In this document: positions 1 to 64,000 of the stretch, piece after piece
Layout of the letters: each line of letters begins with the position of its first letter
Numbering within the stretch: position 1 is the first letter of the stretch
Source: a virus
Strand: one strand, 5' to 3'
Virus record (IMG/VR): IMGVR_UViG_3300028394_000001
Location: 106,521 to 170,520 of that record
Length of the DNA: 64,000 nt
The notes under the pieces: generated by a model
Databases searched by the model: none
The model's input: only the letters and a program-made list of their open reading frames with translations
Told to the model about the DNA's origin: nothing
Made by a program: the position numbers and the translations under genes

Positions 1-75
1 TACAAGGCCCATGCGGACCGTATTGACAATGCTATGCTTCTATTTGGTCGTTACTATAGAGGTCTTTGGGACTGA
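1..75 (+). CDS. C-terminal end of an unidentified protein (partial)
   Basis: The first 24 codons of the window are open and end at TGA 73-75, giving a tail that finishes in RYYRGLWD. The 5' part lies outside the window, so the family cannot be named. The stop overlaps the ATG of the next gene, the tight packing typical of this phage. Confidence 0.6.
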   Translation, partial: YKAHADRIDNAMLLFGRYYRGLWD

Positions 76-218
76 TGGACTACGATACAATTGGTCGTGA
101 GTTGGTTGAAATGTTTGGTGATAAACTGCCTGATCCCATACATGAACCAATTCGTTTTGCGTACTATATAAAATTATATAACTATGAAAAGGCGGTGAAA
201 GATGAGCCACGAGGATGA
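75..218 (+). CDS. Small conserved-type phage protein, 47 aa
   Basis: A 47-codon frame starts with MDYDTIGREL and ends RG at TGA 216-218. Its ATG shares base 75 with the previous stop and its 3' end overlaps the next start at 202, so it fills a slot in a chain of overlapping genes. The composition is that of a soluble small protein with no membrane segment or recognised motif. Similar short proteins beside the next gene are familiar from marine T4-like phages, but no function is known to me. It is too short for ordinary ORF cut-offs. Confidence 0.65.
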   Translation: MDYDTIGRELVEMFGDKLPDPIHEPIRFAYYIKLYNYEKAVKDEPRG

Positions 219-492
219 CAAATTCAAACATAGCAAACGCCTACTCAAAGATGAGAATGCTGTAAACAAGCAGACTAAAATTGCCAAAGCATTTGGTGTA
301 CAGGTTAAAGAACCACATAAATTTGCCAAGAAACATGCAATGAATTGTGGCAATCCAAATTGTGTAATGTGTGGTAATCCGCGCAAAGTGTTTAAAGAAC
401 CAACACAACAAGAAAAGCGCCTGTTTCAGGACGTTGATGCACAAACAAACAAACATAGTAATGGTTTGAATATAAATGAAGAAAACATATGA
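202..492 (+). CDS. Conserved phage protein with clustered cysteines, 96 aa
   Basis: This basic protein starts MSHEDDKFKHSKRLL. Near residues 49-60 it has a Cys cluster (NCGNPNCVMCGNP, spacing C-x4-C-x2-C) that could form a small metal-binding or nucleic-acid-binding element, although a classic zinc finger needs a fourth ligand that is not obvious. It overlaps the 47-aa gene upstream and the 168-aa gene downstream (4 nt, ATGA type). I recognise the HAMNCGNPNCVMCGNPRK signature as common in T4-like phages without a known role. Confidence 0.75.
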   Translation: MSHEDDKFKHSKRLLKDENAVNKQTKIAKAFGVQVKEPHKFAKKHAMNCGNPNCVMCGNPRKVFKEPTQQEKRLFQDVDAQTNKHSNGLNINEENI

Positions 493-995
493 GTAATTTA
501 GTTAAGCACGCTGAGAAAGAGTTGGACCTTCTAGGTTTGACTGATAGTGATGAATACAATGCTTCGATGCGTAAACATGTTCTACACATGGTTAAAGAAT
601 TTGCAGCTGAAGGACATTCTGGTTTCTCTGCGATTTATGCAATTAGTGTTCTGACAAAATTACTAAAGTATGAACCACTAACACCATTGATTGGTGAAGA
701 TTCTGAATGGACTGATGTAACACCTTACGGAGATGGAGGTCCACATTGGCAAAATAACCGACATGGTTCTGTATTTAAAGATGCTGATGGTTTTTGTTAT
801 GATATTGATGGTAAGGTATTCTGGGACTGGGCCAAAGATGGTGACGGTAAACCATATAAATGCCATTACACATGTTTTGAATCTCGTACTCCTGTGACAT
901 TTCCTTATAATATACCTGATGAACCAATCTATGAATATCGACATACCGTTGATGATGGTAGTATTCCTCTGCAAAACGAAGATGGTTTTATCTGA
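489..995 (+). CDS. Hypothetical protein, 168 aa
   Basis: The frame starts at ATG 489, which overlaps the upstream stop, and ends in a one-base overlap with the next gene at 995. The protein is acidic. It has an N-terminal helical half (residues ~1-60, EKELDLLGL...MVKEFAAEGHSGFSAIYAI) and a C-terminal half rich in aromatic residues, Asp and Gly. No catalytic motif is evident. The position among early-type small genes suggests an accessory role only. Confidence 0.65.
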   Translation: MSNLVKHAEKELDLLGLTDSDEYNASMRKHVLHMVKEFAAEGHSGFSAIYAISVLTKLLKYEPLTPLIGEDSEWTDVTPYGDGGPHWQNNRHGSVFKDADGFCYDIDGKVFWDWAKDGDGKPYKCHYTCFESRTPVTFPYNIPDEPIYEYRHTVDDGSIPLQNEDGFI

Positions 996-1252
996 TGAAA
1001 TCGATATTTAATTATTTTGAGGCAAAGAATAGGTTGCGTGAAGCTAAAAAAACTATCCTAATGATGGGTGGTGAAGATGAATGTCAACCTATGCTTCTAG
1101 GCCAAAGAGACTTCTTGGAATTAGAAGTTGATTATTACCGTGATGAAATGGTATCCTTAGGATATGTGACCTTGACAATCGTTTGTCTTTGTGTTATACT
1201 GTATTTTGTAAATAACTTTTTAGGACTATATGAAAATCCCTTCCACTTTTAA
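995..1252 (+). CDS. Small single-pass membrane protein, 85 aa
   Basis: A charged N-terminal region with a helix of alternating charges (residues ~8-55) is followed by a hydrophobic stretch at about residues 58-75 (VTLTIVCLCVILYFV), which reads as one membrane segment close to the C terminus. The topology suggests a tail-anchored inner-membrane protein. A near-consensus sigma70 promoter lies inside its 3' part (1172-1200) and seems to serve the next gene. Function unknown. Confidence 0.6.
   Translation: MKSIFNYFEAKNRLREAKKTILMMGGEDECQPMLLGQRDFLELEVDYYRDEMVSLGYVTLTIVCLCVILYFVNNFLGLYENPFHF
1172..1200 (+). promoter_or_regulatory. Sigma70-type promoter inside the upstream gene
   Basis: A perfect TTGACA (1172-1177) and TATACT (1195-1200) are separated by exactly 17 nt. 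The predicted start is near 1207, just ahead of the ATG at 1230. This is close to the host housekeeping consensus and suggests early transcription of the small genes from 1230 onward. Confidence 0.6.
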
Positions 1253-1409
1253 ACTATCTAAAAGAAACAAGACTATGCTTGCGCTGTTGCCATTCTCAAA
1301 TAGAGAACAACGTGAGGCTATGAAACGAAACATGATTCAAGCTCAATACATTGCATCAACATCTGAACGATATATGATGGGTGTGAATGCTAAGGGCAAA
1401 GACGAATAA
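1230..1409 (+). CDS. Small basic phage protein, 59 aa
   Basis: The frame runs from ATG 1230 to TAA 1407-1409 and begins MKIPSTFKLSKRN; it overlaps the upstream coding end by 23 nt in another frame. It is Met- and Arg-rich with a likely helical body (NREQREAMKRNMIQAQYIASTS). A strong sigma70-type promoter lies 30 nt upstream. Similar short proteins are familiar in T4-like phages; function unknown. Confidence 0.6.
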   Translation: MKIPSTFKLSKRNKTMLALLPFSNREQREAMKRNMIQAQYIASTSERYMMGVNAKGKDE

Positions 1410-1412
1410 ATA
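1405..1412 (+). promoter_or_regulatory. Candidate late promoter (AATAAATA)
   Basis: AATAAATA matches the NATAAATA late-promoter motif known for marine T4-like phages and lies 30 nt upstream of the ATG at 1442. It overlaps the stop of the 59-aa gene. This is a short motif in an AT-rich genome, so it is only suggestive. Confidence 0.35.
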
Positions 1413-1441
1413 CAACCTAATCACTAACTTGAAAGAATATT

Positions 1442-1741
1442 ATGAGCACATTTATCGAAGTATTTTCTGTTGAAAAAAACACCAAAGTAATTATCAATCT
1501 AGATTCAATTCTAGAAATTGCACCGCTGCGTGATGGTGGATGTAATTTGTTTTTCCCTGATGCTGCGGCCGTCGGTGGTAAAAACTCTATGAAGGTTACA
1601 GATTCTTATTCAATGTTCCAGCAATTTGCATTGCAAACAGTATCAACTGAAGATATTGCAGCACGAATTCAAAGGATGCAACCGCAAGAAGAACGTCGTG
1701 GTCCAGGTCGACCACCAAAAGTAACTTCTAGTGTTGAATAA
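1442..1741 (+). CDS. Hypothetical protein with C-terminal AT-hook-like motif, 99 aa
   Basis: An ordered N-terminal part (residues 1-75, beginning MSTFIEVFSVEKN) is followed by a basic tail containing RRGPGRPPK at about residues 85-93. The GRP core flanked by basic residues is the AT-hook signature for minor-groove binding in AT-rich DNA. This suggests a DNA-associated protein, but the motif is short. The stop overlaps the start of the MazG-like gene at 1741. Confidence 0.6.
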   Translation: MSTFIEVFSVEKNTKVIINLDSILEIAPLRDGGCNLFFPDAAAVGGKNSMKVTDSYSMFQQFALQTVSTEDIAARIQRMQPQEERRGPGRPPKVTSSVE

Positions 1742-2013
1742 TGGAAAAAAACCGAGAAGTATTGTTAATTGCACAAGAAGAATGTGCAGAGGTAATACAA
1801 GCGATTAGTAAATGTTTTAGGTTTGGCCTCGATAATATTAAACCAGGTAAACCTAAAACTAATCGTGAACACCTAGAAGAAGAAATTGGCGATGTAATGG
1901 CAATGATTTATATGTGTTATGATTTAAAAATTATTGATCCTGTTAAAGTGCGTGAAGCACAAGAAAACAAAATTGAAAAACTTAAACAATGGTCTACCTT
2001 ATTTGATGAGTAA
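1741..2013 (+). CDS. MazG-like nucleotide pyrophosphohydrolase, 90 aa
   Basis: This is a small all-helical protein with the MazG-type metal-binding pattern: EECAEVIQAISK near residues 13-24 (ExxE) and LEEEIGDVMAMI near 45-56 (EExxD). Members hydrolyse (d)NTPs or (p)ppGpp to monophosphates; phage copies are thought to clean nucleotide pools or alter the stringent response. The length fits the single-domain MazG-like family rather than full MazG. It starts on the last base of the AT-hook gene and overlaps the next gene by 8 nt. Confidence 0.8.
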   Translation: MEKNREVLLIAQEECAEVIQAISKCFRFGLDNIKPGKPKTNREHLEEEIGDVMAMIYMCYDLKIIDPVKVREAQENKIEKLKQWSTLFDE

Positions 2014-2281
2014 CATTTTAAAATGGATTGGTAATGATTACAAAAGTAATAGAATACGTTTTTGTTTTGAGGTCCTTGCTTGGGCTATATCTATTGGTTG
2101 TTCTATCACTATGGCCCTCACCGTGCCTAATCCCCCCCTTCTTATCATGTACCCAATCTGGATTACAGGTTGTTTTATATACGCTGGGTGCGCTTATAGT
2201 CGGCGTTCCTTTGGTATGCTCGCTAATTATTGCTTATTGGTCACCATCGACTTTATCGGATTACTAAGGATGATACTGTGA
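2006..2281 (+). CDS. Multi-pass small membrane protein, 91 aa
   Basis: I place the start at ATG 2006 (MSNILKWIGNDYK), overlapping the MazG-like stop, rather than at the upstream in-frame ATG at 1934 that lies inside that gene. Three hydrophobic segments are visible at about residues 21-38, 44-60 and 68-88, giving a likely three-helix inner-membrane protein. No transporter family is confidently assignable. It ends in a 4-nt GTGA overlap with the next gene. Confidence 0.65.
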   Translation: MSNILKWIGNDYKSNRIRFCFEVLAWAISIGCSITMALTVPNPPLLIMYPIWITGCFIYAGCAYSRRSFGMLANYCLLVTIDFIGLLRMIL

Positions 2282-2511
2282 AATTAACTACAGGTTCATT
2301 TACTATTCCACCAGTTCAAACACCACCACCATCTCAGGTTTTTGTGATGCCTGATCCAGTCAGTTATGAGTTTCGAGTGGTTGAGTTTATGAAAGATGGA
2401 AAAATAGATAAGGTTGCTTTACAGTTTTGTATGCATACACATGACCAATACGGAAACATTAAACTACACGGAACTTGGGAAGGAGTTCCAAGAATTCAAT
2501 TACCGCTATGA
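2278..2511 (+). CDS. Hypothetical protein, GTG start, 77 aa
   Basis: GTG 2278 is chosen over an in-frame ATG at 2230. It overlaps the upstream TGA as GTGA, and an AAGGA lies about 7 nt upstream (2267-2271). The protein begins VKLTTGSFTIPPV and has a Pro-rich N terminus followed by a mixed beta-type domain (YEFRVVEFMKDGKIDKVALQ). No known motif. It overlaps the next start (ATG 2508). Confidence 0.6.
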   Translation: MKLTTGSFTIPPVQTPPPSQVFVMPDPVSYEFRVVEFMKDGKIDKVALQFCMHTHDQYGNIKLHGTWEGVPRIQLPL

Positions 2512-3077
2512 ATATCTTTTACCTCGACCATGATCCAAAAGTGTGTGCAGAAATGCACAATGACAAACATTGTATTAAAATGATTCTTGAATATGCACAA
2601 CTACTCTCAACTGCTCATCGTGTTCTTGACGGGACTATTATCGACCGCCTCAGTTCTTCTGGTCGTAAACAAAAAGCATATGTACTTGCCGATAACCGTG
2701 ACGCCACTCTTTACTCTGCTACTCATATCAATCACCCATCGGCAGTTTGGGTAAGACAATCCCGTGACAATTATGCATGGTTGTGGGATCTTTTAAAAGC
2801 TTTGTGTAAAGAATACACATATCGTTATGGTAAAGTGCATAAAGTTGAGCGTGATGGTCTACTTTGGGAATTATGGCATGTTCCTACAAAAATTCACCAA
2901 CAAGAACATCCTACTTTTACTGAACCAACACCAGCTATGCCTGATGAAGTAAAAATTGCCGGTGATTCTATTGCATCATATCGGAATTATTATATAAATA
3001 ATAAGACGCACCTAGCCTCATGGCGTGGTAAGATTAACTCTCGTAATGTTCCAGGATGGTATAATGCCCAGCTATGA
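2508..3077 (+). CDS. Conserved T4-like phage protein, 189 aa
   Basis: The start is ATG 2508 (MNIFYLDHDPKVCAEMHNDK), overlapping the upstream TGA. Conserved-looking blocks include HNDKHCIKMILEYAQLL, ADNRDATLYSATHINHPSAVWVR and the tail HLASWRG...VPGWY. The many His, Asp and Arg residues suggest an enzyme or nucleic-acid protein. I recognise the pattern as a recurrent marine T4-like family but do not know a function. A relation to pyrimidine-dimer glycosylases was considered and cannot be supported from the sequence. Confidence 0.7.
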   Translation: MNIFYLDHDPKVCAEMHNDKHCIKMILEYAQLLSTAHRVLDGTIIDRLSSSGRKQKAYVLADNRDATLYSATHINHPSAVWVRQSRDNYAWLWDLLKALCKEYTYRYGKVHKVERDGLLWELWHVPTKIHQQEHPTFTEPTPAMPDEVKIAGDSIASYRNYYINNKTHLASWRGKINSRNVPGWYNAQL

Positions 3078-3342
3078 TTTCTTAAACAAAGATACAAACG
3101 AAGTAGAAGAACACCGTATGAGAATTGCGGAACTAGATTCGTTTGTTGAAAACAATCCACATCTTGAACGCTATCACACAGCACATAATCTTCCAATTAT
3201 GTCCGACGGCTCTCGTATGTCTGTTCCTGGTATTGGTCAGGCACATATGGCCTTTGAGCGTGGTGTCATCCAGCGCATGAAAGAATCCATTCCAGGAAAC
3301 ACAATGTCAGGTCATAAAACAAAGTTGCCTAGAGAATGGTAA
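3064..3342 (+). CDS. Small conserved phage protein, 92 aa
   Basis: The start is ATG 3064 (MPSYDFLNKDTNEVEEHRM), 14 nt inside the upstream gene; an alternative in-frame ATG at 3025 lies deep within it. The N terminus resembles the MPTYDF start of FmdB-like zinc-ribbon proteins, but no cysteines are present, so the metal site would be lost. The C-terminal half is basic and likely helical. Function unknown. Confidence 0.65.
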   Translation: MPSYDFLNKDTNEVEEHRMRIAELDSFVENNPHLERYHTAHNLPIMSDGSRMSVPGIGQAHMAFERGVIQRMKESIPGNTMSGHKTKLPREW

Positions 3343-3491
3343 TCAATCGTCCTTATCGCATTCCCGCACTTCTTGGTACTGGCTTTTACAAACAGCCACA
3401 AAAACAACAAGCACAACCCAAGAAAGTCCCACAAACCAAAGTAGCTGCTTTACTAAAGAAGGATTCTGCAACAACAAAAACCTCCAAATAA
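3336..3491 (+). CDS. Small Lys/Gln-rich protein, 51 aa
   Basis: The frame runs from ATG 3336 to TAA 3489-3491 and begins MVINRPYRIPALLG; the rest is rich in K, Q, P and A (low complexity, strongly basic). Its start overlaps the end of the upstream gene and it fills the gap before phoH. Support is positional plus codon use, so it is moderately likely to be real. A disordered nucleic-acid-binding peptide is possible. Confidence 0.5.
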   Translation: MVINRPYRIPALLGTGFYKQPQKQQAQPKKVPQTKVAALLKKDSATTKTSK

Positions 3492-3517
3492 TCCCGCAAC
3501 AACAACAAGGATGTTTC

Positions 3518-4282
3518 ATGGCAAGCAATAGAAAAACAGCAATACAAAAACGTGATGATTCAATTGAAGGTGATGAGGTAACACACAGACACCAACCCGT
3601 TTCAAACTCACTAAAAATAAAATTAGACCATTTAAAAACATTTGAAGCACTAACACAAAATCAACAAAAGTTCTTTGACGCATACAAAACAGGTGATTAC
3701 TTTATTGGCCTATTAGGATCACCAGGTGTAGGTAAAACATTCTTAGCATTGTATCGTGCAATCGAAGAAGTATTAAACAAGGATAATCCTTTTACACATA
3801 TTGTAGTTGTTCGTTCCGCTGTACAGGTAAGAGACCAAGGTTTTGTTCCTGGTACATTGGATGAAAAGATGGAGATTTATGAAGTGCCTTACAAAGAAAT
3901 TTGTGAGACACTTTTTGGTCGTTCTGATGCATGGGAAAGATTAAAGGAACAAGGTTACGCTAGATTCATTTCAACTACCGCTATTCGTGGTATCTCTATT
4001 GACAACTCTATCATTATTGTAGATGAATGCCAGTCAATGACATTTCATGAATTGAGTTCGGTTATCTCCCGTGTTGGCCATCGTTCAAAGATTATATTTG
4101 TTGGTGACCTGAAACAGAATGACCTAATTAAGAGTAAACATGATATATCGGGCCTTGCTGAGTTTTTGAATGTTGCAAGACATATGGATGAGTTTACTGA
4201 AATTTTATTTACACCAAACGACATTGTTCGCAGCAGTTTGGTCAAATCATGGATTGTTGCCTGCGATAAATTAGGAATATAA
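3518..4282 (+). CDS. phoH: PhoH-like P-loop ATPase
   Basis: This is a 254-aa protein with Walker A GSPGVGKT at residues 67-74 and Walker B IIIVDE at about 165-170, followed by the PhoH-type GDLKQND motif. The order and spacing match the PhoH family, which is almost universal in marine myoviruses and is thought to be an ATP-dependent RNA-related enzyme. Its role in infection is unsettled. An AAGGA lies upstream of ATG 3518. The stop overlaps the start of the oxygenase island (ATG 4282), so phoH may be co-transcribed with it. Confidence 0.92.
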   Translation: MASNRKTAIQKRDDSIEGDEVTHRHQPVSNSLKIKLDHLKTFEALTQNQQKFFDAYKTGDYFIGLLGSPGVGKTFLALYRAIEEVLNKDNPFTHIVVVRSAVQVRDQGFVPGTLDEKMEIYEVPYKEICETLFGRSDAWERLKEQGYARFISTTAIRGISIDNSIIIVDECQSMTFHELSSVISRVGHRSKIIFVGDLKQNDLIKSKHDISGLAEFLNVARHMDEFTEILFTPNDIVRSSLVKSWIVACDKLGI

Positions 4283-4878
4283 TGATTGATGATGTGTTAT
4301 GTATTGAAGGTATCTTTGATGATCCGCAAGAAATTATAAATTTGGCGAAGAAACAAAGATACTATTCTTGTGAAGATAATCCTACAGTAAAAAATACAAA
4401 TATCAAGTATAGTGGTGAGAGAACCGACCATTTAGCCAACATATTGAGTGATGGTGAATACTATGAATTAACTAAGAAAATCATAAGTAAAATATTCAAA
4501 AATGTACCATCGTCAAATATAAAGGCTCAAATTATTTGTTTGTTTCACTATCTAACTGAAATGGACATACCGAACAGTTCTTGGATACACAAAGATACAT
4601 CATTGTATTCTGGTGTGATATATTTAAGTGAAGGTTTCAATGATAAATATAATAACCATGGTACCAAAATAATCATAGGCCGTGACGTTTTAAATTACCG
4701 CAATGAATTCAATAAGTTAATCCTATATCGTGGAGACTACTCACATTCGGCTAATTTTGGTTTTGGTCAAACTATAGATAATTCAAGACTAACATTAAAT
4801 TTCTTCATAAATGAAATAATGATTGATATGAAAAATGAAAATAAGGTAAAAGAGAAATACTATGATTACAAAACATGA
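4282..4878 (+). CDS. 2OG-Fe(II) oxygenase-like protein 1
   Basis: This 198-aa protein carries the elements of the double-stranded beta-helix dioxygenase core: an HxD pair at His103/Asp105 (WIHKDTSLYSGVIYL), a distal His155 (YRGDYSHSANFG) and an Arg169 (DNSRLTLNFF) in the position that binds the 2-oxoglutarate carboxylate. The family couples 2OG decarboxylation to hydroxylation or related oxidation of proteins, nucleic acids or small molecules. It is first in a run of four such genes around a radical SAM enzyme and a halogenase, so a protein or peptide substrate is inferred. It overlaps phoH by one base and the next gene by 17 nt. Confidence 0.75.
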   Translation: MIDDVLCIEGIFDDPQEIINLAKKQRYYSCEDNPTVKNTNIKYSGERTDHLANILSDGEYYELTKKIISKIFKNVPSSNIKAQIICLFHYLTEMDIPNSSWIHKDTSLYSGVIYLSEGFNDKYNNHGTKIIIGRDVLNYRNEFNKLILYRGDYSHSANFGFGQTIDNSRLTLNFFINEIMIDMKNENKVKEKYYDYKT

Positions 4879-5446
4879 ATGGTGGTCAACACCTGTTTGG
4901 GAGATTGAAACAGGATTTGATGAATATTTTAATTTGTGTTTTAGAAATGAATTACTTGATTTGATTTGTGCAAGTGAACATAACAAATATGTCGATATTT
5001 GGACAGTAGATTCCGACTATTGCAGACAATTGAAGAATAAAATATATGAAATGATGGATTTAATTTTACCTGAATATTTTTCAAACTACCACGAATCAAA
5101 ACCCTTTATATCAAATGGATGGGTGAATCAGCAAAAACCAGGACAATCATTTCCACTACACAGTCATGGTGAAAGTGTGGTGGCTTGCGTGTATTATATA
5201 GAAACTTATGAGAATAGTGGTGACCTTCTGATAGTAGATCCAAGGGGTTCTGTTGTTTGGGATTTGAATGTTGAGAATGGTGTAAACTCAGTAAAATATA
5301 AAAGAATTACACCAAAGGCAGGTAAAATGGTCTTATTTCCATCGTATCTATTACATTCAGTTGAAGAAAATAAGTCAGAAAAAACAAGATTTGGCATTGC
5401 TACAAATATACATATTCCCACGAAACACTATATAAATGACAGATAA
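4862..5446 (+). CDS. 2OG-Fe(II) oxygenase-like protein 2 (Oxy_5 type)
   Basis: In this 194-aa protein the metal site reads HSH (His100/His102) with distal His165 (LLHSVEEN) and Arg176 (TRFGIATN). This is the pattern of the 2OG-FeII_Oxy_5 group often seen in T4-like marine phages, where the second ligand is His rather than Asp. It shares the insert DLLIVDPRGSVVWD (residues ~121-134) with the later protein at 8674, so the two are paralogues. It sits directly before the late promoter and the Cys-rich gene. Substrate unknown; modification of a virion protein is inferred from context. Confidence 0.8.
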   Translation: MITKHEWWSTPVWEIETGFDEYFNLCFRNELLDLICASEHNKYVDIWTVDSDYCRQLKNKIYEMMDLILPEYFSNYHESKPFISNGWVNQQKPGQSFPLHSHGESVVACVYYIETYENSGDLLIVDPRGSVVWDLNVENGVNSVKYKRITPKAGKMVLFPSYLLHSVEENKSEKTRFGIATNIHIPTKHYINDR

Positions 5447-5449
5447 ATA
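5442..5449 (+). promoter_or_regulatory. Candidate late promoter (GATAAATA) before the Cys-rich gene
   Basis: GATAAATA fits the T4-like late motif and lies 24 nt upstream of ATG 5474, leaving room for a short leader with a ribosome site (GGAGAA near 5461). It would place the Cys-rich gene and its maturation enzymes under late, structural-phase control. Confidence 0.5.
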
Positions 5450-5473
5450 GACCATATCTTCGGAGAACAAAAA

Positions 5474-5875
5474 ATGACATTACCAAACACATCTCAAGGA
5501 ATATCTTTTCAAAATATAAGAGATGAAACGGGCCAACCTGCGGGTTTTTCCGCATCTATGCAATGGGTCAAGGACAACAGCAAACTCACAAAAGGCGGCG
5601 CCACTGGTGTTATTAATGACATGGGATCCCTACGCGATAAGGCATATTATAGAGATAATACTTCAGGCAATTGTAGTAATGGTAATTGTACATCTAATTG
5701 TAATTGCGGTAATAAAAATTGCAGTAATTGTATTATTACTGGCACCGTAAATTGTGCAAATTGCGATGCTTCGGCTTTTATCCAACCGAATTGTAATTGC
5801 AATTGTACATATAATTGTACCACTTCGTCAACATCTTTTAACTGTGATTGTTGGATCTGTGCTTGTACTTGGTAA
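5474..5875 (+). CDS. Asn-Cys-rich protein, probable substrate of the modification island, 133 aa
   Basis: Residues 1-65 form an ordinary-looking leader (MTLPNTSQGISFQNIRDE...), reminiscent of the short ISFxxIRxE starts of phage tail-decoration proteins. Residues 67-131 hold 16 cysteines (67, 72, 76, 78, 83, 86, 94, 97, 107, 109, 111, 115, 124, 126, 129, 131); 13 are directly preceded by Asn. The protein ends CDCWICACTW, with Trp127 and Trp133. A leader plus Cys-rich core next to a radical SAM/SPASM enzyme is the architecture of a RiPP precursor, and the Trp residues suit the neighbouring halogenase. Alternatives are a metallothionein-like metal binder or a disulfide-rich virion spike. No family is recognised. 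Confidence 0.75.
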   Translation: MTLPNTSQGISFQNIRDETGQPAGFSASMQWVKDNSKLTKGGATGVINDMGSLRDKAYYRDNTSGNCSNGNCTSNCNCGNKNCSNCIITGTVNCANCDASAFIQPNCNCNCTYNCTTSSTSFNCDCWICACTW

Positions 5876-5896
5876 TTTAATAAACTAGGAAAAAAT

Positions 5897-7381
5897 ATGA
5901 TTTTTGAAATTAATGCGGAGCGTAGTGCTTCAGACGTAAAGACTTTTTATTATGATAATGAAAAAAATATACTTTCAGATTCTACTGGATTTGTTTATGA
6001 GTATCCGGAACCACAGATTCCACAACCCGTAACAGGTACAGGCTTGGAGTTATTCCATAAATGTGAAGAGGTTAAACCCTTTGATAAAAATACTCCACTA
6101 AAAAAATCAAAAGATGTTACTGTCATTAAAATCCAATTAGGTTTATCATGCAACTACTCTTGTGATTACTGCTCACAAAGGTTTGTTGAAAGGCCACCAG
6201 AAACTAGTAAAAAGGATATTGAATCTTTCATCTCTAAGTTGGATAATCTAAACATTACAGAAAAAGCTGGACTAAGAGTTGAATTTTGGGGTGGTGAACC
6301 ACTTGTCTATTGGAAAACATTAAAACCTCTCGCTGAAACAATTGCTGAGAAATTTTCTCATTGGAAAAAGAAACCATCTTTTGGCATGGTGACTAATGGA
6401 TCACTATTGACAAGAGAAATATGTTCTTGGTTATATTATATGGGTTTTGGTGTTGGTATTAGTCATGATGGTCCAGGTCAACATGCTCGTGGTCCTGATC
6501 CATTTGAAGATCCAGAAAAAAAGAAAATCATCTTAGAGTTTTATAAAGTAATGCATTCCCAAAATCGTATTAGTTTTAATTCTATGATGAATAGAAAGAA
6601 TACTAGCCGCAAACAAATCCATGATTGGTTTGTTAATTTAACAGGTGATCCTACTGTTCCAATTGGTGAGGGTGGTTTTATTGATGCATATGATGAAGCC
6701 GCTATCAATAGTTCATTAGAAACAAAACAAGAACATTTTGAATACCGAAGAAATGCATTTAATGATATTTATAGTACAGATAATACAGATGAACAAATTA
6801 ATTTTGGTATTATTAATGACAAAACAGACATGTTTGTTCGTGGTGTTTTGAATCACACTGAATCTAAATTTGTTGGTCAAAAATGCGGAATGGACAACGA
6901 AGGAACAATTTCTGTAGACCTCAAAGGTAACATCACAACTTGCCAAAATGTTTCTATAATGGAAACCAGTAAAAACGGTGAGTCACACTTAGGTGGTAAC
7001 TTAGATGATTACGAAAATGTTGAACTGAAATCTGTTACTCATTGGATGAACCGAGCAGGTTGTAAGGATTGTCCTGTGTTGCATTTATGTAAAGGTTCTT
7101 GTATGTACCTTGACGGTAAATTTTGGGATATAACTTGCAATAATGCTTATAGTGATAATGTTGTTTTCTTTGCTTTAGCTCTGGAAAGAATTACAAATGG
7201 TTACATACCAACTAAAATTAAAGGTGATGGATTAGCTTTAGAAAGACAAGACATTTGGGGAACACTATATGAACACAAAGAAGTTGAAAAGAAAAAAATG
7301 ATACCAATTAAAATTATAGCAGAAAAAATTGGTATGTTAAATGATGTTGAAATTTACGGACAATCAAGAGTAGAGGCATAA
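5897..7381 (+). CDS. Radical SAM enzyme with SPASM domain
   Basis: In this 494-aa protein the radical SAM cluster motif is Cys85-x3-Cys89-x2-Cys92 (SCNYSCDYC), with the GGE motif at 132-134 (FWGGEP). The C-terminal part fits the SPASM pattern: C330-x13-G344-x4-C349, gap, C389-x2-C392-x5-C398-x3-C402, gap, C414, enough to hold two auxiliary [4Fe-4S] clusters. Such enzymes mature peptides (thioether or C-C crosslinks, as in sactipeptides and ranthipeptides) or activate sulfatases. It starts 21 nt after the Cys-rich gene, presumably its substrate. A ~75-residue N-terminal extension before the radical SAM core could bind the precursor. Full length, no disruption seen. Confidence 0.9.
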   Translation: MIFEINAERSASDVKTFYYDNEKNILSDSTGFVYEYPEPQIPQPVTGTGLELFHKCEEVKPFDKNTPLKKSKDVTVIKIQLGLSCNYSCDYCSQRFVERPPETSKKDIESFISKLDNLNITEKAGLRVEFWGGEPLVYWKTLKPLAETIAEKFSHWKKKPSFGMVTNGSLLTREICSWLYYMGFGVGISHDGPGQHARGPDPFEDPEKKKIILEFYKVMHSQNRISFNSMMNRKNTSRKQIHDWFVNLTGDPTVPIGEGGFIDAYDEAAINSSLETKQEHFEYRRNAFNDIYSTDNTDEQINFGIINDKTDMFVRGVLNHTESKFVGQKCGMDNEGTISVDLKGNITTCQNVSIMETSKNGESHLGGNLDDYENVELKSVTHWMNRAGCKDCPVLHLCKGSCMYLDGKFWDITCNNAYSDNVVFFALALERITNGYIPTKIKGDGLALERQDIWGTLYEHKEVEKKKMIPIKIIAEKIGMLNDVEIYGQSRVEA

Positions 7382-7382
7382 A

Positions 7383-8018
7383 ATGAAAGTTACAATCACA
7401 CAAGAATTGCAGAATTGCATTAACCTTTTAAATTCTATTCCTGCTGTAAAATCAGTTGCAGTATCTGAAGCTTCAGACATTATTAAATCACAAATTAAAA
7501 ATGTAGACTCTTTCGTATTCAGTTTAACTAACGAGATGGGTAATACAATTAAATATATTATTCCTAAAAATGCGATTATTCGTGCAACAACTCATCCAGT
7601 GGAAGATTTTATGGATATTGTTAATGTTATAACACAAAGACTACAATTCTTAGATGAAAATACGAATCCAGATTGGATTGAACCTTGTTATTATAATAAT
7701 ATCGAAACAACTAGAGTTGAAGTGGTCAGAGAAGATATAGCACCAATTGCCGCAAATACTGAATTGCAATTATTAGTGAATAGTTTGGAGGATCTACCTG
7801 GACTATTTAATGTTAATGTTTATTCATTAACATCAGGCAATGCCGATAGTGTATTTTTTACTTGTGATATTATTGAACATCCTCGAGGTGGAAAAATTAA
7901 TTTTGTGGTGCCTTTTAGTACATGCACAAATCTCGAAATGCATTCACAACTGATTGATAATGCAAATGAGTTATTCGAACAAGCAAAAACAGGAAATACA
8001 ACAACTAGTCAATCTTAA
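7383..8018 (+). CDS. Internally duplicated protein of unknown function, 211 aa
   Basis: The gene starts 1 nt after the radical SAM stop. The protein seems to contain two related ~85-residue units: residues ~7-92 (ELQNCINLLNSIPAVKSVAV...YIIPKNAI) and ~125-203 (ELQLLVNSLEDLPGLFNVNV...NFVVPFST), sharing a helix, a strand, a DS(V/F)xF step and a (Y/F)(I/V)(I/V)P strand. No catalytic motif is visible. The operon position suggests a partner of the maturase, for example a precursor-binding protein, but no RRE fold can be claimed from sequence alone. Confidence 0.6.
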   Translation: MKVTITQELQNCINLLNSIPAVKSVAVSEASDIIKSQIKNVDSFVFSLTNEMGNTIKYIIPKNAIIRATTHPVEDFMDIVNVITQRLQFLDENTNPDWIEPCYYNNIETTRVEVVREDIAPIAANTELQLLVNSLEDLPGLFNVNVYSLTSGNADSVFFTCDIIEHPRGGKINFVVPFSTCTNLEMHSQLIDNANELFEQAKTGNTTTSQS

Positions 8019-8024
8019 AATATT

Positions 8025-8681
8025 ATGAGAATCGAGAATATTTTTGGTTATAACATAACAAGAATACAATGTACAAATGAATCTCTCTATAGAGATAATG
8101 AAATAACCAAAACGGTTAACAATGTATTTAATTTTCCAAAAGTTCAAAGTAGAGATAGAACACTCAAGGGAGATTCTCATAAAGGTGCAGGTCTAACCAC
8201 GGTTAGTGAATCATACCTTTCTTTAGTAAATCTACCGGGTTTTGGTAATTTAACTGAATGGATTACACAGCAATTTTTATTGGCAAAAGAACCTTTGGGG
8301 CTTGACAATAAAGGAAATATCGTGTATTATAAGAGAAGTTGGGCAAATAGGTTATTTCGTGGCGGCCATGGATTATGCCATAATCACAATAAAGTGGATA
8401 ACTATATTGCGAGTCTTACGGATTATACAAATGAAAATTTTAGACCAGATGCTGTTGGTATTTTTTATCTTGATGTGCCGGAAGCTTCATCAAATTTAGT
8501 CATAGTTAAAGATGGCAAACCTGAGACTTGGATTGATGATTATGTAGAAGAAGATACTCATTGGATACAACCAATAGAAGGAGAGTTATTAATACACTCT
8601 CCTGATGTATATCATGCTGTGAGTGTTCATCACAATAATTTACCTCGTAATGTTTTTGTTTTTGATATTGAATATGTTTAA
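8025..8681 (+). CDS. 2OG-Fe(II) oxygenase-like protein 3
   Basis: This 218-aa protein shows a putative HxH metal pair at His119/His121 (LCHNHNK), distal His197 (DVYHAVSVH) and Arg208 (LPRNVFVFD), with the IFYLDVPE strand expected between them. The arrangement fits a double-stranded beta-helix oxygenase, although the overall sequence is less typical than the Oxy_5 neighbours. It has a longer N-terminal region (about 110 residues). It overlaps the next oxygenase gene by 8 nt. Substrate unknown. Confidence 0.6.
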   Translation: MRIENIFGYNITRIQCTNESLYRDNEITKTVNNVFNFPKVQSRDRTLKGDSHKGAGLTTVSESYLSLVNLPGFGNLTEWITQQFLLAKEPLGLDNKGNIVYYKRSWANRLFRGGHGLCHNHNKVDNYIASLTDYTNENFRPDAVGIFYLDVPEASSNLVIVKDGKPETWIDDYVEEDTHWIQPIEGELLIHSPDVYHAVSVHHNNLPRNVFVFDIEYV

Positions 8682-9198
8682 AAAGAATCTTTTTGCAACA
8701 CCAATTTGGCAAAGAATATTGCCAATTGAATTGAACAATGGATTATTAGAAGAATCTACTCAATTTGATGGTAATATATTTGATATGAACCTAACATATA
8801 CAAATAAACTAAAAAACATTATTAGAGAATTATACATCAACATCAACTATGAATACATACTTGAAGAACGCACAATTCATGGTAGACTGAATATAATAAA
8901 TTATGGAGAAAATGATACACCACACAGTCACATAGGTAAATCACTTTTAGTTGGTGTCTATTATTTGGATGTTGAGATTGATACGGGTGACCTTTTGTTA
9001 CACGATCCCAGAGGTGGTGTTGTTTGGGATAATTTAGATTTTGAACCGAATGACCCTATAAAAGGAAAAACTTCCAGAACTTATCATAGAATTAAACCTG
9101 TAAACGGATTATTAATTATGTTTCCTGGATATTTGGTACATTCAGTAGAAAACAATATGAATAAAAAACCAAGAAAGTCGATAGTTATTAACATATGA
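8674..9198 (+). CDS. 2OG-Fe(II) oxygenase-like protein 4 (Oxy_5 type), paralogue of protein 2
   Basis: I start at ATG 8674 (MFKKNLFATPIWQ), overlapping the upstream stop; an in-frame ATG at 8623 is deep in the upstream gene and would add a spurious hydrophobic leader. The 174-aa protein has HSH at His84/His86, distal His156 (YLVHSVEN) and Arg167 (KPRKSIVIN). The segment DLLLHDPRGGVVWD (residues ~106-119) matches that of the 4862 gene, and both open with a TPxW motif. It overlaps the halogenase start by 4 nt. Confidence 0.78.
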   Translation: MFKKNLFATPIWQRILPIELNNGLLEESTQFDGNIFDMNLTYTNKLKNIIRELYININYEYILEERTIHGRLNIINYGENDTPHSHIGKSLLVGVYYLDVEIDTGDLLLHDPRGGVVWDNLDFEPNDPIKGKTSRTYHRIKPVNGLLIMFPGYLVHSVENNMNKKPRKSIVINI

Positions 9199-10715
9199 AA
9201 TATACAATATTGGGTGGCGGAAGTGCTGGTTGGTTAACTGCATTGTTCATTAGAAAAATTTGTCCAGATGATGAGGTAACTGTCATTGCTAGCTCCGAAA
9301 TTGGAATTTTAGGTGCAGGTGAAGGCACTACACCTCAATTTCCTATGTTTCTTAAAAAGATTGATATATCGGTTCATGATATAATTAAAAACGCTAAAGG
9401 AACATTTAAGAATGGAATTAAATTTACTAATTGGAATGGAGATGGTGAACATTACTATCATAACTTTCAAGATTCATTAGTAAATTTCGAAGATTACAAA
9501 CACATTGATGTTAATCCCTATGCTTTAAATAACATTTCAAACCATGAAAATTTAGATAGCTTGAATTTTACTCCACTCATATCTGAAAAAAATAAAGTAA
9601 AATATATAAAATCTAATGATAAAGAATGTGGATCGGATGCGTTACATTTTGATGCAAATTTATTAGCCAAATATTTTCAAACTGTTGGTTTAGAAAGAAA
9701 TATTAAACTTGTTGATGATGAAGTTATTTCTGTTGATTCAAAGGACAATAAGATTGTTGGATTTAATTTAAAATCAAATAATAAGATAGATACGGATTTT
9801 GTTTTTGATTGTTCTGGTTTTAAAAGATTTCTAATTGGTGGCCACTACAAAGGTAAATGGAATTCTTATAATGACCATTTACCAATGAAACGAGCGATGC
9901 CTTTCTTTGTTCAGAACGACACTAAAGAGATTCCACCATACACAGAAAGTATTGCTATGAAGTATGGTTGGGTTTGGAAGATTCCGGTACAAGGTCGATT
10001 TGGTTGTGGTTATGTGTTTGATTCGGATTTGGTGTCTGATGAAGAAATCAAAAAAGAGTTGGAGGAATATTTTGGACATGAAATTATAAGTCCAAGAACA
10101 TTCACTTTTAATCCAGGTTGTTTTGAAGAGGTGTGTATAGGTAACTGTATTGCTATTGGTTTATCAGCCGCTTTTATTGAACCACTTGAAGCGACAAGCA
10201 TATGGGTTACCATTATGCAATTGACTGAATTTGAAGCGAATAAAAACAAAATCTTAAACGACTCTGGTGATTCTATTGAATCATATAATCAAACTATTAA
10301 GGCAATAAACAGAGACATTTTAAACTTTATACAATTACACTATTTAACTAATCGTAATGATAGTGTTTTTTGGAATACTTTTAAAGTAAAAAACAAGGTA
10401 TTACCGCAAATAGAAGGTCTTAAAGAATTGTGTCAAGATAAAATTCCAGAATCTCACAATTTAAAATACCTTACATTAACAGAAAATATTAACATAGGTT
10501 GTTCGCGTAGTAACCATCGGGGTATTTTTTCCGAAACAAGTTGGCATCAAGTTGGTGCCGGCATAAAATTCTTTAAAGAAGATATTGCAAGAAAAGTTTT
10601 GGATACTGAATATCCAAATTTTAAAAATGAGGTTATATTTCAGGACTTTTTTGAAAAAAATAGTGAACTGTTATATGACCATTACGATTACATAGAGAAA
10701 TTAAAAAATGTTTAA
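9195..10715 (+). CDS. Flavin-dependent tryptophan-halogenase-like protein
   Basis: In this 506-aa protein the FAD-binding motif GGGSAGW is at residues 7-13, GAGEGTTP is at 40-47, and the halogenase hallmark WxWxIP is present as WVWKIP (259-264). Lysines 72 and 76 (FKNGIKFTNW) lie where the catalytic Lys of PrnA-type enzymes is expected. The block AAFIEPLEATSIW matches the family's conserved second half. Members use FADH2 and O2 to form HOCl that halogenates tryptophan, free or in peptides. Here the adjacent Cys-rich protein supplies Trp residues. The gene is intact. Phage homologues (prnA-like) are known in T4-like cyanophages, but no substrate has been shown as far as I know. Confidence 0.87.
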   Translation: MKYTILGGGSAGWLTALFIRKICPDDEVTVIASSEIGILGAGEGTTPQFPMFLKKIDISVHDIIKNAKGTFKNGIKFTNWNGDGEHYYHNFQDSLVNFEDYKHIDVNPYALNNISNHENLDSLNFTPLISEKNKVKYIKSNDKECGSDALHFDANLLAKYFQTVGLERNIKLVDDEVISVDSKDNKIVGFNLKSNNKIDTDFVFDCSGFKRFLIGGHYKGKWNSYNDHLPMKRAMPFFVQNDTKEIPPYTESIAMKYGWVWKIPVQGRFGCGYVFDSDLVSDEEIKKELEEYFGHEIISPRTFTFNPGCFEEVCIGNCIAIGLSAAFIEPLEATSIWVTIMQLTEFEANKNKILNDSGDSIESYNQTIKAINRDILNFIQLHYLTNRNDSVFWNTFKVKNKVLPQIEGLKELCQDKIPESHNLKYLTLTENINIGCSRSNHRGIFSETSWHQVGAGIKFFKEDIARKVLDTEYPNFKNEVIFQDFFEKNSELLYDHYDYIEKLKNV

Positions 10716-11373
10716 CTATTGCGCTGTACCTACACTAAAAGATATTAAGGCTGAGACTTTCCCAGATGGCCGATACTATGTAATGGAAGACGGTGCAAGA
10801 TTGCCGTCAATTACGACTGTACTGGGTGCTTTAAGTAAGGCTGACATACTTGCATGGCGTAAGCGTGTTGGTTATGAAGAAGCCAATAAAATCTCACGCA
10901 AAGCATCTGGTCGTGGTACCAATATGCATAGCATCTGTGAAGCATATCTAAACAACAATATAGAGTATTCAAAGAAGGCTATGCCTGATGCATTGGAAAT
11001 GTTCAAGAGCCTCAAACCAATTATAGATGCAAATGTGTCTGATATTTGGTACCAAGAATGTGCATTGTTTTCCAAAAAACTTGGTGTTGCAGGTCGTGTT
11101 GACTTGATTGCACATTGGGACGGAAAACTATCTATCATTGATTTCAAGACCAGTAGCAGGATTAAAACCAGAGATAAGGTTATGTCCTATTTTTGGCAAG
11201 AAACTGCATATGCATTGATGTTAGAAGAAATGATTGATATACCTGTTGACCAGATTGTTACCGTTATGGCAGTAGATGGTTCTGAACCATTGGTGTTCAT
11301 TGAAAAGACTCAAGACCATATCGATGGACTAGTAAAAGCCATACAATTCTATAAAGATTCTTTGGTGGCTTGA
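10708..11373 (+). CDS. RecB-like PD-(D/E)XK exonuclease
   Basis: In this 221-aa protein the nuclease core is visible: GVAGRVDLI at about residues 125-133, the IIDFKTS strand near 144-150 (Asp and Lys of PD-(D/E)XK) and the QETAYAL helix near 166-172 (RecB motif QxxxY). The family comprises DNA exonucleases such as Cas4, RecB and MGME1, and phage copies likely process replication or recombination intermediates. It begins 8 nt inside the halogenase gene. The stop at 11371-11373 is embedded in the -35 box of the RNA-locus promoter. Confidence 0.8.
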   Translation: MFNYCAVPTLKDIKAETFPDGRYYVMEDGARLPSITTVLGALSKADILAWRKRVGYEEANKISRKASGRGTNMHSICEAYLNNNIEYSKKAMPDALEMFKSLKPIIDANVSDIWYQECALFSKKLGVAGRVDLIAHWDGKLSIIDFKTSSRIKTRDKVMSYFWQETAYALMLEEMIDIPVDQIVTVMAVDGSEPLVFIEKTQDHIDGLVKAIQFYKDSLVA

Positions 11374-11398
11374 CAAGTCTCTAATCCTGTGATACAAT
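11370..11398 (+). promoter_or_regulatory. Strong sigma70 promoter of the RNA locus
   Basis: Perfect TTGACA (11370-11375), a 17-nt spacer and TACAAT (11393-11398). The predicted start (about 11405-11407) coincides with the first base of the closing helix of the first RNA module, so transcription seems set to begin exactly at a structured RNA. Confidence 0.75.
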
Positions 11399-11406
11399 AT
11401 ATAATT

Positions 11407-11503
11407 AACACACTTATGAACTGGGACATGGCTCGGCTGTGCAATTAGACTAAGTTCCCACTTTGTGGGTACGGGAGGGTGGATCTCCCTGAGTGTGTTT
11501 TTT
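11407..11503 (+). ncRNA. Structured RNA module 1, uncharacterised
   Basis: Closed by a perfect 8-bp helix (11407-11414 with 11492-11499) and followed by six T (11498-11503). Inside are hairpins CCCAC/GTGGG (11457-11469, 3-nt loop) and GGGAG/CTCCC (11473-11489, 7-nt loop), and a possible long-range TGGGA/TCCCA pairing that competes with the first hairpin. The 7-nt-loop arm resembles a tRNA T arm but lacks the TTCRA loop. It could be a discrete ~95-nt small RNA with an intrinsic stop, or an aptamer-like leader. No known RNA family is recognised. Confidence 0.55.
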
Positions 11504-11601
11504 AACACTATAGAAGATTAGATAATATCAAATCTCAGGGCTGGTACACCAGATTACTCTAGGGAAACCTAAAAGTGCAGATAGACCGTATAGTGTTTTT
11601 T
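11504..11601 (+). ncRNA. Structured RNA module 2, same design as module 1
   Basis: A perfect 9-bp closing helix (11504-11512 with 11589-11597) runs into six T (11596-11601). It encloses three hairpins: AGATT/AATCT (11515-11535), CTGG/CCAG (11541-11552) and TAGG-GAAA-CCTA (11560-11571), the last capped by a GNRA tetraloop. The two modules are similar in size and begin and end with AACAC...GTGTTTTTT, but their interiors differ. The module abuts the tmRNA acceptor piece, so it may be part of the precursor transcript or a processing or termination element. Confidence 0.5.
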
Positions 11602-11665
11602 ATTGCTGTATGAAGCAAAGAGAAAAGTGTTCTGGACGGGGGTGCGAATCCCCCCAGGTCCACCA
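11602..11665 (+). ncRNA. ssrA: Permuted tmRNA, acceptor piece
   Basis: The T arm is GGGGG-TGCGAAT-CCCCC (11638-11654), followed by the 3' acceptor strand CAGGTCC (11655-11661), discriminator A and encoded CCA (11663-11665). The acceptor strand pairs over 7 bp with GGGCCTG at 11750-11756, which lies downstream, so the gene is circularly permuted. TGTTCTG (11628-11634) can pair with CAGAGTG (11783-11789) as helix P2, with wobbles. The 5' boundary is uncertain; a small TTGC/GCAA hairpin lies at 11603-11618. Confidence 0.85.
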
Positions 11666-11749
11666 TAAGGATTGTAATGAAAGAAAAAATATTAACTGCT
11701 ATTGAAATGATTGCAGAGTTCCTAAAAGGAATAGCACAATCTTTATGAT
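11666..11749 (+). other. tmRNA intervening segment (excised from the precursor)
   Basis: The 84 nt between the CCA of the acceptor piece and the first base of the coding piece. In known permuted tmRNA genes this spacer is removed during maturation. Here it carries an AAGGA-led ORF that nearly fills it (see 11677-11748). Confidence 0.75.
11677..11748 (+). CDS. 23-aa amphipathic peptide ORF inside the tmRNA spacer
   Basis: ATG 11677 to TGA 11746-11748 encodes MKEKILTAIEMIAEFLKGI plus AQSL. An AAGGA (11667-11671) sits 5 nt upstream of the ATG, a good ribosome site. Hydrophobic residues recur every 3-4 positions (I5, L6, I9, I12, F15, L16, I19), giving an amphipathic helix like a membrane-active or modulator peptide. 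The ORF ends 1 nt before the mature tmRNA coding piece. It could be chance, but ribosome site, length and amphipathicity together are notable. Confidence 0.4.
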   Translation: MKEKILTAIEMIAEFLKGIAQSL

Positions 11750-11916
11750 GGGCCTGCATAGTTTCGACAGGGCAAAGAGTAACAGAGTGGACAGCACGGT
11801 AGGCGATGACCGTTAATCAAGCAAAAAACGTAAATGCAAACGACTCCGCATATCGCCTAGCTGCTTAAGCTAAGCTGAGGTTTCGCCGACTGTCCTTATT
11901 ATCCAATCAGTCGGCA
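11750..11916 (+). ncRNA. ssrA: Permuted tmRNA, coding piece with tag ANDSAYRLAA
   Basis: Begins with the 5' acceptor strand GGGCCTG (11750-11756) followed by the D-loop-like GTTTCGACAGG typical of tmRNA. The tag reading frame runs from resume codon GCA 11836 to TAA 11866-11868: A N D S A Y R L A A, with the AND start and LAA end of proteolysis tags. A strong GCCGACTG/CAGTCGGC hairpin (11885-11915) closes the 3' end. tmRNA with SmpB rescues stalled ribosomes and tags products for degradation; here the phage brings its own. The exact 3' boundary is not determined. Confidence 0.88.
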
Positions 11917-11941
11917 ATTTGTTCAACAAAAGGAGAAAATT

Positions 11942-12385
11942 TTGATTAAAAAACTCGTACTTATCGCATCCCTTATGGGTGTATTTGCAAGCGCACAGGC
12001 TTTAGAAGTTGGTATCAATGATGGTACTAATCTTAGCTCAACGCAAAATGTTTGGGGTGTTACAGTAGGTGAAACTGTGAAAGGTTATAACTTAACCGCA
12101 GGCTTCAATCGTTCTACAACTGCCGACTCTTATAGTTTGGTAAATGCTGTAGAGGTAGCAAAATTTGGACCTGTATCACTTGATGCTAAATTTGGTGCTG
12201 TCTTTGTTGACAGTCAATCAGGTTCAGCTTATGATGGTTATGCCGCTACGGTTGGTGTCGGTGCTCGTATGCCTATCACTAAATCAGTTTCAGCAGGCCT
12301 TGATTACAGTTACCAAGCTGGTCAAGACCGTGTTGTTGCAGAAAACGGTAGCCGTATCACTGCTGGCGTTAAATTTAGTTTCTAA
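11942..12385 (+). CDS. Small outer-membrane beta-barrel protein, TTG start
   Basis: This 147-aa protein has a clear signal peptide (MIKKLVLIASLMGVFASAQA, cleavage after residue ~20) and an alternating-polarity body of short amphipathic strands with Gly and aromatic residues. It ends in ...GVKFSF, the C-terminal Phe recognised by the BAM machinery. The start is TTG 11942 with AGGAG about 6 nt upstream (11931-11935); no suitable ATG is available. The size fits an 8-strand OmpA/OmpX/Ail-like barrel. A phage-encoded barrel could alter the host surface, for example to exclude other phages, but this is inference. Confidence 0.75.
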   Translation: MIKKLVLIASLMGVFASAQALEVGINDGTNLSSTQNVWGVTVGETVKGYNLTAGFNRSTTADSYSLVNAVEVAKFGPVSLDAKFGAVFVDSQSGSAYDGYAATVGVGARMPITKSVSAGLDYSYQAGQDRVVAENGSRITAGVKFSF

Positions 12386-12400
12386 ACTAAAAAGGGTTTA

Positions 12401-12448
12401 ATAGGTTTTCCCTGGCGGCCGACCCGTCCAAATAACCTATCAATTTTT
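12401..12448 (+). terminator. Weak terminator-like inverted repeat
   Basis: ATAGGTT (12401-12407) pairs with AACCTAT (12434-12440) and is followed by CAATTTTT. The stem is only 7 bp with a 26-nt loop that contains the GC-rich GGCGGCCGACCC. It could end the RNA/barrel transcript or fold as a leader of the hydrolase gene. Confidence 0.3.
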
Positions 12449-12461
12449 CGAAAGGAAACCC

Positions 12462-13013
12462 ATGCGAAGTAAAGCAATACTTTTCAGCATAGTAGTTTCC
12501 GCAATAGTTCTTTGCCTCTCCATGGTAAACATTAATTTTAGGATGCCCCTAAAAGCTGATTACCAAAATCTTACTGAGGCAACAAAAAGGCAGGTTACAT
12601 GCCTTGCAGAGAACATTTACTTTGAGGCTGGACATGAACCATTGAGTGGTAAACAAGCTGTTGCTTTTGTTACCATGAATCGTGTACAAGCCGGTTACAG
12701 TAAAGATATTTGCGGAGTTGTTCATCAGAAGACGGGGGATACCTGTCAGTTTTCCTGGTTGTGTGACAAAAACATTACCAGTAAACGCTTGACAATTAGA
12801 GATAGTTCATTGTATAATGAAGTTCGTGAGTTGGCTGTGGACATGATTCTAAATCGTGACCTCAAGGAAGATGTTACACAAGGTGCAACATACTACCATG
12901 CCGACTATGTAAATCCACAGTGGAAATTAGAAAAAGTGAAGAAAATAGGTCATCACATTTTCTATAGAAGCCGTGTGGATAATATTGACAGAAATAGGAA
13001 TTTTTATGAATAA
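12462..13013 (+). CDS. SleB-like cell-wall hydrolase
   Basis: This 183-aa protein has an N-terminal hydrophobic signal/anchor (residues ~5-24). The Hydrolase_2 (SleB) signature follows: CLAENIYFEAGHEP at about residues 47-60 with the likely catalytic Glu in YFEA, then GKQAVAFVTMNRV near 63-75 and CQFSWLCD near 94-101. Members cleave peptidoglycan (amidase or lytic transglycosylase type). With a signal anchor it would act in the periplasm and probably serves lysis. An AAAGGAAA ribosome site precedes ATG 12462. It overlaps the next gene by 8 nt. Confidence 0.82.
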   Translation: MRSKAILFSIVVSAIVLCLSMVNINFRMPLKADYQNLTEATKRQVTCLAENIYFEAGHEPLSGKQAVAFVTMNRVQAGYSKDICGVVHQKTGDTCQFSWLCDKNITSKRLTIRDSSLYNEVRELAVDMILNRDLKEDVTQGATYYHADYVNPQWKLEKVKKIGHHIFYRSRVDNIDRNRNFYE

Positions 13014-13221
13014 AGAATTAGTGACATATATTGTTTGTGTGAGCATTTTAATTGGTTCTGCTATTGCAGGTTTCACCGTTTACAACCTAAATGAACGCAA
13101 CAACTTTGCAAAGAACATGGAATCAGCAATCGCCAAAGGTGTTGATCCATTGTCGGTGAAGTGTGCTTATGAACAATTACCCACTGCAACCTGCATCACA
13201 TTTGCACTAGGTAAACGATAA
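13006..13221 (+). CDS. Small single-pass membrane protein, 71 aa
   Basis: The start is ATG 13006 (MNKELVTYIVCVSIL), overlapping the hydrolase stop. One N-terminal membrane helix (residues ~6-27) precedes a soluble tail with two Cys (VKCAYEQLPTATC). The position directly after a wall hydrolase is compatible with a lysis accessory protein, but there is no family evidence. The stop shares a base with the gp33 start at 13221. Confidence 0.6.
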   Translation: MNKELVTYIVCVSILIGSAIAGFTVYNLNERNNFAKNMESAIAKGVDPLSVKCAYEQLPTATCITFALGKR

Positions 13222-13442
13222 TGGCAACTAGAGAAGAAATATCTGATTTCTCCACTAGAATATTGGAGATGGCTGATGAACAAGGTCAACCTTGTATGGA
13301 TGTCATTATCCAATATTGTGATGAAACAGGTATCGAGGTAGAAATTGCAGCAACAATGATTTCTTCATTTCTAAAAGCTCGTATCCGTGAAGAAGCACAG
13401 TCGGTTAATCTAATCAAGAAGGCCGCAAAGCTACCGTTATGA
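13221..13442 (+). CDS. gp33: gp33-like late-transcription coactivator
   Basis: This 73-aa, mostly helical acidic protein has the pattern of marine phage gp33: an N-terminal helix, MDVIIQYCDETGIEVE in the middle and LIKKAAKLPL at the C terminus. gp33 links the phage late sigma (gp55) and the sliding clamp to host RNA polymerase at NATAAATA promoters, consistent with such motifs in this window. It overlaps the helicase-loader gene by 4 nt. The call rests on recalled family appearance. Confidence 0.7.
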   Translation: MATREEISDFSTRILEMADEQGQPCMDVIIQYCDETGIEVEIAATMISSFLKARIREEAQSVNLIKKAAKLPL

Positions 13443-14041
13443 ATGAAGGTACAGGCTTTGCGGCCTTTGCGTTATATAATGCATTGAAGTTACATTTCAC
13501 ATCTTCCTATGATTACTTTAAGTATCATGGGAAGACTAATGTGAGTAAAGATACCTTTTTGAGGCGTAAAGATAAATATAGCTTCTACAAGTTATCACGC
13601 AAATACTCGTTGGATGAACTCAGGAACTTCTTTGTGGCTAATTTTGTATACGGTGACTCAACTTGGGTTGGTGAAATGACTGGACCGAATGGTGAAGATG
13701 TATATAAAAAGTGGCAAAAGATTTCTCAGAGCTTGACATATAATTTTGAATCTGATATAGTACGCATCTTAGAACAGGTAAATAGTCCTGATGAATTGAT
13801 GAAGGTAAGGTCTGGTGAGTATCCTGACCTACTAGTTGGTGCGATGCAGAATTCAATTTCGATTGAAACACTGGTGATACTGAATGATATGATGAACTTC
13901 TTTTCCATGTGGGACAAAAAGATAAGTGATGACATTATTTGGCCGTCCTGGAAATTGAAGTGTGAAAAGTATGCACCATTTATTACATACGATAAAGTTA
14001 AGTTTAAGAATATTTTAAAAGAGGCAATTACAAATGAGTAA
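13439..14041 (+). CDS. gp59: gp59-like loader of replicative helicase
   Basis: This 200-aa protein has the features of T4 gp59-type loaders: an N-terminal ALYNALKLHFTSSYDYFKYHGK block, FLRRKDKYSFYKLSRKY near residues 40-57, the FFVANFV...WVGEM segment and a helical C-terminal domain. gp59 binds fork DNA and gp32 and loads gp41 helicase. Here it sits between gp33 and the gene preceding gp32. It overlaps both neighbours by 4-8 nt. A sigma70-like promoter lies inside it at 13733. Confidence 0.8.
   Translation: MNEGTGFAAFALYNALKLHFTSSYDYFKYHGKTNVSKDTFLRRKDKYSFYKLSRKYSLDELRNFFVANFVYGDSTWVGEMTGPNGEDVYKKWQKISQSLTYNFESDIVRILEQVNSPDELMKVRSGEYPDLLVGAMQNSISIETLVILNDMMNFFSMWDKKISDDIIWPSWKLKCEKYAPFITYDKVKFKNILKEAITNE
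13733..13761 (+). promoter_or_regulatory. Candidate sigma70 promoter inside gp59
   Basis: TTGACA (13733-13738), 17-nt spacer, TATAGT (13756-13761). It lies in the middle of the gp59 frame, about 270 nt before the next gene, so it may drive the nucleotidase and gp32 or be a chance match. Confidence 0.35.
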
Positions 14042-14525
14042 ATATACAAAAATCTATTTGGACATGGACGGCGTAATTGCTGACTTTGCCAAGAGATATA
14101 AGGAATTGTTCCTTATTACACCTGAACAAGCAGATAGGAGCCGCAATTTTGCTGGTTACTTTAAGTCTTTTATTGATACTAAACAATTCGCAAACCTTGA
14201 TATGATGCCAGATGCAAGGATGCTATTGGATCATTTGAACACATTAGATATTCCTGTAGAGATTCTTTCTTCTACAGCAAAACAAGATTCACATGTGGAC
14301 ATTTCAGACCAAAAAAGAGTATGGTTGATTTCACAAGGTATCAATTATCCACGCAATTTTGTACCAGGTAAAAGCCTGAAGTACACCTTTGCGGCACCAG
14401 AATCCATTATCATTGATGACACACTTTCTGTTATTAGTGACTGGGTTGAGGCAGGTGGTACAGCAATCCATCACACGGATGCTGCATCTACTATTGCTTC
14501 ATTAGACGCTTTATTGAGCGCCTAA
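14034..14525 (+). CDS. 5'(3')-deoxyribonucleotidase-like HAD phosphatase
   Basis: In this 163-aa protein HAD motif I is DMDGVIADF at residues 10-18 (nucleophile Asp10, acid Asp12), motif II is LSSTAKQ near 79-85, a Lys-containing segment PGKSLKY lies near 119, and motif IV is IIIDDT near 131-136. This matches the NT5C family, which dephosphorylates deoxynucleoside monophosphates. In phages it may balance nucleotide pools during replication. It starts 8 nt inside gp59 and ends 72 nt before gp32. Confidence 0.82.
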   Translation: MSKYTKIYLDMDGVIADFAKRYKELFLITPEQADRSRNFAGYFKSFIDTKQFANLDMMPDARMLLDHLNTLDIPVEILSSTAKQDSHVDISDQKRVWLISQGINYPRNFVPGKSLKYTFAAPESIIIDDTLSVISDWVEAGGTAIHHTDAASTIASLDALLSA

Positions 14526-14528
14526 ATA
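14521..14528 (+). promoter_or_regulatory. Possible late-type promoter (CCTAAATA) upstream of gp32
   Basis: CCTAAATA is one mismatch from the NATAAATA motif and overlaps the nucleotidase stop, 69 nt upstream of the gp32 ATG. The 72-nt gap also contains an AAAGGAAAA ribosome site. It is weak on its own. Confidence 0.25.
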
Positions 14529-14597
14529 CACTTATATTATGTATAAAGTGGATAATCCGTTTTAATTTTTTACACTCCGTTATATAAAGGAAAAATC

Positions 14598-15488
14598 ATG
14601 GTAGATTTCGCAAATCTTAAACGCTCTTCGGGCAATCTTGACAAACTCTCTAAAGCTATTGAAGCTTTAAACACTACAGAGGGTTCTGACAACAAAGACA
14701 ATTATTGGAAACCTGAAGTAGACAAAGCTGGTAACGGCATGGCTGTTATTCGTTTTCTTCCAGCTCCGGCTGTAGATGGTGATGACGCACTTCCGTGGGT
14801 CAAACTATTCTCACACGGCTTTCAAGGTCCTGGTGGTTGGCTTATTGACAACTGCTTGACAACCAAGAACCAACAATGTCCTGTGTGTGAACACAATTCT
14901 TCATTGTGGAATACTGGTATCGAAGCCAACAAAGACATTGTACGCAAACAAAAGCGTAAACTGAACTACATTGCAAATGTCTATATCGTTTCGGATCCAA
15001 AACATCCTGAGAACGAAGGACAAATCAAGTTGTTCCGTTTCGGTAAGAAAATCTTTGACAAAATCTCAGAAGCAATGAACCCACAGTTTGCTGATGAACA
15101 GGCAATCAACCCATTCGACCTGTGGGCTGGCGCTAACTTCAAGTTGAAGATTCGTAAAGTTGAGGGTTACCAAAACTATGACAAGTCTGAATTTGAATCT
15201 CCTGCACCATTGTCTACAGATGATGCAAAGCTTGAGAAAATCTGGAAATCAGAACACTCTTTGAAAGAGATGACTGCTGATAAGGAATTCAAGACATATG
15301 ATGAACTATCGACTCGCTTGAATCGTGTTCTTGGTTTGAATGGTGAGACTATTAAACCTAAGACTACTGTTGAACAAATGAAGGCAACACCTGAGGCATT
15401 TAGACCTAAGGCTGTTGAACCTGAATTGTCACTGTCTGGTGATGATGACGATATGGCCTACTTCTCAAAGTTGGCTGAAGAAGACTAA
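14598..15488 (+). CDS. gp32: gp32-like single-stranded DNA-binding protein
   Basis: In this 296-aa protein the N-terminal basic LAST-like region (residues 7-10, LKRS) precedes the OB-fold core. The zinc ligands are in T4-like order: His73 (LFSHGF), Cys86, Cys94 and Cys97 (CPVC). The C-terminal end is strongly acidic (SGDDDDMAYF...EED), the tail that recruits replication partners. It coats ssDNA during replication, recombination and repair and works with the gp59-like loader upstream. Transcription ends at the intrinsic terminator at 15515-15537. Confidence 0.95.
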   Translation: MVDFANLKRSSGNLDKLSKAIEALNTTEGSDNKDNYWKPEVDKAGNGMAVIRFLPAPAVDGDDALPWVKLFSHGFQGPGGWLIDNCLTTKNQQCPVCEHNSSLWNTGIEANKDIVRKQKRKLNYIANVYIVSDPKHPENEGQIKLFRFGKKIFDKISEAMNPQFADEQAINPFDLWAGANFKLKIRKVEGYQNYDKSEFESPAPLSTDDAKLEKIWKSEHSLKEMTADKEFKTYDELSTRLNRVLGLNGETIKPKTTVEQMKATPEAFRPKAVEPELSLSGDDDDMAYFSKLAEED

Positions 15489-15514
15489 AATTCTTTCTTT
15501 CATGGAACTTGATA

Positions 15515-15537
15515 CCCCGCCTAGTGCGGGGTTTTTT
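15515..15537 (+). terminator. Intrinsic terminator after gp32
   Basis: Stem CCCCGC (15515-15520) / GCGGGG (15526-15531), 5-nt loop, then six T (15532-15537). It terminates rightward transcription between convergent operons. The T-run overlaps the stop end of the minus-strand gene at 15536. On the minus strand the stem is not followed by a T-run. Confidence 0.9.
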
Positions 15538-17314
15538 ATGCCATCGCAATAGGTGGTCCACTAAATCTACGATTAGCTTTAAGTATTGCTACTAGAGTTT
15601 CATTTGTTGTTCGGACAGGAGTTGACACAGCAAAATCAATGCCGCCGGTGCCAGTTTTTACAACATTCTTACTTGCATCAATTATAGTAGGCTTTGTACT
15701 TCCACCACTATCATTTAAATTTAAACTAGCATAAAGATTTTGATTTTGTAAAAAACTTTGAGCCGCTCTACTGGCTGCCGGCATTGTTGGAGAAAAACTA
15801 CTTTTACCACTTTGATTTGGTACTAAGTTTAAGTCTGTTCCAGCAGGTTTATCTACACTTCTTAGAGGCATACTTTCACCAATAGGAGGTGGAAGACCTA
15901 CTGTACCACTGGCCGACCCAAACTCGCGGGTTGCTGTTGTCGCACCACCACTAGAATTAGATGTACCTATTGTTGATGTACGAGAACCACTCCTATCAAC
16001 TGCGACAGCTGTAGAACCTGGTGATTGTGCAGTTACTGGTCTCACAGAAACTGATGATGTATCTGGTTGGCTTGACATTTGATTTGCCTCTGCGCCGCCC
16101 GGAGCAATCTGAACCTGTGTCGGATCAGGTGGTCCTGCATTAGTAATGACCGGTACAGGCGCCGGTGGTGCAACATATTTTGGACTTCTTGGATTTGTGT
16201 TAGGAACAACTAAATTTTCACCTACACCACCAGAAAGAATAACCAATTTTCCAGCTCTATTTGTAACTTCACCTTGAAATTGAGCCCTTTGATTACCCTG
16301 CGTTCTCGCTAACCAATCTGTCACTTGTTGTAAATTTTGAACAGATAACTCTTGCTTTTTTTCTGCTTCAGTAAAAAGAGGATTAGTCATTATTGATTCG
16401 ACTAAATCTCTAGGTTTTTGTTTTCCTATTTTTTGAGCGTTTAATGCTCCAGCTTCAGTATTATTGGAAGCTTCACCCCTCTGAATCATTGCGTATGGAT
16501 CACTTAAATACTCCGCTTTGTAAGGATTAATCCTTACAGCGGCTTGACGTTCTTCAACTTCTCTTGTTGTTACCACTACTGCGCCAATGGCTGCTGCACC
16601 TAAAAAAGTTAAAGGATTTGCTAAAGCTAATGATGCAATACTTCGCAAGGTGCTCAAGTCTTTACCCATGGCAATCGATTTTATCATCGTTTTCAAAAAT
16701 TTTAATAAAGGTTTTAGTTTTAGAAATACCGCGGCCAACATTTTTTTGACTATTTCAATTATTCTTTCCAGGAATCCTTTACCTTTATCTTGTTTAGTTG
16801 CAGTACCTCCACCTAAATGACCAAGTGCATCAATCAATTCTTTATGTCTTAATTCTCTTTCAAATTCTCGTTCTTCTTCAAAATTTGCAGTAATTTCATT
16901 CTGCTTCTTTTCATCCAATATTTGTTTTTTTAACAAATTGAAAATACGAGCCATAATGGTAGAAAGACCTTCACCTCTCCTTACTGGCCTGTTTTCGCCG
17001 TCAGATACTTTTGAAATTAATGGATTGTTTTTAATTGCTGTTATAGCCGAATTTCTTTTGCCGGTAAAGTAATCAATGTCTTCCTGACTTCTGCCTGCAA
17101 TTTTACCATAAGCATATGCACCTAATCTTCCTCCAATTGCTCTAGAGATATTCATTGGATCAAATTTCTCTTTGAGGCCTGTTAGTTTGGCTTTAGTCTT
17201 ATCTTTTATTGAACTGGAAATAGATTTACCAAAACCTTGGCCATCTAAAGTTCTATCGATAATTAGAGTTTTGAGGCTTTGATTTCTTATTCCTCTTGCT
17301 GATCTGTAGTCCAT
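15536..17314 (-). CDS. Hub-module structural protein with hydrophobic central segment, 592 aa
   Basis: The N-terminal ~180 residues are basic and helical. They contain a block (GEGLSTIMARIFNLLKK...RHKELIDALGHLGGG, residues ~113-170) that matches one in the next minus-strand gene. A hydrophobic stretch at about residues 225-250 (ALANPLTFLGAAAIGAVVV) could be membrane-active. The C-terminal third is Pro/Ser/Thr-rich and low complexity. It is the last gene of the leftward hub operon, so a hub or tape-measure-associated role is inferred. No named T4 homologue is recognised. Confidence 0.65.
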   Translation of the reverse strand: MDYRSARGIRNQSLKTLIIDRTLDGQGFGKSISSSIKDKTKAKLTGLKEKFDPMNISRAIGGRLGAYAYGKIAGRSQEDIDYFTGKRNSAITAIKNNPLISKVSDGENRPVRRGEGLSTIMARIFNLLKKQILDEKKQNEITANFEEEREFERELRHKELIDALGHLGGGTATKQDKGKGFLERIIEIVKKMLAAVFLKLKPLLKFLKTMIKSIAMGKDLSTLRSIASLALANPLTFLGAAAIGAVVVTTREVEERQAAVRINPYKAEYLSDPYAMIQRGEASNNTEAGALNAQKIGKQKPRDLVESIMTNPLFTEAEKKQELSVQNLQQVTDWLARTQGNQRAQFQGEVTNRAGKLVILSGGVGENLVVPNTNPRSPKYVAPPAPVPVITNAGPPDPTQVQIAPGGAEANQMSSQPDTSSVSVRPVTAQSPGSTAVAVDRSGSRTSTIGTSNSSGGATTATREFGSASGTVGLPPPIGESMPLRSVDKPAGTDLNLVPNQSGKSSFSPTMPAASRAAQSFLQNQNLYASLNLNDSGGSTKPTIIDASKNVVKTGTGGIDFAVSTPVRTTNETLVAILKANRRFSGPPIAMA

Positions 17315-17329
17315 TTTTATTCTCTTTGG

Positions 17330-20266
17330 TTAAGCATACGCATAGTATACATTGTGGTCAGGATCGGTTGGTATTGAAATGGTTTCTCTCTTGTTTGATC
17401 CTATTATAGTTGTACTATTATTTACAAAGATAATAGATGCCATATTTTTACTTTTCTTCATCGATGAATTTAACGATGACATTTGATTTAAAGCCAAACC
17501 ATCTAAAATATTTTCCGAATTTAAACTAGAACTTCTGCGTGGTGTTTGTTGTATTATTATTTTATCTTTTCTATCTTTTGTTTCTTGTTCAGATAAATCT
17601 TTTAATGTTTGTAAAGGAATAAGTTTTCTTGATAAATATCCCAATTCATTTTTATATTCACCTATAGTTTTTGGAAAATTTTCATCATTATTCTTATAAA
17701 CAAGGTAATGGTTTGCTCTAATTTCAGCAGGTGTAAGAAAGTCTTTTAAAAGCTTATCATCTTCACCTTCATCAAATGCTTTTTTTATTGCCTTAGCATA
17801 AGTTATTCCGTTAAAGTGAGCCAGTCTTAGAGTTAATTCGGAAATGCTGGATCCTAAATTTTTAGCATTTTCAATCGTATGTTCATTCATCAACAATTCT
17901 TGGACATCTTCAGAATATACTGTGTCCATGTAATTTGGTCCTAAAACATCTCTAGCTCTAAATAAAAGTGTATCTGGCATGAATTGATATTTACCCATGG
18001 CTGAGCCAGCACCTTTTGCATTGAAGTATCTACTTCTACTTTTTTGTAGTTCATTAACTTCTCGTATTGTCATGTCAGTTAAGTCTTTTTCAAAATTAAC
18101 TCTTTTTTCCCAAACCAATTTTCCTTTAGGATATTTTTTATAATTATCAGGATCTGTTCTTTTATCAAATGTTATTAATTTTAATTTTGAACCAGGATCA
18201 CTTATGTCACCCTCACCTTTTTTAATTATACTTGTAAGAATAGGTTCTTGGGAATTTTCATTAGACCACACAAAACGGTCTTTTGAAGCTTGATTTGCAC
18301 CTAAATATTCATCGGGAACTTTAGCGGATTCACCTCTTGAGATATTGGCTTTTGCTGCTTTTAATACATCTGAAGACTGTTCTTCAACTCTAGGAACAGG
18401 CACTGCGGTTTGTTCTCTTGGTGGAATTGGTGTAACAGTAACAGGTCTCGCTGGTTGAGGCCTTGGTGCTACCGGCGCAGGTTCAGGAACAGGTTGCGCT
18501 GTTACTGGTTGACCATGACGATTCTTTAATGACTCATCATTGGATGCACTTCTTTCAGCTATTTTTTGTTCTTCTTGGCGTTTTCTTTCAGCTGCAGCTT
18601 CAGTGACTTGACGCCTCCTCTCAATTTCAGCCTCACGAGCAGCTTCAAAATCTTGGCGTCTTCTCTCAGCCAAAGCCGCCGCTTCATCATCTTTACGTTT
18701 TTTCTCAGTTTCAGCTGCTATACGAGCTTTTTCAGCTTCAATAGCTGCAGTTTCTTCTCTCTGTCTTCTATCATCATCTTCTTTTTGTTTTCTTCTTCGA
18801 GCAACCTCAGCTGCATTTTGTTCCGTTTGTTGCCTTTGATTGTCTTCTCTTTGCTTTCTTTCCGTTTCTTCCCTCTGTCTTTTTTCATCATCTTGACGTT
18901 TTTTGTCAGCTTCTTCTTTTTGTTTTATTTCTTGTAAACGACGAGCTTCAGCTTTTGCAGATTCAGCTGCAGCTTGTTCTCTTTGTTGCCTTATTTGATT
19001 TTCTGCGGCCGCACGTTTTTCTTCTTCTGCTCGAGCAGCATCACTCTCTCTTTCTTTTTGTCTACTTTCAGACTTAGCTTTTTCTCTGTTTCTTTCATCT
19101 TCAGCGGCTTTTTCTTCTTTCAACTTTCTTTCTTGTCTTGCTTTATCTTCTATTTCCCTTTGTCGTTCAGCTTCAGCGTTGGTTCTTTGTATTCTTCTTT
19201 CTTCAACAATAGCCTCCGATTTAGCATCAGCTTCATTTTTTAGCCTTAATCTATCAGCTTCTCTTTGTTTTTCTTCTTGTTCAGCTCGTCTTCTTTCAAC
19301 ATCTTCTCTTGCTTTTTTTTCTTTTTCTTGTTCAGCTTTTAAACGTATCCTTTCTTCAAACGCTGCGCTTTGTCTTTCCAATTCATCTTGTTCTTTTTGT
19401 GCTTGTTCTCTGTTAGGTGGTGTTGGAGAAGGTGCTGGTGGCGGTGCTGGAGGAGGTGTTGGAGTTGTTTGAGCAGCTGCGGCACCAGCCATACCAAGTG
19501 CAGCTGCACCTAAACCTAATGCAAGTATTAACTCTTTTGCACCTTTAGAAACAATATCATCATCTTTTTCATTTGATTTAACATTTTTATTTCCACCAGT
19601 ATGGCTTAATGCCTCCATCAATTCTTTATGTCTTCTTTTTTCATTCTCTAGCTTGGTGTCACCAAAGTTTTCCTTTAAATCTTTGATTAATTTTTTTTCT
19701 GCTATATCATTTTTTAGAATAGAATAGATTTTAGCAGCCACGGTGGCTGGGCCATCACCCTTACGCAGTTTAGGCCTTGTAGATAATCCAACCTTAGTAT
19801 ATAACTCTGCATTAACTTTAGATGTTATTGATTTAGCTGTATTTGTTTTATTACCCAAAAACATCTTATTCATTCTTTTGGGAGCAAACTTCTTAGCTAT
19901 TTTGTTAGATTTATTAGACATTGGTCCTATGTTTGGACCTTCATTGTCTTGTTCATCGTCCTGTTCTTCAGGTTTTTCTTTTTTTACATAACGACCAGTT
20001 TTTGGATCACGAGCACGACCTTGTTCAGCAAGAATCTTTTGAATTAAGGGAACAAGTATATGCTCTCTATAACCAGGTTGTTTAGATAATTCCAGTTGCC
20101 TTTTCTTTAGCTCACTCTTTGACATTTTTTTACCGAGGTCAACAAGTTGGTCTACCTGTTTTTTAGACAAATTTCCAACACTCAACAATTCGTTGATTTT
20201 ATTTTCGTTGAACATCTGCTCAAATTCTCCCGATTTAAGCATACTGTCGAAGACTTTTTGTTCCAT
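17330..20266 (-). CDS. Giant hub/tape-measure-like protein with coiled coil and lysozyme-like domain, 978 aa
   Basis: Domains in order: helical N terminus (1-210) with the RHKELMEALSHTGG block shared with the neighbouring 592-aa protein; a short hydrophobic Ala/Gly segment (~245-268) and Pro-rich linker; a very long charged K/E/R/Q/A coiled coil (~285-600); a Pro/Val linker; and a muramidase-like domain (~675-880) with GEGD around residue 685 as likely catalytic Glu, LTDMTIREVNELQ and GSAMGKYQFMPDTL. The last motifs are typical of phage lysozymes and transglycosylases. It likely opens peptidoglycan during DNA delivery. The coiled coil suits a tape-measure role. Confidence 0.72.
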   Translation of the reverse strand: MEQKVFDSMLKSGEFEQMFNENKINELLSVGNLSKKQVDQLVDLGKKMSKSELKKRQLELSKQPGYREHILVPLIQKILAEQGRARDPKTGRYVKKEKPEEQDDEQDNEGPNIGPMSNKSNKIAKKFAPKRMNKMFLGNKTNTAKSITSKVNAELYTKVGLSTRPKLRKGDGPATVAAKIYSILKNDIAEKKLIKDLKENFGDTKLENEKRRHKELMEALSHTGGNKNVKSNEKDDDIVSKGAKELILALGLGAAALGMAGAAAAQTTPTPPPAPPPAPSPTPPNREQAQKEQDELERQSAAFEERIRLKAEQEKEKKAREDVERRRAEQEEKQREADRLRLKNEADAKSEAIVEERRIQRTNAEAERQREIEDKARQERKLKEEKAAEDERNREKAKSESRQKERESDAARAEEEKRAAAENQIRQQREQAAAESAKAEARRLQEIKQKEEADKKRQDDEKRQREETERKQREDNQRQQTEQNAAEVARRRKQKEDDDRRQREETAAIEAEKARIAAETEKKRKDDEAAALAERRRQDFEAAREAEIERRRQVTEAAAERKRQEEQKIAERSASNDESLKNRHGQPVTAQPVPEPAPVAPRPQPARPVTVTPIPPREQTAVPVPRVEEQSSDVLKAAKANISRGESAKVPDEYLGANQASKDRFVWSNENSQEPILTSIIKKGEGDISDPGSKLKLITFDKRTDPDNYKKYPKGKLVWEKRVNFEKDLTDMTIREVNELQKSRSRYFNAKGAGSAMGKYQFMPDTLLFRARDVLGPNYMDTVYSEDVQELLMNEHTIENAKNLGSSISELTLRLAHFNGITYAKAIKKAFDEGEDDKLLKDFLTPAEIRANHYLVYKNNDENFPKTIGEYKNELGYLSRKLIPLQTLKDLSEQETKDRKDKIIIQQTPRRSSSLNSENILDGLALNQMSSLNSSMKKSKNMASIIFVNNSTTIIGSNKRETISIPTDPDHNVYYAYA

Positions 20267-20268
20267 TT

Positions 20269-20457
20269 TTATTTCTTAGTTGCGTTTCGTTGTTTTATTT
20301 TCTCATTTTCTTCTTCAATATATTGTGTAAGCAAAGTAATATAAATGTCTCTTTCCCAAGGTAACATGGTTTCTAGTTCGGTTAGACTGTATTTGTGATG
20401 CTGCATCAATGCAAAATTGGTTGTATAATAATTTCGCAGAGTATCATGCCGCATCAC
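20269..20457 (-). CDS. gp51: gp51-like baseplate hub assembly protein, 62 aa
   Basis: This small helical protein contains NFALMQHHKYSLTELETMLPWERDIYI, a pattern I associate with the marine phage gene after gp26 that is annotated as gp51 (hub assembly catalyst). The start at 20457 shares a base with the end of the gp26-like gene, so they are translationally coupled. In other tailed phages a protein of this kind follows the tail-assembly gene and acts as a chaperone. The function is by context. Confidence 0.6.
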   Translation of the reverse strand: MMRHDTLRNYYTTNFALMQHHKYSLTELETMLPWERDIYITLLTQYIEEENEKIKQRNATKK

Positions 20458-21182
20458 TACCCGAAAAAATTTTCAAGGCCCTCCACATCAATGGTATGAT
20501 GGAAACCACATTTCTTACAGTCCATTTCAATCTTCTTATTCAATACAGGAAGATTGTCAAAAAAGTCTTCAATTCTTGAAAACTGTTCTTGATTCAAAGA
20601 TTCAATAAATTCAACCATTTCTTCTTTTGAACTTTCATTTGCATAATAGAATTGTTCACCGTCAAAAATGTATTCAACACTATTGACAATCATTTCAAAA
20701 GCCATATCGGTAGAACTTTGTGTGTCCTTCACTAAATCGAGTGCAGAAAACTTTGGATAAGATAGTTTAATCATAATCTTATCTGTAAGTTGAATTTCAG
20801 ATTTACTTTCTTGTGTTTCAGTAATTTGAATATCTAATAAGTTTATACTAACTTCCATCAAATTACCACAAGCTTTTTCTTCTACTATGTTCTCGCAGCG
20901 GTATTTGTTTTCTACTACTTCACCGACGGATCGTGCTCGCAGTTGGATAAAGTAGTATTCAATATCAATGATTGGTAAATTATCAATATCAATGTTCTCT
21001 GTCAGGGTACAATTGTGTAGAACTTGCTTAATGTTCTTTTCAATTGTTTCTCTTTCATTTGCCTCCATAGCCATCATTAGGTTCCTCTGTTCTTTCACTA
21101 AGAAAGGACGGAAGCGCACCAGTTTCTTGCTCATAGGTAAAGTCAATTCAAAGATTGGTGAATCTATTTTAGGTAAAGCCAT
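20457..21182 (-). CDS. gp26: gp26-like baseplate hub subunit
   Basis: This 241-aa protein begins MALPKIDSPIFELTLPMSKK and has the RFRPFLVKEQRNLMMAME block typical of the T4-like base-plate family (gp26). Cys pairs occur near residues 95-104 and in the C-terminal MDCKKCGFHHTIDVEGLENF tail. The role is in assembly of the central hub. It precedes the gp51-like gene with a one-base overlap, the usual arrangement. Confidence 0.78.
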   Translation of the reverse strand: MALPKIDSPIFELTLPMSKKLVRFRPFLVKEQRNLMMAMEANERETIEKNIKQVLHNCTLTENIDIDNLPIIDIEYYFIQLRARSVGEVVENKYRCENIVEEKACGNLMEVSINLLDIQITETQESKSEIQLTDKIMIKLSYPKFSALDLVKDTQSSTDMAFEMIVNSVEYIFDGEQFYYANESSKEEMVEFIESLNQEQFSRIEDFFDNLPVLNKKIEMDCKKCGFHHTIDVEGLENFFG

Positions 21183-21212
21183 AGTTTATTTCCTTTTCAT
21201 TAATTATATAAG

Positions 21213-21800
21213 TTAACGGGTTCTCCAGCGAGTGAAAGCGAAAGTTACATTTAATTTGTGGTAACCATCATTTGACCAATCTAAATCTAGTTGGTTGACT
21301 GAAATTGGAAAAGCATCTAATAATTCACAGGTAAAAACTCTTTGACCGGAATTTGAAATTTGGTTAATTTTTATGTCACTAACATAATCTTTTTTATATC
21401 TAAAATCGTAAGAATCTACTGGATTAATCCAATTCATCCATTCATCAAATAATCTTTTTTCTTTTAGGCCAAATTCTTCGAAGCTCGGCAGATTTCGTTT
21501 CATGTTGGGAATGAGTCTAGAATCCTCTGTAATAATAAAAGTCATATCAACATCATTATATGTGGTGTGATATGCATGTTTTTCAGCCGGGTTAGATCCA
21601 AATTTTTGTTCTGTGGTTGCAAATGTTCTTCCTGGTATATTTGTAGATTCACATTTGAAATTTAATTTTAAATTATCTAACACAGAATCATTTTTTTGCA
21701 AATATGTACTAAATCCAACAGGAAGGATAATTCCAACATCAAAAAGTTTAGGTCTTGCGACATCTTTAATATTGTATAAAAAGTCGGTTATTGATGCCAT
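21213..21800 (-). CDS. Tail-tube-fold protein, gp54/gp19-like
   Basis: I place the start at 21800 (MASITDFLYNIKDVARPKLFDV), dropping 40 upstream residues that lie in the neighbouring gene. The 195-aa protein has the tube-fold hallmarks: an N-terminal ARPxLFxV strand, LNFKCESTNIPGRTFAT, an LFDEWMNWINP helix and a C-terminal beta strand (LNVTFAFTRW). Among T4 proteins gp54 (tube initiator) and gp19 (tube) share this fold; position in the hub operon favours gp54. Confidence 0.7.
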   Translation of the reverse strand: MASITDFLYNIKDVARPKLFDVGIILPVGFSTYLQKNDSVLDNLKLNFKCESTNIPGRTFATTEQKFGSNPAEKHAYHTTYNDVDMTFIITEDSRLIPNMKRNLPSFEEFGLKEKRLFDEWMNWINPVDSYDFRYKKDYVSDIKINQISNSGQRVFTCELLDAFPISVNQLDLDWSNDGYHKLNVTFAFTRWRTR

Positions 21801-21801
21801 T

Positions 21802-22425
21802 TTATTCTTCTTCCTGATTAAAGTGTGCCATATGGTCTTTGTAATGTTGCATAGAATCTTTCCACACTGTAGAGGTTCTAGCCCCCTTAAATTGTTGTAG
21901 AGGTAACATCGATGCCACATCCCATTCGTTTGGTTGAACCATTAGTAATTTAGACCTAAGGCGACCAAATAGGTATCTTTTTAACATTGGTTTGAACTCC
22001 GCATATCTCTTGGCAGAGTTTAGAATCTCATAGGATATACGCAGGCGTTTAATATCATCTTCTGGTGTCAGTTGTGCAAACTTCATCAATTTGGATAGAA
22101 ATAACATCCTGAACTTTACCGGCAGATAATGCAGGTTTAATCCTAGGAAACCATCACTATACTTCTCTAACACCAAAACTACCGGAAATTTATCCCAATA
22201 TGGTAAATCTGCCTTTGTTTTTGGATCATAGAAAAAACAATACATCATTCCTACTCTGAATTGATTAGCTTTTCTAAAAGTCTCACCCCTAATGGCCGCA
22301 GATATTTTATCTGGTCTTTTGATTTCGACAATCTTTTCTCTTAACCAAGCGATAGAATCCCTCGACATGGTCTTATGACCTGCCTGTTTCTTTTCTTCTG
22401 CCAATGTTGTTAATTTAGATTCCAT
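21802..22425 (-). CDS. Conserved T4-like structural-module protein, 207 aa
   Basis: This basic protein has blocks typical of a conserved myovirus family: MSRDSIAWLREKI, VGMMYCFFYDPKTKADLPYWDKFPVV (in part), FLGLNLHYLP, then a helical middle and PNEWDVASMLP. It lies between the gp4-like head-completion gene and the tube-like gene. T4 has gp2 (DNA end protector) beside gp4, so a gp2-like or DNA-packaging role is possible, but I cannot confirm it by sequence. Confidence 0.6.
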   Translation of the reverse strand: MESKLTTLAEEKKQAGHKTMSRDSIAWLREKIVEIKRPDKISAAIRGETFRKANQFRVGMMYCFFYDPKTKADLPYWDKFPVVLVLEKYSDGFLGLNLHYLPVKFRMLFLSKLMKFAQLTPEDDIKRLRISYEILNSAKRYAEFKPMLKRYLFGRLRSKLLMVQPNEWDVASMLPLQQFKGARTSTVWKDSMQHYKDHMAHFNQEEE

Positions 22426-22436
22426 GTACTATTTAG

Positions 22437-22871
22437 TTAGAGGCCTAAATGGTCTTCCGTTATCACCATAAATTCCCAACCTCGATCCAGTGCATATTCT
22501 GTTGCGGCTTTCCATTTAGCTTGATTTACACCCCATGTCATAACTTCTTGAATGTACTGCTTTGTGACCTTTTTCTTTTTTTCAGGTTCAATAGATTGTT
22601 TTTTTGGTTTAACTTCAATGATAATCGTCTTTAGTTTATTATCTTTTGTCTTAGATTTAACTATGAAATCCGGAAAATACCTGTGTTTTCTGCCATCCAC
22701 CGGTGATATATAAGGGATAATAAGTTCTTCTGAAGCCCATGAGACAATATTTGGGTTTGAATCTAACCAATACATCACCTTACACTCCCAAGAAGAGCGA
22801 TAAATAATATTGGTGTAATCACCCACATACTTCTGTGGATATTTGGGGATAAATTTGCCTGAGTATGCCAT
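22437..22871 (-). CDS. gp4: gp4(50)-like head completion protein, nuclease-like
   Basis: This 144-aa protein starts MAYSGKFIPKYPQKYVGD and has RSSWECKVMYWLDSNPNIVSWASEE (in part), a YFPDFIVKS strand and IIEVKPKKQ. The D...ExK arrangement (Asp in FPDF, Glu-Val-Lys) is that of PD-(D/E)XK endonucleases and matches the T4 head completion family. It ends KAATEYALDRGWEF, also typical. It is required to finish filled heads for tail joining. It is divergent from gp48, with the late promoter overlapping its start codon. Confidence 0.88.
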   Translation of the reverse strand: MAYSGKFIPKYPQKYVGDYTNIIYRSSWECKVMYWLDSNPNIVSWASEELIIPYISPVDGRKHRYFPDFIVKSKTKDNKLKTIIIEVKPKKQSIEPEKKKKVTKQYIQEVMTWGVNQAKWKAATEYALDRGWEFMVITEDHLGL

Positions 22872-22876
22872 AAATA
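22869..22876 (+). promoter_or_regulatory. Late promoter (CATAAATA) for the baseplate operon
   Basis: CATAAATA lies 27 nt upstream of the gp48 ATG at 22904, in the divergent gap between the leftward and rightward structural operons, and overlaps the start codon of the leftward gp4-like gene. Confidence 0.6.
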
Positions 22877-22903
22877 GTATGTATATTCTTTTTAGGAAAA
22901 TAA

Positions 22904-23971
22904 ATGGCAGAAGTAATTATAGCGCCGGCATCGACACCAAGCACTAAAGGTAGTGGTCCATTGGCCGTTTTAAAAGACGCTAACGGGAGAGGCGGCGCCA
23001 AAACAATCAATTATCCATTAAAGTTGGGTGATAAAAATTTAAACCATTATGTGATATTTTTTATTAAAGACATTGCATCACAAGATTTCGATAAAAAATT
23101 ACAAGCACAAATTAGTTCAGCTTCAAATGCTTACAATAACATCACTAGAGAAGCTCAATTGAAAGAAACAGAAATACCAGATCCAATGACATTAGGCCAA
23201 AGTGATTTTGGTACATCTATTCGAGCTGTAACTGAAAACTTGTCAATACAGCACAACAGACAAGAAGCTAAAGCATATATCGGTTTATATATGCCAGATT
23301 CTTTGAAAGATTCCTATCAATCCGACTATGCTTCAATTAGTATAAGGGATGAATTGGGTTCAACATTGGGTGCAATAAGAACAGCCGCGTCAGTAGCTGA
23401 TACAATTAAAACATCAGGTGAACCCTTTGCTCAAGCCATAGCATCCGATCCAGCAGCCATAAAATTTACAATTGATACTTTTGTTAACGCTCTGGGTGGT
23501 GGAGGTGGAATAGGTGAAGCTTTATTGCAAGCTCAAGGATATACATCGAATCCACAATTACAGATGATTTATAGGGGATCACATTTTAGACAATTTTCTT
23601 TGGAATTTTTATTTACACCCACATCAGCTCCCGAAGCGGAAGTAGTAAGGGAAATTATATATTTGTTCAAATTTTTTGCAGCACCTACATTAAGTGTAGG
23701 TCAAAAAGCAAAAGGTGCTATGTTTTTAACTCCACCCAGTCTTTTTGAAATTAAATTCATGAATGGTAAGTATGAAAACATAAATCTGCCAAAATATACA
23801 GATTGTGTGTTAGAAGATGTTTCTGTGGATTATGCACCTAATGGTTTTGCTGCACATAGTGATGGTGCTCCAGTACAAACACATCTAACATTGACATTCC
23901 AAGAGGTTGAAATATTAGATAGAGATAGATTGACATCTGGTTTTGAAGGCAAAGATGGGGGATTAAGATAA
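22904..23971 (+). CDS. gp48: gp48-like baseplate tail-tube cap
   Basis: This 355-aa protein has an unstructured N terminus, the LNHYVIFFIKD strand near residues 46-56, a middle insertion, and a C-terminal tube-fold half with QMIYRGSHFRQFSLEFLFTPTS, VREIIYLFKFFAAP and a final LTLTFQEVEILDR strand. This is the typical T4 gp48 layout. It caps the baseplate hub and nucleates the tail tube together with gp54. It is first in the rightward operon after a late promoter and overlaps gp53 by one base. Confidence 0.85.
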   Translation: MAEVIIAPASTPSTKGSGPLAVLKDANGRGGAKTINYPLKLGDKNLNHYVIFFIKDIASQDFDKKLQAQISSASNAYNNITREAQLKETEIPDPMTLGQSDFGTSIRAVTENLSIQHNRQEAKAYIGLYMPDSLKDSYQSDYASISIRDELGSTLGAIRTAASVADTIKTSGEPFAQAIASDPAAIKFTIDTFVNALGGGGGIGEALLQAQGYTSNPQLQMIYRGSHFRQFSLEFLFTPTSAPEAEVVREIIYLFKFFAAPTLSVGQKAKGAMFLTPPSLFEIKFMNGKYENINLPKYTDCVLEDVSVDYAPNGFAAHSDGAPVQTHLTLTFQEVEILDRDRLTSGFEGKDGGLR

Positions 23972-24630
23972 TGAACTATTTTGAAACTTTACCTAAAGTA
24001 ACAACCATTGATTATAATGGAAATAATATATTAATGACAAATCTGATGGTTAGGTCTGAAATCCTACCTAGTTTATTGAAAAATCCTTTGTTATTTTATT
24101 CTTATGATATACAAGATGGTGATTCACCTGAAATAATTGCAACCAAATACTATGATAATCCTTATCGTTATTGGATTGTTCTGTTTGCAAATCAAATGAT
24201 TGACCCACAATGGGATTGGCCGATGAATTCTAGTGTATTCGGTAGTTATATTAAAAATAAATATACTTCAGATTGTGCGACATTTTATAATGTTTCAGAA
24301 AGTTCAGTAACTTCTGCTCAAATTTTATCATATACACAAGGCCAGATAAAATATTATGTTAAATCAATTTCAACCCTAGACAATAGCACAAACAAAAAAA
24401 ATATATTGAATTACCGAATTGATTTCGATGAATATCAATCCACTCAAGAGAATACTATAGTAAAAACTTTTACAACTGGTGCTCAGGTAACACAAACGGT
24501 TAGTAAGTATACAGAATCATATTATGATTATGAAATGAATTTAAATGAGTCTCGAAGGTCAATTTATTTGGTGAACGCAATATATGTTTCAGAATTTGAA
24601 TTGCAGTTTTATAATTTAATGAAGATGTGA
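23971..24630 (+). CDS. gp53: gp53-like baseplate wedge protein
   Basis: In this 219-aa protein the central LysM-like segment GDSPEIIATKYYDNPYRYWIVLFAN (in part, residues ~51-72) and QWDWPM are hallmarks of gp53, which bridges wedges to the hub. N-terminal FETLP and L..NPLLFYSYDI are also typical. ATG 23971 overlaps the gp48 stop, and the next gene starts 2 nt after its stop. Confidence 0.88.
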   Translation: MNYFETLPKVTTIDYNGNNILMTNLMVRSEILPSLLKNPLLFYSYDIQDGDSPEIIATKYYDNPYRYWIVLFANQMIDPQWDWPMNSSVFGSYIKNKYTSDCATFYNVSESSVTSAQILSYTQGQIKYYVKSISTLDNSTNKKNILNYRIDFDEYQSTQENTIVKTFTTGAQVTQTVSKYTESYYDYEMNLNESRRSIYLVNAIYVSEFELQFYNLMKM

Positions 24631-24631
24631 T

Positions 24632-25990
24632 ATGGCAACAGGTATAAAATATTCAGGTGATTTTAAATTAATTAGTGTAATTGTCCATTCGGCGGCAGGC
24701 GATGTTGATTTATCTTTCAATGTTAAAGAAATCTCTTATAATGAAGACCTGTTTAATAACACAACGTCTGGTTATGTAATGATTGAAGATTCTATGGGAT
24801 ATATTAATAAACTTAGTTTGTCCGGCAATGAATTTATGTATTTACATATTGGTAAAGATAATAACACCACAAATATCATTAAAAAGAGTTTTCGCATCTT
24901 CACAATAAAGAAAAGAGAACCGTTAATTGATGGAAATACAGAAACGTATTCAATTTACTTTTGTTCTGAAGAACTATTTCTTTCCGAACAATACAAAATA
25001 AGTAAATCATATAAAAATTCAGACATTACCACAAATATAAAAGACATATTAAAAACATATTTGAAGGTGCCGGCCAATAGAATGGCGCAAATAGATAAAA
25101 CATATGGTGTTTACGATTTCATAATTCCATTCTTAAAACCTTTTGATGCTATCAATTGGTTGTCTTCATATGCAAGACCTGGTGCCTTTGGTTCCACTAC
25201 TATGGTTGGAGCTGATATGTTGTTCTATGAAAATAAATTTGGATATAATTTTAGGTCTTTGCAGAATTTATATGAACAAAGTCCAATGAGGGAGTATAGT
25301 TATTCTCCTAAAAATATGGACATTACAGACATGGCTAATAACCTAACGAATGCTCTTTCATATGAGATAATGGACTCTTTCGATACATTGGCTGGAGTTA
25401 ATCAAGGTATTTTTGCAAATCGTTTATTGTCTCTTGATCCTTTATTGAGAAGATATAAAGTAACAGATTTTAATTATGCTAGTTACAGCAATAAAGTTGA
25501 AAAATTAAACTCTTGGCCAATAACAAATAATTATAAGAATCGTATGGGTGACAACTTATATGAAACCCCGGAAGCAGCTTTCAAGATGGCTTTCTCAAAT
25601 TCAAACCAAAACGATTCTGCTCTCATTAAAAATAGTCCAGGTTCAGTTGCACATGACATATTTGCAGAGACCTACATACCAAATAGAACCGCACAAATAC
25701 CTTTGGCAAATTATAATAGAATGAAAATTTCAGTTTGGGGTGATCCTGCATTGACTGTTGGCACTGTCATTAAGTTCAATTTACTTTCAAAAGATCCAGT
25801 TGAAGAAAAAAAAGGTCTTGATGATTTTTATTCTGGTAATTATTTGGTTACCGCGGTAAGACACATATTAAATCCTCCATTTCAATATAGAACTATTTTG
25901 GAAATATGCAAAGAAAGTGTTCCTACACCATATGCTGATCCAAAAAATGATAAAGTTGGTTGGAGTAATGCGGTTAAAGGAGTTATATAA
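24632..25990 (+). CDS. gp27: gp27-like baseplate hub protein
   Basis: This 452-aa protein begins with a beta domain (SGDFKLISVIVHS...FNVKEISYNEDLF), followed by ISKSYKNSDITTNIKDIL and FIIPFLKPFDAINWLSSYA, the characteristic signature of T4 gp27 and related hub proteins. The C-terminal part ends with the VTAVRHILNPPFQYRTILEI strand. It forms the trimeric torus at the base of the tube that holds the gp5 spike. Overlaps the gp5-like gene by one base. Confidence 0.85.
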   Translation: MATGIKYSGDFKLISVIVHSAAGDVDLSFNVKEISYNEDLFNNTTSGYVMIEDSMGYINKLSLSGNEFMYLHIGKDNNTTNIIKKSFRIFTIKKREPLIDGNTETYSIYFCSEELFLSEQYKISKSYKNSDITTNIKDILKTYLKVPANRMAQIDKTYGVYDFIIPFLKPFDAINWLSSYARPGAFGSTTMVGADMLFYENKFGYNFRSLQNLYEQSPMREYSYSPKNMDITDMANNLTNALSYEIMDSFDTLAGVNQGIFANRLLSLDPLLRRYKVTDFNYASYSNKVEKLNSWPITNNYKNRMGDNLYETPEAAFKMAFSNSNQNDSALIKNSPGSVAHDIFAETYIPNRTAQIPLANYNRMKISVWGDPALTVGTVIKFNLLSKDPVEEKKGLDDFYSGNYLVTAVRHILNPPFQYRTILEICKESVPTPYADPKNDKVGWSNAVKGVI

Positions 25991-26319
25991 TGTCTAAGAT
26001 GACTAGTAATTTTGCAGGTTTGAATGGATTCGTTTGGTGGGTAGGTGTTATTAAAGACCGAACCGACCCATTAGGTCTTGGAAGATGTAGGGTTAGAATA
26101 TTTGGTTGGCATACAGATAATGTTACCTTGATACCAGATGACCATTTACCTTGGGCCACGCCGATGAACGCCATAAATGCTTCAAAAACATTTGGTGTAC
26201 CTGAACTTAATGATTGGGTTGTTGGTTTCTTTTTGGATGGTGAGAGTGGCCAATACCCTGTAATGATGGGTGTTATGCCGGGAATAACACCAGAACAAAA
26301 AGCTGGATATTCAACTTAA
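25990..26319 (+). CDS. gp5-like OB-fold protein without lysozyme or needle
   Basis: This 109-aa protein has WVGVIKDRTDPLGLGRCRVRIFG, PWATPM, GVPELNDWVVGFFLDGESGQYPVMMG (in part) and the G(V)MPGI end. These match the N-terminal OB domain of T4 gp5, which docks on gp27. T4 gp5 continues into lysozyme and a beta-helical needle; here the protein stops after the OB fold, and the needle is in a separate gene (27220). A lysozyme-like domain is found instead in the 978-aa minus-strand protein. Confidence 0.85.
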   Translation: MSKMTSNFAGLNGFVWWVGVIKDRTDPLGLGRCRVRIFGWHTDNVTLIPDDHLPWATPMNAINASKTFGVPELNDWVVGFFLDGESGQYPVMMGVMPGITPEQKAGYST

Positions 26320-26330
26320 TAGGAGGAAGT

Positions 26331-27206
26331 ATGGCGATTCAAGCTCAATTTGCGTTAGATTATGTCAACAGTGCTCCTGGATCATATGATCCTGTTACTA
26401 GAACAATTAATGCACCAATACAAGCTGAATGGAAATGGGGAGGAGAGTTTTTAACTAAAGGAGTTCAAACTACTCCAGGTATTGCTAGAGGTGCGTTACT
26501 AAACACAGGTGTTTATATCACCAATAGTCAAGTCGCCCACGTTTGTGATTTCACATTTAATTTGAATACAGACTTTTCACTTACAGCTTTGATTCCAAAT
26601 TTAGGTCTAATAACAGGTGCAATTAAGAATGGTAAAAATGCAGCTGCTAATATCATGCGAGCCGCAATCGCTCAACTAAACAGAATATTTAGAATTGCAA
26701 TTGATGCCATTTTAGGTGCATTAAATTTTGATGCAACAGGAACATTATCATTTGCATTTTCTGCACTAAAAAACATAGCAAGAAAAATTAACGAGAAACT
26801 GGAAGAAGCCGCTCAAATTATAGCCGACATTGCAATGGTCTATTTTCTTATTGAAGAATTGAAACAAATTGAAGAATGGATTAATTCACTTGAGGGTAGA
26901 GTAAAGCAAATATTATTAAATTGTTTATTCAATTTTCAACAAGTAGGAGAATCCGTTTCAAATCAATTTAAAACTAGTTTAGCGGCCGCACAAGCTGCTG
27001 CAACAGTTAATTTAGAAACTGAAGAACAAGCACCACAAGCAAATACAAAAGAAGTAGAAAAATTTATCGAAAGTTTGGTTTATGAACCTGCCAATTTAGA
27101 TACTGCTCAGGTAACGGGACAAATTGACGCGAATGTTGCTGAGTCTCAAGTTGCCACAGCAGATGTTAGTTTTGCTGATAAAATAGATAATTCAGAAAGT
27201 GTATGA
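26331..27206 (+). CDS. Hypothetical baseplate-operon protein, 291 aa
   Basis: A strong AGGAGG precedes ATG 26331. The protein has a ~95-residue N-terminal beta-like part, a long Ala-rich helical region (residues ~100-225, including ARKINEKLEEAAQIIADIAM) and an acidic C terminus. It sits between the gp5 OB-fold gene and the needle gene, suggesting a hub-associated or assembly role. No family recognised. Confidence 0.65.
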   Translation: MAIQAQFALDYVNSAPGSYDPVTRTINAPIQAEWKWGGEFLTKGVQTTPGIARGALLNTGVYITNSQVAHVCDFTFNLNTDFSLTALIPNLGLITGAIKNGKNAAANIMRAAIAQLNRIFRIAIDAILGALNFDATGTLSFAFSALKNIARKINEKLEEAAQIIADIAMVYFLIEELKQIEEWINSLEGRVKQILLNCLFNFQQVGESVSNQFKTSLAAAQAAATVNLETEEQAPQANTKEVEKFIESLVYEPANLDTAQVTGQIDANVAESQVATADVSFADKIDNSESV

Positions 27207-27219
27207 GGAATAATTTATA

Positions 27220-28074
27220 ATGACAATACAAAAACCAGAATTTGTTCGACTGTGGAATGAACCTTTTTCTCCCGCTGACCTAGAGAATGGAACTCCACCC
27301 ATTTACCCATTTAACAATGCAACATCAACACCTAGTGGTCATGCATTTGAGTTGGATGACACTCCAACAAGAGAAAGAATCAGATTACAACATCGTACAG
27401 GTACATTTATCGAAATGCATCCTAATGGTGATGAGGTTCATAAGGTATACGGTGATGGTTATGAGATTACAATCAAAGATAAAAACATACTGATTGGCGC
27501 ATCAGGTAAAGGAAATTTAACTGTAGAAATCAAAGGTGATGTATACATGAACGTACATGGTAATTACATTCATAATGTTGGAGGTGACTATGAACTTTCT
27601 GTAAAAGGACATTATACAACAGCAGTCGAAGGCCAAATCAGTACAAATTCAAAAGGTAAACAAGTTATTTCATCAGCTGGTCGTCTTGAATTAAATACAG
27701 GAGAAGGTGTTATTCCTGGCCAAGGAGGTTATATCAATATTAATGGTGATTTGGCGGTACGCGGTGAATTTGTTGCTGATAAAATAACATCGACCGGTAG
27801 AATCGATTCCGCACTTGGAATAACCAGTCAAAAAATTGGTTTTTCAACTCCATTTGGTGGTTTAGCTGTCGGTTTAGCGTACCCAATTCCATTGTCTATC
27901 AATTGTACAGGTCCGATTAATTCACAAACTATGGTCTCTGCGCCATACATAACATCATCTTTATCATCTACGATGTTAGGATTAGATACAATCAATGGTA
28001 ATTTGCGTAATATGCAATTCCATATTGCACCAAACGGCGCAACAAGTCCACCAATACCATCTGAAATAGCTTAA
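27220..28074 (+). CDS. gp5 C-terminal/needle-like beta-helix protein
   Basis: In this 284-aa protein residues ~40-85 (GHAFELDDTPTRERIRLQH..GTFIEMHPNGDEVHKVYGDGYEI, in part) and the following GDVYMNVHGNYIHNVGGDYEL are the repeat pattern of VgrG/gp5 needle domains, a trimeric beta-helix that punctures the outer membrane. The C-terminal ~90 residues are Ser/Thr/Gly-rich. It is split from its OB-fold partner by one gene. Confidence 0.8.
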   Translation: MTIQKPEFVRLWNEPFSPADLENGTPPIYPFNNATSTPSGHAFELDDTPTRERIRLQHRTGTFIEMHPNGDEVHKVYGDGYEITIKDKNILIGASGKGNLTVEIKGDVYMNVHGNYIHNVGGDYELSVKGHYTTAVEGQISTNSKGKQVISSAGRLELNTGEGVIPGQGGYININGDLAVRGEFVADKITSTGRIDSALGITSQKIGFSTPFGGLAVGLAYPIPLSINCTGPINSQTMVSAPYITSSLSSTMLGLDTINGNLRNMQFHIAPNGATSPPIPSEIA

Positions 28075-28084
28075 GGATTATATT

Positions 28085-28906
28085 ATGAGTATTTACGGAA
28101 GACTAGGGTTTAATTCATCAGACCCAACCACAAATGCAACAATTACAAATTACAGTAGTGCTGTTGCCAATAATGTTGCTTTGATGCCACCACTATTAAA
28201 AAAATGGCAAACTCAAGATATTGGAGATTCGAATGTTGGTGGTTATTTTGTTAATCCGGTTGCAGCCGTGACCGCAACAATATCTTCTACTATGAATTCC
28301 ATTAATAGTGCAACTATTGGTGTTAATGTACAATCAACCATTTCAGGTACAGTAACACAAGCTTTGCGAGATTTAGGTAATAGTGCGGCTTCATGTGTAT
28401 CGACTGCTGCAAATTATTTGTATGTGACAAATAGAGAATCTAATGTTGTTGATCCAGGTACTGATACAACAACAGTTCACTATAAAATGGCCATGGGCTA
28501 TGGAAAAATTCTATCTTACTTAACATATCAATCCGATGGGGTGCAAAACAATTCTCCAATTATGGGTAATTTTACCAGTATAACTTTAGGTAATACATTA
28601 AGTACCCTGAGTAGTTCACTGTCCTCACAACAAACTGCACTTTCATCTAGTATAACAATGGGTTCACCCAATACATCCTCTTTCTCTTTAGCACAAACAC
28701 AAGCTCTACAAACTACTGTCAGTTCAATTAATACTTTAATGACCACTTATCCTGCACAAGATAATGCTTTTTTTACAAATTCTAAAGCGGTAATAAGTGA
28801 CTATTCGACCGTTTCTCCTCTAGGTGAATTGGGATCCGCAGAAAAAACACTGGTCAATAACTATATTGGAACCGAGAAGTTAAAAACCAGAATAAACTCC
28901 CAATAA
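28085..28906 (+). CDS. Hypothetical baseplate-operon protein, 273 aa
   Basis: This Ser/Thr/Asn-rich protein begins MSIYGRLGFNSSDPTT and has long low-complexity helices around residues 60-110 and 165-220 (SSSLSSQQTALSSS). It has no cysteine cluster or catalytic motif. It lies between needle and gp25 genes, so it is probably a virion or assembly component specific to marine T4-like phages. Confidence 0.65.
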   Translation: MSIYGRLGFNSSDPTTNATITNYSSAVANNVALMPPLLKKWQTQDIGDSNVGGYFVNPVAAVTATISSTMNSINSATIGVNVQSTISGTVTQALRDLGNSAASCVSTAANYLYVTNRESNVVDPGTDTTTVHYKMAMGYGKILSYLTYQSDGVQNNSPIMGNFTSITLGNTLSTLSSSLSSQQTALSSSITMGSPNTSSFSLAQTQALQTTVSSINTLMTTYPAQDNAFFTNSKAVISDYSTVSPLGELGSAEKTLVNNYIGTEKLKTRINSQ

Positions 28907-28922
28907 GAGTAATAAATAGAAG

Positions 28923-29315
28923 ATGGCAACATTAAAGAAATTATATTCAGATTTAGACCTCACATTCAAACGTGTGCCAGGTACGAATGATGTTGCGCTC
29001 CGTTATGATGAAAATGCCGTAATAGCCTCAATTAGAAATCTGTTGTTGACTAATTTTTACGAGAGGCCTTTTCAACCAGATGTTGGTTCCAATTTAACCC
29101 AATTACTGTTTGAACCAGCAACAGCAATTACCGCATCAATTTTAGATATGGAAATAAGAAATACCATTAAAAATTATGAACCAAGGGTTGCGATTAATGA
29201 ATTGACAGTAACACTTAATGAAGATGGAAATGCATTTTCAGTATATTTGAGTTTTTATGTTGGAAACAATTCAGTACCAACGGCAGTTAACCTAATTCTT
29301 CAAAGGTCCAGATAA
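28923..29315 (+). CDS. gp25: gp25-like baseplate wedge protein
   Basis: In this 130-aa protein DLDLTFKRVPGTNDVALRYDENAV (in part), the LLLTNFYERPFQPDVGSNL block and EPRVAINEL with a C-terminal strand match gp25, the sheath-initiating wedge protein conserved across contractile systems. The EPR motif (residues ~88-90) is the core element of the family. It overlaps gp6 by one base. Confidence 0.9.
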   Translation: MATLKKLYSDLDLTFKRVPGTNDVALRYDENAVIASIRNLLLTNFYERPFQPDVGSNLTQLLFEPATAITASILDMEIRNTIKNYEPRVAINELTVTLNEDGNAFSVYLSFYVGNNSVPTAVNLILQRSR

Positions 29316-31390
29316 TGGCATCAAATACAAACATACAAATAGCTAATCTAGATTTTGCTGATATTAAGCAAAATTTCATTACCTATTTGAAATCACAAGA
29401 TACATTTAAAGACTACAACTTTACAGGTTCAGCTCTTTCCACACTAATGGACGTTCTTGCATATAATACACAGTACAACGCTTTCTATTTAAATATGGTT
29501 GCAAATGAAATGTTTTTAGATTCAGCCTTGCAGCGTTCTTCAGTTGTATCTCATGCAAAATTAATGAATTATGTTCCAAGGTCAGCGATTGGACCCATTG
29601 CAGAAATAAATGTTATTTTTAGTGGTGTAACAACTACAAACTTTACAATTCCAAAATATACAAACTTTCTTTCAGAACCAATGGATGGTGTAAATTATAA
29701 TTATGTAACAACCTCAGAAACGACAGTTGGTGTAATTGGTACTGTTGCAAAATTTCCACTTATTGAATTGAAACAAGGAAGTATTTCATCATATAGTTTC
29801 ACTGTAAACTCAACAAACAATCCAAATTATACATACGAAATTCCAGATTCCAACATTGATTTATCCACAATTGAAGTATTAGTCCAACAGTCCAGTACAA
29901 ATACCTATTATGATATTTACAATAGTCAAACCAGTTATTTGGAATTAGGTCCAACAGACAAAGTATATTTTGTTCAAGAAGCTGTAAATGGAAATTATCA
30001 GATTTATTTTGGTGATGGTGTTTTAGGAAATAAACTGTCTGATGGAAATATTATAAGTGTTACTTATCTGACAACATCGGGAACTGCTGGTGGATTAGCT
30101 AATAATTTCGTACTTATGGATAATATTGGTTCTTATTCCGCTTTAACCATAAATCCAATCATGGCGGCAACACAAGGTACAGAAAAAGAATCAATTGCTT
30201 CTATTAAATTTCAAGCACCAAAGGCCTTTGCATCACAAGGTCGTGCAGTAAGTAAAAATGATTATATTACAGCAGTTCAACAAAACTCCTTAGGTATTTC
30301 TTTTGATGCTGTTTCGGTTTGGGGCGGTCAGGAAAATAAACCGCCTGTTTATGGTCAAGTGTTTATTGCATTAAAACCAGCCGGTGCTTATGATTTGACA
30401 ACAACACAAAAAGAATTAATCATGTCTCAGGTTCTCAAACCAATCAGTATGATGACGGTTGAACCTGTGATTGTAAATCCTGATTATACTTACATTCAAG
30501 TATCTGCAAATGTACTCTACAATTCAGCGCAAACCACTTTGTCTTCAGGTACAATGCAAACAGGAATACAAACTGCAATTTACAATTATGCATCTACAAA
30601 ATTAAACACTTTCAATTCAACATTTAGTTCTTATGACGTTTTGAATACAATAAACTCATACAATAAATCTATTCTTTCTTCCGATTTCACTATTAAGGTT
30701 CAAAAGAAGTTTTATCCCACAATAGGTACTGCAACAACTTATAATCTTTATTTTAACAGTTCATTGAAACGAGGAATGTTTGGTAGTTCTTTGACCACTT
30801 ATCCAGGAATAACAATTGTAAATCCTAGTAACATTACAACAAATTTAACAGGTATTTACTTTGAGGAAGTACCAACTCTAACCGTTGGTGTAGATTCCAT
30901 TTCAGTAATTAACACAGGTTATAATTATACCAAAACACCAACCGTTGTAATTAATGGTGACGGAACAGGTGCAACAGCTACTGCCAAAATCGTCAACAAC
31001 AAGTTATATTCTGTCACCGTAACAAATGCAGGCGTTGGTTATACAACTGCATTGGCCACAATTGTTCCCGCTACTGGAGACGCAACAGGAACAGGAGCTG
31101 GTGTGGTTTTAAAACTACAAGGTCAATATGGTACAATTAGAAGTTACTATAATGATACAGTAAAAGGTAAGATTGTGGTTTCTGAAAATGCTGGTACAAT
31201 TGATTATGAGAATGGAGTAATTTCTCTAGTGAATATGAATCCAGTAGCTATTGAAAATGATTTAGGACAATTAACTGTTTCAATTGAACCAACGACAACC
31301 ATCATTTCTTCTTCGTTAAATAGAATAATTACAATTGATCCATACGACCCATCTGCGGTAACTATTTCTATTACAGCTAAGAGAAGTTAA
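29315..31390 (+). CDS. gp6: gp6-like baseplate wedge protein
   Basis: In this 691-aa protein an N-terminal DFADIKQNFITYLKSQDTF and GSALSTLMDVLAYNTQYNAFYLNMVANEMF (in part) are typical of T4 gp6, and the middle QGRAVSKNDYITAVQQ lies in the gpJ-like core. The C-terminal ~200 residues carry GxGATATAKIVNN-type beta repeats. gp6 forms the inner ring of the wedge and hub-wedge contacts. Full length for the family. Confidence 0.88.
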   Translation: MASNTNIQIANLDFADIKQNFITYLKSQDTFKDYNFTGSALSTLMDVLAYNTQYNAFYLNMVANEMFLDSALQRSSVVSHAKLMNYVPRSAIGPIAEINVIFSGVTTTNFTIPKYTNFLSEPMDGVNYNYVTTSETTVGVIGTVAKFPLIELKQGSISSYSFTVNSTNNPNYTYEIPDSNIDLSTIEVLVQQSSTNTYYDIYNSQTSYLELGPTDKVYFVQEAVNGNYQIYFGDGVLGNKLSDGNIISVTYLTTSGTAGGLANNFVLMDNIGSYSALTINPIMAATQGTEKESIASIKFQAPKAFASQGRAVSKNDYITAVQQNSLGISFDAVSVWGGQENKPPVYGQVFIALKPAGAYDLTTTQKELIMSQVLKPISMMTVEPVIVNPDYTYIQVSANVLYNSAQTTLSSGTMQTGIQTAIYNYASTKLNTFNSTFSSYDVLNTINSYNKSILSSDFTIKVQKKFYPTIGTATTYNLYFNSSLKRGMFGSSLTTYPGITIVNPSNITTNLTGIYFEEVPTLTVGVDSISVINTGYNYTKTPTVVINGDGTGATATAKIVNNKLYSVTVTNAGVGYTTALATIVPATGDATGTGAGVVLKLQGQYGTIRSYYNDTVKGKIVVSENAGTIDYENGVISLVNMNPVAIENDLGQLTVSIEPTTTIISSSLNRIITIDPYDPSAVTISITAKRS

Positions 31391-31394
31391 TTAA

Positions 31395-34300
31395 ATGTTA
31401 CAAAGTACCAATAAAACATCGTTACTGGTTCCCTTTCAGCTTCCTAAATTCATTAGTGAGGACCCAAACTACGCCAATTTTGTTCTATTCATACAGGCAT
31501 ACTATGAATGGTTAGAGGAACAAAATAACACATTAGATTTTTCCAAAAATTTACTCAATTACATGGATGTGGACACAACCACAGAACAGTTTTTACAGTA
31601 TTATGTGAATGATTTTATGTCATATTTCCCACAGGAAATATTGGCAGATAAAACAAAAGCAATCAAGATAGCAAAGGAATTGTATCAAAGTAAAGGTACA
31701 CCTGCATCCTATAAGTTTTTATTTAGGACACTTTACAATACTGATGTGGATTTTTTCTACACAAAAGACGCCGTTCTTAAAGCTTCCTCAGGTAAATGGT
31801 ATGTTTCTAAAAGTTTGAAATTGGCGACCAGTGATAAAAACTTTTTATCCATTCAGAATCTTAGATTGTTTGGTCAAACCTCGAAATCTATAGGAACAGT
31901 TGAATCTGCAATATATGATGGTCTTAAAACTGAAGTATTCATTTCAAATATCGAAAGACTTTTCGAATCAGGTGAAAAAGTAATAGTTGTAAATTCTTCA
32001 AATCAGCCTGTATATTTCTTGAACGGTGAAATTGTACCGGCAGGAACAGCAGGATCCGAAACATTAACAGCACAGATTGTTGGCCAAATTAGTCAAGTTA
32101 AGATTGATCCAAAAAATAGGGGCCTTTCATATCAAACAAAAGACCCAGTTGTTGTTTATGGTGGATTAAATTCAAATGTAGCAAATCCTCTTGGAGCTAC
32201 TGTTGAAGTTGGTTCAGTTACTTCAGGTTCCATACAAAGGGTTACTGTTATCACAGAAGGTTATGGTTACACAACCAGTGAAGCTAACACACAAGTGGGT
32301 GGATCAAATACCTATATCAATATAACAAATTTGGTAGGTACAAGTCCGCAAGCACCTATTATTGTTGTTGGTTCTCTAAATCCTGTAGGTATTGCAAATG
32401 TGACATTTATACCTAAAGATAGTATTCAATTAAAACGATACCACTATCTAGGTAACATTGCAGGTAGCTCAGGTGCAAATACTTTTAATTCATCCACAGG
32501 ACTTTGGACACAACAATCTTATCAGTTTGCTAATTTAGCTTTTTCAAATGCAAACACAACTTTAGTTAATGCATTTAGTTTTGGTAGTTTTTCTACATTT
32601 CCACTATCTTCTGTTATTGTTCAAAATCAAGGTGGTGGTATCACAGTTCCACCAGATATTCAAGCAATTTCAGAATATACTACCGATGTATACTCTCAAA
32701 CAACCCTATCAAACTTGGCAATTCTTGCACCAATTCAAATTATTAAACCGGGTTCAGGTTATTCTAATAATGACCAGATTGTATTTATTGGTGGTACCGG
32801 TTATGGTGCGTTTGCGAATGTAACTGTCAATGGTACAGGATCAATTATTTCTGTTGATTATGTAAGCAATTCAACAAACAAAATGACATTAGGTGGAATG
32901 GGTTATTTTAATTTACCTAAAGTTGTAGTTGGCCGAACAGGTGGTGGTAATGTGACCGTTTCGACCACAAGCAATGTAGTTACAGGAAACGGAACAAGCT
33001 TCACCACACAATTTAGTAATGGTGCTTTACTGGTGTCTAATACTAATATTATTATTGGAACAGTTCAATCTATTGTAAATTCTAATTCAATGATATTGAC
33101 TGCTAATTCTAATTATACGTTAAATGCAAATTCATACTATCTGGGAACAGCAATATTATCAGTTGATAGTATTTTAGGAACAGGCGCAACATTTTCCCAA
33201 GTATTGAATCGTGTTGGTTCAATTACATCATTTAATATTATAGAAAACGGTGAAGATTATATTGGTGCACCTAAAGTATCTCTTAAAGTACAAGATTTAA
33301 TTGTATCTAATGTTTCTCCTTCAATAATTCCTTCAATCGGTGACATTATTTACCAAGGTGCAAACACTAATACAGCAACATATACAGCTTTAGTAGACTC
33401 TATTAATGTTTTGGAAAATTCCATTCCTGCAACCAATAGCATCTATCAGCTAAGAGTATATAATTATAATTCAATACCACAAAAATCATTACCTTTGAAA
33501 ATTGATTCAAAAGGCGCGTCAGTTAAATTAGTTGGAGGTTATACAAATAATTTTAATACAACTTTCGATAACTCAGTTGATAACAAAAGATTTGATTCAG
33601 CTAACGGTGTTATTACTTACGGTGACGGTTTTGCAAAAGCGAATGCAACTTTCTTGTCAGGTTTAGTCATAGGAAACGGTCAATACTTAGACAAAACGGG
33701 CCAACCGAGTTCGTTTGATGTATTGCAAAGTGAAGATTATAATAACTATACCTATCAAATTACTTTATCAAAAGAGATAGAAAAATATCGTGATGTACTA
33801 TTAAACCTATTACATCCATCTGGAACAAAAGTTCTTGGTCGAGTTGTTATGACTTCAAATAATAATATGGACTTTGAGACAAAATATGCATTGGATACAG
33901 GATATACACTAGGTTATTATGCAGGAAATACTGCTACCGTAACAATTCCAGCTGGCACTTCAACGAGTACAAGTAACAATATTATCAAATTTAACAATTT
34001 GTATGGTGCAAATGTTTCAGATTTTATTACCGCAAATTCTACAGAATTAGTCTTCACATACGGAACAGAAGTTAATGATGTCTTTCATGGTTTAGTTGTT
34101 AAGGTAGATAATGCATCCAATACTGTAACAATGGAAGATAATGTTTGGACATATTTTGCTAATGTGGCTATCGGTTCATCAGCAAATGGTAATAACCAAG
34201 TCATAAATATACAGTCATTGACATGGAGTTATAACATTATCAACAATGGCCATTACAGCAACACCGCATATCCTGTAAAGGATATTATTCGTGTTGGAGA

Positions 34301-34547
34301 TAAGATTACAGTTAATGGAGTGGCTCAAACAGTAACAGCATTTGGTTCACCTTTTACTTCAGCTACTCTAAGTGGTCCTCTGACAAGTGGTGCAAACGGT
34401 TACATTTCAGTGGGAAGAAGTATAACTTCATTATACAATCAAGTCCAAATTATTGGACCAGTGGGAACACAATATCTCTCGGAACTAGGAACAGAAAACG
34501 GTGATATATTAACTTCAGAAACAGGCGCATGGTTATTAATAGGATAA
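31395..34547 (+). CDS. gp7: gp7-like baseplate wedge protein
   Basis: In this 1050-aa protein the N-terminal ~130 residues (FISEDPNYANFVLFIQAYYEWLEE, then FFPQEIL/KELYQSKGTPASYKFLFRTLY-like helices) match the marine T4-like gp7 wedge core, while the rest is beta-rich with repeated GSGYSNNDQIVFIGGTGYGAFANVTV-type units (shown in part) related to those in gp6 and gp8. It links wedge components to the fibres. Position between gp6 and gp8 supports the call. Confidence 0.75.
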   Translation: MLQSTNKTSLLVPFQLPKFISEDPNYANFVLFIQAYYEWLEEQNNTLDFSKNLLNYMDVDTTTEQFLQYYVNDFMSYFPQEILADKTKAIKIAKELYQSKGTPASYKFLFRTLYNTDVDFFYTKDAVLKASSGKWYVSKSLKLATSDKNFLSIQNLRLFGQTSKSIGTVESAIYDGLKTEVFISNIERLFESGEKVIVVNSSNQPVYFLNGEIVPAGTAGSETLTAQIVGQISQVKIDPKNRGLSYQTKDPVVVYGGLNSNVANPLGATVEVGSVTSGSIQRVTVITEGYGYTTSEANTQVGGSNTYINITNLVGTSPQAPIIVVGSLNPVGIANVTFIPKDSIQLKRYHYLGNIAGSSGANTFNSSTGLWTQQSYQFANLAFSNANTTLVNAFSFGSFSTFPLSSVIVQNQGGGITVPPDIQAISEYTTDVYSQTTLSNLAILAPIQIIKPGSGYSNNDQIVFIGGTGYGAFANVTVNGTGSIISVDYVSNSTNKMTLGGMGYFNLPKVVVGRTGGGNVTVSTTSNVVTGNGTSFTTQFSNGALLVSNTNIIIGTVQSIVNSNSMILTANSNYTLNANSYYLGTAILSVDSILGTGATFSQVLNRVGSITSFNIIENGEDYIGAPKVSLKVQDLIVSNVSPSIIPSIGDIIYQGANTNTATYTALVDSINVLENSIPATNSIYQLRVYNYNSIPQKSLPLKIDSKGASVKLVGGYTNNFNTTFDNSVDNKRFDSANGVITYGDGFAKANATFLSGLVIGNGQYLDKTGQPSSFDVLQSEDYNNYTYQITLSKEIEKYRDVLLNLLHPSGTKVLGRVVMTSNNNMDFETKYALDTGYTLGYYAGNTATVTIPAGTSTSTSNNIIKFNNLYGANVSDFITANSTELVFTYGTEVNDVFHGLVVKVDNASNTVTMEDNVWTYFANVAIGSSANGNNQVINIQSLTWSYNIINNGHYSNTAYPVKDIIRVGDKITVNGVAQTVTAFGSPFTSATLSGPLTSGANGYISVGRSITSLYNQVQIIGPVGTQYLSELGTENGDILTSETGAWLLIG

Positions 34548-34550
34548 AAA

Positions 34551-35081
34551 ATGTCAACAATTAAAATTTCAGAATTACCTAAATTCAATACAATCAATGC
34601 AAACACAGCAAACACTTTGTTTGTTGGTGTTGATATACCGTCTGCACAAACATTCCATTATACTGCTGGAACATTAGCAGCTGGTCTATTTGCGAATACT
34701 GAATTGGTTGTTGGTAACAGCAAGAACTTAACTATTACAGGCAATACATTTCCACAAAAAGGATTCATTTTTACACCTAGAATTTTACAAGGTGCTCAGA
34801 CAGCTATCACAATCGATTTTGCAACAGATTCTGTGATCCGTGCTACTTTTGCAGCTACAGTAACAAATACATTATCAAATTATGTTGCAGGTAAGGTTGT
34901 TGAAGTGTGGTTAACAAACACAGCAGGCAATACCCAAAGTTTGACACACGGTTGTTTGGCAAATAATTCAACAACAGGAACAACTTCAACAAATGTCTCA
35001 GCTGGACACACTATCTATTTAAAATACTTTAGTATTGCTGGAGACCTTGCAAATACTTTTGTTTCTGTTGTAAAATCATAA
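34551..35081 (+). CDS. Hypothetical virion protein, 176 aa
   Basis: This protein begins MSTIKISELPKFNTINANT and is Thr/Ala/Asn-rich and beta-type throughout, with a C-terminal YFSIAGDLANTFVSVVKS. The ISELP start is common to small marine phage structural proteins. It lies between gp7 and gp8; probably a baseplate-associated or decoration protein. Confidence 0.65.
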   Translation: MSTIKISELPKFNTINANTANTLFVGVDIPSAQTFHYTAGTLAAGLFANTELVVGNSKNLTITGNTFPQKGFIFTPRILQGAQTAITIDFATDSVIRATFAATVTNTLSNYVAGKVVEVWLTNTAGNTQSLTHGCLANNSTTGTTSTNVSAGHTIYLKYFSIAGDLANTFVSVVKS

Positions 35082-35091
35082 TAAATAAATC

Positions 35092-36516
35092 ATGGCTACA
35101 AATAAAAACATTCTTACAAATCAAGCAAAAGTAATCAGAGTCAAGACGGATTATTATAATCCGTCCTTAGAACTTAATGGCGATTCAATTAATTCAACTT
35201 ATATATTTCTTAGCCAAGAAGATACATGGCCAACAATATCTTCCGTAGAAACTCCGACACAACCACAAGAAGACCAATTATCATTAAAGAAAATATTTAA
35301 GAATATGTTTGCGGTTAAATTGATAAATTCCAGCAATATTCATCCAGTAATCCAAAGAATCAATTGGAAAAATAACACGAATTTTTTTGCCTATTCCGAC
35401 ACTGTGAATTTGAATGCAAAAGATGCAAATGGCTTTCCACTGTATAATTTTTATGTAAAAAATAGATATGACCAAGTATTTAAATGCTTAGCAAATAACA
35501 ACGGTGGTTTGTCCACATCTGAACCATATTTTGAACCTGGTTCATATGGAACAAATAATATTTACCAAGGCAATGACTTATACAAGTGGAAATATATTTA
35601 TACCATTGATGCAGGCCTCAAGAAAACCTTCTTGGATACTGTTTGGATGCCTATTCCTGTCGGTGTAAACACACCACAACCATACTTGACTGATGCAGGT
35701 GTTGGAGACATTCAGGTAATTAATGTAACAAATGGTGGTACAGGTTATGATGCAGTAAACACATTCATTGTTGTTTCCGTCACCGGAGATGGTACAGGAT
35801 GTGTTGCTAATATAACCAGTTCTGAAATAACATCTGGTGTAATTAAAGATATTGTGGTAAAACCTGGTTTTTCAGGTAAAAACTACACTAACGCAAATGT
35901 CACAATAACTGCATATACTTCCGCAAATATGGTTGTGGTTTCTTCCTCAGGCACAGGAGCAACAGCAGTTGCACCAATTTCACCAGTAGGGGGACATGCA
36001 TATGATCCAATATCTGAATTGGGATGTAACCATGTTATGTACGCAGCTGAATTTAACGGAACAGAAAATGGAATTTTACCTACAACTGGTGTAAACTATC
36101 ATCAAGTTGGTATACTTGTCAATCCACAAACTTATGGAACATCAGGTCCTGTGTTAGCAAATGGCGCAATTTATAATACAACTACACAATTTTTACTTTC
36201 TTCTGGTCAAGGAAATGTATATACATCCGGTGAGATTGTGCAACAAAAAGATGCAAATGGTAATGTAACTTACTATGGAACAGTTTTAAATTTTAACACA
36301 TCAAGTAATATTTTACAGTTGATAAATACAAGTGGAAATTATACTGTTGGCCAAACAATTCTTGGTGTAACCACAGGCGCTTCTAGGGTTGTTTTCAATG
36401 TAACTGAACCTTCTCTCATTCCATTCTCAGGATATATAACCTATGTTGATAATAGAGTTGGTGTTCAAAGAAGTAATGATGGCATCGAACAATTTAAATT
36501 TGTACTAGGATACTAA
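35092..36516 (+). CDS. gp8: gp8-like baseplate wedge protein
   Basis: In this 474-aa protein the N terminus reads KNILTNQAKVIRVKTDYYN, then YIFLSQEDTWP, KNMFAVKLINSSNIHPVIQRINWKN (in part), the NFYVKNRYDQVFKCLANNNGG block and YKWKYIYTID, all marks of T4 gp8. A GxGxA-type beta insertion occupies residues ~200-310. The C terminus VDNRVGVQRSNDGIEQFKFVLGY is also typical. A dimeric wedge component. Confidence 0.88.
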   Translation: MATNKNILTNQAKVIRVKTDYYNPSLELNGDSINSTYIFLSQEDTWPTISSVETPTQPQEDQLSLKKIFKNMFAVKLINSSNIHPVIQRINWKNNTNFFAYSDTVNLNAKDANGFPLYNFYVKNRYDQVFKCLANNNGGLSTSEPYFEPGSYGTNNIYQGNDLYKWKYIYTIDAGLKKTFLDTVWMPIPVGVNTPQPYLTDAGVGDIQVINVTNGGTGYDAVNTFIVVSVTGDGTGCVANITSSEITSGVIKDIVVKPGFSGKNYTNANVTITAYTSANMVVVSSSGTGATAVAPISPVGGHAYDPISELGCNHVMYAAEFNGTENGILPTTGVNYHQVGILVNPQTYGTSGPVLANGAIYNTTTQFLLSSGQGNVYTSGEIVQQKDANGNVTYYGTVLNFNTSSNILQLINTSGNYTVGQTILGVTTGASRVVFNVTEPSLIPFSGYITYVDNRVGVQRSNDGIEQFKFVLGY

Positions 36517-36525
36517 AGGAAAAAA

Positions 36526-39500
36526 ATGTCTTTAAATTTCAATGTTAGCCCATATTTTGACGATTTTGATCCATCAAAAAACTTTCACCGTATACTTTTC
36601 AAACCAGGTTCTGCGGTCCAAGCTCGTGAATTAACGCAATCTCAAACCATTCTGCAAAATCAAATTTCAAATTTTGCATCATCGATCTTTTCCACAAATA
36701 CTCCAGTTTCTGGTGGCCAAGTAACGGTTAACCAAAATTGTTATTTTATTAAATTGAATAACACATATAATGGAATAACTGTTGTTGCAGAAAATTTTGC
36801 AGGTCAATTAATTCAAGATGCAAGTGGAACAATTCTCGCTAGAGTTTTAGCCACATCCGAGTCAACAGCCAGTGGTTCCGTTGCTGGTGATCCTCCAACA
36901 TTAATCATATCATATCTGTCGGGTGCTAAATTTACAGATGAAGTTGTTCTTACAACAGCAAGTGGTCCAACATATTTCGCTTCTGTTATAACATCTACAA
37001 CAACAAATATATCAACAGGATCATCTTCTGTTGCCTCAATTTCTAGTGGTGTTTTCTATGTAGTTAATGGTTATTCCGTTTCAGACACCACAGGTATTAA
37101 ATATTCAATTGGTAATTTTGTTCAAGTTGATCCACAAACAATCATACTAAACAAATATGATAATACACCATCTTATAGAATTGGTCTGCAAATTACAGAA
37201 ACAATTTATGATTATATAAATGATTCTTCTCTATTAGATCCGGCGGTTGGTGCTTCAAATTATCAAGCGCCAGGTGCAGACCGTTATGTTATTACCTTAA
37301 CACTCGTAACACTGCCATTAACACTAGGTAATGATGACAATTTTATTGAATTGGTTCGTATTGAAAATGGTAAAATCTCAAAACAAGTTGATGGTACAGT
37401 ATATTCAACCATCGATGATTACTTTGCAAAACGTGATTATGAAACAAACGGTGATTATATCGTTAATGATTTTAAACTGACACCATCAGCAAACTCAATA
37501 TCACCAACGGAATATGATTTAAACATTAGTAAAGGTGTTGCATATGTTCACGGTTATAGAGTTGAGAGCCAATCTGATATTAAATTAACAAACGACAGAG
37601 CTCAATCTGTTGCAAATATTAGTAATAATCCCGTCTTTATTGATTATGGAAATTATTTTGTTGTCGATACTGCAAATGGCGTTTTCGACATTTCAACAAT
37701 GCCGCAAGTTGATTTGCATTGTGTTCCTGCAGCTAACGTCATTTCGACCAATACCAAAACTTATTCAGCCACTTTGGCGGGTACAGCTTTTATTCGCAAT
37801 CTAAAATACGCTTCAGGAACTGGAACAAATACAAAATCTTATGTTTACAATGCATATATTTCAGATTTTTCCGCAAACAAATTAACCGGAAATGTTACTT
37901 CAGGTACCACAAATACATTTACCATTACAGATACAACTGGTTCTTTTTCACCTGTTGCAAATGCATATTATGATATGACCGTCAGTATGAATACAGGTGG
38001 TCTAATTGATGTTAGAAATATTGTTAGTTATAATGGTTCCACCAAAACAGCAACTGTTGATTATCCGTTTACAGTTTCACCTACAGCAAGTTCAATATTT
38101 TCATTAATATTCAGAGGCACTGATGTTGAGTCTATTATTAAAACCGCAGGTTCAGGTTCATATGCAACAACTGCAAATGTTAATATTAACTCCACCAGTG
38201 GAAAAGTTAACGGCCTTGCAAATTCTCAAACAATATTATTCTCTCAAGTATCACCTGAAGTAATATATCAAATTGGATATCCTTATGTTGCTCAGTTGAT
38301 TACAACATCATATTACACACAAAGAGTATACCGATCAAAAACATTTACTGGTACAACATTAACGCTACAATCTACTTCCGGAAATGCAAGCAATCCATTA
38401 AAATTTACAGGTTCTGGAACCTTAGACAGTTCATCAGCTCAACAACTGTTCATGGTTATTGATAATTCAACAGGAAGTGTTATGGATTTTACCACATCAG
38501 GTAATACAATTTCCATTTCAGGCGATAAAACCACAGCAACCTTCACTGTTGGATCAGGCGTTGGAACAAATAAAAATGTTACAATTATCGCACAAGTTCA
38601 AGTGAGTAGTGGTGATTCTTCGAGTTATGTTTTAAAATCTAAGAGTTTAGTTACAGGAAATACCACAATTGTTGGTACACTCGCATCAATTGCGGGTACA
38701 AATTCTTATCAGGACTTAACAAAAGGTCAAATTACAATTAAAAATTCAGATGTTACCACAACTGGAAAAATATCTTTATATGTAAATGACGTTAAGAAAA
38801 TTACAAAAGTTTTTGATTCGGGTGTAGCAGGAACAAACCCAACTGGTTCATTGTCAAATTACACAGATGTTACTTCCTACTATAAATTAGACAACGGCCA
38901 AAGAGACAATTTTTATGACCATGCATCTGTATCATTAATTCCAGGTGCACCTCGCCCAGTAGGCAACATCTTAGTTGTTGTGGACTACTATTCACATAGT
39001 CAAGCTTCATCTGGTGATGGTTACTTTAGCATTCAATCATACAATACTTCAGGATCAACATACGGTGGCGTATCGAGTTCAGCTGAAGCTTATGCACAAA
39101 TTGGAACATACACAGCTAATGACGGTGTTAAATATACATTAGGTGATTGTATTGATTTCAGGCCTTGCCGTGTAAATAGCCAGACTGCCTATATTTGGGA
39201 ATATTCAGGATCTCAAACTTCCAGTAATGATATTGGTATGTTAATACCGAATAATTTATCAAATTTTTCAGGATTCTATCAATATTATTTGGCTAGAAAA
39301 GATAAATTGGTATTAACAAAAGATAAGAGTTTCAATATTATTCAAGGAACACCTTCTGTCAATCCTTCTTTTCCAAATCAACCTGCCGGTTCTCTAGTAA
39401 TAGCAAATCTCTCACATGACGCTTATACAGCTTTTGTTCCAGGTGAAGGTACTCCAGGTACAATTTCTAACCTATCTATTAATAAGATTATTCACAAGCG

Positions 39501-42500
39501 TTGGGCTAAAGAAGACATTACAGATTTAGAAACCCGTATTAATAATTTGGAATACTATACATCTTTAAGTATTTTAGAATCGAAAGCAAGTTCTCAACAA
39601 ATTCCTGATGCTAATGGTTTGAATAGATTTAAAAATGGTATTTTAGTTGATGATTTTTCATCATTTGGAACAGCAGATACTTATAATCCAGACTACGCTG
39701 CAAACATTAATGTACGCAAAAATCAAATGTCGGCGTTGCAAACTGTTGAAAATTTTCAATTACAAAATCCTGTCGTTCTTGCTGGTTTAGGTACGATAGC
39801 AAATACAGGCAGTTATAGCATTAGTGGCATCAATAATGCTCAAACTAATCTATTCACATTACCATTTACAACTGAAAATGTTGCATATCAACCACTTGCA
39901 AGCAGTACAGTTTCGGTTAATCCTTTCAATGTTTCAGTAACTGAAGGTATTCTAAATTTAAATCCTCCAATGGATAATTGGGTAGATAACAACGAATCTC
40001 CTGCAATTCTAATAACTGATCCTAATTTCCAAGTTTATCAATCCAGTAATGGCGTTAACTTATTAAGTTCAGGTGACTATCAAACAATACCAGGAACAAC
40101 AACCTTTAAAAGCACTACATCAACAAGTACAACAGGAAATCAAGTTGTGGGGTCAGCAACAACAACCATAGTAACCGACACTTATGTTAATCAGATAAAA
40201 AATACTCTTTCAGGTGCTTATAATCCATCATCTTCAACTTTTGCAATGAATAATGGTTATTTGACAAATGTTGCAATATTACCATACATTAGAAGTCAAA
40301 GAATTGTTATTAGTGCAACAAATATGTTAGTTAATTCAAATGTATCAACATATTTTGATGGTGTAGATGTATCTAAATATTTGTCTAATCCAAATACCAT
40401 CGAATTAACTGCTGTATCTGGAACATTCAACAAAGATGATATTGTTGGTTTCTACATAGCAAATGTTTTTTATCCAGTTGCTCGAGTAATTAACGTATAT
40501 TATTATCCAAATACATCAAAAGTTCGTTTATATGTTGCAGATATAGTTGGCGCACCAAATGCAGTAGGATCAACAATATTAAGAAATGCATTTTTCGACG
40601 TTAGTGGTAATTATGTTTCTTCTTCTGCATCAGGAACCGTGCCGGCTGGAGCAATAGTAAACATAAGTCAATCAGGATCAATCAGTGGTGTTGGAGGAGG
40701 TTGGTCTAACACATTAAATAGTGGAACAACAACTCAATTATATGGAACACCAGTAGTACAAAACTATTCAACTCTACTTAACAATTATGGTATTTGGGGT
40801 GATGCAACTAACGGAACAACATTTAATTTCACTTCGCCGGTAACATTCACAACGGCAGGAACATATACCATAGAAGTTGGTGCATCTGGCAGCGCTTTTG
40901 TTTATGCAAATGGAACAAGTATTGGTGCATCCTTATCAAGCACACCCGCATCTACGACAACATTCACATATACAGTCGCAACTGCTCCAGCTACAGTAAG
41001 AATTGGTTTTTCTGCGACAAGTTCAGGTACAACAACCTCAGCTTTTGGTATGACGATCAAAGATTCTGGAAGTAATATTGTTTATTCAACAATCAATCCA
41101 CCAATCTCATATGTAAATGCAGGTACAAAATCTATATTGCCTGGTGGTGGTGAATGGTTCATTGATGCCACACAATTAAGATTAGATCCATCAACTGCGT
41201 CCAATATTTCAGATTATTATGTAGGCTCAACTATAAGTGTAACTTCAAAATATGTTTATATATTCAATAACAGATATTACAGTAAAACTCAGACATTCAA
41301 TTCAACTATTACCGCCTACAGTAACGCAACAAAATTAGTCACATTATCCACACCTGTTAATTTATCATTAGGAACAAATTCACAAATAGGTGGAGATATA
41401 ACTTCTGTTTATTCAATTAGTGGTAATTTAAGTAAAATTAATGCTGCAGTTCAAGCAGGAACTTCACTAGCTAAACCATCCACAGATGAAGCTGGTAATT
41501 TTGTTGCTGTTTTCAATATACCACCTGGAGTATTCAAAACAGGTAGCAGAGTGTTTCGTATAGATAACAGAACTGTTGCAACTCAGCCATCAACCGCAAC
41601 AACAATAGCTGAAGCTACATTTGTTGCTTCCGGTTTATCGACAGTATCACAACAAGTAAATTTTGCACCTTCATTAGATTCATCCAGCTCAGTGTTTACA
41701 CAGGTGAGTGAGTTATCAAATCAATTTATTAGTTCAAATAGAAGTAGCACCACAAGAAGTTGGGACTTGACGCCTCCACCGCCGCCGCCACCACCACCGC
41801 CACCGCCGCCACAGAATTCAGATCCACTTGCCCAGACTTTTATTGTTTCTAAAGAAAATTATCCTAATGGAATTTTCTTATATTCAGTTAAATTATTTTT
41901 CTATTCAAAAGCTACAGATAATTCTCCAGTCAGACTTACTGTTGTTCCCACACTTAATGGTTATCCAACAGGAGATACGTTGGACTATTCAACTGTATAC
42001 CTAGAACCAAGTAAGGTTAATGTTTCAACTACACCACATTATTTGGATCCATCTTCTTATACTGAATTTATTTTCCCTGCACCTGTTTATATTCAATCGG
42101 GTGTTATGTATGCTTTCATTGTAAAATCTTCTTCGAAAGATTATTTGGTTTATTACGGTCAACAAAATCAAATTGCTATACCTTCTACAGCGAAGGCTAA
42201 AGTGTCTGATCCAAATCCAGCCAGTCCGACAAAAATTACGGCTTCACCTTATATTGGTTCTCTATTTGAATCACAAAATAGTATAACATGGTCAGCAGAC
42301 CAAACTAAATCTATGATGTTTGTTATGGAAAAATGTGTATTCTCAACTGACAGAGTTTCAATACCTTTTATTATTCCTAAAAATCTACCATATAGAAAAA
42401 TGGGAAGTCAAGAAATTTTGAATAAGTTAGATGCAAATAGTGCTTCAAACCTATTTGGAAACTATTCACTAGATAAAAATTATCATGCATTAAACATCAC

Positions 42501-43497
42501 TACAACAGATTTCACACCTTCAGGAACTGATATTAATTATACATATGCTACAACATTAAGTACCGGAAATGTTCCGACAGGTGTTAAATCAGTCAATCCT
42601 GGAAAATTAGGAAGTCCCACATATGAAGACATTTATCTGTCCGATGGTAATGGAGAAAGAGTCCTATTGAGATCCTCAAATAGTTCATTCTCTTTGTATG
42701 CATCATTAGTTACAAATGATTCCGATGTGTCTCCAATCATTTCCGATGATGGTCTTACACTGTATACTGTTTCCTATAACATTAACAACATGGGTATTGG
42801 TAATAACATTATTTCAATTAGCAATCCAGGTTATGGTTATAATGTTAATACAACAACAATATCAATTTCAAGTCCTGATATTGGTTCCAATACTGCATCA
42901 TTAGGATTTACTGCAAATGCAAATGGTGCAATTACTTCAGTTTATACCATCACATCAGGAGCTGGTTACATTAACACACCAACAATTACAATTTCCGATG
43001 CTGCAACTCGCGGCGGAAATGCAAATGTTGTTATAACTGTTGCAGGTGAAACCTCACCTTCAGGTGGTAATTCAATTGCAAAATACTTCACAAAGAAAGT
43101 TGTACTTGCACCAGGAAATGATTCAGGTGATTTGCGTGTATACTATACAGCTTATAAACCACCTGGGACAGCTGTTTATGTTTACTACAAAATTCTAAAC
43201 GCTGACGATACTTCAACATTTGAATCTGGAAATTGGCAATTAATGACCACTCTCCAAAATCCAAATACATACTCCAAATCTAGGACTGACCTATATGAAT
43301 ATGAGTGTGCTCCTGGAATTTTTGCAAGTAATCAAGCTGATAACAGTATAAGTTACACCAATTCCACAACAGGCCAGACGTATAATTCATTCATCCAATT
43401 TGCAATCAAGGTAGTTTTGGCAACAAGTGATAATACCATTGTTCCATTCCTAACAGATATTCGCGCATTAGCATTACCGGCAGGAACAGGAATCTAA
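36526..43497 (+). CDS. Giant DUF4815-type baseplate/fibre protein, 2323 aa
   Basis: The first ~350 residues (FNVSPYFDDFDPSKNFHRILF, GSAVQARELTQSQTILQNQI) match the DUF4815 domain at the start of marine T4-like baseplate proteins. A long beta-rich Ser/Thr/Gly body follows. Residues ~1750-1763 are a run of 14 prolines, likely a rigid spacer, followed by a DPLAQTFIVS domain typical of the C-terminal region of the same family. The order after gp8 corresponds to T4 gp9/gp10, so a wedge-fibre adaptor role is inferred. One of the longest genes in the window. Confidence 0.72.
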   Translation: MSLNFNVSPYFDDFDPSKNFHRILFKPGSAVQARELTQSQTILQNQISNFASSIFSTNTPVSGGQVTVNQNCYFIKLNNTYNGITVVAENFAGQLIQDASGTILARVLATSESTASGSVAGDPPTLIISYLSGAKFTDEVVLTTASGPTYFASVITSTTTNISTGSSSVASISSGVFYVVNGYSVSDTTGIKYSIGNFVQVDPQTIILNKYDNTPSYRIGLQITETIYDYINDSSLLDPAVGASNYQAPGADRYVITLTLVTLPLTLGNDDNFIELVRIENGKISKQVDGTVYSTIDDYFAKRDYETNGDYIVNDFKLTPSANSISPTEYDLNISKGVAYVHGYRVESQSDIKLTNDRAQSVANISNNPVFIDYGNYFVVDTANGVFDISTMPQVDLHCVPAANVISTNTKTYSATLAGTAFIRNLKYASGTGTNTKSYVYNAYISDFSANKLTGNVTSGTTNTFTITDTTGSFSPVANAYYDMTVSMNTGGLIDVRNIVSYNGSTKTATVDYPFTVSPTASSIFSLIFRGTDVESIIKTAGSGSYATTANVNINSTSGKVNGLANSQTILFSQVSPEVIYQIGYPYVAQLITTSYYTQRVYRSKTFTGTTLTLQSTSGNASNPLKFTGSGTLDSSSAQQLFMVIDNSTGSVMDFTTSGNTISISGDKTTATFTVGSGVGTNKNVTIIAQVQVSSGDSSSYVLKSKSLVTGNTTIVGTLASIAGTNSYQDLTKGQITIKNSDVTTTGKISLYVNDVKKITKVFDSGVAGTNPTGSLSNYTDVTSYYKLDNGQRDNFYDHASVSLIPGAPRPVGNILVVVDYYSHSQASSGDGYFSIQSYNTSGSTYGGVSSSAEAYAQIGTYTANDGVKYTLGDCIDFRPCRVNSQTAYIWEYSGSQTSSNDIGMLIPNNLSNFSGFYQYYLARKDKLVLTKDKSFNIIQGTPSVNPSFPNQPAGSLVIANLSHDAYTAFVPGEGTPGTISNLSINKIIHKRWAKEDITDLETRINNLEYYTSLSILESKASSQQIPDANGLNRFKNGILVDDFSSFGTADTYNPDYAANINVRKNQMSALQTVENFQLQNPVVLAGLGTIANTGSYSISGINNAQTNLFTLPFTTENVAYQPLASSTVSVNPFNVSVTEGILNLNPPMDNWVDNNESPAILITDPNFQVYQSSNGVNLLSSGDYQTIPGTTTFKSTTSTSTTGNQVVGSATTTIVTDTYVNQIKNTLSGAYNPSSSTFAMNNGYLTNVAILPYIRSQRIVISATNMLVNSNVSTYFDGVDVSKYLSNPNTIELTAVSGTFNKDDIVGFYIANVFYPVARVINVYYYPNTSKVRLYVADIVGAPNAVGSTILRNAFFDVSGNYVSSSASGTVPAGAIVNISQSGSISGVGGGWSNTLNSGTTTQLYGTPVVQNYSTLLNNYGIWGDATNGTTFNFTSPVTFTTAGTYTIEVGASGSAFVYANGTSIGASLSSTPASTTTFTYTVATAPATVRIGFSATSSGTTTSAFGMTIKDSGSNIVYSTINPPISYVNAGTKSILPGGGEWFIDATQLRLDPSTASNISDYYVGSTISVTSKYVYIFNNRYYSKTQTFNSTITAYSNATKLVTLSTPVNLSLGTNSQIGGDITSVYSISGNLSKINAAVQAGTSLAKPSTDEAGNFVAVFNIPPGVFKTGSRVFRIDNRTVATQPSTATTIAEATFVASGLSTVSQQVNFAPSLDSSSSVFTQVSELSNQFISSNRSSTTRSWDLTPPPPPPPPPPPPPQNSDPLAQTFIVSKENYPNGIFLYSVKLFFYSKATDNSPVRLTVVPTLNGYPTGDTLDYSTVYLEPSKVNVSTTPHYLDPSSYTEFIFPAPVYIQSGVMYAFIVKSSSKDYLVYYGQQNQIAIPSTAKAKVSDPNPASPTKITASPYIGSLFESQNSITWSADQTKSMMFVMEKCVFSTDRVSIPFIIPKNLPYRKMGSQEILNKLDANSASNLFGNYSLDKNYHALNITTTDFTPSGTDINYTYATTLSTGNVPTGVKSVNPGKLGSPTYEDIYLSDGNGERVLLRSSNSSFSLYASLVTNDSDVSPIISDDGLTLYTVSYNINNMGIGNNIISISNPGYGYNVNTTTISISSPDIGSNTASLGFTANANGAITSVYTITSGAGYINTPTITISDAATRGGNANVVITVAGETSPSGGNSIAKYFTKKVVLAPGNDSGDLRVYYTAYKPPGTAVYVYYKILNADDTSTFESGNWQLMTTLQNPNTYSKSRTDLYEYECAPGIFASNQADNSISYTNSTTGQTYNSFIQFAIKVVLATSDNTIVPFLTDIRALALPAGTGI

Positions 43498-43498
43498 C

Positions 43499-43720
43499 AT
43501 GCAACTAGTAAAAGTTACCAATACAAATTTTGTTCGTGATATTGAAAGTAGAGCTCTAATGCCTACTGATAATACAGAAAAAAATGAGTATTATGCTAAG
43601 CTTAGGTTGGTTAAGATGCAAAAAGATGAAATAAATAAAGTAAAGTCAGAAATAGATTGCATCAAATCGGATATGTGTGAAATAAAATCCCTGTTGCAAC
43701 AATTACTAATAAAAGGTTAA
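43499..43720 (+). CDS. Small coiled-coil protein, 73 aa
   Basis: Residues 1-22 (MQLVKVTNTNFVRDIESRAL) are followed by a long charged helix (residues ~28-70) with heptad spacing (KVKSEIDCIKSDMCEIKSLLQQLL). It sits between two giant structural genes, 1 nt from each. Comparable short proteins occur at this spot in marine T4-like phages; it may be a virion component or fibre assembly factor. Confidence 0.7.
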   Translation: MQLVKVTNTNFVRDIESRALMPTDNTEKNEYYAKLRLVKMQKDEINKVKSEIDCIKSDMCEIKSLLQQLLIKG

Positions 43721-43721
43721 G

Positions 43722-46700
43722 ATGGCAAATACAGTTAATATTTTAGGCTACGCCAACACATTTGGTGATTGGATCGTTGCAACTAATGCAGGTTCCAATG
43801 AAATCAATTCTATTGGTAAATACGATTGGACCAAAGATTCTGGCACATTGACTTTAAATGGTACAGGTACTGCTTTAACTGTTGCTAATAATGTCATTGT
43901 TGCAGGTCAATTACTGGTTACAGGTACAGCTTCTTCAGCAACTATCGACAATAATTTAACTGTAGGTAAACAAGTATATTTTACAAACACTACACAAAGC
44001 TTGGTTGCAAGTGGTTCTGTTACTGCAAATGGTACAGTTTATGCTAGCAATACAGGAACAAGTTTAGCCGTTGCAAACAATACTACAATTGGAGGTTCTT
44101 TAACGGTAGGTGGTGTAACATTAATCTCAAATACATTAACTGTTACTAAATCAACAGTTCTTCAAAATACTTTGAGTGTTGGTAAAGACACAATAATTAC
44201 AGGTAATTTAAATGCAACATTAGAAACTTATACTAACTTATTAGTATCTAATACGGCTATCAGAGCAGCAGTTTTATCAGTTCTTGGTACCACTTATACT
44301 AACACACTTCAGGCCAATACAAACATTTTAACTGGGGTAATTCAATCTAACACTTCAGTAAATACCGCAACACTATCTGTAACAGGCACATCCTTTACAG
44401 ATAAACTACAATCTAACACCGCAGTTAATACTGCCACAATATCCGTTACTGGTGCAAGTTTTACCAATACTTTACAAGCTAACACCGCCGTAAATACAGC
44501 CACGTCTTCAGTAACAGGCGCAAGTTTTACCAATACTTTACAAGCTAACACCGCTGTAAATACAGCCACACTATCTGTTACCAATATTTCATATACCGAT
44601 AAACTACAAGCTAATGCCGTTGTAAATACTGCGACTTCTTCGGTGACAGGTATTTCTTACACAGATAAGTTACAATCTAATACAGCAGTTAATACTGCCA
44701 CAATATCCGTTACTGGTGCAAGTTTTACTAACACACTTCAATCTAATACGGCAGTTAATACTGCGACTTCTTCAGTGACTGGTATTTCTCATACTGATAG
44801 ATTACAAGCTAATAGTTCAGTTAATACGGCTACAATATCTGTTACTAATATTTCTCACACAGATAGATTACAGGCTAATAGTTCAGTAAATACCGCAACA
44901 CTATCTGTTACCAATATTTCTCATATCGATAAAGTGCAAGCTAATAGCGTTGTAAATACAGCCACATTATCTGTTACCAACATTGCTTATACTGATAAGT
45001 TACAAGCTAATAGTGTTGTAAATACCGCCACACTATCGGTCACAGGTGTTTCGTATACTAACACACTTCAGGCCAATACGAATGTTTTAACTGGAGTAAT
45101 TCAGTCTAATACTGCTGTTAATACGGCTACAATATCTGTTACTAATATTTCTCATACAGATAGATTACAGGCTAATAGTTCAGTTAATACTGCTATTTTA
45201 TCTGTTACCAATATTTCTCATATCGATAAAGTACAAGCTAATAGCGTTGTTAATACAGCCACATTATCGGTTACCAATATTTCGTTTACAGATAAGTTAC
45301 AGGCTAATAGCGTTGTAAATACAGCCACATTATCTGTTACTAACATTGCTTATACCGATAAGTTACAAGCTAATAGCGTTGTAAATACAGCCACATTATC
45401 CGTGGTTGGCAATACTTGGACTAATAGAGTTCAAGCTAATGCTTCCGTAAATACAGCCACATTATCCGTGGTTGGCAATACTTGGACTAATGCATTACAA
45501 GCTAACGCGACAGTTAATACGGTTACAATGTCTGTGGTTGGCACTAGTTACACAGGATATTTGCAATCTAATAATACTGTAAACACTACTACAATTTCAG
45601 CAACAGGAAATACATATACTAGTTATCTTATTGCAAATAATGATATTTCTGTATCTAAACTGTATGTTACGAGTACACTTCTTTCGGCAACAAATGCTGT
45701 AGGTGCATTCCAATCTCTAACAACATCGGCCGGTTTGACTGTTGGTGGTACGTTTACAATTAACGGAACAACAGTTTATACAACAAATAATTTTGTAATA
45801 AACGCAAACACTTATACACCAATCACAAGTTATTTTAGTGTTAATAGGGGTACTGCAAATAATCAACCCACTGGTATTCCAAATGCAAATGCATCCATTC
45901 GTTGGAACGAATCAAACAAATATTGGGATATTTTAGATTCAAATAATGGCATTTACTATTCGCAAATTATGACTGCGAATATGATTTCTGATAGTGCAAC
46001 ATCTACAAGTATTTCAACTGTTCCAACAAGTAAAATTTCAACCGCAATTTATGCTCATGCGAACGCGGCCTTTGAGCAAGCTAATGTAGCAATACCAGCT
46101 AGCTCGTATGCTAACTCAGCTTACCTGCAAGCTAATTCAGCCTATGTGTCACAGAATACAACCGGTCAATATGCTAACTCGGCCTATGGTGTATCCAATT
46201 CAGCTAGTTCGTATGCTAATTCAGCTTACCGTGGCGCAAATTCAGCCAGTTCGTATGCTAATTCAGCATTTATTACTGCTAACAATGCTTTAGCTAATGT
46301 TGGTTCCATGGTTACGTCTAATAGCAGTACCATGTATACTTTTGCCAACAATTCGGCATCCACTTCGAATGTCACAGGTTCCGTTGTTATTGCGGGCGGC
46401 CTTGGTGTAGGTGGTAGTGTATACACTGGCAATGTTGTGATTAGAGGTTCTGGTAATGGTATTACCTTTGTTGATGGTTCGGTTCAATTCACAGCAGGTT
46501 CACCTGCAGCATCTGTATATGCTAATGCCGGTTTTGCACAGGCTAATACAGGTACTCTAAATGCAGCGTCAGCCAGTTCATACGCTAATGGTGCATTCTT
46601 AGTAGCTAATACAGGTACTTTAAATGCTGCAGCAGGAAGTTCATATGCCAACTCAGCTTATGGTGTAGCTAATAATGCATTGGCTAATACTGGCACATCA

Positions 46701-48893
46701 GTAACAGCTAACAGCTTAACAGTATACACTTTCTCAAATGCAACAGCATCTTCTTCAAACACAACTGGTGCTGTTGTTATTGCAGGCGGTCTTGGTGTAA
46801 GTGGCAGTGTGTATTCTGGTAATGTTGTTATTAGAGGTACTGGCAATGGTATCACCTTTACTGATGGTTCAGTTCAATTTACGGCAGGTTCACCTGCAGC
46901 ATCCGTATATGCTAATGCCGCTTTTGCTGCAGCTAATACAGGTACTTTAAATGCAGCATCAGCCAGTTCATATGCTAATTCAGGTTACCGTGATGCAAAT
47001 TCAGCCAGTACCTATGCCAACTCTGCATTTGCTGGAGCTAATACAAGTACTCTAAATGCGGCTTCTGCTAGTTCTTATGCTAATTCAGGATACCGTGATG
47101 CCAATTCAGCTAGTTCATATGCTAACTCTGCTTTTGCTGGAGCTAATACAAGTACTCTAAATGCGGCTTCTGCTAGTTCTTATGCTAACTCTGCATTTGG
47201 TATTGCTAATACATCCATTTTAAATGCTGCATCTGCTAGTTCCTATGCTAATGGTGCATTTGCTAGAGCTAATACAACTGGCCTTTACGCTAATGCTGCG
47301 TATGTACAAGCTAATACAGGTACATTAAATGCTGCATCTGCTAGTTCCTATGCTAACTCTGCATATGGTAAAGCAAATACTGCACTAACCACTGCGGGTG
47401 GTCAAATCATAGGTGATTTGGGTATTACTGGTAGTTTAACTGTTAATGGTCCATTAACTTACATAAATGTTGCAACATACCAAACAGTCGATTCTCTAAT
47501 TGAATTAGCTGCAAACAATTTAGGAGATGTGGTTGATATTGGTTTTTATGGCCAATATGTAAACTCAGGTACAAAATATACAGGACTAGTAAGAACAGCT
47601 TCGAGTGATTGGACTCTATTCCAAGGAATAACAACGAATCCAACAAGTAATAGCATTGGTGCTATATCGTTTGCAAATTATGGAACATTAAACACAAATA
47701 TTGCTGCAGGACAAATAACCAGTTCACAGGCAATTCCGGTTGCTTCCGGTGGTACTGGCGTCAAAACATCTACAGGATCAGGTTCAGTTGTATTGAGTGC
47801 TTCACCTTCATTAACATCACCTTCATTTACAGGCAACATTGGTGGTGATATTGGATTTAATGGCGTAGGGGTATCTCAGTGGAATCTTACTCTTGGTAAA
47901 ACAGTTACAGGTACGAACACGGGTGGTGGTATATTGGCGCAAGGAACCGCCGGTGGTGGTATGACTGGTTGGTATACAAGTTTCTATAGTAATATAAACA
48001 CCGCCGCCGGTTTACTTATGGATAACGCTTATCATTTCATAGCCGGAAGTGTAGCTGCAGGTGGTGGAAGTGTTGTATCTAATACTACGGGTTTATATAT
48101 TTCCGATTTGTCCACAGGAACAGTATCTAATCACGGTATTAAAGGACTTGTTTCAGCTGGCGCAGGTAAATATAATCTATATCTCTCAGGAACCGCAGAC
48201 AATTATTTACAAGGCAACGTAGCAATTGGTGGAACAACACCTGCGTCTGCTCCTAAATTGTCTTTATATGGCAGTATGCGATTCTTGACTAATCAAGCGC
48301 CATCTGCAACTTATACAGGTATTGGTTCTGTTAGAACTGATGAAGTTTCTATATCTACATCAGGCAACGAAAGATTTAGAATTACCTCTACCGGCGCAGT
48401 ATATTTTGGAACAAATGGAAATGGTAGTGGAAGTGTTAATCCTGATAATATATTCCAAAGTGATTTAACGAACACGGTCCAGAATGCAACTTCAGGTATA
48501 TTTCATCGAATAAACGGAGCAGATAGGCTCGTTACAGCTAATGCAGGTGTAACTGCTACAGGTGTCCTAACAGCTACAGGTAACGTCGTTGCATTCTCTG
48601 ACATAAAGCTTAAAACAAATATAACAAATATTGATAATGCATTGCAAAAAACTTTACAATTGCGTGGTGTTTATTACAACAAAAAAGACGATATTGAAAC
48701 GAAAAAGGTCGGTGTAATTGCACAAGAAGTTTTAGAAGTATTGCCTGAAGTTGTAATGTCACATGTGGATCAGACAACGAAAGAAGAAACACTAACTGTT
48801 GACTATGGTAATATAGTAGGATTGTTAATCGAGGCTATTAAAGAATTGAACGAAGAAGTTCAATACTTAAAATCAAAAATACCAAACCAATAA
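43722..48893 (+). CDS. Giant tail-fibre protein with S74 self-cleaving chaperone domain, 1723 aa
   Basis: Order: N-terminal attachment-like region (residues 1-205); about 19 copies of a 22-residue repeat (VNTATxSVTNISYTDKLQAN type, ~206-630); a short beta region; SYANSAY-type 11-residue repeats (~780-1215) interrupted by two copies of a GAVVIAGGLGVSGSVYSGNV module; a diverged TxDSLIELAANNLGDVVDIGFYGQY module near 1255; and a C-terminal Peptidase_S74 domain (SDIKLKTNITNIDNAL...KKVGVIAQEV), whose Ser-Lys dyad releases the chaperone after trimer folding. Likely receptor-binding or long fibre. Confidence 0.85.
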   Translation: MANTVNILGYANTFGDWIVATNAGSNEINSIGKYDWTKDSGTLTLNGTGTALTVANNVIVAGQLLVTGTASSATIDNNLTVGKQVYFTNTTQSLVASGSVTANGTVYASNTGTSLAVANNTTIGGSLTVGGVTLISNTLTVTKSTVLQNTLSVGKDTIITGNLNATLETYTNLLVSNTAIRAAVLSVLGTTYTNTLQANTNILTGVIQSNTSVNTATLSVTGTSFTDKLQSNTAVNTATISVTGASFTNTLQANTAVNTATSSVTGASFTNTLQANTAVNTATLSVTNISYTDKLQANAVVNTATSSVTGISYTDKLQSNTAVNTATISVTGASFTNTLQSNTAVNTATSSVTGISHTDRLQANSSVNTATISVTNISHTDRLQANSSVNTATLSVTNISHIDKVQANSVVNTATLSVTNIAYTDKLQANSVVNTATLSVTGVSYTNTLQANTNVLTGVIQSNTAVNTATISVTNISHTDRLQANSSVNTAILSVTNISHIDKVQANSVVNTATLSVTNISFTDKLQANSVVNTATLSVTNIAYTDKLQANSVVNTATLSVVGNTWTNRVQANASVNTATLSVVGNTWTNALQANATVNTVTMSVVGTSYTGYLQSNNTVNTTTISATGNTYTSYLIANNDISVSKLYVTSTLLSATNAVGAFQSLTTSAGLTVGGTFTINGTTVYTTNNFVINANTYTPITSYFSVNRGTANNQPTGIPNANASIRWNESNKYWDILDSNNGIYYSQIMTANMISDSATSTSISTVPTSKISTAIYAHANAAFEQANVAIPASSYANSAYLQANSAYVSQNTTGQYANSAYGVSNSASSYANSAYRGANSASSYANSAFITANNALANVGSMVTSNSSTMYTFANNSASTSNVTGSVVIAGGLGVGGSVYTGNVVIRGSGNGITFVDGSVQFTAGSPAASVYANAGFAQANTGTLNAASASSYANGAFLVANTGTLNAAAGSSYANSAYGVANNALANTGTSVTANSLTVYTFSNATASSSNTTGAVVIAGGLGVSGSVYSGNVVIRGTGNGITFTDGSVQFTAGSPAASVYANAAFAAANTGTLNAASASSYANSGYRDANSASTYANSAFAGANTSTLNAASASSYANSGYRDANSASSYANSAFAGANTSTLNAASASSYANSAFGIANTSILNAASASSYANGAFARANTTGLYANAAYVQANTGTLNAASASSYANSAYGKANTALTTAGGQIIGDLGITGSLTVNGPLTYINVATYQTVDSLIELAANNLGDVVDIGFYGQYVNSGTKYTGLVRTASSDWTLFQGITTNPTSNSIGAISFANYGTLNTNIAAGQITSSQAIPVASGGTGVKTSTGSGSVVLSASPSLTSPSFTGNIGGDIGFNGVGVSQWNLTLGKTVTGTNTGGGILAQGTAGGGMTGWYTSFYSNINTAAGLLMDNAYHFIAGSVAAGGGSVVSNTTGLYISDLSTGTVSNHGIKGLVSAGAGKYNLYLSGTADNYLQGNVAIGGTTPASAPKLSLYGSMRFLTNQAPSATYTGIGSVRTDEVSISTSGNERFRITSTGAVYFGTNGNGSGSVNPDNIFQSDLTNTVQNATSGIFHRINGADRLVTANAGVTATGVLTATGNVVAFSDIKLKTNITNIDNALQKTLQLRGVYYNKKDDIETKKVGVIAQEVLEVLPEVVMSHVDQTTKEETLTVDYGNIVGLLIEAIKELNEEVQYLKSKIPNQ
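44340..45630 (+). repeat. Array of ~19 coding repeats of 66 bp
   Basis: Each unit encodes 22 residues of the form LQANxxVNTATxSVTxxSxTDx. Units differ by synonymous and conservative changes, and one (near 45060-45110) carries an 11-residue insertion (LQANTNVLTGV) also seen at the start of the array. The array lies inside the first fibre gene and implies growth by unequal recombination. Confidence 0.8.
46075..47390 (+). repeat. YANSA-type 11-residue repeats in fibre 1
   Basis: Repeated SSYANSAFxxANTxxxNAA units of 11 or 15 residues. An 11-residue period is expected of hendecad coiled coils with a slight right-handed twist, compatible with a trimeric fibre shaft. The same unit recurs in fibres 2, 3 and 5. 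Confidence 0.7.
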
Positions 48894-48894
48894 A

Positions 48895-48902
48895 CATAAA
48901 TA
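48895..48902 (+). promoter_or_regulatory. Late promoter (CATAAATA)
   Basis: CATAAATA lies just after the fibre 1 stop and 31 nt before ATG 48934, followed by an AAAGG ribosome site. Fits a late promoter for the second fibre group. Confidence 0.5.
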
Positions 48903-48933
48903 TGGTTAACGAATCAAATAAAAGGTACACAAA

Positions 48934-49302
48934 ATGGCCGCAGGATATTCAGACCAATACATGGAACAAGGGTCATCCTTTAATGCCCGTCTGGCGTTAA
49001 CAGATGATTCTGGAGTTCCATATGACTTAACAACCTTCACTATAAATTCCAGAGCAAAGAAATCTTACACAACAGCTAATGTTGCTTTCACTTTTACTGC
49101 ACAAATCAGTACGGAAGAAGAAGGTGTAATATTCCTCTCGTTGCCTGCAGCAAATACTGCAAATGTACCTTATGGAAAATACGTCTACGATGTAAATATT
49201 AAAGATTCAGTAACTAATTTGGTAACTCGCGTATTGGAAGGACAAATATATGTTTCTCCTGGTGTGACCGGAGTAATTAATTCCAATGGTCCTAACGCAT
49301 AA
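48934..49302 (+). CDS. Small virion protein, Ig-like, 122 aa
   Basis: This protein begins MAAGYSDQYMEQGSSFNARL and is beta-rich with LPAANTANVPYGKYVYDVNI, giving an Ig-like or fibre-cap appearance. It precedes fibre 2 with a one-base overlap, and the pair recurs in marine T4-like phages in my recollection. Likely a fibre-associated structural protein. Confidence 0.7.
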   Translation: MAAGYSDQYMEQGSSFNARLALTDDSGVPYDLTTFTINSRAKKSYTTANVAFTFTAQISTEEEGVIFLSLPAANTANVPYGKYVYDVNIKDSVTNLVTRVLEGQIYVSPGVTGVINSNGPNA

Positions 49303-52300
49303 TGGCAACTATAGTAAATCCAGTAAATCAGATTAGTGTACGAGTTGGTCCAGGTTCTCCTGCGGCCGTGCAATCAATTACGCAATTCACAGGACCAACT
49401 CAAACGTCCAATATTGCAAATCTGCAAATTCAAATTACCACTAATGAAGTGGTTGCCAGAGTTTCTTCAAATACGGTGGGGATGTTCGCTAATGCGGCCT
49501 TCAGATTAGCAAATACAATTGCGAATGGAGGTGTTGATGTATTTGCAAGAGAAAATTCAAACAATGCATTATCCGCAGTAATAACAACTGGATCATACGC
49601 CAATTCAGCTTTTGCTTTAGCTAATTCATTGATAGTATCTGTAACAGATACAGAAGCTAGAGCGAACGCAAATCTTGCTTTTGCTCGAGCAAATGCTTCA
49701 TACAATCTAGCTAATATTGTATTTGCACAAGCTAATACTGCATACACACAGGCTAATGCTGCGTTTGCACAAGCTAACAATGTAATACCAGCAGCTTCTT
49801 ATGCCAACGGTGCTTTCGCTAGGTCCAATACAGCATTCAATTTAGCTGGTACTAAATTGAGTAAAAATGGCGATACAATGCTTGGTGATTTGGTTATAAC
49901 TGGTAATATTATTCCATCAACAGCCAATACTTATTTCTTGGGATCTAAATTAAAACCATTCAAATCATTGTTTGTTGGTCCAGGGTCTGTTGACATTGAC
50001 GGTATTATTTTGAGTAATTCAGGTGGTAGTTTGATTATTACCTCAAACACAGGTGATTCTATTGACCTTACTTCGAGTGCCAATGGTTCCTTTTTACAAG
50101 CTAACGCAGCTTATGATTCACAAAATACAACTGGAGTATATGCGAATGCCGCGTATCTACATGCTAATTCGGCATATGTATCGCAGAATTCAACCGGTCA
50201 ATATGCTAACTCAGCATACATTCACGCCAATTCTTCTTATGTGTCTCAGAATTCAACGGGTCAATACACTAACTCAGCTTATATTCATGCCAATTCAGCA
50301 TATGTGTCACAGAATTCATCCGGTAATTATGCAAACTCAGCTTATTTTCAGGCCAACACAGCTTATGAATCACAGAATACAACAGGTCAATATGCAAATA
50401 CAGCATTTACTAAGGCCAATTCGGCATATGTATCACAGAATACAACAGGTGTATATGCAAATACAGCACATATTCACGCCAATGCATCTTACATAGCACA
50501 GAATACAACAGGCATATATGCAAACACAGCATTTACTCAGGCCAATGCGGCTTTCGCAGCAGCTAATGGAGGTGCTAGTGTAATTGTTGCAGGATCATAT
50601 GCAAACTCAGCTTATCTGCAAGCGAATGCATCTTTTATTCGTGCAAATAATTCACTGAATGTACAAACAGGTGGTACAATTACAGGTGACATAACAGTTA
50701 CTGGAAATTTGTTCATCAATGGCACAACAACAACAGTTAACACAACGGTTGTGCAAACAACAGATTCATTAATTAAATTAGCAAACAATAATGTCCTTAG
50801 TGATACCTTGGACATAGGTTTTTATGGTAGTTCATTGACAGCTGGATCAGCTGTACCAACTTATCATGGATTAGTTCGCCAAGCTGGTTCCAATAATTTC
50901 TTGTTGTTTAGGGATATAACACAGGACCCATCATCGAATATACTTTCTCCTGGATCAGCAACTGTTTCAAATGTTGGAACACTTATAGCAAATGTTGCCG
51001 GTTATACAATAACTAGTTATGGTACAGATTTATTAAAGTTTTCAAGTTCATCTTATATTCAAGCTAATGCAGCTTTTGATGCAGCTAATTCTGGTAGTGG
51101 TGTAGTTGCTGCTGGATCATATGCCAATTCAGCATACGGTGCCGCAAATTCAGCCAGTTCTTATGCCAATTCAGCATATACACATGCCAATTCGGCTTAT
51201 GTATCACAGAATACAACAGGTCAATATGCCAATTCATCATATACACATGCCAATTCAGCGTACGGTGCGGCTAACTTAGTTGGTTCATATGCCAATTCAG
51301 CTTACATACAAGCCAATTCAGCATACGACACCGCGAACTCAGCAGGTTCATATGCAAACTCAGGTTACATACAAGCTAATTCAGCATACGGCGCAGCTAA
51401 CTTAGTTGGTTCATATGCCAATTCAGCTTACGGTACTGCAAATTCAGCAGGTTCATATGCTAACTCAGCTTACATACAAGCCAATTCGGCCTATGTATCA
51501 CAGAATTCAACCGGTCAATATGCTAACTCAGCATACGGTACTGCAAATTCAGCCAGTTCATATGCCAATGGTTCTTTCATAACAGCAAACACATCTAGTT
51601 TATATGCAAACTCAGCATATGTTCACGCCAATTCATCATATGATAGTGCCAATTCAGCCAGTTCCTATGCTAATGGTGCATTTACTGGATCTAATACGGC
51701 AAGTTCCTATGCTAATGGTGCTTTTGCTGGTGCTAATACAGGTATTTTAAATGCTGCTTCAGCTAGTTCCTATGCTAATTCAGGTTACCGTGATGCTAAT
51801 TCAGCTAGTTCTTATGCAAATTCGGCATATTTTCACACTAATTCAGCTTTTATTATAGCAAATTCAGCCAGTTCATATGCCAATGGTGCATTCACTGTAG
51901 CCAATACAGCCAGTTCTTATTCTAATAGTGCTTTTGTTCAAGCAAATGCAGCGTTCGAAATGGCTAACACATCGGCTAATACTACGGCGTCCGTAGCCTC
52001 CGTTGCTTCATATGCTAATGGTGCATTTGGTGCTGCGAATAATGCTAGTTCTTATGCCAATGGTGCTTTCGTATTAGCATTTTCAGCTTTATCTGTTGGC
52101 AATTCAGCGAGTATTTATGCTAATGCTGCTTTCGATGCAACAAATACATCCAGTTCCAATGCAGCATCAGCTAGCTTTTATTCTAATACTGCTTACATAC
52201 AAGCCAATGCAGCATATAGCACAGCCAACTCAGCTAGTTCTTATGCCAATGGTGCATTTGCTGGTGCTAATACGGCCAGTTCTTATGCTAACTCCGCTAG

Positions 52301-54962
52301 TTACTATGCAAACTCCGCTTATGTACATGCCAATGCGGCTTTCGCAGCAGCTAATGCAGGTGTTGGTGTAATTATTGCAGGATCATATGCTAACTCAGCT
52401 TACATACAAGCCAATGCATCTTATGGTGCAGTTAACTCAGTAAGTTCATATGCTAATAGTGCTTTTGCTGGTGCTAATGTATCCAGTTTGTATGCAAACT
52501 CAGCCTACATTAATTCAAACACCAAAGTAAGTAAATCCGGTGATACAATGATTGGATCATTGATACTTTCTGGTGTGGGTAGTGATGTAAAATTTACTGG
52601 TGGTGCTGCATTAGTAGGAAATGAAGCTAACAATTTAATAAAAATTACAGCAAATGCCAATAATGATATAACTGGTGTTGCTGCTCAGAGCGGTGATGGA
52701 GGCCTTGCACAAGTATATTCCAATGGTCGTGTAGAGATAATTACAGATACGGGTGCGGCAGGTGCTCTTTGGACTTTTGCTAAAGATGGTTCATTAACAT
52801 TACCGGGAATAATAGGACAAGTTGGACGTAGTGGTTATACTAACGGATTAGATTTATATAATGGTGAAGCTGGTGTTGGGTATGTACGATTAAACAATGC
52901 CGACCAATCTTTTGTATGGGTTGATCCATCTGGCGCACATATTCAAACTACCGGCGGTACATGGAACTTTGATGCAAATGGCAATATAACATTCCCAGAT
53001 AGTACAATACAAGCTACCGGTTTTAGAGGTTATGGTATTGATAATGTTGCACGTTATTCAGCAAACTCATCAGGTTCATATGCTAATGGTGCTTTTGCTG
53101 CATCGAATACGGCTAGTTCATATGCCAATTCATCGTATGTTCAAGCTAATGCAGCATATGGTACTGCAAATTCAGCAAGTTCATATGCTAATGGTGCTTT
53201 TGCTGCATCGAATACGGCTAGTTCCAATGCATCTTCAGCAAGTTCATATGCTAATGGTGCATTTGAAGCTGCAAATACTGGTTCTGGTGTAGCATCAGCT
53301 GGTTCTTTTGCCAACTCAGCTTATGGTGTAGCTAATTCATCCAGTTCATATGCTAATGGTGCTTATGTTACTGCCAATTCATCTAGTTCATATGCAAATG
53401 GTGCTTTTGCACAATCTAATTTATCTTTCAATTCGGCTAATAGTGCTTCTAATTATGCTAATGCATCTTTCATTCGGGCAAATAATTCACTAAATGTACA
53501 ATCAGGTGGTACAATTACAGGTGATGTGACTGTAACGGGTAATCTTTTCATTAATGGAACAACTACCTCCGTAAATACAACGGTCATACAAACAACAGAT
53601 TCGTTAATCAAGTTAGCTAATAACAACTTATACAGTGATACTTTAGATATAGGGTTCTATGGTACCTCATTAACAACTGGTTCTGGTGTACCAACTTATC
53701 ATGGTCTTGTGAGGCAAGCTGGTTCCAATAATTTCTTGTTGTTTAGGGATATAACACAGGACCCATCATCGAATGTAATGCCGGCAGGATCGGCAAGTGT
53801 ATCCAATGTTGGCACACTTATAGCAAATGTTGCCGGTTATAAGATAACCAGTTATGGTACCGACTTGTTACAATTTGCTAATGCAGCCTTTATGCAAGCT
53901 AATGCTGCGTTTGATTCATCCAATTCTGGTACCGGTGTATTATCAACTGGATCTTATGCCAATTCAGCTTTTCTACACGCTAATGCATCTTATATCACTG
54001 CCAATTCAGCCAGTTCATATGCTAATGGTGCTTTTGCTGGTGCCAATTCAGCCAGTTCGTATGCCAATGGTGCTTTCACTGGAGCTAATACAGCCAGTTC
54101 CAATGCTGCATCATCAAGTTCGTATGCTAATAGTGCTTTTGGTATTGCAAACTCATCTAGTTCATATGCCAACTCAGCATTCTTAACAGCTAATACGGCC
54201 AGTTTGAATTCGGATTCAGCAAGTTCATATGCCAATGGTGCATTCTTAGCAGCTAATACGGCCAGTTCCAACGCAGCATCAGCAAGTTCATATGCTAACT
54301 CTGCATTTGCTGGAGCTAATACAGCCAGTTCCAATGCTGCTTCAGCAAGTTCGTATGCTAACTCATCCTATGGTTCCGCAAATTCAGCAAGTTCATATGC
54401 CAACTCTGCATTTGCTGGAGCTAATACAGCCAGTTCCAATGCTGCTTCAGCAAGTTCATATGCTAACTCTGCCTACATTCAAGCTAATGCATCTTATGGT
54501 GTATCCAATTCAGCCAGTTCATATGCTAATGGTGCATTTTCTGTAGCAAATACAGCAATACCAGCAGGTTCATATGCTAATGGTGCTTTTACTGGAGCTA
54601 ATACGGCAAGTTCTAATGCTGCTTCAGCCAGTTCTTATGCTAACTCTGGATTTGTAGCAGCTAATACGGCCAGTTCCAACGCAGCATCAGCCAGTTCTTA
54701 TGCTAATTCTGCATTTTTAATAGCTAATACATCTAGTTCCAATGCATCATCAGTAAGTTCTTATGCTAACTCTGCATTTGCTGGAGCTAATACGGCCAGT
54801 TCTAATGCTGCTTCAGCCAGTTCATATGCTAATGGCGCATTCTTAACAGCCAATACAGGTACTTTAAATGCTGCTTCATCTAGTTCATACGCTAATGGTG
54901 CATTTTTGCGAGCTAACACTGCAATATCCGATGCATTAGCATATTCTATAGCTTTAGGTTAA
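49302..54962 (+). CDS. Giant repeat-rich tail-fibre protein 2, 1886 aa
   Basis: The N-terminal ~60 residues (VNPVNQISVRVGPGSPAAVQ) look like an attachment region. The rest is a chain of YANSAYxxANSAYVSQN and SSYANGAFxGANTASSNAA units. It is interrupted by two nearly identical ~135-residue globular modules (DNA 50639-51040 and 53476-53880) and by a unique 175-residue beta domain (52530-53060, KSGDTMIGSLILSG...GTWNFDANGNITFPDS). No S74 chaperone is present at the C terminus. Probably a long fibre shaft with alternating rods and knobs. Confidence 0.78.
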   Translation: MATIVNPVNQISVRVGPGSPAAVQSITQFTGPTQTSNIANLQIQITTNEVVARVSSNTVGMFANAAFRLANTIANGGVDVFARENSNNALSAVITTGSYANSAFALANSLIVSVTDTEARANANLAFARANASYNLANIVFAQANTAYTQANAAFAQANNVIPAASYANGAFARSNTAFNLAGTKLSKNGDTMLGDLVITGNIIPSTANTYFLGSKLKPFKSLFVGPGSVDIDGIILSNSGGSLIITSNTGDSIDLTSSANGSFLQANAAYDSQNTTGVYANAAYLHANSAYVSQNSTGQYANSAYIHANSSYVSQNSTGQYTNSAYIHANSAYVSQNSSGNYANSAYFQANTAYESQNTTGQYANTAFTKANSAYVSQNTTGVYANTAHIHANASYIAQNTTGIYANTAFTQANAAFAAANGGASVIVAGSYANSAYLQANASFIRANNSLNVQTGGTITGDITVTGNLFINGTTTTVNTTVVQTTDSLIKLANNNVLSDTLDIGFYGSSLTAGSAVPTYHGLVRQAGSNNFLLFRDITQDPSSNILSPGSATVSNVGTLIANVAGYTITSYGTDLLKFSSSSYIQANAAFDAANSGSGVVAAGSYANSAYGAANSASSYANSAYTHANSAYVSQNTTGQYANSSYTHANSAYGAANLVGSYANSAYIQANSAYDTANSAGSYANSGYIQANSAYGAANLVGSYANSAYGTANSAGSYANSAYIQANSAYVSQNSTGQYANSAYGTANSASSYANGSFITANTSSLYANSAYVHANSSYDSANSASSYANGAFTGSNTASSYANGAFAGANTGILNAASASSYANSGYRDANSASSYANSAYFHTNSAFIIANSASSYANGAFTVANTASSYSNSAFVQANAAFEMANTSANTTASVASVASYANGAFGAANNASSYANGAFVLAFSALSVGNSASIYANAAFDATNTSSSNAASASFYSNTAYIQANAAYSTANSASSYANGAFAGANTASSYANSASYYANSAYVHANAAFAAANAGVGVIIAGSYANSAYIQANASYGAVNSVSSYANSAFAGANVSSLYANSAYINSNTKVSKSGDTMIGSLILSGVGSDVKFTGGAALVGNEANNLIKITANANNDITGVAAQSGDGGLAQVYSNGRVEIITDTGAAGALWTFAKDGSLTLPGIIGQVGRSGYTNGLDLYNGEAGVGYVRLNNADQSFVWVDPSGAHIQTTGGTWNFDANGNITFPDSTIQATGFRGYGIDNVARYSANSSGSYANGAFAASNTASSYANSSYVQANAAYGTANSASSYANGAFAASNTASSNASSASSYANGAFEAANTGSGVASAGSFANSAYGVANSSSSYANGAYVTANSSSSYANGAFAQSNLSFNSANSASNYANASFIRANNSLNVQSGGTITGDVTVTGNLFINGTTTSVNTTVIQTTDSLIKLANNNLYSDTLDIGFYGTSLTTGSGVPTYHGLVRQAGSNNFLLFRDITQDPSSNVMPAGSASVSNVGTLIANVAGYKITSYGTDLLQFANAAFMQANAAFDSSNSGTGVLSTGSYANSAFLHANASYITANSASSYANGAFAGANSASSYANGAFTGANTASSNAASSSSYANSAFGIANSSSSYANSAFLTANTASLNSDSASSYANGAFLAANTASSNAASASSYANSAFAGANTASSNAASASSYANSSYGSANSASSYANSAFAGANTASSNAASASSYANSAYIQANASYGVSNSASSYANGAFSVANTAIPAGSYANGAFTGANTASSNAASASSYANSGFVAANTASSNAASASSYANSAFLIANTSSSNASSVSSYANSAFAGANTASSNAASASSYANGAFLTANTGTLNAASSSSYANGAFLRANTAISDALAYSIALG
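50639..51040 (+). repeat. Dispersed ~400-bp fibre module, copy 1
   Basis: Encodes RANNSLNVQTGGTITGDITV, then TDSLIKLANNN...DTLDIGFYG, TYHGLVRQAGSNNFLLFRD and NVGTLIANVAGYTITSYGTD. Nearly identical copies occur at 53476, 56836 and 63024; a diverged relative is at about 47400-47720 in fibre 1. Confidence 0.85.
53476..53880 (+). repeat. Dispersed ~400-bp fibre module, copy 2
   Basis: Second copy in the same gene as copy 1, differing in a few residues (LANNNLYSDTLDIGFYGTSL). Part of the segment around 53705-53770 is base-for-base the same as around 50880-50940, which points to recent exchange. Confidence 0.85.
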
Positions 54963-54964
54963 CA

Positions 54965-54972
54965 CATAAATA
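54965..54972 (+). promoter_or_regulatory. Late promoter (CATAAATA)
   Basis: CATAAATA directly follows the fibre 2 stop and is 20 nt upstream of ATG 54993, with an AGGA between them. Confidence 0.5.
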
Positions 54973-54992
54973 AAAAATACTAGGAATTACAA

Positions 54993-55319
54993 ATGGCAAA
55001 CAATTTTAAAAACTATGCTCAATCAGCTGTAGGAATAAGTCCTACCACAATATATACAGCTGGCGCGGGTGTACAAACTACTGTTATTGGTTTTACAGTA
55101 TCTAATAATTTAGAAACTTCAATAACGGCAAATGTTATTGTGAACATAGGCGGTTCAAACTATTATATGGCTAGAAAAGTACCAATAGATCCAGGAAATT
55201 CTTTAGTTCCAATTGGGGGTGACCAAAAATTGGTACTAGAATCTGGAGATTATATTTCCGTTTCGACCAGTGATGCATCTTCATCAGATGTTATAATGAG
55301 TGCATTAGAAATAAGTTAA
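54993..55319 (+). CDS. Small virion protein, 108 aa
   Basis: This protein begins MANNFKNYAQSAVGISPTTIY and is beta-rich with SNNLETSITANVIVNIGGSNYYMARKV (in part) and a GDYISVSTSDASSSDVIMSALEIS end. This type of protein accompanies fibre genes in marine T4-like phages. It lies 1 nt before fibre 3. Likely a fibre-tip or attachment component. Confidence 0.7.
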   Translation: MANNFKNYAQSAVGISPTTIYTAGAGVQTTVIGFTVSNNLETSITANVIVNIGGSNYYMARKVPIDPGNSLVPIGGDQKLVLESGDYISVSTSDASSSDVIMSALEIS

Positions 55320-55320
55320 A

Positions 55321-58300
55321 ATGACATATTCATACATTGGCAATCAAGAAAATAAAAATGTAAAAATAGTAGGAGGATATGCCAATTCAGCATATATCCA
55401 AGCTAATTCAGCACATGGAACAGCCAACTCAGCCAGTTCTTATGCTAATGGTGCCTTCATTGTATCCAACTCAGCCAGTTCTTATGCCAACTCTGCATTC
55501 ACACAAGCTAATACATCAATACCGGCTGGGTCATATGCTAATGGTGCTTTTGGCATTGCTAACTCAGCCAGTTCCTATGCTAATGGTGCATTTACTGGAT
55601 CTAATACGGCAAGTTCCTATGCTAATGGTGCTTTTGCTTCTTCCAATTCAGCCAGTTCCTATGCCAACTCAGCATATACAGTAGCTAATACAGCAATACC
55701 GGCTGGGTCATATGCTAATGGTGCTTTTGGCATTGCTAACTCAGCCAGTTCATATGCTAATGGTGCTTTTGATGGAGCTAATACGGCAAGTTCTTATGCT
55801 AATTCAGCTAGTTCATATGCTAATGGTGCATTTGTTTCTTCGAATACGGCCAGTTCTAATGCTGCTTCAGCTAGTTCTTATGCCAACTCCGCATATAATA
55901 TTGCTAATTCAGCTAGTTCCTATGCTAATGGTGCATTCTTAACAGCCAATACAGCCAGTTCTAATACAGTTTCAATTAGTTCCTATGCTAATGGTGCTTT
56001 TGGTATAGCTAACTCAGCCAGTTCATATGCCAATGGTGCTTTTGCTGTAGCCAACACAGCAATACCAGCTGGGTCATATGCTAATGGTGCTTTTGTTTCT
56101 TCAAATACGGCCATCACTAATGCAGGATCAGCCAGTTCATATGCTAATGGTGCATTCACACAAGCTAACACAGCAATACCAGCAGGTTCATATGCTAATG
56201 GTGCTTTTGTTTCTTCGAATACGGCCATCACTAATGCAGGATCAGCCAGTTCATATGCCAATGGTGCATTCACTGTAGCAAATACAGCAATACCAGCAGG
56301 TTCATATGCTAATGGTGCATTTGTGGCAGCTAATACGGCCATTACTAGTGTAGGATTAGCGAGTTTGTATGCTAATGGTGCTTTTGCTGGAGCTAATACA
56401 GCAAGTTCTTTTGCTAATGGTGCTTTTGGTATTGCTAATACGGCCAGTTCCAATACAGTTTCAATTAGTTCCTATGCCAACTCTGCTTTTGGTATAGCTA
56501 ATACAGCAACACCAGCAGGTTCTTATGCCAACTCAGCATTCTTAACAGCTAATACAGCCAGTTCCAATACAGTTTCAATCAGTTCTTATGCTAATGGTGC
56601 TTTTGATATATCTAATTCAGCTAGTTCATATGCCAACTCTGCATTCACTATAGCTAATACAGCAACACCAGCAGGTTCTTATGCTAATGGTGCTTTTGGT
56701 ATTGCTAATTCAGCCAGTTCCTATGCTAATGGTGCATTTGCTTCTTCCAATTCAGCCAGTTCCTATGCCAACTCGGCATTCTTAGTAGCTAATACAGCAA
56801 TACCAGCAGGTTCATATGCCAATTCTGCCTATGTGAGAGCAAATAATTCTTTAAATGTTCAATCTGGTGGTACAATTACAGGTGATGTTACAGTTACTGG
56901 AAATTTGTTTATTAATGGAACGACAATATCCGTAAATACAACGGTCATACAAACAACTGATTCATTAATTAAGTTAGCCAACAATAATGTTCTTAGTGAT
57001 ACTTTAGATATAGGTTTTTATGGTACTTCATTAACTGCCGGTTCAGCTGTACCAACTTATCACGGATTAGTTCGCCAAGCTGGTTCCAATAATTTCTTGT
57101 TGTTTAGAGATATAGCAGAAGACCCATCATCGAATATATTAAGTCCAGGTTCAGCCACAGAATCCAATGTTGGTACACTTATAGCAAATGTTGCTGGTTA
57201 CAAAATAACCAGTTACGGCACCGACTTGTTGCAATTTGCTAACGCAGCTTTCAACCAAGCTAATGTTGCGTTTGAATCATCTAACACATTTACAGGTGCT
57301 GCATATGCGCGGCGTCAAGCAAACGCTGCTTTTAGCCAAGCTAATGCAGCATATGGTACTGCAAATTCAGCAAGTTCATATGCTAATGGTGCTTTTGATG
57401 GAGCTAATACGGCCAGTTCTAATGCTGCTTCAGCCAGTTCCTATGCCAACTCTGCTTTTGGTATTGCTAATACAGCAATACCAGCAGGTTCATATGCCAA
57501 TGGTGCTTTTGCTGGTGCTAATACAGCCAGTTCTAATGCTGCATCAGCTAGTTCCTATGCCAACTCAGCATTCAATGTAGCTAATACAGCAACACCAGCA
57601 GGTTCTTATGCTAATGGTGCTTTTGCTGGTGCTAATACAGCCAGTTCCAATACAGTTTCAATTAGTTCCTATGCCAACTCTGCATTCGATGTAGCTAATA
57701 CAGCGATACCAGCAGGTTCATATGCCAATGGTGCTTTTGCTGGCGCTAACTCAGCCAGTTCTAATGCAGCAATAGCCAGTTCTAATGCTGCATCAGCTAG
57801 TTCCTATGCCAACTCAGCATTCAATGTAGCTAATACAGCAATACCAGCAAGTTCCTATGCCAACTCAGCATTCGCTATAGCTAATACAGCCAGTTCTAAT
57901 ACAGTTTCAATCAGTTCATATGCCAACTCTGCTTTTGGTATAGCTAATACAGCAATACCAGCAGGTTCCTATGCTAATGGTGCTTTTGCTGGTGCTAATA
58001 CAGCCAGTTCTAATGCAGCAATAGCCAGTTCCTATGCCAACTCCGCATTCGCTATAGCTAATACATCGATACCAGCAGGTTCATATGCTAATGGTGCATT
58101 CTTAACAGCCAATACAGCCAGTTCCAATACAGTTTCAATCAGTTCTTATGCTAATGGTGCTTTTGGTATTGCTAACTCAGCCAATTTTAATGCAGGATCA
58201 GCTAGTTCATATGCTAATTCTGCTTTTGCTGGAGCTAATACAGCCAGTTCCTATGCTGCATCATCCAGTTCATATGCCAACTCAGCTTTTGGTATAGCTA

Positions 58301-59241
58301 ATACAGCGATACCAGCAGGTTCTTATGCTAATGGTGCTTTTGGTGGAGCTAATACAGCCAGTTCATATGCCAATGGTGCATTCTTAACAGCTAACTCAGC
58401 CAGTTCTAATACGGTTTCAATCAGTTCCTATGCTAATGGTGCTTTTGGTATAGCTAATTCAGCTAGTTCATATGCTAATGGTGCATTCTTAATAGCCAAC
58501 ACAGCAATACCAGCAGGTTCATATGCTAATGGTGCATTTGTTTCTTCAAATACAGCCATCACTAATGCAACAATAGCCAGTTCATATGCTAACTCAGCAT
58601 TCACTGTAGCCAATACAGCGATACCGGCTGGTTCATATGCTAATGGTGCATTTGTTTCTTCAAATACAGCCATCACTAATGCAGGATCAGCCAGTTCTTA
58701 TGCTAATGGTGCTTTTGCTGCTGCTAATACTGGTTCTGCTGTAACAGCAGCCGGTTCCTATGCCAACTCAGCATTCGCTATAGCTAATACAGCCAGTTCT
58801 AATACAGTTTCAATCAGTTCATATGCTAATTCTGCTTTTGGTATTGCTAATACGGCCAGTTCGAATACGGTTTCAATCAGTTCTTATGCTAATGGTGCTT
58901 TTGATATAGCTAATACATCGATACCAGCAGGTTCATATGCTAATGGTGCTTTTGCACAAGCCAACTCTGCTTATACAAGAGCAAACAATACAGTCAATGC
59001 AAATACTGGTGGTACAATTACCGGTAATGTAACAATTACTGGTAATTTAATAATAACAAATACAACCACATCTATATCAAATACTACAGGTGCATTACAA
59101 GTTACTGGTGGAATTGGCGTAACAGGAAATGTTTATGTTGGTTATACTGGTGTTGTTGGTTTTTCAAACACAATTAGTAGCAGTGTTGTATATGTAACCT
59201 ACAATGCTGCAAATAATAGTCTAGATACAATATTTGGATAA
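55321..59241 (+). CDS. Giant repeat-rich tail-fibre protein 3, 1306 aa
   Basis: A short N terminus (MTYSYIGNQENKNVKIVGGY) leads straight into SSYANGAFxxANTAIPAG repeats (to ~56830), then one copy of the ~400-bp module, more repeats (57240-58970), and a C-terminal TGGTITGNVTITGNLIITNTT...GALQVTGGIGVTGNVYVGYT domain. No chaperone domain is visible. The very uniform repeats suggest frequent recombination. Confidence 0.78.
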   Translation: MTYSYIGNQENKNVKIVGGYANSAYIQANSAHGTANSASSYANGAFIVSNSASSYANSAFTQANTSIPAGSYANGAFGIANSASSYANGAFTGSNTASSYANGAFASSNSASSYANSAYTVANTAIPAGSYANGAFGIANSASSYANGAFDGANTASSYANSASSYANGAFVSSNTASSNAASASSYANSAYNIANSASSYANGAFLTANTASSNTVSISSYANGAFGIANSASSYANGAFAVANTAIPAGSYANGAFVSSNTAITNAGSASSYANGAFTQANTAIPAGSYANGAFVSSNTAITNAGSASSYANGAFTVANTAIPAGSYANGAFVAANTAITSVGLASLYANGAFAGANTASSFANGAFGIANTASSNTVSISSYANSAFGIANTATPAGSYANSAFLTANTASSNTVSISSYANGAFDISNSASSYANSAFTIANTATPAGSYANGAFGIANSASSYANGAFASSNSASSYANSAFLVANTAIPAGSYANSAYVRANNSLNVQSGGTITGDVTVTGNLFINGTTISVNTTVIQTTDSLIKLANNNVLSDTLDIGFYGTSLTAGSAVPTYHGLVRQAGSNNFLLFRDIAEDPSSNILSPGSATESNVGTLIANVAGYKITSYGTDLLQFANAAFNQANVAFESSNTFTGAAYARRQANAAFSQANAAYGTANSASSYANGAFDGANTASSNAASASSYANSAFGIANTAIPAGSYANGAFAGANTASSNAASASSYANSAFNVANTATPAGSYANGAFAGANTASSNTVSISSYANSAFDVANTAIPAGSYANGAFAGANSASSNAAIASSNAASASSYANSAFNVANTAIPASSYANSAFAIANTASSNTVSISSYANSAFGIANTAIPAGSYANGAFAGANTASSNAAIASSYANSAFAIANTSIPAGSYANGAFLTANTASSNTVSISSYANGAFGIANSANFNAGSASSYANSAFAGANTASSYAASSSSYANSAFGIANTAIPAGSYANGAFGGANTASSYANGAFLTANSASSNTVSISSYANGAFGIANSASSYANGAFLIANTAIPAGSYANGAFVSSNTAITNATIASSYANSAFTVANTAIPAGSYANGAFVSSNTAITNAGSASSYANGAFAAANTGSAVTAAGSYANSAFAIANTASSNTVSISSYANSAFGIANTASSNTVSISSYANGAFDIANTSIPAGSYANGAFAQANSAYTRANNTVNANTGGTITGNVTITGNLIITNTTTSISNTTGALQVTGGIGVTGNVYVGYTGVVGFSNTISSSVVYVTYNAANNSLDTIFG
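56836..57239 (+). repeat. Dispersed ~400-bp fibre module, copy 3
   Basis: Same module as copies 1 and 2, with small changes (NGTTISVNTTV, RDIAEDPSSNILSP). Confidence 0.85.
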
Positions 59242-59253
59242 TAAGAGATTAAT

Positions 59254-59418
59254 ATGATAAGTATTTATTTTGAATTTGATAGTCCCTACGGCAAATACGC
59301 AGACGCTATTGTTTTGCTAGACGGTCAAACCATGACTGACGCTGAAATTGAAATAATGAAGCAAGACCGCTACAACAGGTGGCTTGCGGCTGTAGCCTCA
59401 CCTCCTACTGAGGAGTAA
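59254..59418 (+). CDS. Small protein in GC-richer cassette, 54 aa
   Basis: ATG 59254 to TAA 59416-59418, beginning MISIYFEFDSPYGKYADAIV and ending ASPPTEE. It is acidic, and its codons use more G and C than neighbouring fibre genes. It lies 12 nt after fibre 3 and 2 nt before fibre 4, and resembles short tail-fibre assembly-type proteins in size and position only. Confidence 0.6.
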   Translation: MISIYFEFDSPYGKYADAIVLLDGQTMTDAEIEIMKQDRYNRWLAAVASPPTEE

Positions 59419-59420
59419 GC

Positions 59421-62012
59421 ATGGCCAATAGATACTGGGTAGGCGGCACAGGCACATGGGATGCAACAACCACAACCAACTGGAGTGCTGCCTCAGGTGG
59501 CGCGGGTGGTGCATCGGCGCCTACATCTGCGGATAATGTGATCTTTGACACGGCATCTAATGCCACAGCCTATGCTGTGACTGTGGGAACCAATGCTGTT
59601 GCAGCAGACATAACCATTGCTGGCCCTGCTGCGGGCAATGTCACCATCACCTCTGGAGCCACGGCGGTAATCAACTGCTATGGTAGTTGGTTAAATTCCG
59701 CCACAGGTGTTGTTTTTACCACCACAACCGGTGCAGCCATAAACTTCTTGGCTACCACGACCGGTAAAACTGTTACCACAAATAACGTGACGCTGGGAGC
59801 GATGGCAGTCACCTTTAACGGAGTAGGTGGCGGTTGGACTCTTGGCAGTGCTTTTACCAATATTACTAATGTAATTACTGTAACTGCGGGTGCATTTAGT
59901 ACTGGAAATTTTGCCGTTAGTAGCGCGGGTATGGCTTCTAGTGGAACCGGTGTTAGGTCAGTTACTTTAGGAAGTTCTACGCTTACCTTATCTGTGCAGG
60001 CTGCATGGACATTTACCACCACAACCAATCTGACGTTCAGCGCAGGCACATCCACAATCATTTGTAGCGTCATAAACCCTATATTTGCTGGTGGTGGATT
60101 GACATACTACAACGTGAGTTTTACAGGTACATCGGCTAACACAGTTACTATTTCAGGACCAAATACTTTTAATAATTTATCTAGTGCCACATCGGCTAGT
60201 GTAGGTATTCGGCCTATTGTCCTTGCGGATAACCAAACAGTCAATGGAACTTTGACTTTAAGCAACGCCGCATCAGCGACCCGCCGTATATTTATTAGTA
60301 GCAGTGTTTTAGGCACTCCCCGCACATTGACTGTTGCTACTCTTGCCGCACTGGTTGATGTGGACTTTCAGGACATTGTTGCTGCGGGTGCAAGTGCCGC
60401 TAGTCCTTGGTCCGGCACTCGCTTGGGTAACTGCCTGGGCAACACCAACATCACATTTGCTGCAGGTGTAAACAAATACTTTCGCAGCGTGAGTGGCGCA
60501 AGCGCAAACTGGGGCGGCACTGTATGGTCAACATCTTCGGCTGATACTGCAACACCGGCTGTGAACGATTTTCCCTTGGCACAAGACACCGCCATTATTG
60601 ATGATGCAGGGGCCATTGCAAACAACGGCTTGCGTACTGGCAACACTATCACGATAAGCGATAACTGGAACATGGGTACTCTGAACTTTAGTGGACGCAC
60701 CACAGCATTCACTTGGAATCAAGGCAATCAAGACCCAACCATATACGGAAACGTGACGCTCACTTCGTCCATGACCATGACTGGTGCAACAAGCCCCACT
60801 TGGACTTTTTCCGGGCAGGGTCTAACGCAAACAGTAGACTCAGCAGGCATAACTCTATTCCTTAATAATTTTATAGTTGACTCATTTAACGGCACAGTTT
60901 CTTTGGCTAGAAATACCACTGTAGAATTAGTTGCCGGAACTTCAGGCAACTACACCCTGACCAGCGGCACATTAGATTTGAATGGGTACACAGCCACTTG
61001 TAATGGATTTAGTTCATCAAATACCAATGTGAGAACACTGGCTTTTGGTTCAACAGGCAAATTGGTTATAACTAATAGCACCGGTGCTACTTGTTTTAGT
61101 GGTGCTACTTCAACAAATGCATCAGTTTCAGGCACTAACCCACTTGTGCAATTCACCTATTCTGGTGGTACAGGCACTAGAAATATCGTAATGTGGGCTT
61201 TGCCAGAGGCTCAATCCATCAGCGTTGAGTTTTTGAACAACGCAACTGATGTAGTTGTTATACAAGGCACTTCCGGCGGTTATAGAAATATTGATTTTAC
61301 CAATTTTAATGGAACAGTTAATCCTGCAAACACTCCACGTTGTTTTGGTAATTTTACGCTGGGGGCTAATGTCATTTCTACATCAGGAACCAACACCCTT
61401 ACATTCGCGTCAACTAGCGGTACAAAAACCATTACTTCCAATGGCAAAACAATAGTTTTTCCTATTGCATTTAATGGTGTTGGTGGCGCATGGGCGTGTC
61501 AGGATTCTTTGAATATGACGGGCGCACTAACATTTTCTAACGGCACGCTGCAACTCAAATCAGGCGTGACCAGCACTGTGGGTTCTTTCGTAACATCAGG
61601 CACAACACTCAAGTACCTGCAAAGCACAACCCCCGGAACACGAGCGACAATCAGTCAAGTCAGTGGTACAGTTTCAATTTCTAATACCTTTATCAAAGAT
61701 ATTAATGTAACAGGCGGAGCAACATGGAACGCTAATGGTTCAGGTAACACAAACGCTGGTAATAATAGTGGCTGGACAATATTACCTGCTTGGTTTATTT
61801 CAAGAATCAATAGTAATGGTGTCTTGTTCGTTCCAATAGGTTCTCAATTTGATGAAACAACTTTAAATCAAATTAGTATATCACCAACAGTAACGCATGC
61901 ATCAAATTTAGATGAAATTACATTACAAGGCCAAAACATAGCTAAACGTGAAAATTCTGATGGTACATTAATGGTTAACGGTTATTTTGATGAAGTGACT
62001 GGAATACTATGA
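59421..62012 (+). CDS. Beta-helix-like fibre protein 4, acquired-looking, 863 aa
   Basis: Begins MANRYWVGGTGTWDATTTTNW, a start seen in phage and bacterial surface proteins with parallel beta-helix bodies. The body is a long series of Thr/Gly/Ala-rich strands (TFNGVGGGWTLGS, TFSAGTSTIICS, TLSNAASATRRIF) without the YANSA repeats. Codons in 59421-61780 are clearly GC-richer than the surroundings. The last ~75 residues (ISRINSNGVLFVPIGSQFDE...NSDGTLMVNGYFDEVTGIL) return to the AT-rich phage style. A fusion of an acquired body to a resident C terminus is likely. Confidence 0.7.
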   Translation: MANRYWVGGTGTWDATTTTNWSAASGGAGGASAPTSADNVIFDTASNATAYAVTVGTNAVAADITIAGPAAGNVTITSGATAVINCYGSWLNSATGVVFTTTTGAAINFLATTTGKTVTTNNVTLGAMAVTFNGVGGGWTLGSAFTNITNVITVTAGAFSTGNFAVSSAGMASSGTGVRSVTLGSSTLTLSVQAAWTFTTTTNLTFSAGTSTIICSVINPIFAGGGLTYYNVSFTGTSANTVTISGPNTFNNLSSATSASVGIRPIVLADNQTVNGTLTLSNAASATRRIFISSSVLGTPRTLTVATLAALVDVDFQDIVAAGASAASPWSGTRLGNCLGNTNITFAAGVNKYFRSVSGASANWGGTVWSTSSADTATPAVNDFPLAQDTAIIDDAGAIANNGLRTGNTITISDNWNMGTLNFSGRTTAFTWNQGNQDPTIYGNVTLTSSMTMTGATSPTWTFSGQGLTQTVDSAGITLFLNNFIVDSFNGTVSLARNTTVELVAGTSGNYTLTSGTLDLNGYTATCNGFSSSNTNVRTLAFGSTGKLVITNSTGATCFSGATSTNASVSGTNPLVQFTYSGGTGTRNIVMWALPEAQSISVEFLNNATDVVVIQGTSGGYRNIDFTNFNGTVNPANTPRCFGNFTLGANVISTSGTNTLTFASTSGTKTITSNGKTIVFPIAFNGVGGAWACQDSLNMTGALTFSNGTLQLKSGVTSTVGSFVTSGTTLKYLQSTTPGTRATISQVSGTVSISNTFIKDINVTGGATWNANGSGNTNAGNNSGWTILPAWFISRINSNGVLFVPIGSQFDETTLNQISISPTVTHASNLDEITLQGQNIAKRENSDGTLMVNGYFDEVTGIL

Positions 62013-62018
62013 TAAATA
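62011..62018 (+). promoter_or_regulatory. Late promoter (GATAAATA)
   Basis: GATAAATA overlaps the fibre 4 stop and lies 24 nt upstream of ATG 62043. Confidence 0.45.
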
Positions 62019-62042
62019 GCATATCAATCAAAAAATAAAAAT

Positions 62043-64000
62043 ATGGCAAAACTTCTAAGTGGAACAAGAATATACGGAAATACATCAGTAGATACCTTTA
62101 TAACGGTAGGCTCAAATGTTTCTATTTCTGGAGCAAATAATTCTACATCAAATTTAACTGGCGCGCTTGTCATATCGACTGGTGGTTTGGGTGTTGTTGG
62201 TAATGTATATACCGGAAGTCATGTAATTACAGGTACAGGTAATGGTATAACATTTGTCGATGGTACAACACAAACAACATCACCTGCAGCGACAGCATCA
62301 TATGCCAACTCAGCATTTTTAGCAGCTAATACAGCAGATTCCAAAGCAGTATCAGCTGGTTCATATGCCAACTCAGCATTCACTGTAGCCAACACAGCGA
62401 TACCGGCTGGTTCATATGCTAATGGTGCTTTTGTTTCTTCAAATACGGCCATCACTAATGCAGGATCAGCTAGTTCATATGCTAATGGTGCTTTTGCTGC
62501 TGCTAATACAGCCAGTTCCAATACAGTTTCAATCAGTTCATATGCTAATTCTGCTTTTGGTATAGCTAATACGGCCAGTTCGAATACGGTTTCAATCAGT
62601 TCCTACGCCAACTCTGCATTCGCTATAGCTAATACAGCAACACCAGCGGGTTTCTATGCTAATGGTGCATTCTTAGCAGCTAATTCAGCAAGTTCCAATG
62701 CAGCAATAGCCAGTTCATATGCCAACTCTGCTTTTGGTATAGCTAACTCAGCCAGTTCCTATGCCAACTCTGCTTTTGATATAGCTAATACAGCAACACC
62801 AGCAGGTTCTTATGCCAACTCTGCTTTTGGTATAGCTAATACGGCCAGTTCTAATACAGTTTCAATTAGTTCCTATGCCAACTCTGCTTTTGGTATTGCT
62901 AATACAAGTACTTTAAATGCTGCATCAGCTAGTTCGTATGCTAATGGTGCCTTTGCACAATCTAATTTATCTTTTGATTCAGCCAATAGTGCTTCAAATT
63001 ATGCCAATGCTTCTTTTGTCCGTGCAAATAATTCATTTGCACAAACAGGTGGTACAGTTTCAGGTGATGTATTTGTAACGGGTAACCTTTACATTCAAGG
63101 AACAACAACATCAGTCAATATGACTGTGATACAAACGGAAGATTCGTTAATCAAGTTAGCTAATAATAACTTATTCAGTGATACCTTGGACATAGGTTTT
63201 TATGGTAGTTCATTGACAGCTGGATCAGCTATACCAACTTATCATGGTCTTGTGAGGCAAGCTGGTTCCAATAATTTCTTGTTGTTTAGGGATATAACAC
63301 AGGACCCAGGTACAAATAATACATTAAGTCCGGGTTCAGCGTCAGAATCTAATGTTGGCACACTTATAGCAAATGTTGCCGGTTATACAATAACCAGTTA
63401 TGGTACAGACTTGTTGAAATTTTCTAACGCATCTTTTATTCAAGCTAATGCATCTTTTAATTCTTCGAATTCAGCCAGTTCATATGCTAATGGTGCTTTT
63501 GGTGGATCTAATACGGCAAGTTCTTATGCTAATGGTGCTTTTGGTGGATCTAATACGGCAAGTTCTTATGCTAATGGTGCTTTTGATGGAGCTAATACAG
63601 CCAGTTCATATGCCAACTCTGCTTTTGGTGGAGCTAATACAGCCAGTTCATATGCCAACTCTGCTTTTGGTATAGCTAATACAGCAACACCAGCAGGTTC
63701 TTATGCCAACTCAGCATTCACTGTAGCTAATACAGCCAGTTCCAATACGGTTTCAATTAGTTCATATGCTAATTCTGCTTTTGGTATTGCTAATACAGCG
63801 ATACCAGCAGGTTCATATGCCAATGGTGCTTTTGGTGGAGCTAATACAGCCAGTTCATATGCCAACTCTGCTTTTGGTATAGCTAATACAGCAACACCAG
63901 CAGGTTCTTATGCCAACTCTGCTTTTGGTATAGCTAATACGGCCAGTTCTAATACAGTTTCAATCAGTTCTTATGCTAATGGTGCTTTTGATATAGCTAA
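62043..64000 (+). CDS. Tail-fibre protein 5, incomplete at window end
   Basis: ATG 62043 (MAKLLSGTRIYGNTSVDTF) opens a frame that I followed to the window edge without seeing a stop, at least 652 codons. Early residues carry the TGALVISTGGLGVVGNVYTGSHVI module also found in fibre 1. Then come SSYANSAF repeats, copy 4 of the ~400-bp module (63024-63422), and further repeats. It is clearly homologous to fibres 2 and 3. The C terminus, and hence any chaperone domain, is not visible. Confidence 0.8.
   Translation, partial: MAKLLSGTRIYGNTSVDTFITVGSNVSISGANNSTSNLTGALVISTGGLGVVGNVYTGSHVITGTGNGITFVDGTTQTTSPAATASYANSAFLAANTADSKAVSAGSYANSAFTVANTAIPAGSYANGAFVSSNTAITNAGSASSYANGAFAAANTASSNTVSISSYANSAFGIANTASSNTVSISSYANSAFAIANTATPAGFYANGAFLAANSASSNAAIASSYANSAFGIANSASSYANSAFDIANTATPAGSYANSAFGIANTASSNTVSISSYANSAFGIANTSTLNAASASSYANGAFAQSNLSFDSANSASNYANASFVRANNSFAQTGGTVSGDVFVTGNLYIQGTTTSVNMTVIQTEDSLIKLANNNLFSDTLDIGFYGSSLTAGSAIPTYHGLVRQAGSNNFLLFRDITQDPGTNNTLSPGSASESNVGTLIANVAGYTITSYGTDLLKFSNASFIQANASFNSSNSASSYANGAFGGSNTASSYANGAFGGSNTASSYANGAFDGANTASSYANSAFGGANTASSYANSAFGIANTATPAGSYANSAFTVANTASSNTVSISSYANSAFGIANTAIPAGSYANGAFGGANTASSYANSAFGIANTATPAGSYANSAFGIANTASSNTVSISSYANGAFDIA
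63024..63422 (+). repeat. Dispersed ~400-bp fibre module, copy 4
   Basis: Most diverged at its start (NNSFAQTGGTVSGDVFVTGNL) but then matches the other copies closely (TYHGLVRQAGSNNFLLFRDITQD). Confidence 0.85.

Follow-up and report, generated by a model that had tools for sequence, protein, structure and literature searches.

The window analysed here is a stretch of 64,000 nucleotides, bases 106521-170520 of a 170,520-base IMG/VR virus record. It harbours an island flanked on the left by a PhoH gene (3518..4282, + strand; Pfam PhoH, 131.7 bits) and on the right by a PD-(D/E)XK nuclease gene (10708..11373, + strand; PDDEXK_1, 31.9 bits; phrog_298, E 8e-68). Every ORF from PhoH to the nuclease is encoded on the + strand, and the spacing between neighbours ranges from -17 to +27 bases (negative where they overlap). 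After PhoH follow the genes for two 2OG-type oxygenases, a Cys-rich protein of 133 aa, a radical SAM/SPASM enzyme, a partner of unknown function (p6), two oxygenases, a halogenase homologue and the nuclease. The initial annotation had described a maturation-type island around a Cys-rich gene, in one orientation between PhoH and a nuclease, and all ORFs were found where it had placed them. The GC content of the cassette is 31.7%, compared to 36.6% for the window. The same window also contains baseplate and tail-fibre genes that match PHROG tail families; the nearest scanned tail gene lies about 15 kb from the cassette. Among the nearest nuclease relatives, PhoH directly adjoins the nuclease (gap 0) in L249 and L251-L253, which therefore represent the empty site without the cassette. 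At the same site, L250, L264 and L271 harbour an oxygenase and lack the radical SAM enzyme.

The radical SAM/SPASM enzyme (5897..7381, + strand) matches phrog_1802 and exceeds the thresholds of Radical_SAM (32.4 bits, cut-off 29.5) and TIGR04085 (32.2, cut-off 27). In seven aligned enzymes, C85, C89 and C92 and the SPASM cysteines 330, 349, 389, 392, 398, 402 and 414 are invariant. Among enzymes of at least 400 aa, the CxxxCxxC motif was found in 175 of 175 and Cx2Cx5Cx3C in 172 of 175. The curated cut-offs of the RiPP maturases for geopeptide (83.8 vs 400), PapB (77.8 vs 340) and CcpM (65.8 vs 500) were missed by far; the best curated matches include the Cys-directed maturases PapB, CcpM, SCIFF and QhpD, all of them weak. 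The flavin-dependent tryptophan-halogenase homologue (9195..10715, + strand) matches PF04820 (Trp_halogenase) with 311 bits, and both enzyme calls of the initial annotation were borne out. It carries the motifs GGGSAGW, FKNGIKF, WVWKIP and EPLEAT and matches solved tryptophan halogenases, including the viral VirX1. One of its lysines aligns with the catalytic Lys of a Trp 6-halogenase.

Four oxygenases had been proposed, of which two exceed the PF13759 cut-off: p3 (4862..5446, + strand; 2OG-FeII_Oxy_5, 67.5 bits, cut-off 27), with H100, H102, H165 and R176 invariant in nine sequences (alignment A7), and the 2OG-Fe(II) oxygenase at 8674..9198 (+ strand; 52.2 bits). The divergent 2OG-Fe(II) oxygenase at 8025..8681 (+ strand) remained below this cut-off (PF13759, 22.8 bits; phrog_81, E 8e-11). 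The DUF6445-related p2 (4282..4878, + strand) was likewise sub-threshold (DUF6445, 22.5 bits, cut-off 24; phrog_1644, E 1e-14), although a seven-member alignment with its relatives showed an invariant HxD ... H ... R pattern (H103-x-D105, H155, R169). Profile comparison of p2 with the other oxygenases revealed no relation (probability 0.3%), and its oxygenase call therefore rests on the residue pattern and the sub-threshold match. Some relatives carry a different type of hydroxylase (PF05118, 28.0 bits, cut-off 22.6, in one representative).

The partner p6 (7383..8018, + strand) is predicted to be a tandem alpha/beta repeat (AlphaFold2, mean pLDDT 86.3), and related proteins are found at position +1 of the radical SAM gene in relatives. 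Family searches with p6 gave only weak, chance-level matches, and its fold had no Foldseek match at E <= 0.001; the best solved neighbour reached Z 6.0 (rmsd 3.0, 73 aligned). No RiPP recognition element was matched by family in the cassette, and since p6 has no clear fold neighbour, such an element is neither found nor excluded. Many loci encode a companion of about 285 aa, c16, which is unrelated to p6 in profile comparison (probability 0.4%). Residues 190-285 of c16 form an Ig-like C-terminal domain (Z 11.9, rmsd 2.4, 93 aligned) that also resembles intimin and 8vhx, from the neck of phage Chi (Z 10.6, rmsd 2.5, 91 aligned). This domain suggests that c16 is a surface protein and indicates no function.

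The presumed substrate is the Cys-rich 133-aa protein (5474..5875, + strand), which is homologous to fibre-like proteins with a Cys tip encoded beside the same enzyme in relatives. It contains 16 Cys and 13 NC dipeptides, a Cys excess (binomial P 2e-17) over the 0.51% Cys of those other ORFs of the window that entered the count, and its C-terminus reads CDCWICACTW. The conserved Cys-rich domain, which ends in Trp (5642..5872, + strand), has 32 invariant columns in an alignment of four sequences (A3). Searches of Pfam, PHROG and NCBIfam at the applied thresholds returned no family for the protein, fibre families included, and a protein similarity search of annotated phages returned nothing. Its Cys domain is shared with Gly-rich proteins of 364-367 aa in L006 and L007; a similarity search with residues 1-283 of the L006 protein also gave nothing. 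A small stand-alone substrate is present in L009, L010 and others as well. A conserved N-terminal part and a C-terminal Cys domain are seen, which may, without cleavage or modification data, be no more than compatible with a RiPP precursor made of an N-terminal leader and a C-terminal modified core. In L042, the small Cys-rich protein is encoded directly before the enzyme and after two genes for proteins of 2128 and 364 aa. By appearance, without a profile scan, these two genes look structural.

In relatives, the Cys-rich class consists of fibre-like phage proteins with an NCNC-type tip either at the C-terminus itself or directly ahead of a terminal domain of processing type (Hint, Peptidase_S74 or others). 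Tail-fibre PHROG matches were obtained for L091, L094 and L022, that of the collagen-like L091 arising through low-complexity repeats; the L006 and L035 proteins had no such match. The S74 chaperone of L022 scored 22.6 bits (cut-off 22). In the isolated siphovirus JWF, gp028, whose annotation names features of Hint and of T4 gp36, adjoins the enzyme within the tail module. In 124 of 131 loci, the last Cys lies no further than three residues from where the mature protein is predicted to end. Judged from these homologies, the Cys-rich protein of the window is probably a tail-fibre-type tip of the virion, its location in the virion being inferred. Our literature search found no paper that shows this protein to be modified or in the virion.

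To what extent the enzyme and the Cys-tip gene occur together was determined in both directions. A Cys-tip ORF co-oriented with the radical SAM gene is present at 104 of 115 loci, in 103 of these within 3.5 kb and in 73 within 100 bases. A stricter initial Cys filter had given 93 of 115 and was loosened after fibres in L038-L041 and others proved to have been missed. Contig ends or broken genes explain 8 of the 11 loci without a Cys-tip ORF, leaving L005, L097 and L104 as plain exceptions. Conversely, a blind DNA pattern for NCNCxCNC led to the enzyme in the vicinity of 53 out of 57 ORFs that read the pattern as NC and had at least 4 kb downstream (same strand in 52 of 53), compared to 1 of 14 matches not read as NC. 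Among these 53 enzymes, 47 were not identical to any of the first set, 44 of them distinct. The four pattern ORFs without an enzyme (L157, L201, L230, L232) appear unlike fibres by eye and were kept in the denominator. Loci chosen by their nuclease contained both genes in 11 cases, only the enzyme in one (cut), only the Cys-tip gene in none, and neither in 68. The locus sets are no full census, one being the best 80 of 511 relatives and another listing giving at least the number of relatives present, and some contigs occur in more than one set. As far as gene neighbourhoods tell, the radical SAM enzyme and the Cys-rich protein accompany each other whichever of the two serves as the starting point. 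We found no paper describing such a system.

Presence or absence at one site and the lower GC content would also fit a selfish or hitch-hiking island in which the two genes are functionally unlinked. We regard this as very improbable, for the pair is retained in JWF, in contigs of bacterial genomes and in viral contigs with differing gene orders, down to an enzyme identity of 25% with that of the window (local alignment). The initial annotation had named as a refutation that homologues of the enzymes be scattered in related phages without the Cys-rich gene. For halogenases and 2OG oxygenases this holds in part, as they occur in other phages without this radical SAM gene in view (82 records had a halogenase match), whereas the radical SAM/Cys-rich pair, whose co-occurrence it had proposed to check, stays together.

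The same enzyme classes are used in RiPP pathways, and the 133-aa protein could instead give rise to a free peptide that, once modified, serves as a bacteriocin-like agent or a signal, the fibre-like relatives being a separate use of the enzyme family. A small substrate that stands alone, as the window and also L009, L010 and others have it, and the distance to the nearest scanned tail gene are compatible with this idea. However, none of the ten genes was recognised as a leader protease or exporter (Pfam and PHROG; NCBIfam on eight), in line with the initial annotation, which had seen neither. Moreover, the Cys domain recurs in the larger Gly-rich L006 and L007 proteins, and the small L042 protein follows structural-looking, if unscanned, genes just before the enzyme. 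A free peptide thus seems unlikely to us.

The tailoring enzymes vary between loci, and the predicted tip residues vary along with them. An enzyme of at least 430 aa was combined with a readable tip in 155 loci. Of these, 46 that lacked a halogenase and reached less than 4 kb downstream were left out; only one of the 46, L017, ends in Trp. In the remainder, Trp was the last tip residue in 27 of 27 loci with a window-type halogenase and in 0 of 82 without. Halogenase-bearing loci outside this count are L014, in which the fibre ORF is broken, and L005 and L087, in which the tip is absent from the locus. Eight supposed halogenase loci without terminal Trp encode a distinct flavin protein of about 400 aa that lacks GGG[ST]AGW, and were excluded from the window-type count. 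In S74-type tips, Trp directly precedes the predicted cut (..ACFW/SDDTLK and ..DCFW/SDDTLK, slash at the cut). On a quick FastTree tree the match between halogenase and terminal Trp corresponds to about two independent changes. Significance was out of reach for sign tests on independent pairs, and none can be claimed with so few changes. In a similar manner, a PP-loop gene together with p244 accompanies a terminal Gly in 9/9 loci against 3/100 (9/9 vs 3/85 for non-identical enzymes); the Asn_synthase match of the PP-loop gene is sub-threshold (13.2 bits, cut-off 21). We infer that the halogenase acts on the terminal Trp of the tip, its halogenating activity being itself an inference.

C-x-C repeats are capable of binding metal, and the NCNC tips might simply be fibre ends that bind metal or are held by disulphide bonds, while the targets of the oxygenases and the radical SAM enzyme would be found elsewhere, such as among nucleotides, lipids or host molecules. 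The fatty-acid-desaturase-like, TctC-like and B12-radical-SAM genes present in relatives point in this direction, as does the occurrence of oxygenases and halogenases in other marine phages. This would leave unexplained both the enzyme next to the ORFs found by the blind NCNC pattern and the match of the tip end with the halogenase or the PP-loop (Asn-synthetase-like) gene, and we consider it slightly less plausible still than the free peptide.

All the data are best read as RiPP-style enzymes maturing the tip of a virion adhesin, a reading that we hold with reasonable confidence while no modification has been observed. The RiPP-like cassette with a likely virion component, as first annotated, thus gains comparative support, and the substrate is sharpened to a tail-fibre-type tip. 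In the proposed mechanism, the fibre protein would be made first, and those relatives with a Hint, S74 or other domain at the C-terminus would have it removed by cleavage, leaving the Cys-rich tip as the protein end. The Asn-Cys repeats would then be modified by the radical SAM/SPASM enzyme, the likeliest product being thioether cross-links that start at the Cys sulphur, which several characterised enzymes distantly related to it form; the 2OG oxygenases would hydroxylate the tip and the halogenase would halogenate its terminal Trp. Such steps would give the phage a rigid tip of unusual chemistry with which to contact the host. What is read directly from sequence is that the two genes pair both ways, where the tip lies, that tailoring enzymes are exchanged and that a terminal Trp goes with the halogenase, whereas every chemical step, the cleavage, the virion location and the role are inferred, as is the action of the radical SAM enzyme on Asn-Cys repeats. 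Counting against the reading are the missing fibre-family match of the window protein, its distance from the nearest scanned tail gene, the small number of changes behind the halogenase-Trp match, the enzyme loci without a Cys-tip ORF and the low scores against the curated maturase models. A variant that differs in chemistry only is that the enzyme epimerises or otherwise alters the Asn next to Cys, giving a proteusin-like D-amino-acid tip without thioethers. Asn precedes 73% of Cys, C-x-C makes up 39% of Cys-Cys steps, and hydroxylases and B12-radical-SAM enzymes are found at some loci; the best curated matches, though weak, nevertheless include Cys-directed maturases, and this variant remains possible but rather doubtful.

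Taken as a whole, the island is in our judgement probably a removable phage cassette for the post-translational maturation of a tail-fibre or adhesin-type virion protein at its C-terminal tip, which is rich in Asn-Cys. Only tentatively, as an idea that may well hold without our counting it as probable, do we extend this to several tailed-phage lineages chemically building their fibre tips, with a core radical SAM enzyme acting on Asn-Cys repeats and exchangeable enzymes setting the last residues (halogenase/Trp, PP-loop Asn-synthetase-like/Gly, hydroxylases/Asn), so that enzyme swaps together with fibre sequence would change receptor chemistry. The relatives of the gene pair in many phages and bacterial genomes suggest an unrecognised way to build or diversify host-contacting tips. 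As a rule, how phages recognise their hosts is inferred from protein sequence and nothing else; should phage enzymes cross-link, hydroxylate or halogenate the tips, some adhesins would bind via chemistry invisible to sequence or structure prediction. The tip would then be the first concrete candidate substrate for a phage halogenase and for 'auxiliary' phage oxygenases, and the cassettes a new source of peptide-modifying enzymes working on the exposed end of a large protein.

With radical SAM/SPASM RiPP maturases (PapB ranthipeptide, geopeptide, CcpM, SCIFF) the system shares the CxxxCxxC core, seven SPASM cysteines and an adjoining Cys-rich gene. It differs in staying below the curated cut-offs, in its fibre-type substrate with a C-terminal tip, in being carried by a phage and in having no recognised exporter or leader protease. 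QhpD and QhpG, which mature quinohemoprotein amine dehydrogenase and have an enzyme subunit as substrate, are resembled by the radical SAM enzyme (TIGR03906, 73 bits) and weakly by the flavin enzyme (QhpG, E 0.0026), although both matches are far below cut-off. Self-processing tail-fibre domains serve folding in known examples; here Peptidase_S74 follows the Cys tip in L019 and L022-L024 and Hint in L002, L003 and L092 (by Pfam for L022 only, by annotation for JWF and by motif for the others), and in contrast to the known cases these domains would in addition determine the last residue of the tip. Radical SAM gene cassettes have been reported in the tail-fibre region of the pelagimyophage host-recognition cluster (PMC7029224), where, in the accessible portions of that report, no substrate, modification or Cys tip was proposed. 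Finally, VirX1 and the cyanophage PrnA are phage-borne flavin-dependent halogenases of the same family (VirX1 match, E 3.5e-43), for which the accessible parts of the publications name no phage-particle substrate (PMC6864650, PMC2984593), whereas at the locus described here the terminal Trp of the neighbouring fibre tip is a candidate substrate.

The window covers the final 64 kb of a virus record totalling 170,520 bases, and its eight-gene island lies on the plus strand at 4282-10715. PhoH and a PD-(D/E)XK nuclease flank the island, and the spacing of neighbouring genes ranges from a 17-base overlap to a 27-base gap. In this island we found three 2OG oxygenases of the PF13759 type (one below cut-off), a DUF6445-like protein whose match was below cut-off but in which the pattern HxD...H...R is present, a radical SAM/SPASM enzyme (5897-7381; hereafter the enzyme), a tryptophan-halogenase homologue (9195-10715), an unfamiliar 211-aa protein (p6; 7383-8018) and a Cys-rich protein of 133 aa, in which 13 of the 16 Cys occur in Asn-Cys pairs. 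Catalytic motifs were present in the cassette enzymes. The gene list of the initial annotation, which had proposed a RiPP-like modification island, was thus borne out by family matches and residue patterns. Just 3' of the nuclease, at 11556-11959, we also observed a permuted tmRNA gene (RF04321, 133.9 bits, overlapped by a beta_tmRNA match, RF01850, 101.4 bits), with the ARAGORN tag ANDSAYRLAA.

On its own, the Cys-rich protein had no match in Pfam, PHROG, NCBIfam or annotated phages, and it could be identified because the same enzyme in relatives revealed its neighbours. Loci L006 and L007 encode a Gly-rich protein of 364-367 aa next to the enzyme, and its last ~85 residues are homologous to the window protein. 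Achromobacter phages JWF and 2-1 carry the enzyme inside the tail module, near a fibre-like protein with NCNC-type runs and, directly after them, a Hint-type domain, which is annotated as such in JWF; a Burkholderia paludis genome contig (L092) has the same arrangement. In Limnohabitans and other genome contigs, the enzyme lies 3' of collagen-type or TGDTMTG-repeat proteins ending in NCNC runs; the two scanned proteins of this group (L091, L094) match PHROG tail-fibre families. No fibre-profile match was obtained for the L006 and L035 proteins. In L019 and L022-L024, the run is located just before a Peptidase_S74-type domain (Pfam support for L022), and in a third tip class it ends before a ~170-aa domain starting with CSKIIC, the label that we coined for it. 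The sole match of this domain in annotated phages was the protein encoded after the 'fiber protein' gene of cyanophage SynMITS9220M01. In this 616-aa protein (L248:4669-6519), the CSKIIC-like domain is directly preceded by an extended polyproline stretch and eight arginines, a further unusual low-complexity tip linked to this C-terminal domain. Counting only loci whose enzymes are non-identical, the final Cys is at most three residues away from the predicted end of the mature protein in 124/131, and 73% of the Cys are preceded by Asn. L123 and L143, with two and one radical SAM enzymes, respectively, encode runs such as CQTCQGCQKC before the NCNC end, possibly a different type of Cys-repeat substrate.

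The pairing of the enzyme with a Cys-tip ORF, a fibre-like protein carrying such a run, was studied in three selections, which share some contigs. Selection by enzyme gave 115 loci: the best 80 of 511 viral relatives, 30 genome loci, the two Achromobacter phages, the window and five loci from a separate enzyme search, three of them already among the 80. A Cys-tip ORF was found on the strand of the enzyme in 104/115 loci, within 100 bases in 73 and within 3.5 kb in 103 of these. Among the 11 loci without one, the enzyme begins at most 26 bases from the contig end in L008, L045 and L087, the contig stops ~260 bases past the enzyme in L047, the fibre ORF is broken in L014, and the enzyme is in pieces in L106 and L113 or cut by the contig end in L115; L005, L097 and L104 are plain exceptions. 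Thalassobacter stenotrophicus CECT 5294 harbours four enzyme copies (L102, L103, L112 and L115, one cut at the contig end).

A search blind to the enzyme, using a DNA pattern for NCNCxCNC, gave at least 118 new loci. Among the matches listed, the pattern was read as NC within an ORF in 104/118, and 53 of the 57 such ORFs with at least 4 kb downstream were accompanied by the enzyme (52/53 on the same strand). When the pattern was not read as NC, the enzyme was present in 1/14 of the matches listed, or 1/7 with at least 4 kb downstream; in this one match (L124) the motif lies 29 bases from the contig end. Also among the matches listed, 47 of the 53 enzymes were non-identical to those of the first selection (44 distinct), and these showed 25-63% identity to the window enzyme in local alignment. 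When loci were chosen through the flanking nuclease, taking the best 80 of 357 nuclease relatives, 11 had both genes, one the enzyme alone, none the Cys tip alone and 68 neither; many of these 68 have little upstream sequence. The enzyme-only locus (L328) has just 2.6 kb upstream of the nuclease. In L249, whose nuclease is 92% identical, and in L251-L253, PhoH abuts the nuclease with a gap of 0, and this junction is an empty site. In L178, L181, L211 and L221, a single radical SAM enzyme is preceded by three consecutive Cys-tip ORFs, an arrangement that could mean several tips share it.

Across 112 loci the enzyme/Cys-tip pair is constant and the surrounding genes vary. The largest oxygenase cluster comprises 103 genes in 61 loci, and a second oxygenase-like group occurs in 18. 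We further found flavin halogenase-type genes of two subfamilies (30 loci), B12-radical-SAM genes (23), desaturase-like genes (8) and a PP-loop protein (10), for which the Asn-synthetase match was weak. Another family, present in 31 loci, has one scanned representative, and this matches Asp/Asn beta-hydroxylase. In several loci, the desaturase-like gene (PF00487, 39.3 bits, for L057:4623-5345; also in relatives) separates the enzyme from the Cys-tip gene, and a TctC tripartite tricarboxylate receptor-type gene (PF03401, 184.7 bits) lies inside another cassette (L009:13617-14522). The tip varies together with these genes. Trp is the last residue of the mature tip in 27/27 loci with a halogenase of the window type (PF04820), compared to 0/82 loci without this type that have at least 4 kb downstream. 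For non-identical enzymes only, the counts were 19/19 and 0/72, with 18 distinct tips; two of these are S74-type, where a predicted cut before SDDTLK leaves Trp at the end. Terminal Gly was found in 9/9 loci with the PP-loop gene and its companion p244, compared to 3/100 otherwise. A FastTree enzyme tree shows three changes for the PP-loop gene and seven for terminal Gly. The match of halogenase and terminal Trp is complete but not statistically independent, since each changes just twice.

Gene pairing, tip position, enzyme exchange and catalytic motifs are read from sequence, from which the chemistry can only be inferred. The enzyme would modify the Asn-Cys repeats, the oxygenases would hydroxylate the tip and the terminal Trp would be the target of the halogenase. 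The best profile matches of the enzyme include geopeptide, PapB, QhpD and CcpM maturases, with SCIFF lower in the list, and second among the matched solved chains was 5wgg, which we take to be the SCIFF maturase CteB. By analogy with these matches, thioether cross-linking is our first guess, with about an even chance of being correct. A cross-linked, reduction-proof tip could persist outside the cell and offer unusual groups to a receptor. Structure prediction gave a well-predicted tandem repeat for p6, with no clear neighbour among solved structures; related proteins sit 3' of the enzyme in most halogenase loci, and p6 may present the tip.

Several observations weigh against this reading. No modification of any tip protein has been observed. 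The window Cys-rich protein is small and, like the L006 and L035 proteins, matches no fibre profile, and the nearest scanned tail gene lies ~15 kb away; a baseplate hub (20457-21182), a long tail-fibre protein (43722-48893) and baseplate wedge subunits elsewhere in the window match PHROG tail families. Halogenases are also common in other marine phages where this enzyme is not seen. Halogenase matches occur in 82 phage records; among the 60 of 82 matches listed, Campylobacter phage CP21 was the sole overlap with the enzyme search.

Among the papers listed from the open-licence PMC subset, we found no report linking radical SAM enzymes to tail-fibre modification. Radical SAM cassettes are noted in the host-recognition cluster of pelagimyophages (PMC7029224), VirX1 is cited in PMC6864650, and a role in antibiotic protection was suggested for a cyanophage tryptophan halogenase (PMC2984593). 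PMC9959647 and PMC7996906 mention JWF, and the word 'radical' is absent from both.

The island is real and larger in scope than first described: the pairing was seen in cultured phages as well as in contigs from viruses and from bacterial genomes. It probably represents a phage system that uses RiPP-type enzymes for the maturation of a fibre-type protein at its Cys-rich tip. We found no precedent for a fibre-type substrate of such an enzyme; the system itself belongs to a known kind, radical SAM/SPASM maturation.
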